Shown here in pieces: positions 1 to 25,586 of a stretch of DNA of 25,586 nt (positions are counted from its first letter, which is position 1; the number at the start of each line of letters is the position of its first letter). The stretch spans positions 1-25,586 of IMG/VR virus record IMGVR_UViG_3300045135_001628; one strand, 5' to 3'. The position numbers and the translations under genes were made by a program. The notes under the pieces were generated by a model. The model was not told the origin of the DNA and did no database searches. It saw only the letters and a program-made list of their open reading frames with translations. The stretch is from a virus.

Positions 1-48
1 GATGTTGTAACCTACTTGGTGGTCAGTAAATTCTGATATAAGTTTCAT
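1..48 (-). CDS. 21: Prohead protease gp21, N-terminal fragment (runs off left edge)
   Basis: Only 16 codons are visible, reading MKLISEFTDHQVGYNI, open to the window edge. The ATG at 46-48 has a good ribosome binding site (AGAAGG at 58-63, nine bases upstream) and an exact T4 late promoter at 85-92. Both indicate a real gene start. In T4-like phages the gene after 20 and 67 is either 68 or 21 (the serine protease that matures the prohead scaffold and capsid). Marine T4-like phages usually lack 68 and, as I recall, their gp21 often begins MKLI. The assignment rests on position and these few residues, so it is tentative; the existence of the gene is well supported. Confidence 0.6.
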   Translation of the reverse strand, partial: MKLISEFTDHQVGYNI

Positions 49-84
49 TTACACAAACCTTCTTTGTAAATTTTTACTGTATTA

Positions 85-92
85 TATTTATA
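85..92 (-). promoter_or_regulatory. T4-type late promoter upstream of gp21
   Basis: The plus strand reads tatttata, which is TATAAATA on the minus strand. This is the exact consensus bound in T4 by the gp55 late sigma factor with gp33 and the gp45 clamp. It lies 37 bases upstream of the gp21 ATG, in the short gap after the gp67 stop at 110. Position and exact match make it convincing; function is inferred from T4. Confidence 0.8.
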
Positions 93-109
93 TTAAAAAG
101 ATTTTCTAC

Positions 110-475
110 TTAAACGGATTCTTCAGCGTCTTCTTCATCGACCAGATCATCATCTTCGCTATCGTCATCGTCCCCTTCATCATCAAGATCTTCCACATCC
201 AGATCGTCATCATCCAGGTCTTCAGAATCTTCCATGTCCTCATCTTCGACTTCATCATCGGCCTCCTCGTCGTCGATGGCGTTAAAGATAGTATTCGCTA
301 CATTAATCTTTTCTTGATCAATGACGTCGTCAAGCTTTACTGAAATAGCTTGACCAAAGAGTTCGTTTGCTTTATTATAATCTTTTTCGAGAGCTGCATC
401 TACAAGAGCTGCTAGTGGGTTTACTTCCACTTCTGGTTCTTGTGTTGCGGCATCTTCGTAATTAACTTCACTCAT
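110..475 (-). CDS. 67: Prohead core (scaffold) protein gp67
   Basis: This 121 aa, extremely acidic protein belongs to the internal scaffold around which the T4-like prohead forms, and would be removed by the gp21 protease during maturation. After an N-terminal extension, residues about 22-66 form a helical segment (LVDAALEKDYNKANELFGQAI, then DVIDQEKINVANTIFNAI in outline) that resembles T4 gp67 as I remember it (ALF-x-A, EKI-x-IA). Residues about 67-121 are almost entirely Asp and Glu with a few Ser. T4 gp67 is shorter (about 80 aa), so this is a longer version. Its ATG overlaps the stop of the methyltransferase gene (ATGA), implying coupled translation. Position after gene 20 and before the probable gene 21 supports the call. 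Confidence 0.85.
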   Translation of the reverse strand: MSEVNYEDAATQEPEVEVNPLAALVDAALEKDYNKANELFGQAISVKLDDVIDQEKINVANTIFNAIDDEEADDEVEDEDMEDSEDLDDDDLDVEDLDDEGDDDDSEDDDLVDEEDAEESV

Positions 476-1119
476 TCTTCATCTCCTAACGTAAAATTTT
501 TCCAATATCCTGAAGAAGGAACCATAATCCACATTTTTGATTTTTCATCTCCAGGAATAATTAATGTTCTATTGTATTCTTTATGCGTTTCTAAAACAGC
601 TTTTACTAACCCTAAAAAGTCGTTCCACCCAACAAACTTAAAATCATCTCCAGCTAATAAAGTTTTTTCATTCTTTATATGCTTAGTGATATCATTTAAG
701 ACACCTTCATAAGTATGATCTCCATCGATAAAGACAAAATCATAAACTTCTTCAAATTTATAATCCATACTATCTTCGTGAATAATATTTATGTCATCAT
801 ATATTTCACCTAAACAATGCTTAAAGGCATAACGAGTTGAGTTATGTTTTATCGCTTGCTTTTTAGCATCTTCGAATAAATCTTTGTTTCCGCCTCCACA
901 ACCAGCATCGCCTTCTGCATTTTCTGGTAAAAACGACCAACTGTCACATACTGTAAGATCTACATTTTCTTTTTTGCTTTGATATAAACATTTAGTTGTT
1001 CTTCCAAACCAAGATCCTATCTCTAAAATCTTGCCATTATCTGGTACGTTTTTAGCAATGTTTGATATAATTTCTAAGTCATACCTTGACATAAAGCCAG
1101 GAATATCATAATCTATCAT
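472..1119 (-). CDS. Class I SAM-dependent methyltransferase (Methyltransf_24-like)
   Basis: This 215 aa protein has a Rossmann methyltransferase fold. Motif I for SAM binding is ILEIGSWFGR (residues 31-40). An acidic residue follows in VTVCDSW-like strand 2 (about 56-61). FIDGDHTYEGV (130-140) and LLAGDDF (154-160) are the strand 4 and 5 signatures of the Methyltransf_24/TylF-like group, whose GDH motif often binds a metal for O-methylation. The substrate is unknown. The gene sits between portal gene 20 and gene 67, overlapping both (TAATG with 20, ATGA with 67). It is not part of the T4 core there. Sampled stretches are about 30% GC, clearly lower than gene 20, which suggests later acquisition. 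Sugar or small-molecule methylation for a surface structure is possible but unproven. Confidence 0.85.
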   Translation of the reverse strand: MIDYDIPGFMSRYDLEIISNIAKNVPDNGKILEIGSWFGRTTKCLYQSKKENVDLTVCDSWSFLPENAEGDAGCGGGNKDLFEDAKKQAIKHNSTRYAFKHCLGEIYDDINIIHEDSMDYKFEEVYDFVFIDGDHTYEGVLNDITKHIKNEKTLLAGDDFKFVGWNDFLGLVKAVLETHKEYNRTLIIPGDEKSKMWIMVPSSGYWKNFTLGDEE

Positions 1120-2597
1120 TAAATTTCTTCATCTCCTTGTGCAGGTTCGTCTGAACTGCGATTAAGTGCTTCAATATCATCATCAGTATAACGTAAAATG
1201 TTTCGCATAACCCATTCTTTGGTGAAGTACTCACCAACATACTGATTTACTGCATCCAGTGTTTGGATGCGCTCTCTAAAGATTTCTGCGTCCTTGAGTT
1301 CTGCAAAGTGATTATCCCGTTCGAAGGTAACGTGAATCTGTTCCTTCATACCCGGCCACTCGCTCTCGGCAATCACGCCTTTGAGTACGAGTTGAGTCTT
1401 AAGGATACCCATAAACAAACCAGCGAACCGCATGCGCAGTCTATCAATAAACTTTTGGAACTTCAGTTCGTCGCGACTGATTTCGGTTGCCCTACCTAAA
1501 CTAAACGTAGTCTCTTGTTCTAATCTGTTTAACGGAACATTGAGTGAACGATAAAGTTTTCGTTGAAAGTAGATGATGTCCTCAATCTGTCCAAGGTTAT
1601 CACCACCTGGCAACGTTGTGATCTCAGTACCTTTACCGCCCTCGCGCCGCGGAAGCCAAAAGTCTTCAAGTAACGACTGATGTTTTCTGTCATCCTTGAT
1701 CTCTCCTGTCTGTGCGTCATAAACGAGTTTATTACGATACCGAGTCATAATGTCTTTCATATACTGTTCGGCTTTACCTCGTGGTAAGTTACCGACGTCG
1801 ATATAAAAGATGCGACGTTCTGGGGCACGTGCCAAACGATAGATGACCAAAGAGTCTTCCATCATTCTCAACTGATTAATTGGCTTCAGTGCCTTATGTA
1901 AATACGATAATACCTTCTGACGCTTTTCATCAAGAAGACCAGAGGTTATGTATGAAACAGAATCCAAACTAAGTTTTACACCAGCGGTCTGTGCTCCAGG
2001 CTTTTCTTGGTAGATAAAGTACTCATCCACCTTTTCAACCAGCGGTGCACCTGTCTTTGGATCCTTCTTCTTTTTAACTTGTTTTACTTTTCGAATACGA
2101 GCGGCATCAATTGGTCGAATGTCAACGATACCTTTTTTCAGATTCGTTTCATCGACTACGAGGTGATGATAGATTCTACCGTCAACGTAGTACCTACGAA
2201 AGATATCGTGACCGAGTTCTTTAAAGTTCATCATAGAGACGATGTTGTCAAACTCGTCTTTAATTTGATTCTTAATTTTATCGGATACCTGAAGGTTATC
2301 CATCTTAATGTCGATTGGTTCTTCACCACCAACGATTGTTTCGTTTGTGATGTCTTCAATAGCAGCATCAACTTCGGGATGCATTGCGACTCCACGATAC
2401 TTCATAATGAGTGCGTGGTTGTCTTTTGCATCGGTACCGTCTAAGTTGACGTATTGTCCGTAATGCGATCCTGAGGCCGTAACGTATCCTGCACCGTCTT
2501 CATCTCGAGCCGGTACAATCGACGGAGTCTTCGTTGAGTTCTCCGGACTGGATCGTTTTATTTCAAAACCAAATAATTTAAAGCCGTCATCCGCCAT
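1119..2597 (-). CDS. 20: Portal vertex protein gp20
   Basis: This 492 aa protein (T4 gp20 is 524 aa) forms the dodecameric portal at the unique capsid vertex, nucleates head assembly and is the channel for DNA packaging by gp17. Hallmarks are YRGVAMHPEVDAAIEDI (67-83), YVDGRIYHHLVVD (137-149), ERRIFYIDVGNLPRGKAEQYM (260-280 in outline), WLPRREGGKGTEI (314-326) followed by TLPGG-x-NLG, and FQRKLYRSLNVPLNRL. All are typical of T4-like portals. The ATG at 2595-2597 is preceded by AAGGA (about 2606-2610). The stop overlaps the methyltransferase start. It has 62 bases of non-coding leader containing a strong hairpin. Confidence 0.97.
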   Translation of the reverse strand: MADDGFKLFGFEIKRSSPENSTKTPSIVPARDEDGAGYVTASGSHYGQYVNLDGTDAKDNHALIMKYRGVAMHPEVDAAIEDITNETIVGGEEPIDIKMDNLQVSDKIKNQIKDEFDNIVSMMNFKELGHDIFRRYYVDGRIYHHLVVDETNLKKGIVDIRPIDAARIRKVKQVKKKKDPKTGAPLVEKVDEYFIYQEKPGAQTAGVKLSLDSVSYITSGLLDEKRQKVLSYLHKALKPINQLRMMEDSLVIYRLARAPERRIFYIDVGNLPRGKAEQYMKDIMTRYRNKLVYDAQTGEIKDDRKHQSLLEDFWLPRREGGKGTEITTLPGGDNLGQIEDIIYFQRKLYRSLNVPLNRLEQETTFSLGRATEISRDELKFQKFIDRLRMRFAGLFMGILKTQLVLKGVIAESEWPGMKEQIHVTFERDNHFAELKDAEIFRERIQTLDAVNQYVGEYFTKEWVMRNILRYTDDDIEALNRSSDEPAQGDEEI

Positions 2598-2620
2598 ATA
2601 TTAATTCCTTATGTATAACG

Positions 2621-2644
2621 AGGGGAGCGGTTTCCCGCTCTCCC
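2621..2644 (-). other. GC-rich hairpin with GAAA tetraloop in the gp19-gp20 gap
   Basis: Bases 2625-2630 pair with 2635-2640 (GAGCGG with CCGCTC), and the stem extends by about three more G-C pairs if one base (2641) is bulged. On the mRNA strand the loop is GAAA, a stable GNRA tetraloop. It lies in the 62-base leader between the gp19 stop and the gp20 ribosome binding site. No U-tract follows it on the minus strand, so it is not a classical intrinsic terminator. It could be an RNA-stability or processing element, or attenuate read-through from tail-tube to portal mRNA. Confidence 0.6.
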
Positions 2645-2659
2645 TACTATATATTTCTT

Positions 2660-3196
2660 TTACTGGTCAGTGGTATTGGATGTCCAATACTGATACTGCC
2701 ATTCGATCTGGAACCGTTCGACCTGTTCGTCAGCATAACTCAGCTCAATTGCGCCAACCGCGCTTGGCCAAGCGTCTTTGAAAGTGTAAGTCTTAATTAC
2801 AGTTTCGTCACGATCAAACTGTTGAACTGATAGATCAGCAAAATAGAGTTCTGGATTCTGCACGCCACCAGCATCTGCGTGGTTAGCGATTGCGTTCATC
2901 CATTTTTCCATTTCGTTTCTGACCTTAAACCCAGTATCGTTAATCACTGTTACGGTCCAAGAATCGAACGCACGATCTCCAGCAACTTTTAATCGACGAC
3001 CACGGAAAGGAATCTCAATTATTCCTACCTGTGATGCCGGAAGCTGTGCTGCTTCACACATAAAAGATGCGAAGTCAACATCGAGAGCGACTCCTAAACC
3101 ACCGCGTGGGTTTGCAAGAGTAACCTGGAAGAGATTACCGCGTGCACCACCGCCAGTGAGTCTTGACTTAAACTCGTCTACACTACCTAGTGCCAT
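2660..3196 (-). CDS. 19: Tail tube protein gp19
   Basis: This 178 aa protein (T4 gp19 is 163 aa) polymerises into the inner tube of the contractile tail, through which DNA passes. Typical features are the N-terminal DEFKSRLTGGGARGNLFQV-type segment, GRRLKVAGDRAFDSWTVTVIND (about 65-86) and KMRNEME-like VRNEMEKWMNAI (about 92-103), then a YTFKDAWPSAVGAIELSY segment near the C-terminus. These are conserved among T4-like tubes. Start ATG 3194-3196 follows a strong GGGAGGA ribosome binding site. It lies 19 bases after the gp18 stop, so 18 and 19 are co-transcribed from the late promoters upstream of gp18. Confidence 0.96.
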   Translation of the reverse strand: MALGSVDEFKSRLTGGGARGNLFQVTLANPRGGLGVALDVDFASFMCEAAQLPASQVGIIEIPFRGRRLKVAGDRAFDSWTVTVINDTGFKVRNEMEKWMNAIANHADAGGVQNPELYFADLSVQQFDRDETVIKTYTFKDAWPSAVGAIELSYADEQVERFQIEWQYQYWTSNTTDQ

Positions 3197-3215
3197 TGGT
3201 TAAATCCTCCCTAGA

Positions 3216-4997
3216 TTAAAACGCGTTGCCTGATACTTCCTCGAAGGAAACACCAGTACGAACAGCGACGAAGTTAAGTGTGATAAAGTTAATCGAGCGA
3301 GCCGGCTTAATAAAGATATTAGCGATGAACTCGTTACGATCTATGACAGCCGCAGTGTTAACTGTTTCATCAGCAACAACACGGAAGTCTGTAATACCAC
3401 GGCGACCTTTAACATCACGGAGCACTGGCTCAATAATGTTAACGAACTCTGCACGAGTGAACTCGTCGTTGAACTCGAAGAGTACGTTCTTGGCAGCCCG
3501 TTCAATAGCCCGCTCAAGAGTAAGGAACAGTCGACGTACGTTAATACGATCGAATGCCGATGGTCTATTAATGTGTGTCTTATCACCGAACAACAAAATC
3601 CCTTGACCTGGGAGGTTTACGATTGGGTTGATACCGTTTTTATACAGTTCGTCCCTACGTGTCTTGTTCGGATTATAATTAACTGCAGTTACACCAAGTA
3701 ATCCACCACGACGTGTGCCCGCTGGTGAGAACCAAGGAGCAGCTACACGATCTGTTTCGGCCATCAGACCAGCTATTGATGAGTTTGCTGGAATCTCGAT
3801 GAACTGATCGTTGTACTTATCATAAACTTTTAAGTAGTTACCAGTTATGACGTTATAGCTTGACCGACTAAATGTGTTAGCGGTAGCTATGATGTTAGTC
3901 GTGATTGTCGCATCGGATGTTTGATTCACAATGTCACTACGTGCTGGACCTGATACAACCACTAAGTCCTTACGGGCTCTTGCAATTTGATTCAGATCAT
4001 TAGTAACAGTTGTCTGGTCTGCCCGTGATGACATGCCAGGTGCAATCAGGAAGTCGATCTCAACTTGATCTTTGTCTTCGAAGAAGTCGAAAGCAGAAAG
4101 GTAATTACCTGTTGAAATTGTACCTGTGTCTACGCCTGAGTCAAACTCGAAGTTAACAACGGCTGATGTTTGTACTGCGGTACCCAGGAAGTCTTTAGCA
4201 GTTCCTGATGTGGTTGCTGTACCAGCATTACCGAAGTTAGTGAAGTTTGAGTCGAAGTCGACGAAGTATACGTACTGAGAACGCTCGTTAATCACGTCTT
4301 TAACGTAGATTGATGATCCGTCAACAGCGTTCTTAGCGTCTGTTGCAACAGACATAAATGGATAAGTCTCAAGGACTGTACCTTTAGTTCCTGAAAACTC
4401 GCCGTTAACATCGACGACAGCTACGTGAATTTCATCGTTTGTTGCGTCGCGATCGTCACCCCAGTCTGATACACTTGGTGCTTTATCGAAAGAACTCTTG
4501 TATGTCCAACCATCAAAGGCTGAATCGTTGATTGAAGGTGGGCAAATCGAAACTCGAATTGAGTTACCGAGTGTGCCAGGAAAACGTGCTACGAATGTAT
4601 GGCCATCAGAATCTAATGCTGATTGTTGTGCATCGAAGTTTGTTTTGTTCTTCACCTTTGGCTTCGTATATGTACCAACTGCATAGGCCGCAAATTGACC
4701 TGTTGTTGCTGTTGAGTTAGCAGAGCTTGAGTCCGCAATACGAAGAACTTGAAGTGCATTTGAATAACGCAGGAAGTACGCTGCGTCGTGATAGTCTATG
4801 CTATGAGACGTGTTTGGGCTACCAAAGGTTTCTGTTAACTCTTCCTCGTTTGCGATTAGAGTTCTTTGGTCGACCGGTCCCCACATAAACTTGCCTGCGT
4901 AAGCGCCCGTAGAAGTCTGAACATTAGGCACTCCGCCTGTAAGATCTACTTCTTTGACGACAACGGCAGGACTTTGAGATGGTGCAAAAAGTGCCAT
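3216..4997 (-). CDS. 18: Contractile tail sheath protein gp18
   Basis: This 593 aa protein (T4 gp18 is 659 aa) forms the contractile sheath around the tail tube. The N-terminus (MALFAPSQSPAVVVKEVDLT) and the phrase TSTGAYAGKFMWGPVDQ (about 29-45) are typical. A variable, surface-exposed central domain follows. The conserved C-terminal domain has VAAPWFSPAG (about 425-435), the NPI-x-NLPGQGILLFGDKT segment, RRLFLTLERAIERAAKNVLFE, and a terminal INFITLNFVAVRTGVSF strand used in sheath subunit handshaking. The start follows GAGGT and lies just downstream of two exact late promoters, as expected for a very abundant structural protein. Confidence 0.97.
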   Translation of the reverse strand: MALFAPSQSPAVVVKEVDLTGGVPNVQTSTGAYAGKFMWGPVDQRTLIANEEELTETFGSPNTSHSIDYHDAAYFLRYSNALQVLRIADSSSANSTATTGQFAAYAVGTYTKPKVKNKTNFDAQQSALDSDGHTFVARFPGTLGNSIRVSICPPSINDSAFDGWTYKSSFDKAPSVSDWGDDRDATNDEIHVAVVDVNGEFSGTKGTVLETYPFMSVATDAKNAVDGSSIYVKDVINERSQYVYFVDFDSNFTNFGNAGTATTSGTAKDFLGTAVQTSAVVNFEFDSGVDTGTISTGNYLSAFDFFEDKDQVEIDFLIAPGMSSRADQTTVTNDLNQIARARKDLVVVSGPARSDIVNQTSDATITTNIIATANTFSRSSYNVITGNYLKVYDKYNDQFIEIPANSSIAGLMAETDRVAAPWFSPAGTRRGGLLGVTAVNYNPNKTRRDELYKNGINPIVNLPGQGILLFGDKTHINRPSAFDRINVRRLFLTLERAIERAAKNVLFEFNDEFTRAEFVNIIEPVLRDVKGRRGITDFRVVADETVNTAAVIDRNEFIANIFIKPARSINFITLNFVAVRTGVSFEEVSGNAF

Positions 4998-5016
4998 TAG
5001 CTTACCTCATGGGTTC

Positions 5017-5024
5017 TATTTATA
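5017..5024 (-). promoter_or_regulatory. T4-type late promoter, proximal to gp18
   Basis: Plus-strand tatttata gives an exact TATAAATA on the minus strand, 20 bases upstream of the gp18 start codon. The leader would be only about a dozen bases, just enough for the GAGGT ribosome binding site. It is one of a pair in the gp17-gp18 gap. Confidence 0.75.
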
Positions 5025-5058
5025 TGGTGCATAATACGGTTATTCACTTATACAACTA

Positions 5059-5066
5059 TATTTATA
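5059..5066 (-). promoter_or_regulatory. T4-type late promoter, distal to gp18
   Basis: A second exact TATAAATA (minus strand) lies 42 bases further upstream in the same 87-base gap. Tandem late promoters would suit high expression of sheath and tube. A 7-bp AT-rich inverted repeat (5072-5088) overlaps the end of gene 17 just upstream of it. That repeat has no following U-tract on the mRNA strand, so I do not call it a terminator. Confidence 0.75.
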
Positions 5067-5084
5067 ATTTTATGAAATTTAATT

Positions 5085-6686
5085 TCATTCGTCATACCCG
5101 GCTATATGCCACTGCTGTATATTAGTGTCTTCAATTTGCTTAATGTATTCTGAACCGTCGTCTACGAAACCAAACGGTACGATGTCTTCTTCTATCTCTC
5201 TCATTCTCTCTGCATACAACATTTCTTTCAGATTAATATCAGTCATATCGTTGAAGAACTGAGTTTGCGCAAAGTAACCTAACATGACTAAGTTCATAAC
5301 CAAGTCGTCGTTGTTACCTTCGGCTGCTTCGTATGTGTTTCCCTTACCGACAAAGGTAGATATCTCAAGGATGGTTTGTTCATCAACAATCTTTAACTTG
5401 CCGTTTTCTAAGAGATCTTTGAGTCCTGAACAGCCGAGTCGTTTTACTTTACGAGTCATCTGCTGACCAACTAAGTTAGCTTTTACTGAAGACTCAACGT
5501 GAACGTTTTCGTATTCCAAGTCGTGATATACACCGTTTGCCACAAGTGATCCTTGGTCGTTTGACTCAATAATCACATAAGCGTTGTTCCAGACTTTCGC
5601 GTACTTATATATAATAGCAGGGAAGAGCAACGGAGAGATAGTGTTGTTCCGATATACAGCCACTTGCTCAAATGGCGTGACGCTAATATCGATTAAAGTA
5701 AAAGTTGAGTAGTCCTGTCCTCTTCCCTTCCCAACATCCACGCACATGATGTACTCGTGTTTGTCGATTGGTTTTTTATAAACTAAACCTTCCCCGCTTT
5801 CGATATATTCAATTGGTGCTTCAGCTCGTAACTCCATAAGAGTCTCGGCGTTAATGAGTGTGTCACCGGTACCAAAGAACGTATTACCAAATTCTTGGTC
5901 GAACTGCAGCTTCGAAGTATTGTTGATTGTTTCTTGTTTCCACTGTTCGTCACGGCCGGGTACGTCCCACCAGTCAACTCGGAAAGAATGAAACTCGTTG
6001 ACTCTCTGTTCAGCACCTTCCCATAGTTTATAGAACATATTACCGATGCCGTTGGCAGTCGAGGTAATGATTACCTTTGTTTCAGCACCGGATGATACAA
6101 CAGGATATGTGGAGGTATAGAACTCTGCGGCTTTCTCAACGAAGGCGAACTCATCTAGATAAAGCAGATTGATACTAAGACCACGGATAGAGTTACCAGA
6201 GGTTGCCGCAGTAATAATTCGAGAGTTATTCCCAAACTCAAGAGAACCTTTGTTAAGAGCTTTTGTTCCGGGTTGAAGAAAGAACGGTAGGTTCTCAAGC
6301 ATAAGCGTGATCCTGCCGAGCATTTCCCTGGCAGTTGCTCCTTTGTTTGCGAGAATCGCCACAGTCTTTTCCGGATAAAACATCGCATACCAGAGCAAGT
6401 AGGCGCAAACTGATATCGACTTTCCGCTTTGCCGACAAGCGAGAACAATGTTAAACCGATGCTCATTAAAGTCCTCAAACATTTTTCTTTGATAAGGATA
6501 TAGGACAAATGGAACCAAACCCTTATCGAGTGAGATCACTTTTACATACGTCTCAGCGAAGTATATTGGATCTTCCATACACTTCTTATATTCTAATAAT
6601 CTTTCAGCGGTCCACTCTTCGTTGATTCCGTCACGTTTTACGTTCGGATTCCCCAGATATGCGTCTCGCTGTATCGCCTGCGTCAA
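5085..6686 (-). CDS. 17: Terminase large subunit gp17 (packaging ATPase/nuclease)
   Basis: This 533 aa protein (T4 gp17 is 610 aa) is the DNA-packaging motor and headful nuclease. The ATPase has Walker A ACRQSGKS (83-90), Walker B LLYLDEF with D178-E179 (174-180) and a coupling motif TSTANG (209-213). The RNase H-fold nuclease has D317 in CVDVGKG (315-321), E374 in VIIESND and D460/D461 in NNDDLV, matching the T4 catalytic triad. The start is probably TTG at 6684-6686. An in-frame TAA lies immediately before it, AAGGTGA sits at good spacing upstream, and the next ATG would be codon 37, removing conserved N-terminal sequence. The gene overlaps gp16 by 56 bases, suggesting coupled translation of the two terminase subunits. 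Confidence 0.97.
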   Translation of the reverse strand: MTQAIQRDAYLGNPNVKRDGINEEWTAERLLEYKKCMEDPIYFAETYVKVISLDKGLVPFVLYPYQRKMFEDFNEHRFNIVLACRQSGKSISVCAYLLWYAMFYPEKTVAILANKGATAREMLGRITLMLENLPFFLQPGTKALNKGSLEFGNNSRIITAATSGNSIRGLSINLLYLDEFAFVEKAAEFYTSTYPVVSSGAETKVIITSTANGIGNMFYKLWEGAEQRVNEFHSFRVDWWDVPGRDEQWKQETINNTSKLQFDQEFGNTFFGTGDTLINAETLMELRAEAPIEYIESGEGLVYKKPIDKHEYIMCVDVGKGRGQDYSTFTLIDISVTPFEQVAVYRNNTISPLLFPAIIYKYAKVWNNAYVIIESNDQGSLVANGVYHDLEYENVHVESSVKANLVGQQMTRKVKRLGCSGLKDLLENGKLKIVDEQTILEISTFVGKGNTYEAAEGNNDDLVMNLVMLGYFAQTQFFNDMTDINLKEMLYAERMREIEEDIVPFGFVDDGSEYIKQIEDTNIQQWHIAGYDE

Positions 6687-7011
6687 TTACTTCACCTTTT
6701 AACAATCGTTGAATGTCAGCTGATGTGCCAATATAAAAGTTGTTCTGCTGATTCTCAACTTGATGTACTTCACTCTTTCTCTCCAGTTCTTTTTGTTTTT
6801 TCTGAAGATCCATTAGTTTATCATTAACATCAGATATGTTTTTGATCATACCTGATAGAACCTCGTACGCTCTCGGATGTTCTGATTCTCGAGCCACCTC
6901 GATCATATTATCGAGTGCGTCTTTACCTTTTTCAATTAATTCGTAATATGTTTCCCGAGAGTAGTCGTAGTCAGGATTACTGCTGTCACGAAGCGTCGGA
7001 GTCTGCGCCAT
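6631..7011 (-). CDS. 16: Terminase small subunit gp16
   Basis: This 126 aa protein (T4 gp16 is 164 aa) is the DNA-recognition regulator of packaging; it forms rings and stimulates the gp17 ATPase. The central helical region contains SEHPRAYEVLSGMIKNI and DVNDKLMDLQKKQKELERK (about 43-77), the conserved coiled-coil oligomerisation core of T4-like small terminases. NFYIGTSADIQRLL follows in the C-terminal part. The ATG overlaps the gp15 end by 26 bases, and its own 3' end overlaps gp17. Confidence 0.94.
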   Translation of the reverse strand: MAQTPTLRDSSNPDYDYSRETYYELIEKGKDALDNMIEVARESEHPRAYEVLSGMIKNISDVNDKLMDLQKKQKELERKSEVHQVENQQNNFYIGTSADIQRLLKGEVIDAGDTARRISGESERKT

Positions 7012-7777
7012 AATCTATCCTTGTGAAACCAAAGTCGGAGTCACCTAAAATATTCAAAGTGGTTGGGTTAGGTAAAAGTTGTATTGTATTAAGTCTAATA
7101 TCTGAATCAGCCAGTCCTGCTCCAATGTCGAACACCTTTGCGCGAACGTCGCGTACGACCTCGCCTGTGCTTAGTGCAGGATAGTATCGGATATGCATCG
7201 AGAAGTCAAGCGTATAAATGATAGTTCTACGAGCACCTAGGTCACCTTCAAAGTCGTCCTGAAAAGACACACCATTGATAGCAATTGGTATGTCTTCGAG
7301 TATATCGGGGTAGTCCGAGAACGGTTTTAGGGTAATTGAGTACTGTGGGTTGAACGTTGGTAAAATTTGCTCAACAATCTGTAATGCGTCATCCTGAGTC
7401 TTGGTATATATGTTTAATTGGAACGATATTACATATGGCGTTCCTGTAAAAAATTTATTTCTATTGTTGTCTGTAGTGCCAAAACGTGTGAAATTATTCG
7501 TCTTAGCCACCTGTCTTTGGTTGTCATATACTAACGATGTGATCTCAAATGACATACGTGGAAGCTTAATCGCTACCTTGGTGTTAGTGTCAAGGTCTGG
7601 ATTCTCACGTATTCGATCTAAGTACTTAGCCTTCGGTGCGTACGCTAACGGTACCTTCACTTGAGACGTCGCAGCACCAGCTGAGTTCTTACGAACCACA
7701 TACAAGTTATTAAACAGCTTACCGAAGATGGCAACTGCTCGTCTCGTTTTCTCGTGATAAAAGTGTGTTCCAAACAT
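6986..7777 (-). CDS. 15: Tail sheath stabiliser and completion protein gp15
   Basis: This 263 aa protein (T4 gp15 is 272 aa) forms the hexameric ring capping the tail, joining the last sheath/tube ring to the neck. The N-terminus MFGTHFYHEKTRRAVAIFGK, then LFNNLYVVR and VPLAYAPKAKYL, matches the T4 gp15 pattern (MFG...F..LF.N and VP..YA.K). The segment PRMSFEITSLVYDNQRQ (about 69-85) and YTLDFSMHIRYY (about 188-199) are also typical. It starts within TAATG, sharing one base with the stop of the preceding 87 aa gene. Confidence 0.95.
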   Translation of the reverse strand: MFGTHFYHEKTRRAVAIFGKLFNNLYVVRKNSAGAATSQVKVPLAYAPKAKYLDRIRENPDLDTNTKVAIKLPRMSFEITSLVYDNQRQVAKTNNFTRFGTTDNNRNKFFTGTPYVISFQLNIYTKTQDDALQIVEQILPTFNPQYSITLKPFSDYPDILEDIPIAINGVSFQDDFEGDLGARRTIIYTLDFSMHIRYYPALSTGEVVRDVRAKVFDIGAGLADSDIRLNTIQLLPNPTTLNILGDSDFGFTRIDYGADSDAS

Positions 7778-8040
7778 TAGCTATTATATATCTTCTGTAA
7801 GTGAGTTTCAAACTGTTCTACTTTATTTAACCTATCTGGCCAGAGGATATATTCTTTTTCTGGGTTCTTCTTAAGGTTATTTAACAGAGGTACAATGGCA
7901 TTGTATAATTTATCTATCTTTTCTTGAGTGTTCATTTTCTCCGCAGCAACTGTTTCAGTCTGCGCTGCAGCCTTTTGAACAGCCTCGAGTTCGTTCTCAT
8001 CAACTGCTGTAAATCCAAAATCAAAAAAGTCGTCGCTCAT
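7777..8040 (-). CDS. Conserved small protein between gp14 and gp15
   Basis: This 87 aa protein of unknown function is linked to gp14 and gp15 by TAATG overlaps on both sides. The N-terminal part is acidic and aromatic (MSDDFFDFGFTAVDENELEAV), followed by an Ala/Gln-rich linker. The C-terminal half is helical (KIDKLYNAIVPLLNNL, EYILWPDRLNKVEQFETHL). I recall similar small proteins at this place in marine T4-like phages but not in T4 itself; that is memory, not a search. Its tight coupling to neck and tail-completion genes suggests a minor virion or assembly role. I do not assign a function. Confidence 0.8.
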   Translation of the reverse strand: MSDDFFDFGFTAVDENELEAVQKAAAQTETVAAEKMNTQEKIDKLYNAIVPLLNNLKKNPEKEYILWPDRLNKVEQFETHLQKIYNS

Positions 8041-8954
8041 TAATCATTCCCCGAAGGATCACCAAATGGATTTGACTCACTAAAGTCAAGGAAGTCGTCA
8101 CCAAATGTTCCAAAGTCTGTGTTCTGTTCGTTTTCAGATATAGTATTTACTTCACTTACTGCAGTAACAGTAAGATCGGAATCACCAATCGCAAGATTAG
8201 TTCTTCCGGCTATTGTGATCTTATTACCTGCCGAGTCAGTCGTAATAAAGTTGTGGAACTTTCCGTCACTAGCACCCACGTGACCAACATAGAGTTTATT
8301 GTCACTGTCTGAGTACTTAATTACTTCACCAACCATGGTCACACCACCGGCAATTGGTTGGGTGACTGTTTGTCCTGCTACGATGTACTGACTGTCTGAA
8401 TCCAAGGTAAGAACGTACTGATAGGCACCTTGTACTTCGATATTATCAATAACGTCGACCTTCGTATCAAAGTCTTCATCGTTATAGTCGAACAACTGAG
8501 CACGGCATTTATACACAGGTAAGTTAGACAACTGATAGAAAGGCATCTCGTGTTCGACGTGAGTGATCTGAAACATTGAGTTAGAAAGCGGAAGATATAT
8601 CAGATCTCCTTCTCTTGGTCTCTCACTGTTTATGTTATTGTCAACTCTACCGATAGTTGACTTCCACCTACGACGAGCTACCACAAAGGTTGCTTCGTCA
8701 CGAATCTCAACACCGAAGCGAGTGAAAAGGTCTCCCTCTCCATCGAATCCTTCGATGTTGTCGATATACATTTCTATCTTATAACTTGATGTGTACTTCG
8801 CTGGAATCTCATCACCAAATATTCTGTCTTCAAAGACAGTGGTACGAGGAAGATAGTATACGTCTTGCCCGTATATCTTAAGTGACTCAATAACGATGTC
8901 TTCATACAGATTCTGTTCTGATTTGACATCCTGCCGAAAGTAAATATTTTTCAT
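8040..8954 (-). CDS. 14: Neck protein gp14 (head completion)
   Basis: This 304 aa protein (T4 gp14 is 256 aa) forms the lower neck ring with gp13, sealing the packaged head and providing the tail docking site. The N-terminal YFRQDVKSEQNLYEDIVIES, IYGQDVYYLPR and DEIPAKYTSSYKIEMYIDN (about 4-66) are typical of T4-like gp14, as are GFDGEGDLFTRFGVEI and EGDLIYLPLSNSMFQI. A segment of about 55 residues rich in Asp, Ser, Thr and Val (about 180-265) appears inserted relative to T4 and explains the extra length. The C-terminus (DFLDFSESNPFGDPSGND) resembles T4-like tails. Its ribosome binding site AGGGTGA overlaps the gp13 stop. Confidence 0.94.
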   Translation of the reverse strand: MKNIYFRQDVKSEQNLYEDIVIESLKIYGQDVYYLPRTTVFEDRIFGDEIPAKYTSSYKIEMYIDNIEGFDGEGDLFTRFGVEIRDEATFVVARRRWKSTIGRVDNNINSERPREGDLIYLPLSNSMFQITHVEHEMPFYQLSNLPVYKCRAQLFDYNDEDFDTKVDVIDNIEVQGAYQYVLTLDSDSQYIVAGQTVTQPIAGGVTMVGEVIKYSDSDNKLYVGHVGASDGKFHNFITTDSAGNKITIAGRTNLAIGDSDLTVTAVSEVNTISENEQNTDFGTFGDDFLDFSESNPFGDPSGND

Positions 8955-8960
8955 TATCTA

Positions 8961-9716
8961 TCACCCTACAAAGAAGTCAGCCGGCATTTCGTGTTCGAGT
9001 CTAATCCTCTCTCTTAAATCTTGAATCTCTCCTGTTGCATCGTCGTATAACTGACGGCCGTTAATAATCACACCACCAGGTAACTGCATTCCTTCAAACT
9101 TTATAAGATTCATACCCCATTGCATTTTGAACAGTGCAGTGACATATTCTTTTAACCACAAGTCATTATAAATTGAAGTGTGGGTATCAGGATCAATGGT
9201 ACTGTAGTACTCGTACACAACGTAGTCACCAGCTTTAATATCTAAATCTTCGAAGTGACCATGAATGTAAATTCTATTCTGTCTACGAGCAAAGTCAACC
9301 ATTGAATGACCATTCAATGTCATATCAAGCAATGAAAGGTACTGTTGAATTTGTTCATAGTACGCGATGTCACCGGCAAACTGAGACATATCGGTCAGCT
9401 CTGATAAGTGCATCTGGTATCTTAAGTTAAACAGACTCTTTGATGCCGTCGCACTTGAGATAAATGGAAACACCCTTGATACAAAGTGTACGTTTGAGTT
9501 CGTTGTGATATACTTATTTGTGACATCAGTAGCTGTTAACTCATGTGAAACATACGCGCGATGAGTGGCATCAGAATGATACTCTTGGTAGTACTGTATT
9601 GCTTCATCAAGACGATCCTCATACTGATCCTCGTCAACGTTGATCTCGATGACTGGGTCACCGAGTCTTCGTTTAGCGTAATCAATAAGGGTCGCACGTG
9701 AAGTTGGATTAGCCAT
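8961..9716 (-). CDS. 13: Neck protein gp13 (head completion)
   Basis: This 251 aa protein (T4 gp13 is 309 aa) binds the portal after packaging and, with gp14, forms the neck that closes the head. The opening SRATLIDYAKRRLGDPVIEI, then DEDQYEDRLDEAIQYYQEYH (about 6-47), is the strongly conserved T4-like gp13 signature. WGMNLIKFEGMQLPGGVIING (about 198-218 in outline) and a Leu/Glu/Arg-rich end follow. GGAG at 9725-9728 precedes the ATG. The gene begins three bases after the stop of the upstream fibre-like gene. Confidence 0.95.
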   Translation of the reverse strand: MANPTSRATLIDYAKRRLGDPVIEINVDEDQYEDRLDEAIQYYQEYHSDATHRAYVSHELTATDVTNKYITTNSNVHFVSRVFPFISSATASKSLFNLRYQMHLSELTDMSQFAGDIAYYEQIQQYLSLLDMTLNGHSMVDFARRQNRIYIHGHFEDLDIKAGDYVVYEYYSTIDPDTHTSIYNDLWLKEYVTALFKMQWGMNLIKFEGMQLPGGVIINGRQLYDDATGEIQDLRERIRLEHEMPADFFVG

Positions 9717-9719
9717 CTA

Positions 9720-10766
9720 TTATGCTCCAGCTCCGATAACTGTTTTAAGAGTTGTACCGGCTGTATTTTTAATCGTCAATGTGGAAGCAGAGTTAAGTTC
9801 ATCAGATGAGACTGCGTTAGCAGCAATCGTCAAAGCAACTGATAGGTTACCACCCAAGTCAGTGGTAGTTGAACCAGTTACATCACCTGTGAATGTGAAG
9901 TCTCTCGCTGAATCAAATCTTGTTGCTGTTGCAGCATTACCTGTAAGTGCACCTTCAACGTTAGCTAACAGTGTTCCAGTTGTGATTGAAAGGTTACCGG
10001 TTGCATCTGCTGTGGCAGTGGTAGTACCAACAATAAACTTATCTTCAGACTCATCAAACCCTATAAACGCGTTGTTACCTGTGGATCCACGTTCCATTAT
10101 GATACCAAGATCATTGGTATTAGAAGCAGCTCCGGTATTTAATTCCATTAAATGGTCTGCGATAACAGTGTTTGTTGATGAAACTGTAGTTGTAGTACCT
10201 GTGACAGTCAGGTTACCACCAACTATAACGTTACCAGAAGCATACAAGCCACCAAACGTAACCGAGTCAGTCGTTTCAATCGAAAGAGTACCGCTGGCAG
10301 AATCTATTGCGATACCATTTCCGGCTTGCATAACCGACATGACTTCAGCTTGTGATGGTCCTGTGTATGTAAACTTACCGAGTGACGAGTCATAAGCCAT
10401 CGAGCCAAGACCACCAGCATCAACTAGTGATATAGCATCCGATACTCTTAACAAGAACTCCGCTGAACCAGAGTCACCAGTTACGAACTGTGAAGCCGGT
10501 GCAATACTTGAGGTTGCTCCAGTACTGTCTTGAATTGATAACTTATTACCATCTGCTCGTAACTTAACACCACCCAGGTGGATTGTACCAGCCGATAAGA
10601 ATATGTCTCTAAATTTTAGCGATGAAGTACCAATATCATACGCCGAGTCTGCGCCCGGTGTAATATGACCATTGACTTCTAACGCTCCTTGGACGTCGAG
10701 TCTGTCACTTGAGGGAATCTCTCTAATATCTGTTCCCGATATGACTAGTGGAATACGATCTGCCAT
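9720..10766 (-). CDS. Fibre-like virion structural protein (348 aa)
   Basis: This 348 aa protein is rich in Gly, Ser, Thr, Ala and Asp, with beta-strand periodicity typical of phage fibre or whisker proteins. Residues about 36-68 contain the DSAYDIGTSSLKFRDIFLSAGTI module seen in many fibres of marine phages. LVDAGGLGSMAYDSSLGKFTYTGPSQAE (about 113-141 in outline) shares its pattern with repeats in the 1262 aa neighbour. NVIVGGNLTVTGTTTTV and the ADHLMELNTG / LGIIMERGSTGNNAFIGFDE region follow. It sits directly before gene 13, the place of wac (neck whiskers) in T4, but I see no fibritin-like sequence. A whisker, collar or fibre subunit is a reasonable guess. Confidence 0.8.
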   Translation of the reverse strand: MADRIPLVISGTDIREIPSSDRLDVQGALEVNGHITPGADSAYDIGTSSLKFRDIFLSAGTIHLGGVKLRADGNKLSIQDSTGATSSIAPASQFVTGDSGSAEFLLRVSDAISLVDAGGLGSMAYDSSLGKFTYTGPSQAEVMSVMQAGNGIAIDSASGTLSIETTDSVTFGGLYASGNVIVGGNLTVTGTTTTVSSTNTVIADHLMELNTGAASNTNDLGIIMERGSTGNNAFIGFDESEDKFIVGTTTATADATGNLSITTGTLLANVEGALTGNAATATRFDSARDFTFTGDVTGSTTTDLGGNLSVALTIAANAVSSDELNSASTLTIKNTAGTTLKTVIGAGA

Positions 10767-10795
10767 TTTCTAATTCCTTTTAGTTTCCTTATGTC

Positions 10796-10803
10796 TATTT
10801 ATA
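10796..10803 (-). promoter_or_regulatory. T4-type late promoter upstream of the 348 aa fibre-like gene
   Basis: Plus-strand tatttata gives exact TATAAATA on the minus strand in the 40-base gap between the 1262 aa and 348 aa genes. It lies 30 bases upstream of the start at 10766, which has an AAGGA ribosome binding site. It would drive this protein together with gp13 to gp17. Confidence 0.78.
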
Positions 10804-10806
10804 ATG

Positions 10807-13800
10807 TTACAGACTGATAGTTACTTCAGCACTATCTTTGTCCAATATTGTTATTGTGTTGCCAAATCCGATAGGTGACCCAGTTGCAATAGTTGCAGCT
10901 TGAGTGATTGTTATGCCAATTAACCTATTTCCTGCACTATCGTTAATTGGAATCTCAAGACCAGTAGATGTTACTCTAGCTCCTACATAAGCTGAGTCAA
11001 TTAAGTCAAATACAAAATCACGCGTTAGTAGTGTACCTGATGAATCAGGTAATAATAAGTTATGGCTACCTGTAGAAGCACTATGAAGATAAAGATCTCC
11101 AGAGTCACTTTGGAAGTATAACTTTTCATTTACTCCTAGTTCAAAACCACGTGGTGTTAACGCAAACTTTTCTCTATCAACCCCAATTTGTTTTAGACGG
11201 AACTGCAGTTCGCCATCTTCGGTATCTGCGGTTGCATCATGAATAAATGATTGAATGGATCCGTATTCTATTTCAGAATCTGCGTCGTTTCTACCACGGA
11301 ACTCTAAATAACCAATTGCATCTGAGTCAGCAGGTGAAGAACTGTTGCGATCAAGTACTAACTTAGGACCGTATCCTGCACCAGCGTCAACATCAACAAA
11401 TTTAATCTCATCACTTGTAATTACACGAGCTCTTTCGCCAACCCAAGCTGAGTCAACAACTGAACCATCATAAGTAAGATCACCAGATAGTGTAGTGTTA
11501 CCATCAACACTCAGTCCAGTACTGTTTAATAACTGCAACTCATCATGTCTTTGTCTACTGACAATGACGAATCCACCATTACCTTTGATTGCTGTTTCGA
11601 TTAGACCGTCTTCAGTACCCTGCGTTGCATCTCTGATCTTACCGGTAACCTTAGCGTAAATCTCATCTCCGTTGGCATCGTTTTTGCCTTTAAACTGAAT
11701 CTGACCAAGATAGTCACCATCAGCAGGAGTTCCGCTGTTGCGATAGAGAATCAGTTCTGGTTCAGCTGCCGATCCAGAATCAACTGATTCAACTTGAACA
11801 CCAGTAGATGTTGTTCTGAACTTACTAACTTTGTTGTAAGTAAGAATCGTATCAGTCAGCGGATTGATTGTAGCGGCTACGTTCAGACTAGCGTCAGTGA
11901 GGAAAACCGTATCACCACCAAGAACCAAGGCACCACCAGATGTGGTATAGTACGAGTTATTACTATTATGATAGATTTGACCTTCTTCGCCAGTACCAAC
12001 ACTAATTCTGTTACCGCTACCGTCGTTTAATACGATTTTACCACCACTGACCGTCATGGTACCACCGAGTGAAGTGGTGGCTAGTGTCGTATTGGTAAAG
12101 CTTGAAGAATCACCACTTAAACCATTCACTCTTGCAATGTTCGCATCAAGTCGAGTTGCATACGCTGAGTCTGTTGACAGCTGACTTATTAAACCAGTTG
12201 TGACATTAACAGAGGTTCCCGATATGTCAGTAATGACTGCAGAGTCAGCAGTGATGTTTGTTGCAGTAAATTGGTTTATACTACCTGAGTCGTAATTAAG
12301 ACTACTACCTGAGATCTCAAAGAGTTCAGCCGAATCTCTACTATGAATTGGTGCAGAGAATGATCCACCATCTGCTGTGCTGATTGTTAAGACACCACGT
12401 TGAGAATCAAGTGAGAATCCTGTTACACCAGCGACTAATGTTGTTCCAATACTATCGATAAATCCTGATGTGTTTACCGTAATTACAGGAATTAACGTTG
12501 CTGATCCGTATACACCTGAATCAACAGTTGCTGCACGTGAAAGTGTAGATGTTGATACCGAAGTGGTTGATAACCCAGTGACAGTTAAGTTGGTCATTGT
12601 AGCCGAGTCGGCTAATAAGTTTCCAACATTCAGATCTGCTTTTGTAAAGTCAGTGGCTGATCTATTAATAACTGATGGAGGAATCGACGAGTCAAACGCC
12701 GAGTCGATCATGTTTCTAAACAGATAGTACTGATCGTTCGACGCGTCTCTAAATAGACCAGTATGTCTACGCTGAGCATCGCGATAGTAGTGACCAATGA
12801 AACCAATGTCAACTACATCTGAGACTTCATTACTATCAGCAAGATGAATCAGTGGGTCATTGATTGTCAGAGTAGAAGCAGAAACAGTTACAGTCTCACC
12901 AGCAACAGTAAGGTTACCCGAGACTCTTAAGTTTCCAGTTTCAGCCGAATCAATATCTAACTGACCAATATTAGCTGAAACATAATTTAGTGAGCTACCA
13001 GATACAGCGGTAATTACTGCAGAATCTGCGTTTAGATCATTTGTTCTTAAAACGTTATTATCAATTGTAGTAATTGATGCAGAGTCTGCAGATAACTGAC
13101 TGCTTATAATCGTTGGATAGTTTGCAGTTGTACCGGATATGTCTGTAATGACTGCCGAGTCAGCAGTAATGTTCGTAGCAGTAAACTGATTAATACTACC
13201 AGAATCGTAGTTAATGCTACTGCCGGATATGTCAGTAACTACAGCAGAATCAGCTGTAAAATTAGTGGCCTGAAGATTATCGTATCCGCCTATTGCTGTA
13301 GAGAAAGTGTTACCGTCTGCTGTAGATATTGTGATAGTTTCAGTAGAAGAATCAAATGATACTCCAGTTACACCAGCAACTAGTACCGAACCAGCAGAAT
13401 CAACTCTACCGTCGGATTGAATCCTGAGAATCGGAACTCGAGTTGAGGAACCATAAGTACCTGAGTCGACACCCGTATTGATAAGACTTAACTTATGCGA
13501 TGCTGAATCATAAGCGATACCATTAGTGGCATTTAATGATAAGCTCAGATCTGATTCGAAGTTGGCTTGTGTGTATACACTCTCAACATCAAAGGTAAAC
13601 TGACCTGTGCCTGAGTTATATGTAAGGTCTCCACCAGCAGAAAACAATCCGCGTATCTCTGATGAATCAACTGAAATATTACCAGTGCTTGTAGAATATA
13701 CAATTCCGTGGCCACCGTTGAGGTGAGCTCTTACTTCAGCGGCAGAAGGTCCAGTATAAGTTAGCTTTCCAAGGGCAGAGTCATACGTAAACGATCCATC

Positions 13801-14595
13801 ACCTCCGGCATCGACTACATTAATGTGAGCTCTGACTTCACTAGCAGATGGACCAGTATAAGTTATTTTACCACCAGCTGAATCATATGTAAGCGATCCG
13901 TCACCACCGGCGTCAACTAAGTTAATATATCCACGTATTGTGCCTCTTGATGTGGTATCACCTAAGGCAGAATCAAAACGAGCTCGTGTATAATATAAGT
14001 TATCACTTTCTTTTAGATCGTTTGTAGAATTAGCGGAAAGATCAAGTTTGGCTTTATTATTACTATTGTCTCTTACAACTAGATTTCCATTAGAGTCACT
14101 TATGGATAATGTACCAAGCTCAATAGTGCTACCTGATAAGAATAATTTACGAAACTTCTTAGATGCAGAACCAAGATCAATAGCACTGTCAGTTTGTGGT
14201 ACAATAGACACACTAAGCTGACCAAGCTCAGCATTGAAAAGATTGAGCCCACGTTCTGAGTCAAGTGAATTTTGTTCTACATAAGCAGAATCAACGAAGT
14301 TACGAGTAAGGCTTTGGCCAGTGATAAACTTTACGTAATCGGAATCAATAATTGCTTTCAGTTCGTCCGAGTCAACCGAAAGTACAATGTTATTTCCAGA
14401 AGAGTCAAAGAACTTAACGATACCATGGCTACCTACGAGGTCTCCGGATTGGTATAAGTTAGTACTAGCGTTATTAATGAGAATGTTGCCAGCAGCCCTC
14501 GCTTGCGCAGATACAACACCGGACGCAGCTTCATTAACATTTGATATTGGACGTCCAATGGAGACGCGTCTTACGAAAGTTCTTCTTGTGGACAT
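10807..14595 (-). CDS. Large repeat-containing tail or neck fibre protein (1262 aa)
   Basis: This 1262 aa virion protein is the largest in the window, rich in Ser, Asp, Ala, Thr and Gly with a recurring ADSA/DSA tripeptide. The N-terminal part has a SAIDLGSASKKFRKLFLSG module (about residue 137-155) shared with the 348 aa protein. Residues about 226-292 hold two tandem copies of VDAGGDGS-x-TYDSA-x-GK-x-TYTGPSA. The middle has repeats of SGSINQFTATNITADSAVIT about 300 residues apart. Two segments near 930-1130 share the pattern LxxxRNSxxPADxDxxGxxxFxGxNDA. Fibre function and receptor binding are inferred; no lectin or enzyme domain is recognisable. The ATG follows AAGGA at 14603-14607, overlapping the stop of the 116 aa gene. 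No in-frame break is visible. Confidence 0.82.
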   Translation of the reverse strand: MSTRRTFVRRVSIGRPISNVNEAASGVVSAQARAAGNILINNASTNLYQSGDLVGSHGIVKFFDSSGNNIVLSVDSDELKAIIDSDYVKFITGQSLTRNFVDSAYVEQNSLDSERGLNLFNAELGQLSVSIVPQTDSAIDLGSASKKFRKLFLSGSTIELGTLSISDSNGNLVVRDNSNNKAKLDLSANSTNDLKESDNLYYTRARFDSALGDTTSRGTIRGYINLVDAGGDGSLTYDSAGGKITYTGPSASEVRAHINVVDAGGDGSFTYDSALGKLTYTGPSAAEVRAHLNGGHGIVYSTSTGNISVDSSEIRGLFSAGGDLTYNSGTGQFTFDVESVYTQANFESDLSLSLNATNGIAYDSASHKLSLINTGVDSGTYGSSTRVPILRIQSDGRVDSAGSVLVAGVTGVSFDSSTETITISTADGNTFSTAIGGYDNLQATNFTADSAVVTDISGSSINYDSGSINQFTATNITADSAVITDISGTTANYPTIISSQLSADSASITTIDNNVLRTNDLNADSAVITAVSGSSLNYVSANIGQLDIDSAETGNLRVSGNLTVAGETVTVSASTLTINDPLIHLADSNEVSDVVDIGFIGHYYRDAQRRHTGLFRDASNDQYYLFRNMIDSAFDSSIPPSVINRSATDFTKADLNVGNLLADSATMTNLTVTGLSTTSVSTSTLSRAATVDSGVYGSATLIPVITVNTSGFIDSIGTTLVAGVTGFSLDSQRGVLTISTADGGSFSAPIHSRDSAELFEISGSSLNYDSGSINQFTATNITADSAVITDISGTSVNVTTGLISQLSTDSAYATRLDANIARVNGLSGDSSSFTNTTLATTSLGGTMTVSGGKIVLNDGSGNRISVGTGEEGQIYHNSNNSYYTTSGGALVLGGDTVFLTDASLNVAATINPLTDTILTYNKVSKFRTTSTGVQVESVDSGSAAEPELILYRNSGTPADGDYLGQIQFKGKNDANGDEIYAKVTGKIRDATQGTEDGLIETAIKGNGGFVIVSRQRHDELQLLNSTGLSVDGNTTLSGDLTYDGSVVDSAWVGERARVITSDEIKFVDVDAGAGYGPKLVLDRNSSSPADSDAIGYLEFRGRNDADSEIEYGSIQSFIHDATADTEDGELQFRLKQIGVDREKFALTPRGFELGVNEKLYFQSDSGDLYLHSASTGSHNLLLPDSSGTLLTRDFVFDLIDSAYVGARVTSTGLEIPINDSAGNRLIGITITQAATIATGSPIGFGNTITILDKDSAEVTISL
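12220..12317 (-). repeat. Fibre repeat copy (GSINQFTATNITADSAVI unit)
   Basis: This stretch encodes SSLNYDSGSINQFTATNITADSAVITDISGTS-like sequence and matches 13130-13227 closely at both DNA and protein level. The two copies are about 900 bases apart inside the 1262 aa gene. They look like duplicated beta-structural segments and could recombine to alter fibre length. Confidence 0.7.
13130..13227 (-). repeat. Fibre repeat copy (GSINQFTATNITADSAVI unit, second copy)
   Basis: This is the partner of 12220-12317. It encodes the same unit with only synonymous or conservative differences. A degenerate relative (NATADSAVVTDISGSSINYD-type) follows immediately downstream on the plus strand at about 13227-13270. 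Confidence 0.7.
13719..13918 (-). repeat. Tandem VDAGGDGS/TYTGPSA repeat in fibre gene
   Basis: Two head-to-tail copies of about 99 bases encode VDAGGDGS-x-TYDSA-x-GK-x-TYTGPSA-x-EVRAH. A third, diverged relative lies in the 348 aa gene at about 10338-10428. This shows that the two fibre-like proteins share modules. Confidence 0.72.
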
Positions 14596-14605
14596 TCCCC
14601 GATCC

Positions 14606-14956
14606 TTAAGTTACATTTGGCGTAACTTGGATCCGGCCTTCAAGGATTCTCTCGATAATAGTATTGTCGCTACTATCGACGTAAGAGAGTTCTACATCAT
14701 ATACGTACCGGCCTTTAGTCAACGCCGAGGTTTGTGTATTTGTTAGTTGCAAGGTGACAATACCTGACGTCGCCGGAGTGGCAACAATCGATGTGAACGC
14801 GGTTGCTTCACCGTCGCTATCACTATAGCTTCTTTTCATTTTAGCCGTAACTGTATGACCTACTAATGACTTAGCCGCACCAGTATGATCTACGAGTTCT
14901 AGCTCTATACCTACGTCACTACCTTTATCGATTGTAAATTCTTCGTACTCAGCCAC
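14606..14956 (-). CDS. Small beta-rich virion-associated protein (116 aa)
   Basis: This 116 aa protein starts with GTG at 14954-14956, with GGAG (14963-14966) six bases upstream. The sequence (FTIDKGSDVGIELELVDHTG, VGHTVTAKMKRSYSD, SGIVTLQLTNTQTSAL, GRYVYDVELSYVD, RILEGRIQVTPNVT) has alternating strands. The pattern KGSD..IELEL..  GA.KSLVGHTV.AK is like the small Ig-like/BppU-N-type domains found on phage baseplate and fibre proteins. It is first in a late transcript, followed ten bases later by the 1262 aa fibre. A connector, fibre base or decoration role is plausible. The exact function is unknown. Confidence 0.72.
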   Translation of the reverse strand: MAEYEEFTIDKGSDVGIELELVDHTGAAKSLVGHTVTAKMKRSYSDSDGEATAFTSIVATPATSGIVTLQLTNTQTSALTKGRYVYDVELSYVDSSDNTIIERILEGRIQVTPNVT

Positions 14957-15007
14957 GAATTACTCCAATTGAATTCATTGTCGGTCTTTGCGACCCTGCC
15001 TTTCCAT

Positions 15008-15015
15008 TATTTATA
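15008..15015 (-). promoter_or_regulatory. T4-type late promoter upstream of the 116 aa gene and fibre gene
   Basis: Plus-strand tatttata gives exact TATAAATA on the minus strand. It overlaps the last codons of the preceding radical SAM gene (stop at 15011) and lies 52 bases upstream of the GTG at 14956. It marks the boundary between the accessory enzyme operon and the structural module. Confidence 0.75.
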
Positions 15016-16117
15016 CAAATTTACGTTTTGGGATCTTGGAATCTGCAGAAGAAACGCACGTATTTGTAATACATGGCATGGGTTTATCAAAGAGTTTGAA
15101 CCCGGTTGTGATGTTTCCTAAAGGCTCGTCAGAACAGGAATAGCTCCGTTTAATATTTCCATCAGGCTCACGTATAATAATACTACGATAGCCTGAATCA
15201 CAATGCCAACCACGAAACTTATTAAAATTAAACGTGTTGAACCTTTCAGCTTGGTCCATGTAGTACTTATTGCCTTTATCATCTTCCAACTCTACTTGCA
15301 TATGTTGCGGTATGCCAGTCTTTTCATAACGGAGGTCGAGCTCAACTTTTGGACGAGGCCTCGTGATTCGTTTTTTGACATCGGTAAATCCACGTTGAGG
15401 CATGCCGTTACGTAAGCGTTCAAGCATATCATCAGTATAACCATCAACGATAAAACTAGCAGTAGGATCAGACTGAGGTTTAAGAGTGACATTGATTCCC
15501 CTTTCATGGAAGTATATTGCGTCTTCCCAGCATTGCTCAAACTTATCCGGCAGCATAACTTGATTGATTGTAACTTGAATGTCTTGGCTTTGGCAGTATT
15601 CTAACTTGTCGGCAAACTCCGCAACTTTCTCTTGTGTATCAACGTGTTCCCTATGACACGACGCAGTGATACTTGCTCTGTTGAACTGTGAACAGATCTT
15701 GGCGTATTCTTCAAACCACTTCATCTTACGTGAGATGTTCGAAGTCATGTGTACTGAATGATAGTTACAGTTCGGAACATCATCAGCTAAGTATTGCATA
15801 ATTTCCAAGTACTGTGGATGAAACGTAGGTTCACCACCACTAAAACTAAAATGAAACGAGTTATAGCCGTTGGCACGTGATTGCCGTTTGATCTCATCGA
15901 TGGTCATAAGAATCAAATCAATCGGCCTGTGATCTTTAACTCGGCTAGACGCATAAGGCCAACAATACGAACACGAGTAATTACAGAACCGACCAAGCAA
16001 CCAACTCACCGTAAACAAATCACGATGAATCATTGTGCGTTGACCAACACTTACGATATTATCAAAGGGTATCTTTGTAAAGTCGTATTGGCTCCATTTC
16101 AAATCAGTCGTAGACAT
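15011..16117 (-). CDS. Radical SAM enzyme R6 with C-terminal cysteine-rich region
   Basis: This 368 aa protein (from the ATG at 16115-16117) has the radical SAM 4Fe-4S motif CNYSCSYC at 45-52 (C45, C49, C52), followed by FSFSGGEPTFHP, the canonical GGE motif for SAM binding. C-terminal cysteines (WHCDSG, YSCSDE, CITNTC) suggest a twitch or SPASM-type auxiliary cluster domain, common in peptide- and sugar-modifying radical SAM enzymes. It shares a GYTD-[DE]-ML phrase with R5, so the two are related. A longer reading from 16171 would overlap the upstream gene by 68 bases and is less likely: the chosen ATG lies within the VYD codons of that gene, like other junctions here. It is last gene in the operon. 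Confidence 0.87.
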   Translation of the reverse strand: MSTTDLKWSQYDFTKIPFDNIVSVGQRTMIHRDLFTVSWLLGRFCNYSCSYCWPYASSRVKDHRPIDLILMTIDEIKRQSRANGYNSFHFSFSGGEPTFHPQYLEIMQYLADDVPNCNYHSVHMTSNISRKMKWFEEYAKICSQFNRASITASCHREHVDTQEKVAEFADKLEYCQSQDIQVTINQVMLPDKFEQCWEDAIYFHERGINVTLKPQSDPTASFIVDGYTDDMLERLRNGMPQRGFTDVKKRITRPRPKVELDLRYEKTGIPQHMQVELEDDKGNKYYMDQAERFNTFNFNKFRGWHCDSGYRSIIIREPDGNIKRSYSCSDEPLGNITTGFKLFDKPMPCITNTCVSSADSKIPKRKFV

Positions 16118-16949
16118 AGTCTGCTTCACCTGTTGACCTTTCTTCATAGACTTCAATATATTTATTGACAAACGAATGTGCGATTAATTCCATTCCTTTT
16201 GCATTTGGATGCTGTTCTAATTGACTCAAATAATACTTAGGATATAGTTCATAACAAGAACTACCTCTTTGAAACAAATCTGGACCTACAACGTTATTCC
16301 ATTTTTTTATTTTATTAAAATAGTAATTTAACGGATTGTCGGATCTTACAGCCATATTTACGTTGTGTCTATTTACATGATCAAGCTTTGGTTCAAGTAT
16401 CCATTCGATTCCATTTAGAATATTAAGAGCTCTATGATGAATGATTTGCACATTTTCATTTTTACAGTATTTGTCTAAAAGATAAATGTGCCTTAGCGAC
16501 CACCGAGCAACATAACGATAAAACTCATCTTCTAAGAGTCCTACAACTTTACTACCACGTGGGTCATAACACTCAACGTGTAATTTTGCCAGCTCTCTTA
16601 AAGCAGTTTGAGCCTTCGTTCTCGCAGGGCCAAACGGTGGATCCAATTCTGGCATGTGTACATTAAAAGTAAGTTGACCGATAGGCAAATCAAAAGGTTG
16701 TAATCTCATGGCTTGAGACCACGCAACCATCACAACAATTTCTCTATCTTGATTTGATTCGATAGCATCAACTACAGCATTATGAATATAGTCATTCCCA
16801 GCTCCGCCAAGTCCTGTGTGAATGATATCCCAATCAAAAAAATCTGCAACATAATCTGGCCAGATTTTATCCATTCCAGCAGATATGTAATAATGTTCAA
16901 GCGGAGACGACCAACTATCTCCACCAGCAATTAATAATTTTTTAGTCAT
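16104..16949 (-). CDS. SGNH/GDSL-type hydrolase-like protein D
   Basis: This 281 aa protein has block I AGGDSWSSP with candidate nucleophile S12, a GGAGND segment at 48-53 (Gly and Asn oxyanion residues) and HPNAKG with H247 as candidate catalytic His. The usual Asp before the His is not clear (LEQHP). SGNH enzymes are esterases, O-acetyl transferases or deacetylases; here the substrate is unknown. The overall pattern (GGDS, GAGND, Y-LL-YCK, HPNA) pairs it with protein A rather than with B and C. It ends DYVYD, and the next gene starts within the TAT-GTC of that tail. Sampled DNA is AT-rich (about 30% GC), unlike B and C. The ATG at 16947-16949 is preferred over an in-frame TTG two codons earlier. 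Confidence 0.82.
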   Translation of the reverse strand: MTKKLLIAGGDSWSSPLEHYYISAGMDKIWPDYVADFFDWDIIHTGLGGAGNDYIHNAVVDAIESNQDREIVVMVAWSQAMRLQPFDLPIGQLTFNVHMPELDPPFGPARTKAQTALRELAKLHVECYDPRGSKVVGLLEDEFYRYVARWSLRHIYLLDKYCKNENVQIIHHRALNILNGIEWILEPKLDHVNRHNVNMAVRSDNPLNYYFNKIKKWNNVVGPDLFQRGSSCYELYPKYYLSQLEQHPNAKGMELIAHSFVNKYIEVYEERSTGEADYVYD

Positions 16950-16960
16950 AAACAAACTCT
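16942..16960 (-). repeat. 19-bp junction repeat, copy 1 (C to D)
   Basis: The plus-strand sequence ttagtcataaacaaactct is identical to 17570-17588. It contains the last codons EFVYD-stop of gene C plus the ATG of gene D. The identity suggests a duplication of hydrolase genes with their junction, or strong constraint on it. Confidence 0.85.
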
Positions 16961-17577
16961 ATATATTTACTATTGTGCAAAGGTACTTCAAAATCACCGC
17001 CTTCGTATTTTATTAAAAAGTATTCTGCTATCCAATCCTGCCCTTTTTGATTTGGATGGCCATCACCGGGAATCAAGTATGGCTCATTGGCCATCCAAGG
17101 CATATTGCTAGTTGGGTGTTGTGGACCAAAATACTCAGGATTATAATATCTGTTCTTCATTAATGGATCAGTTGAATTAAACTCTAGCTTAGTCAAAGGA
17201 GACGTAGAATGCCCTTGGTATATTGGAATATTGTGTTGTTTACAAAACTCGTTGAGCCTCCACATACAACGTAACTGATATGTTACTAACCAATCTTCTT
17301 TCCATAATCTTTTTGGACCATCATCAGGAATCCATCTGTTTGAAGAGGTCCAGAGAACCATCACGGTAATATCGCGATCAAGATTGTCAAGAACCGCATC
17401 GGTTACCGAATTACATATGTAGTCGTTTGAACCTCCCTTGTGCGCAAGATTAAGATGCTCAATACCCAACTCGGTTGCAACGAGTTCTGGCCACACCGTA
17501 ATGTTATTAGGCTCATATAATGGAAAGGCTGGGTCTGTGTAGCTGCATCCGCTAGCAATTAAAAGTTTCTTAGTCAT
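16942..17577 (-). CDS. SGNH-type hydrolase-like protein C
   Basis: This 211 aa protein starts MTKKLLIASGCSYTDPAF. Block I is SGCS instead of GDS (S12 the candidate nucleophile), followed by KGGSNDYI (Gly/Asn, 47-54), a VMVLWTSSNRW strand and DGHPNQKG with D172 and H174. It is the closest relative of protein B (same GCS block, VLWT, MCWRLN-type phrase RCMWRLN, HPNQKG-x-DWIAE). It ends EFVYD; the downstream ATG is embedded in TAT-GAC of that ending (8-base overlap). I use the ATG at 17575-17577; an upstream GTG (17592) would add five residues. Confidence 0.83.
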   Translation of the reverse strand: MTKKLLIASGCSYTDPAFPLYEPNNITVWPELVATELGIEHLNLAHKGGSNDYICNSVTDAVLDNLDRDITVMVLWTSSNRWIPDDGPKRLWKEDWLVTYQLRCMWRLNEFCKQHNIPIYQGHSTSPLTKLEFNSTDPLMKNRYYNPEYFGPQHPTSNMPWMANEPYLIPGDGHPNQKGQDWIAEYFLIKYEGGDFEVPLHNSKYIEFVYD

Positions 17578-17588
17578 AAACAAACTCT
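17570..17588 (-). repeat. 19-bp junction repeat, copy 2 (B to C)
   Basis: Identical to 16942-16960. It carries the final codons GAG TTT GTT TAT GAC TAA of gene B, with the ATG of gene C inside TAT-GAC. Confidence 0.85.
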
Positions 17589-18169
17589 GCACTGTAGTAC
17601 TGCAGTAAAAAAGTTTCAGCTATCCAATCGTGACCTTTTTGATTTGGATGAGAGTCGTTTAGAATAGTAAGTTCTTTATTGTCCATCCATATCATGTTGT
17701 CAGTAGGTGCTTGTGTAGTAAAGTAATCTTTACTAAAATATCTATTCTTAAAAATATCTTCGTTTGATGGTTGTGGATCTAACCCAGCAGTAGGACAAGA
17801 CGTGGCCGCTTGAAAGAAAGGAACCTCTTGTTGTCTAAGAAAGTAATTTAATCTCCACATACATCTTAGGTTATAAGTTAATGGATCTTCACGAAACTTT
17901 TCTTGAACTGCTGGCCATCTTGCAGAGTCAGTCCATAAGACCATCACGGTTATATTAGAATGATCCAGGACGGCATCCATTACTACGTTTGCTATATAGT
18001 CATTATCAGCATATGCTCTACCAAGACATAGTAGATTCATATCCAATTCATCGGCTACTAACTTCGGCCATGCAGTAATCCCTTCCCTGCCATATATTGG
18101 AAGATCAACATTACTGTGACTACATCCGCTGACTATTAAAAGACTCTTACTTGATACTTCTTTTCCCAT
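17570..18169 (-). CDS. SGNH-type hydrolase-like protein B
   Basis: This 199 aa protein starts MGKEVSSKSLLIVSGCSHSN with S17 the candidate nucleophile in a GCS block. It has YADNDYIAN (54-61) in place of the Gly-rich GGSND of protein C, VMVLWTDSARW, and NDSHPNQKG with D172 and H174. It is a paralog of C: RCMWRLN, HPNQKG-x-DWIAE and an EFVYD end are shared. The missing Gly in block II may weaken classical hydrolase chemistry. The start overlaps the carbamoyltransferase end by 34 bases. Confidence 0.82.
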   Translation of the reverse strand: MGKEVSSKSLLIVSGCSHSNVDLPIYGREGITAWPKLVADELDMNLLCLGRAYADNDYIANVVMDAVLDHSNITVMVLWTDSARWPAVQEKFREDPLTYNLRCMWRLNYFLRQQEVPFFQAATSCPTAGLDPQPSNEDIFKNRYFSKDYFTTQAPTDNMIWMDNKELTILNDSHPNQKGHDWIAETFLLQYYSAEFVYD

Positions 18170-19485
18170 TCTTCCGCGTGCTCTAACGTATCAACCATTG
18201 GTTCTCCTTTGATATTCAAACTTGTGTTCAATAACATTGGACAACCAGTAAGTTCATACCATTCTTCAAGGATTGGTCTAATAACCGATTGACAATCTGG
18301 TTTTACTACTTGTACTCTGGCCGTTCCATCCACGTGAGTGACGGAGTCGTAATCGTGAAGAGCCGTTGCCACAAACTGCATATACTCATTCATCGGTCCG
18401 CTAAAAAATTTGGTGGAATGTTCTTCGAGGATGGCTGGTGCAAAGGGCCTGAACCTCTGACGTCTTTTGATGTCGTTGACTGTATCCTTAATGTCCAGTC
18501 GTGGATCCGCCAAAAGACTACGATTCCCCAAAGCACGAGGGCCGAACTCAGCCCTACCGTTGGCCACGCCAGCCACCCCGTTAGCGCTAAGGTAGCTTGC
18601 AACTTCTCTCGGGTTGACATTCCGTTGTATGTTTGTTCCAAGATAAGGTCCTTTCCAATTAAGTTTACTTCCATAATGTCGAGCTGCAGCTCCAAGAGAC
18701 GATCCCGCATCACCTGGATTTGGCATAATCCAAATGTTTCTTCCTTCGTAGATCTTTGAGTTAGCTACACAGTTCAGAGCGCAGCCACCCATTAGGATAA
18801 GGTTCTTGTGTCTGCAGTGTGTATTGACTAAATCAAATAACCAAGTTTCGTATGCCCACTGAATGGATGCAGCGATATCTTCGGGTCTTCCTTGAGGTAA
18901 CTCGATTCCCTTATGACAGTTCTGTTGATATAAACCATAGAACTCTTTATAGAATCGAGGTTCACCATAAGCAGCCAAACCCATGACTATATATTCTTCT
19001 TCCATCGGTTTGTAACCAAGCCCAGCAGTTACCGCAGAGTACGCTAGGCCATAACTCATAGGATACTTCATCTCCCATGTTTTTTCAAAACTCGTGTTAC
19101 CGAATCCATCGTCCCTAACTCTGTATACTGCAGCAGTTTCTTTTTCGCCGATGGCGTCGATACAAAGTATGTCACACTCATCAAACGGTGCAGTTGCCCA
19201 TCCAGCCCAAGCGTGAGTTTCATAGTGGTTATAACATTTATTATAATCTATGTTCTTTGGTTGTGGATCCTGACCCGCTTCTTTACGTCTTTCGGCAACG
19301 CGTTCTTTATCTTCGTGACCAACAAACACAGCATCCCTACACCACCAAGGAATATGCGTAATCCATTTTTGATTCTTTACTCTAGTTGAACGTTCAGCAT
19401 GATGAGCTGTTAAAATCTCACCATCTTTAATCAAACACCACGCGGCGTCATGGCTGCCTTCACTAATTCCTAGTATCTTACTCAT
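18136..19485 (-). CDS. O-carbamoyltransferase, NodU/CmcH/TobZ family
   Basis: This 449 aa enzyme would transfer a carbamoyl group from carbamoyl phosphate, via carbamoyl-AMP, to a hydroxyl of a sugar or other small molecule. The N-terminal Kae1-like domain opens ILGISEGSHDAAWCLI (4-19) and has NHYETHAWAG (86-95) with metal-binding H87 and H91, then a CIDAIGEKET strand and GGCALNCVANSK (233-244). The C-terminal YrdC-like part has GRAEFGPRALGNRS (310-323), FRPFAPAIL (345-353) and NTSLNIKGEPMV near the end. It is somewhat shorter than TobZ-like enzymes and stops soon after the VDT-x-E motif, losing the usual last helix. Its ATG overlaps the R5 end by 8 bases. It gives the best hint about the operon: a hydroxylated metabolite or glycan is probably carbamoylated. 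Confidence 0.92.
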   Translation of the reverse strand: MSKILGISEGSHDAAWCLIKDGEILTAHHAERSTRVKNQKWITHIPWWCRDAVFVGHEDKERVAERRKEAGQDPQPKNIDYNKCYNHYETHAWAGWATAPFDECDILCIDAIGEKETAAVYRVRDDGFGNTSFEKTWEMKYPMSYGLAYSAVTAGLGYKPMEEEYIVMGLAAYGEPRFYKEFYGLYQQNCHKGIELPQGRPEDIAASIQWAYETWLFDLVNTHCRHKNLILMGGCALNCVANSKIYEGRNIWIMPNPGDAGSSLGAAARHYGSKLNWKGPYLGTNIQRNVNPREVASYLSANGVAGVANGRAEFGPRALGNRSLLADPRLDIKDTVNDIKRRQRFRPFAPAILEEHSTKFFSGPMNEYMQFVATALHDYDSVTHVDGTARVQVVKPDCQSVIRPILEEWYELTGCPMLLNTSLNIKGEPMVDTLEHAEEWEKKYQVRVF

Positions 19486-20422
19486 CGTGTTTTTCTGCTA
19501 AAGCATCGTGCAAGCAACCACAGTAACTTGCTGGGCATATGATGTCCTCATTAAACAGTCTTACGTCTCTCTTATGAATGTTTCCAAGATAATACTTTGG
19601 ATCTCTGGTTTTTGCTAACTCGTAACACGGCCATACAGATCCATCCAAATGTATTATAATTCTTTTGTTTCCAGCTGAACACGACCAAAATTGATATGAG
19701 TTCTCATGATTAATTATCTTTTCTTGAAAGTTTACTGGTACACCGTCGTAGTGCAACCGTATATTCCAATCAACATCAGGCTTGTTATCTAAAACTTTTT
19801 CGTGTATCTCTTTATGTGACTTTACTATATAGTCTAGCATCTCATCAGTATATCCATCAATCATTTCCGTACCATCAAAGTTTTTTCTCAGTACCTTGAT
19901 TGTTGTATACGCGTTCAGTTGTTTTGTTCTCTCGTATAACTTACGTGATACGTCAAAGTACGGAGGATCTAACATATAGTTGGCAGTTACGGCAAACCCA
20001 GCCTCTGATACTGTTTTTACGTTGTCATAAAACAACTCAGGATCGCACTGCGCTGCGTGGTGGCACATGTTCAATACTACGTTATTCTGCAACCCTAGTT
20101 GAGAGAATCTCTTCCACCAGTTACGAGTTCTACTTCCGTTCGTATCAATCTCAATTACGATCTGAGGATACTTCTTAATAGCTGTTCTTAAAAAGTGTGG
20201 TAGCTTTGGCCACATAGTAGTCTCACCACCAGAGATATTTACAAATACGTCACTGTGTTTTTCATAGATTAAGTCAATTAAATAAATGGCGTCGTCAAAG
20301 TCAGGAAACGGTACCTTTCCATCGTGTAAGTTCTCAGGACAGTACCAACAAGCTTGGTTACACATTGAAGTAAAAGACCAAGCTATGTAAGCTCTGTTTG
20401 GATTCCTACCTGATACTCTCAT
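19478..20422 (-). CDS. Radical SAM enzyme R5 with auxiliary cysteines
   Basis: This 314 aa protein has CNQACWYC at 21-28 (C21, C25, C28) and VNISGGETTMWP as the GGE motif, then IDTNGSRTRNWW. C-terminal cysteines (WSCSAG, WPCYEL, ICPASYCGC) suggest a second cluster of twitch/SPASM type. It shares GYTDEML and overall layout with R6. ATG at 20420-20422 overlaps the R4 stop (ATGA); a GTG two codons upstream is possible but unnecessary. Reaction unknown. Confidence 0.88.
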   Translation of the reverse strand: MRVSGRNPNRAYIAWSFTSMCNQACWYCPENLHDGKVPFPDFDDAIYLIDLIYEKHSDVFVNISGGETTMWPKLPHFLRTAIKKYPQIVIEIDTNGSRTRNWWKRFSQLGLQNNVVLNMCHHAAQCDPELFYDNVKTVSEAGFAVTANYMLDPPYFDVSRKLYERTKQLNAYTTIKVLRKNFDGTEMIDGYTDEMLDYIVKSHKEIHEKVLDNKPDVDWNIRLHYDGVPVNFQEKIINHENSYQFWSCSAGNKRIIIHLDGSVWPCYELAKTRDPKYYLGNIHKRDVRLFNEDIICPASYCGCLHDALAEKHDE

Positions 20423-21486
20423 GTCCACTGTGCCACGAAAGGATCAAACCCTTTATTACATTTCAGCCCACACGTTCTCATTCTACCTTGACCAACCCCA
20501 TGAACTTCCCAGCTTTTCTCAACCGCTGAAAAGAACTCCCCTTTGAGGATTGATTGTAAAGGAGTATAGTGTACGTTGATCTTCTCAAAGCCACCGGTTT
20601 TCTTAATGATTTGGTATTCTTGAGAGTCTTCCATGGGTCTCCACCACTTATATACTTGCCCTGCCAACCAACAACACGGAAACACGAGTCCTTCGGCAGA
20701 GACATAAATTTCTTTTTTACTAACGCACTTTGGTTGTATTTCAGCAACATCAATAAACTTATCCATTGAGCCGTATCGTTCGATGATATTATTATAGTCT
20801 TTATCAATTGCTTTATTACGATACTTGGGATCTTGTGGCGGAGCAAGTCTCTTCGCGTCCTTTCCTCTAAATACCGCTTGGTGGTCATCTTTCTTCCTTA
20901 GGTTAGCCGTATTGATATATCTGCCAGACTTCTTTACGATAAACTCCTTTACGCCTAAGATCTTTGAAAAAGTTTCAGCTTGACTCACTTGATGTTCGTT
21001 ATAGTTAAACACAAGGAACGTCCACTTGGCGTGACCACCAGCATCGCAAAAAGCAGCCATGTTTTCTTCAACGTGGTCCCACTTTACTCCTTGACGATAA
21101 AAGTGGTTAGTGTCTTGTAGTCCATCAACTGAAAAGTTAACAAACGTAACTACCTTGGCCAACCTCTCCCACCACTCAGGCTTACGAGCTCCGCCGTTAG
21201 TGGTCACAAACATGTTGATCTTAGGGTTACACTCGCGTACGTACTCTGCCATCTCCAACATATCAGGAGCGAAGATCGGATCTCCGTGGTTTCCACAAAA
21301 GTAAAACGTTTCGAGTTCAGATAAGAACTTACGTGAGAACGCTTTCTTAAAACCATCGATGGTCATAGACTCGTCTTTGAGATACTGATTTACTTCTCCA
21401 CCGTTTTTATTCCTATCACACATAGGACAAGACGCTTGGCACATCTGAGTCGGTTCAAAGTGAACCATCTTTACACTATCATACAT
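20419..21486 (-). CDS. Radical SAM enzyme R4 (GNxGDP subfamily, twitch-type)
   Basis: This 355 aa protein has CQASCPMC at 16-23 (C16, C20, C23) for the SAM cluster. In place of GGEP it has FCGNHGDPIFAPD, followed by TTNGGARKPEWW and FSVDGLQDTNHFYRQGV. C-terminal cysteines (PKCV, VFPCCW, TCGLKC) suggest an auxiliary cluster. It is a clear paralog of R2 (same blocks throughout). Its ATG lies inside the DYV-stop end of R3 (8-base overlap). Substrate unknown. Confidence 0.88.
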   Translation of the reverse strand: MYDSVKMVHFEPTQMCQASCPMCDRNKNGGEVNQYLKDESMTIDGFKKAFSRKFLSELETFYFCGNHGDPIFAPDMLEMAEYVRECNPKINMFVTTNGGARKPEWWERLAKVVTFVNFSVDGLQDTNHFYRQGVKWDHVEENMAAFCDAGGHAKWTFLVFNYNEHQVSQAETFSKILGVKEFIVKKSGRYINTANLRKKDDHQAVFRGKDAKRLAPPQDPKYRNKAIDKDYNNIIERYGSMDKFIDVAEIQPKCVSKKEIYVSAEGLVFPCCWLAGQVYKWWRPMEDSQEYQIIKKTGGFEKINVHYTPLQSILKGEFFSAVEKSWEVHGVGQGRMRTCGLKCNKGFDPFVAQWT

Positions 21487-22387
21487 AATCTTTACAGTTC
21501 TTACAAAGGTCTATTGGTTCATAAAAAAGTTCGGAAAAGAAACTACCATGGAGTATCTCATCATAACTGTATTTATGCAAGTTATTATCAAGGTCAAAAA
21601 GAGTTAGTTCTTTATACATTTCAGGATGCGTGGCCACAGATGGCATATAACAACACTGCCATATATTACCCCAAGCATCAATTTGAGCTGCTCTTCTTTT
21701 TCTCCATTTGCAACGAGCGTCATCGTTTGGTTCTTCAGGATACCAAAACTCTTTAACACACCACTCGTATCTACGGTCTACTGATGTTCTCTTTACGGTG
21801 CACTCTTTAAAATCTTTATATTGTTTTTGGTATATCTCAGGTAAGTAAGATTCGTTTACCACAAACTTTGTGAAACCCATTGCACGTGCTCTAATACTAG
21901 CTTCTTCTAACTCAAAGGCATTATGTTCAAATACAATATACTTCCACCTTGCATTACCACCTGATCGAATAAACGACTGTGCGTTTTCTAAAACTCTGTT
22001 TATGTTTACACCACGGCGATACACATGGTTTGTATGGATTCCATCAATAGCAAACGTGACTCTGCTACTCTTAAACTTCTTTAGTATTTTGGAAAGGTCT
22101 GACCACCAAGCCTTATCTCTGGCTCCACCGTTGGTACTTGCATCAAAGGTTACGTGGTTAGGTATAGAGTCTATGATATCTAAAGCATAGGGATGCATGG
22201 TAAAGTCACCATACGCACCATTAAAGTATACGACCTTTACGTCATCAAAGTTAATCTTTTGAAATATCTTAGGTGACAGATGAACTAGCTCAACACAAGC
22301 TTCACCACCATCATTATTGCGAATACATCCACCACAGTGGCTGTTGCAATAAGTCGTAATATCAATTTGGAGTTCTTCCACCAACAT
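21479..22387 (-). CDS. Radical SAM enzyme R3 (NGAYGDF variant, twitch-type)
   Basis: This 302 aa protein has CNSHCGGC at 14-21 (C14, C18, C21). The SAM-binding motif is VYFNGAYGDFTMHP, diverged from GGEP and from the GDP form of R2 and R4. STNGGARDKAWW and FAIDGIHTNHVYRRGV follow, as in R2 and R4. C-terminal cysteines (ARCKW, WQCCYM, LCKNCKDYV) suggest an auxiliary cluster. The family is therefore the same as R2/R4 but divergent and shorter. It starts within the end of R2 (26-base overlap). Its last residues are DYV, reminiscent of the tails of R1 and the SGNH proteins. Confidence 0.87.
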   Translation of the reverse strand: MLVEELQIDITTYCNSHCGGCIRNNDGGEACVELVHLSPKIFQKINFDDVKVVYFNGAYGDFTMHPYALDIIDSIPNHVTFDASTNGGARDKAWWSDLSKILKKFKSSRVTFAIDGIHTNHVYRRGVNINRVLENAQSFIRSGGNARWKYIVFEHNAFELEEASIRARAMGFTKFVVNESYLPEIYQKQYKDFKECTVKRTSVDRRYEWCVKEFWYPEEPNDDARCKWRKRRAAQIDAWGNIWQCCYMPSVATHPEMYKELTLFDLDNNLHKYSYDEILHGSFFSELFYEPIDLCKNCKDYV

Positions 22388-23384
22388 ATTGAAGTTCTAC
22401 GGTATCTTGTTTGGTATTACATTTAGCTGCGCAAATATATGGTGTATCATCGGTATTCCATCTCTCGTGAAGGTTACTAAACCACGACATTGCAGCATAT
22501 AGTCCATATTTCTTTGCGTCGTTCTCCGGTTCTACAACAAGAGATCTGATATCCAACCTTTCTTCCATAGATATATTTTGACTGCTAACACTGGACGTAT
22601 GCGCCCAGCAACATGGGAATACATGCCCTCTAGCCGAGATAAAGATCTCCCGATTAACGACACACTTGGGTAAGATTCGAAAGGCACGTCTTTCCTCCGA
22701 TGAATATGGATTGTTTACTACTTCACTCTGGTATTCTTTTTGCTTCGGTGGCTTTAAGACTTCTTGTTCTCTTCCTCTCCAGTAAGTCTGCCAAGCAGGT
22801 CGTTCTTTATCGTAACGGTTGGTTGTCTTTGGTCTGAACTCCACAAATCCCAGTTCTTGTGATAGCCTCTCTGCCAATTGGATTTGATGTTCGTTGTGCT
22901 CAAAGACCAGATAGTCCCACTTTGCTTTTCCTCCGGCATCTATAAAGCTCCTTACGTTATTCATTATATTATACCACACAACACCCTTTCTGTAAATATG
23001 GTTTGTGTCTTCTAAACCATCAATTGAAAAGGTGACGTGGTTTACTACTGAAGCTAACTCGGCCCACCACTCTGGCTTCTTAGCTCCACCGTTCGTATTC
23101 ATTGAGAGATATATGTTTGGGTTACACTCACGGAAGTACTTAAAGATATCAATACAGTCAGGTGCTAACATCGGATCGCCAAGATTACCACACATGTACA
23201 TTTCATTTAGTTCTTCAATAAAACTTTTTTCAAATATTCCCTTTACATCTGACAAAGATAATGATATATTACCAACCCTAGGATTCAATTCACCGTCAAG
23301 TGTAACACGGTCACACATGGGACACATAGCCTGACAGAGTTCAGTTGGCTCAATGTGTAGCTTTCTTATGTCGTAGCCATTCAT
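22362..23384 (-). CDS. Radical SAM enzyme R2 (GNxGDP subfamily, twitch-type)
   Basis: This 340 aa protein (from ATG 23382-23384) opens MNGYDIRKLHIEPTELCQAM, with C17, C21 and C24 as CQAMCPMC. MCGNLGDPMLAPD replaces GGEP, then MNTNGGAKKPEWW and FSIDGLEDTNHIYRKGV. C-terminal cysteines (PKCV, VFPCCW, CAAKC) suggest an auxiliary cluster. R4 is its nearest relative. A longer reading from an upstream GTG (23423) is unlikely because R4 aligns from the chosen ATG. It overlaps the PP-loop gene by 35 bases. Confidence 0.88.
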   Translation of the reverse strand: MNGYDIRKLHIEPTELCQAMCPMCDRVTLDGELNPRVGNISLSLSDVKGIFEKSFIEELNEMYMCGNLGDPMLAPDCIDIFKYFRECNPNIYLSMNTNGGAKKPEWWAELASVVNHVTFSIDGLEDTNHIYRKGVVWYNIMNNVRSFIDAGGKAKWDYLVFEHNEHQIQLAERLSQELGFVEFRPKTTNRYDKERPAWQTYWRGREQEVLKPPKQKEYQSEVVNNPYSSEERRAFRILPKCVVNREIFISARGHVFPCCWAHTSSVSSQNISMEERLDIRSLVVEPENDAKKYGLYAAMSWFSNLHERWNTDDTPYICAAKCNTKQDTVELQYVGGRTPN

Positions 23385-24090
23385 TGAACGCCCAGTCCCT
23401 TTCCATACACCACCAACACTCACCGCATTCTTGAGTGAATCCTTCAGTCATATAGTTCCACCCCTCACAAGACCGAGTCAGCGGAAGTAAAGTTTCGATC
23501 AAGTTATACGATTCGTACAGTTCAGCAACGTGACCCTTGTGGTGTTGAATAAAAGGACAGCAGTGCATTATGTTTCTTTTCCAGTCATCATCCACTTCTG
23601 ATCTATTATGTCTGACTCTCCAATCTCTATGTGTCTCTCGACAGTCCCACACTCTTTCGCCAAACACAGGTGACGATCCCCAGTATTCCTCACCAATCTT
23701 AGTTGATGGATTGGCAGTTACTCCGTTGAATACTTGAGTGTATTCGCCAATCGTAGCTACCGTTTCATCGATGAGATTCTCTTGGTAGTCAACGTAGTTG
23801 TTTGCGTTCTTATTATTTGGTTTACCACCAGGATCTTCACACATCATAGACTGTAACGGAGCAAACTTGACGTTCTTCCATTGGTCTTGCATCCAATCAT
23901 ATACTTGTTGAGCGTGATAGTTTTGCCAATTACGTACGCCATGAACCACGGTGATTGGCCACACGGTAAGTGGCTTCTTTGCTTTAGTCCATTCATTACA
24001 TATCATCCACAAAAGTAAAGCGCTGTCTGCACCTCCAGATAAACGAATAATTACATTTTCAGTTTTTACTGGTACCTCAATCGTAGACAT
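23350..24090 (-). CDS. QueC-like PP-loop ATPase with four-cysteine site
   Basis: This 246 aa protein has the PP-loop SGGADS (18-23) of N-type ATP pyrophosphatases, which adenylate a carboxyl or carbonyl group. At its C-terminus C208, C222, C225 and C228 form C-x13-C-x2-C-x2-C, similar in layout to the zinc site of QueC (7-cyano-7-deazaguanine synthase, C-x8-C-x2-C-x2-C). Between them the sequence (GVTANPSTKIGEEYWG, HCCPF) is not clearly QueC. I see no QueD, QueE or FolE partner in the window: none of the radical SAM motifs here is the CX14CX2C of QueE. An amidating or nitrile-type ligation on another substrate is possible. Start ATG 24088-24090 lies within the YVYD codons of protein A; an upstream GTG (24102) is less likely. 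Confidence 0.8.
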   Translation of the reverse strand: MSTIEVPVKTENVIIRLSGGADSALLLWMICNEWTKAKKPLTVWPITVVHGVRNWQNYHAQQVYDWMQDQWKNVKFAPLQSMMCEDPGGKPNNKNANNYVDYQENLIDETVATIGEYTQVFNGVTANPSTKIGEEYWGSSPVFGERVWDCRETHRDWRVRHNRSEVDDDWKRNIMHCCPFIQHHKGHVAELYESYNLIETLLPLTRSCEGWNYMTEGFTQECGECWWCMERDWAFNEWLRHKKATH

Positions 24091-24895
24091 AATTATCTTC
24101 ACCTCTTTTCCATATCGGATTTTTAAGTTTTGGTCTTATTCCATCATTCATAAATTTATGAATTAATGTAGCTAAAGCCTTACAGCCTTCTGCGTTTGGA
24201 TGAGTATTTTCTTTCGATATAGTTAAACCCTCTTGAATAATATAATCAAATACTGTAAAATCAAAACCCATAAATGATTTACTATCTTCTAAATCTTTTT
24301 TATATCCTTTTCTGATTGGACAATTATTTGGATTTAGTCTTATAACATCCTCGACTTCAAATGATCTATCTATGTTTCTAATAATATTATCTCCATTAAG
24401 CATAGCAAATATACAACCACTATAATATTTTATTTTCATCTTTTTGCAATAATCTTCTAAAAGATACATTCTTCTATATGCATGTGTTAAAATATTACTA
24501 TACATTTGTTCAGGATCGTCAAGTTTTCTTCTACATGCATCCATTACAATCTGAGATAATTCTGAAAGCTCTCCCGGCCCTTCATCTATACTTTGAATCA
24601 AATGGTATTCTGGTGTTAGTTGTCTGCATGTAGTATCAAAGAAGTTTAAACGTTGGACATCAGACCACAATACCACAACGGTAATTTCATTGTTTGGATC
24701 ACGACTATATTCATTTATTTTATCGTACACTTTATTAAAAATCCAATCATTACCCGCTCCAGCCATTGAAACATTAATAAATGAATCAAATTGACCCATA
24801 TCACATAAATGATCTGGCCAGCCTGGCCAGCCCCAGACCGATCTTGGATAAGTGTAACTATCACCGCCGCAGATAAGTACTTTCTTAGTAGACAT
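24077..24895 (-). CDS. SGNH/GDSL-type hydrolase-like protein A
   Basis: This 272 aa protein has block I ICGGDSYTYP (S13), AGAGNDWI (45-52), a VVVLWSDVQRL strand and NTHPNAEG with H232. It pairs with protein D (GGDS, GAGND, YLLEDYCK, HPNA), not with B and C. The DNA is strikingly AT-rich, sampled lines being 20-30% GC against about 43% in the neighbouring PP-loop gene. It ends DNYVYD. The start is taken at ATG 24893-24895, embedded in the DYVY-stop end of R1; a TTG two codons earlier is less likely. Catalytic activity is not certain because the Asp of the triad is not obvious (ENTHP). Confidence 0.82.
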   Translation of the reverse strand: MSTKKVLICGGDSYTYPRSVWGWPGWPDHLCDMGQFDSFINVSMAGAGNDWIFNKVYDKINEYSRDPNNEITVVVLWSDVQRLNFFDTTCRQLTPEYHLIQSIDEGPGELSELSQIVMDACRRKLDDPEQMYSNILTHAYRRMYLLEDYCKKMKIKYYSGCIFAMLNGDNIIRNIDRSFEVEDVIRLNPNNCPIRKGYKKDLEDSKSFMGFDFTVFDYIIQEGLTISKENTHPNAEGCKALATLIHKFMNDGIRPKLKNPIWKRGEDNYVYD

Positions 24896-25586
24896 AATCA
24901 AAAATCTTTGGAGCTAACTCACTCGCGTCCCTATCATAAAGTTGATCTTGTAGTTTTACGATCTCTTTGAAAGTTTCTTCTGGTATAGTGCGTTTACCTT
25001 TGAGCCTTAACTTAAACTCTTTAGTAAACTCAGTATTAGCAGTTTTATTATATAACGTTTCTTTTGTATCTTCTGATAAGTTTACAACATCCAATCCTTC
25101 GGGCCAGTGAACAAAAGTGGGTCTGTACTTTACTTCGATTTGATACTTACGTTCAAGTACTTTCTTTAGTAGCCCTAACTCAAAATCAATTTCATTCATA
25201 TAGAAAGCGTGGTATGCAGTCGTAGTACATACGAACAATAACTTTTCCACTTTATTAGTTCGCTGTAACATACTGTGAATGTTGTTTATGACTTGATCGT
25301 AGTCACCGCCTTGCCTGAAGTAGTTAAACAACTTAGTGGTACCATCCATACTTACGGTGATGTCGGCTCTCTTAAAGTGTTCCCATAACTCACAGATGTC
25401 GTAACTCTTAAACTTAGTCAACGACATATTAGTGTTATAAACCAGAGTAATCTTTGAGGTGTCAATGTTTGGATCTTGAATCATTCGCTCAAGAAAGCGA
25501 TACATCTCAACGTGAAAGAAAGGTTCACCACCAGAGAACTCAATACGTTCTACTGTGGGGAGTACGTTCTCAAATAGATGATCGAT
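24885..25586 (-). CDS. Radical SAM enzyme R1, C-terminal part (runs off right edge)
   Basis: The reading frame is open from the window edge to the stop at 24885 (233 codons visible). Just before the first internal Met it reads VERIEFSGGEPFFHVEMYRF, carrying the FSGGEP SAM-binding motif. The CX3CX2C motif must lie beyond the window. Further on are LVYNTNMSL (strand 3) and ITVSMDGTTKLFNYFRQGGDYDQV (strand 4 region in outline), as in other radical SAM enzymes. No cysteine-rich tail is seen, in contrast to R2-R6; only one Cys cluster-free C-terminal stretch rich in Lys and Glu follows. It ends KIFDYVY, a near match of the VYD endings, overlapping gene A by 11 bases. Confidence 0.88.
   Translation of the reverse strand: MDHLFENVLPTVERIEFSGGEPFFHVEMYRFLERMIQDPNIDTSKITLVYNTNMSLTKFKSYDICELWEHFKRADITVSMDGTTKLFNYFRQGGDYDQVINNIHSMLQRTNKVEKLLFVCTTTAYHAFYMNEIDFELGLLKKVLERKYQIEVKYRPTFVHWPEGLDVVNLSEDTKETLYNKTANTEFTKEFKLRLKGKRTIPEETFKEIVKLQDQLYDRDASELAPKIFDYVY

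Follow-up and report, generated by a model that had tools for sequence, protein, structure and literature searches.

A radical SAM-rich enzyme operon beside the fibre genes of a T4-like virus, tentatively read as a late glycan-tailoring pathway

Gene content of the window

The window is a stretch of 25,586 nucleotides from an uncultured marine virus (positions 1 to 25,586 of IMG/VR virus record IMGVR_UViG_3300045135_001628). Twelve minus-strand genes occupy positions 15011-25586 and, when likely start codons are used, all neighbouring pairs overlap by 4-35 nt (Table 1). A first reading made without database searches (the sequence-only reading) had described a twelve-gene overlapping operon with no non-enzyme gene in a T4-like phage. 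All 12 open reading frames (12/12) are indeed present, every one is an enzyme gene, and the genes downstream encode fibre assembly, fibres, neck, tail sheath stabilizer, terminase and tail sheath. The closest terminase to that of the window phage is from Phage C48C1 (68.8%), which has no recorded host. Gene overlap alone is weak evidence, since the structural genes of the window phage overlap too; the arrangement is not due to chance, because the same gene order recurs in related contigs. The island, accompanied by tail fibres, lies upstream of the neck gene gp14. The large protein downstream had no match in the PHROG scan and resembles a tail-fibre-like protein at 9720-10766 (E 6e-17, BLASTP-type comparison).

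Table 1. Features of the operon and its fibre-side boundary
Feature	Position	Strand	Evidence
Large fibre-like protein, directly downstream, candidate target	10807..14595	-	position, size, resemblance to 9720-10766 protein
Fibre assembly protein, operon boundary	14606..14956	-	phrog_1084/phrog_3304
T4-type late promoter TATAAATA, overlaps g1 end, starts fibre unit	15008..15015	-	motif search
g1, rSAM with SPASM-like C-terminus (rSAM_B)	15011..16117	-	PF04055 49.2 bits, CNYSCSYC
g2, SGNH-fold	16104..16949	-	paralogue of g3/g4/g11 (BLASTP); family fold from g3 model
g3, SGNH-fold	16942..17577	-	AlphaFold2 model and Foldseek; Ser12, His174-Pro175 invariant
g4, SGNH-fold	17570..18169	-	48% identity to g3, tandem duplication
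g5, NodU/TobZ-type carbamoyltransferase	18136..19485	-	PF02543 116 bits, PF16861 155 bits
g6, rSAM with SPASM domain	19478..20428	-	PF04055 52.1 bits, PF13186 25.1 bits
g7, rSAM_A, C-terminal cysteines	20419..21486	-	PF04055 46.9 bits, CQASCPMC
g8, diverged rSAM_A with SPASM, CNSHCGGC	21479..22387	-	PF13186 22.4 bits, above cut-off
g9, rSAM_A, CQAMCPMC	22362..23384	-	44% identity to g7; likely start ATG 23384
g10, PP-loop ATPase, SGGADS, C-terminal CGECWWC like QueC's	23350..24090	-	PF06508 25.4 bits
g11, SGNH-fold	24077..24895	-	BLASTP to g2, E 2e-21
g12, twitch-domain rSAM, NF033640-type	24885..25586	-	132 bits, profile positions 166-370 of 398

Six radical SAM (rSAM) proteins had been proposed and six were found, one of them (g12) cut by the contig end. 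Pfam Radical_SAM (PF04055) was above cut-off for g1, g6, g7 and g9, and g8 reached 18.7 bits, under the cut-off. The truncated g12 lacks its N-terminus with the CxxxCxxC part because the contig ends there, and its score compares with an NF033640 cut-off of 170 bits, which full-length twitch-type proteins of a 123-kb relative pass (199-400 bits). The likely start of g1 is ATG 16117, where the ORF list has TTG 16171; g6 starts at GTG, or alternatively at ATG 20422. SPASM and twitch rSAM families are known mostly from peptide maturation, and the NCBIfam matches included many peptide maturases, all far under their cut-offs.

The carbamoyltransferase call was confirmed as well. Both Pfam domain cut-offs are passed by g5, which also matches phrog_1601 (E 5e-82), and its motifs HxxxH and GRxEFGPRALGNRSLLADPR, read from the sequence, are intact, as in NodU/TobZ O-carbamoyltransferases. 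It differs from NodU itself in length (449 aa, where the longer NodU model has 556 positions) and in score (128 bits against a cut-off of 1000).

Pfam (g2, g3, g4), PHROG and NCBIfam scans returned no family match for the SGNH proteins. The AlphaFold2 model of g3 (pLDDT 90) matched TesA and GDSL esterases of the PDB (Foldseek, E 2e-5, probability 1.00), and Ser12 and His174-Pro175 are invariant across a 62-sequence SGNH alignment. By its modelled fold and its catalytic Ser and Asp-x-x-His, g3 is assigned to the SGNH hydrolase superfamily, with a putative activity on esters or acyl groups; the claim of four SGNH proteins was confirmed through this model, g2, g4 and g11 being paralogues. The C-terminal tail [FY]VYD of these proteins was considered as a peptide tag and rejected as mainly an overlap effect, because 31 of 32 tails coincide with a stop codon that overlaps the next ATG. 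The SGNH residues preceding this overlap are conserved too.

The label of QueC-like ATPase given to g10 stood in part. The PF06508 match, the PP-loop (SGGADS is invariant in nine PP-loop sequences) and the cysteine motif agree with it, but g10 falls far below the cut-off of the QueC equivalog TIGR00364 (16.9 against 150.3 bits), and its structural model is nearest TilS/TtuA/NcsA (Foldseek, E 4e-6). Judged by loop motif and modelled PP-ATPase fold, g10 is a PP-loop ATPase and not QueC itself. Several ORFs open with 'GGVWK', probably an over-long start that represents another reading frame of the PP-loop C-terminus.

The late promoter motif TATAAATA has no other copy inside the enzyme operon of the window. 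In three relatives it lies 37-42 nt ahead of the first operon gene, with near-matches in two more, and it occurs in the 150 nt upstream of 8 of 60 multi-rSAM directons as compared with 5 of 1,200 internal control windows. It is mostly absent outside T4-like clades. A cyanophage-type CTAAATA late motif showed no enrichment.

Related islands share a backbone

Comparison with related contigs revealed that the window holds only the fibre-proximal half of a longer operon, which bears out the observation that it runs past the right edge: relatives keep the window gene order and carry about 10 further genes upstream, among them a PLP enzyme, a 2OG-oxygenase-like protein and 4-7 additional rSAM genes. 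They also have a divergent block that encodes glycosyltransferases and methyltransferases, and swappable decorating enzymes. The conserved backbone reads rSAM_C-PLP302-OG180-...-PPloop-rSAM_A-CT-SGNH-rSAM_B-fibre assembly, and in relatives g1 (rSAM_B) is always the final enzyme ahead of the fibre unit. A single related contig has up to 12 Radical_SAM matches. When loci were found with the upstream PLP gene, 53 of 61 had five or more rSAM genes within 10 kb, with a median of 8 rSAM genes surrounding PLP302. Rare co-occurrence would have spoken against one shared pathway; instead, order is conserved, which supports the one-pathway claim, though the carbamoyltransferase-SGNH pair is separable from the rSAM genes (an SGNH gene is next door in 68 of 80 carbamoyltransferase loci, and any rSAM gene is nearby in only 30 of 60).

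Content between backbone genes is mosaic. Decoration genes are exchanged at set positions in an otherwise constant backbone, a pattern that resembles antigen-type loci; for example, a 387-aa AGAT-like gene occupies the position of g11 in one related island (G002). The islands of the window's relatives adjoin fibre assembly and fibre genes, and in one contig (G003) the fibre genes differ and the enzyme backbone is kept. On the far side of another island (G001) lie large structural-type late genes, for which no match to VrlC was obtained.

The window itself has no glycosyltransferase. Sugar chemistry is apparent in related islands, which encode glycosyltransferases matching phrog_1962, a 475-aa HAD and NTP_transferase protein, an FkbM methyltransferase and a sulfotransferase; glycosyltransferase calls within the island are weak or motif-derived (E 4e-7, 5e-5). 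Further sugar genes of the 123-kb relative are those for UDP-glucose dehydrogenase, UDP-galactopyranose mutase, GT25 and a nucleotide-sugar epimerase. Among 161 island proteins, a membrane-like segment was present in only two 54-aa ORFs.

Searching 85,000-species genomes with the PLP protein yielded no relative, and an rSAM_A scan gave 11 MAG contigs. Several of these are viral-looking, so there is no bacterial parent cluster usable for reading the substrate. Nothing informative came from PDB profile searches in which the PLP, OG180 and PP-loop alignments served as queries.

A possible late glycan-tailoring pathway

We tentatively favour, at somewhat less than even likelihood, a late, cytosolic glycan-tailoring pathway located in the known host recognition cluster of T4-like marine phages, with a product that is most likely placed on the virion, probably on its fibres. 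This reading builds on the genes, their order, intact motifs, two family folds, the late promoter, the scarcity of membrane segments and the sugar genes; from these we infer a sugar as substrate, the reactions themselves and the virion as target. Glycosyltransferases encoded beyond the contig would build or lengthen a sugar chain. The battery of SPASM/twitch rSAM enzymes, the PLP enzyme, the 2OG-oxygenase-like protein and the PP-loop ligase could then remodel its sugars (epimerise, oxidise, aminate or amidate them), and decoration of the chain would fall to the carbamoyltransferase, the SGNH proteins and exchangeable sulfo-, methyl- and amidino-transferases. The product would be attached before lysis, giving the adhesins a variable chemical 'serotype'. 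The late promoter strengthens the earlier proposal of a virion or surface target, which is plausible, the virion being our conjectural choice. The analysis identified neither a carrier or sugar ligase nor any site of protein glycosylation. Against a virion glycan we also counted that sequence does not reveal the substrate of rSAM enzymes and that many enzymes of the SPASM type have peptides as their targets.

The same glycan tailoring could instead be aimed at the envelope of the infected cell (LPS O-chain or capsule), where an altered receptor would exclude co-infecting phages or keep progeny off debris. This we regard as possible but doubtful. For the glycosyltransferases of the pelagimyophage host recognition cluster, published authors favoured host O-chain modification (PMC7029224), and the 123-kb relative fits this reading with its LPS-type GT25, its UDP-galactopyranose mutase and its UDP-glucose dehydrogenase; however, a late promoter is ill-suited to early superinfection exclusion, and the island, nearly devoid of membrane segments, has neither a flippase or polymerase nor a ligase or membrane acyltransferase. 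An unlikely alternative is RiPP-like or direct protein modification, in which rSAM enzymes crosslink or epimerise residues of fibre proteins or of a peptide, as the peptide maturases among SPASM/twitch families and sub-cut-off matches, and the adjoining fibre genes, would suggest. There is no precursor peptide gene in the window because all genes overlap and leave zero intergenic space (a precursor elsewhere is possible), the carbamoyltransferase, glycosyltransferases, sulfotransferase, FkbM and NTP transferase point mainly to sugar or small-molecule tailoring, and the backbone is unchanged where fibre genes differ.

Exclusively soluble enzymes, and the amidinotransferase-like and PLP enzymes of some relatives, which fit amino-sugar or amino-acid-like products, would also agree with a secreted or intracellular metabolite or cofactor for late infection, but this improbable scheme leaves unexplained the steady placement among late structural genes, beside fibres. 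Carbamoylated 5hmC occurs in phages, and the QueC-like protein and carbamoyltransferase recall hypermodification of DNA to a deazaguanine or a carbamoylated or glycosylated base. The deazaguanine version was rejected on the QueC score of g10, and a nucleotide target in general is weakened because g10 fails that cut-off and no other deazaguanine gene is present: Pfam and PHROG scans of window genes detected no QueD, QueE, FolE or transglycosylase. With g10 modelled nearest TilS/TtuA and a late structural location, we hold base modification to be very improbable. Finally, the mosaic content and the carbamoyltransferase-SGNH pairs found without rSAM genes could indicate unlinked accessory cargo of a hypervariable region, each gene with a separate role; conserved backbone order and the density of rSAM genes around PLP302 reduce its likelihood to almost nothing, synteny already disfavouring it.

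If the product decorates virions, glycan tailoring would add a new layer of phage-host recognition. A bolder extension, which we consider rather unlikely in its full form, is that many uncultured marine phages run an undescribed multi-step radical pathway of about a dozen rSAM enzymes from one late operon. It would furnish the phages' own adhesins with a variable carbamoylated, sulfated or methylated glycan, or with a glyco-peptide, and so be the viral equivalent of O-antigen serotypes in bacteria.

Comparison with known systems

Few isolated phages encode radical SAM enzymes, which are sensitive to oxygen. Relatives of the g7/g9 group occur in at least 589 viral contig stretches, with 3 weak matches in 50,697 phage records; these operons are present in hundreds of uncultured viral contigs and nearly missing from those records. 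The sequence-only statement that no system of this composition had been described was nevertheless too strong. The T4-like Campylobacter phages CP220 and CPt10, with 11-12 rSAM proteins per genome, have contiguous, interchangeable five-rSAM/amidinotransferase modules near baseplate genes, to which CP220 adds two nucleotide-diphospho-sugar transferases (Timms et al. 2010, PMC2853527). This rSAM module has been an unsolved oddity since 2010. Like it, the window has at least five rSAM genes (six) in one T4-like phage module, and CP220 proteins match the rSAM_A profile (E 3e-35, 1e-37, 7e-34). A late promoter lies 34 nt before the CPt10 module. The glycine-amidinotransferase-like gene of the Campylobacter modules (AGAT profile, E 9e-14 and 3e-21) is absent from the window and optional in marine islands; unlike those islands, the CP220/CPt10 stretches scanned have no carbamoyltransferase or SGNH match and fewer rSAM genes per run.

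The second precedent is the pelagimyophage host recognition cluster, a hypervariable island that lies between VrlC and gp14 and encodes fibres and glycosyltransferases, in which rSAM cassettes were noted in 2020 (PMC7029224); the window likewise has its island upstream of gp14 with tail fibres. Pelagibacter phage Mosig EXVC030M (MT647606) has homologues of PLP302, rSAM_A, rSAM_B, SGNH, CT, MT211, GT222 and GT197 (E 1e-7 to 3e-78), and at the divergent start of its island each strand has a copy of TATAAATA. It differs from the window's relatives in gene order and in having three annotated MoaA-like proteins, not a dozen; its extra genes are for nitroreductases, a sugar aminotransferase and a desaturase. 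These homologues in a cultured phage and the late promoter make the module directly testable. The sugar island of Pelagibacter phage HTVC008M has rSAM_B, methyltransferase, carbamoyltransferase and PP-loop protein in a row, together with a glycosyltransferase and UDP-glucose dehydrogenase; the stretch has a single rSAM gene, and its PP-loop protein, unlike g10, belongs to the NAD synthase family (PF02540 172 bits). The rSAM modules in CP220/CPt10 and rSAM cassettes in pelagimyophages were already known, and what is new here is the common backbone, its scale, the late promoter and the SGNH assignment.

Operon Structure in the Window and Its Relatives

The operon is real, conserved, and unusual. 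The twelve open reading frames that the sequence-only reading had placed in it were borne out, at their positions on this 25,586-base IMG/VR contig, by the ORF list and by comparison with relatives. With start codons picked by that comparison, neighboring genes overlap, from right to left, by 11, 14, 35, 26, 8, 4, 8, 34, 8, 8, and 14 nt. Five of the radical SAM (rSAM) proteins carry CxxxCxxC, and the remaining one is truncated at the edge of the contig.

Relatives were found by two viral scans with the carbamoyltransferase and the PP-loop protein as queries; same-order contigs were retrieved and whole operons were read from six of them. Co-occurrence and order, proposed earlier as one check on a shared pathway, were borne out in these viral contigs, where the same gene order recurs. 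In the direction of transcription, the relatives' operons start with four to six rSAM genes, mostly of the twitch type, followed by a 302-aa protein (PLP302), which we read from its DGAW and SLSK motifs and a weak Pyridoxal_deC match as a putative fold-type I PLP enzyme, and by a 180-aa protein whose HxD...H motif suggests a 2OG-oxygenase-like enzyme. The next two genes are again rSAM genes and are followed by a variable slot. Beyond it lie the gene for the PP-loop protein, a group of two or three rSAM_A genes, the carbamoyltransferase gene, and one to five SGNH genes, the operon ending with rSAM_B and then the fiber assembly, fiber, gp13, and gp14 genes. The window's first operon gene falls within this longer series. 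Variable slots are occupied by an SGNH gene, an AGAT-like gene (a call resting on visual inspection and on HMM similarity to amidinotransferases of Campylobacter phages CP220 and CPt10), a 175-aa sulfotransferase-like protein (called by eye), an FkbM methyltransferase (PF05050, 43.7 bits), or a HAD/NTP-transferase protein. The divergent strand of these islands carries glycosyltransferase-like and methyltransferase-like genes, with two additional rSAM genes in some relatives and a sulfotransferase (PF13469, 57.7 bits) in contig G005. Up to 12 Radical_SAM matches occur in one contig; in both G005 and G007, one of the matches counted is a second fragment of a gene already matched.

Locations of individual features
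Feature	Sequence	Position
TATAAATA pair before tail sheath gene	window	5017-5024, 5059-5066
TATAAATA pair before tail sheath gene	123-kb relative (G001)	89133, 89175
SGNH gene-end junction	window	16104-16112
SGNH gene-end junction	window	16942-16950
SGNH gene-end junction	window	17570-17578
SGNH gene-end junction	window	24077-24085
C-5 cytosine DNA methylase gene	123-kb relative (L114)	9208-10395
Mosig_00086	phage Mosig (L287)	11389-12129
Twitch-type rSAM genes	Vibrio phage K566 (L286)	9543-16285

SGNH and PP-Loop Proteins

In the scans run, no library family matched the four SGNH proteins of the window. They are paralogues of one another, and a Ser and a His-Pro are invariant across the SGNH alignment; the product of g3, the third operon gene from the fiber side, is predicted to adopt an SGNH hydrolase fold (model pLDDT 90; TesA, E 2e-5). 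In the window's clade, SGNH proteins terminate in [FY][VIT]Y[DE], the stop codon lying in a TATGA(C) that overlaps the start ATG of the following gene; this tail is absent from SGNH genes outside the clade. Such a common junction could make tandem duplication and cassette swapping easier. Mosig_00086, annotated as hypothetical in the cultured Pelagibacter phage Mosig, belongs to the SGNH family according to a profile match (E 2e-56).

The PP-loop protein matches QueC weakly (25.4 bits), and the structures closest to its model (pLDDT 76) are TilS and TtuA. Profile scoring rejected its identity as QueC.

Abundance and Linkage

Among 61 PLP302 loci of at least 12 kb each, the median number of rSAM genes within 10 kb was eight, and 58 loci held three or more. 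The rSAM_A query gave a similar result (median 7), the commonest gene upstream being MT211, a 211-aa methyltransferase-like protein (36 of 78 loci). Pairing of carbamoyltransferase and SGNH genes, present in 68 of 80 loci, is closer and more widespread than the association with rSAM genes. Relatives of the window's rSAM_A proteins g7 and g9 are encoded in at least 589 viral-contig stretches, and 50,697 phage records yielded 3 weak matches. PLP302 has 174 relatives among viral contigs, none by tblastn in phage records and none in a scan of genomes; a profile search recovered a distant homologue in Mosig.

Three MAG contigs labelled Acidimicrobiaceae, Rickettsiales, and Chloroflexi (L197, L198, and L199), probably phage contigs binned with bacteria, contain runs of about 8 to 14 rSAM genes, the last additionally carrying PLP302, GT229, MT141, MT211, GT197, and GT222 (GT, glycosyltransferase-like; MT, methyltransferase-like). 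In other viral lineages (L219-L285), which look unrelated to T4-like phages, an MT211-like gene immediately precedes rSAM_A and is itself often preceded by a repeat-containing glycosyltransferase-like protein. The cultured jumbo Vibrio phage K566 has four twitch-type rSAM genes, three annotated as rSAM and one as hypothetical, and is a tractable model for such genes.

Probable Late Expression

The octamer TATAAATA has five copies in the window, every one on the coding strand; just one of them reaches the enzyme operon, where it overlaps the 3' end of g1, the rSAM_B gene, and serves the fiber unit. Tandem copies precede the tail sheath gene as late promoters, a pair kept at equal spacing in the 123-kb relative. 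Ahead of the first enzyme gene, the octamer lies at 40 nt in G001, 37 nt in G004, and 42 nt in G003, with one-base variants ahead of the operon in G005 and G006. In Mosig, both strands carry it at the point where the island's divergent transcription begins, and in CPt10 it precedes the first rSAM gene by 34 nt. Across all lineages it lies upstream of 8 of 60 multi-rSAM directons versus 5 of 1,200 control windows, and it is mostly not seen in lineages outside T4-like clades. From this placement we infer that the operon is expressed late, along with virion genes, in T4-like clades.

Substrate and Target

Judged by gene content, the chemistry accompanying the rSAM genes is sugar chemistry; among the products of the 123-kb relative are UDP-galactopyranose mutase, two GT25 proteins, a nucleotide-sugar epimerase, and UDP-glucose dehydrogenase. 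In the same relative, a C-5 cytosine DNA methylase gene adjoins the UDP-glucose dehydrogenase and epimerase genes. Since twitch rSAM enzymes such as BtrN act on sugars, a sugar would by analogy be a reasonable rSAM substrate. Almost no island protein has membrane segments, and the constant backbone with exchanged decorating enzymes seems to resemble antigen loci. Together, sugar chemistry, scarce membrane segments, and antigen-locus-like swapping favor a role of the island as a cytosolic glycan-tailoring pathway. For the target of this putative pathway, late timing and the fiber neighborhood favor the virion over the host envelope, only moderately. The existence of a cultured relative makes the operon's role testable.

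Comparison with Known Systems

The region and the rSAM-module idea are already known, because marine virome surveys have recorded rSAM genes as individual auxiliary genes (PMC7150976, PMC9301287), a pelagimyophage host recognition cluster including rSAM cassettes has been described, with host O-chain modification proposed for its glycosyltransferases (PMC7029224), and CP220 and CPt10, which have 11 and 12 rSAM proteins, respectively, are reported with an interchangeable module in which five rSAM genes accompany an amidinotransferase (PMC2853527). The open-access literature searched contained no description of the long common backbone, of how widely it occurs, of the SGNH assignment, or of the late promoter. 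The likeness to CP220 and CPt10 was confirmed by profile comparison, the rSAM and amidinotransferase proteins of these phages being homologous to those of the marine islands.
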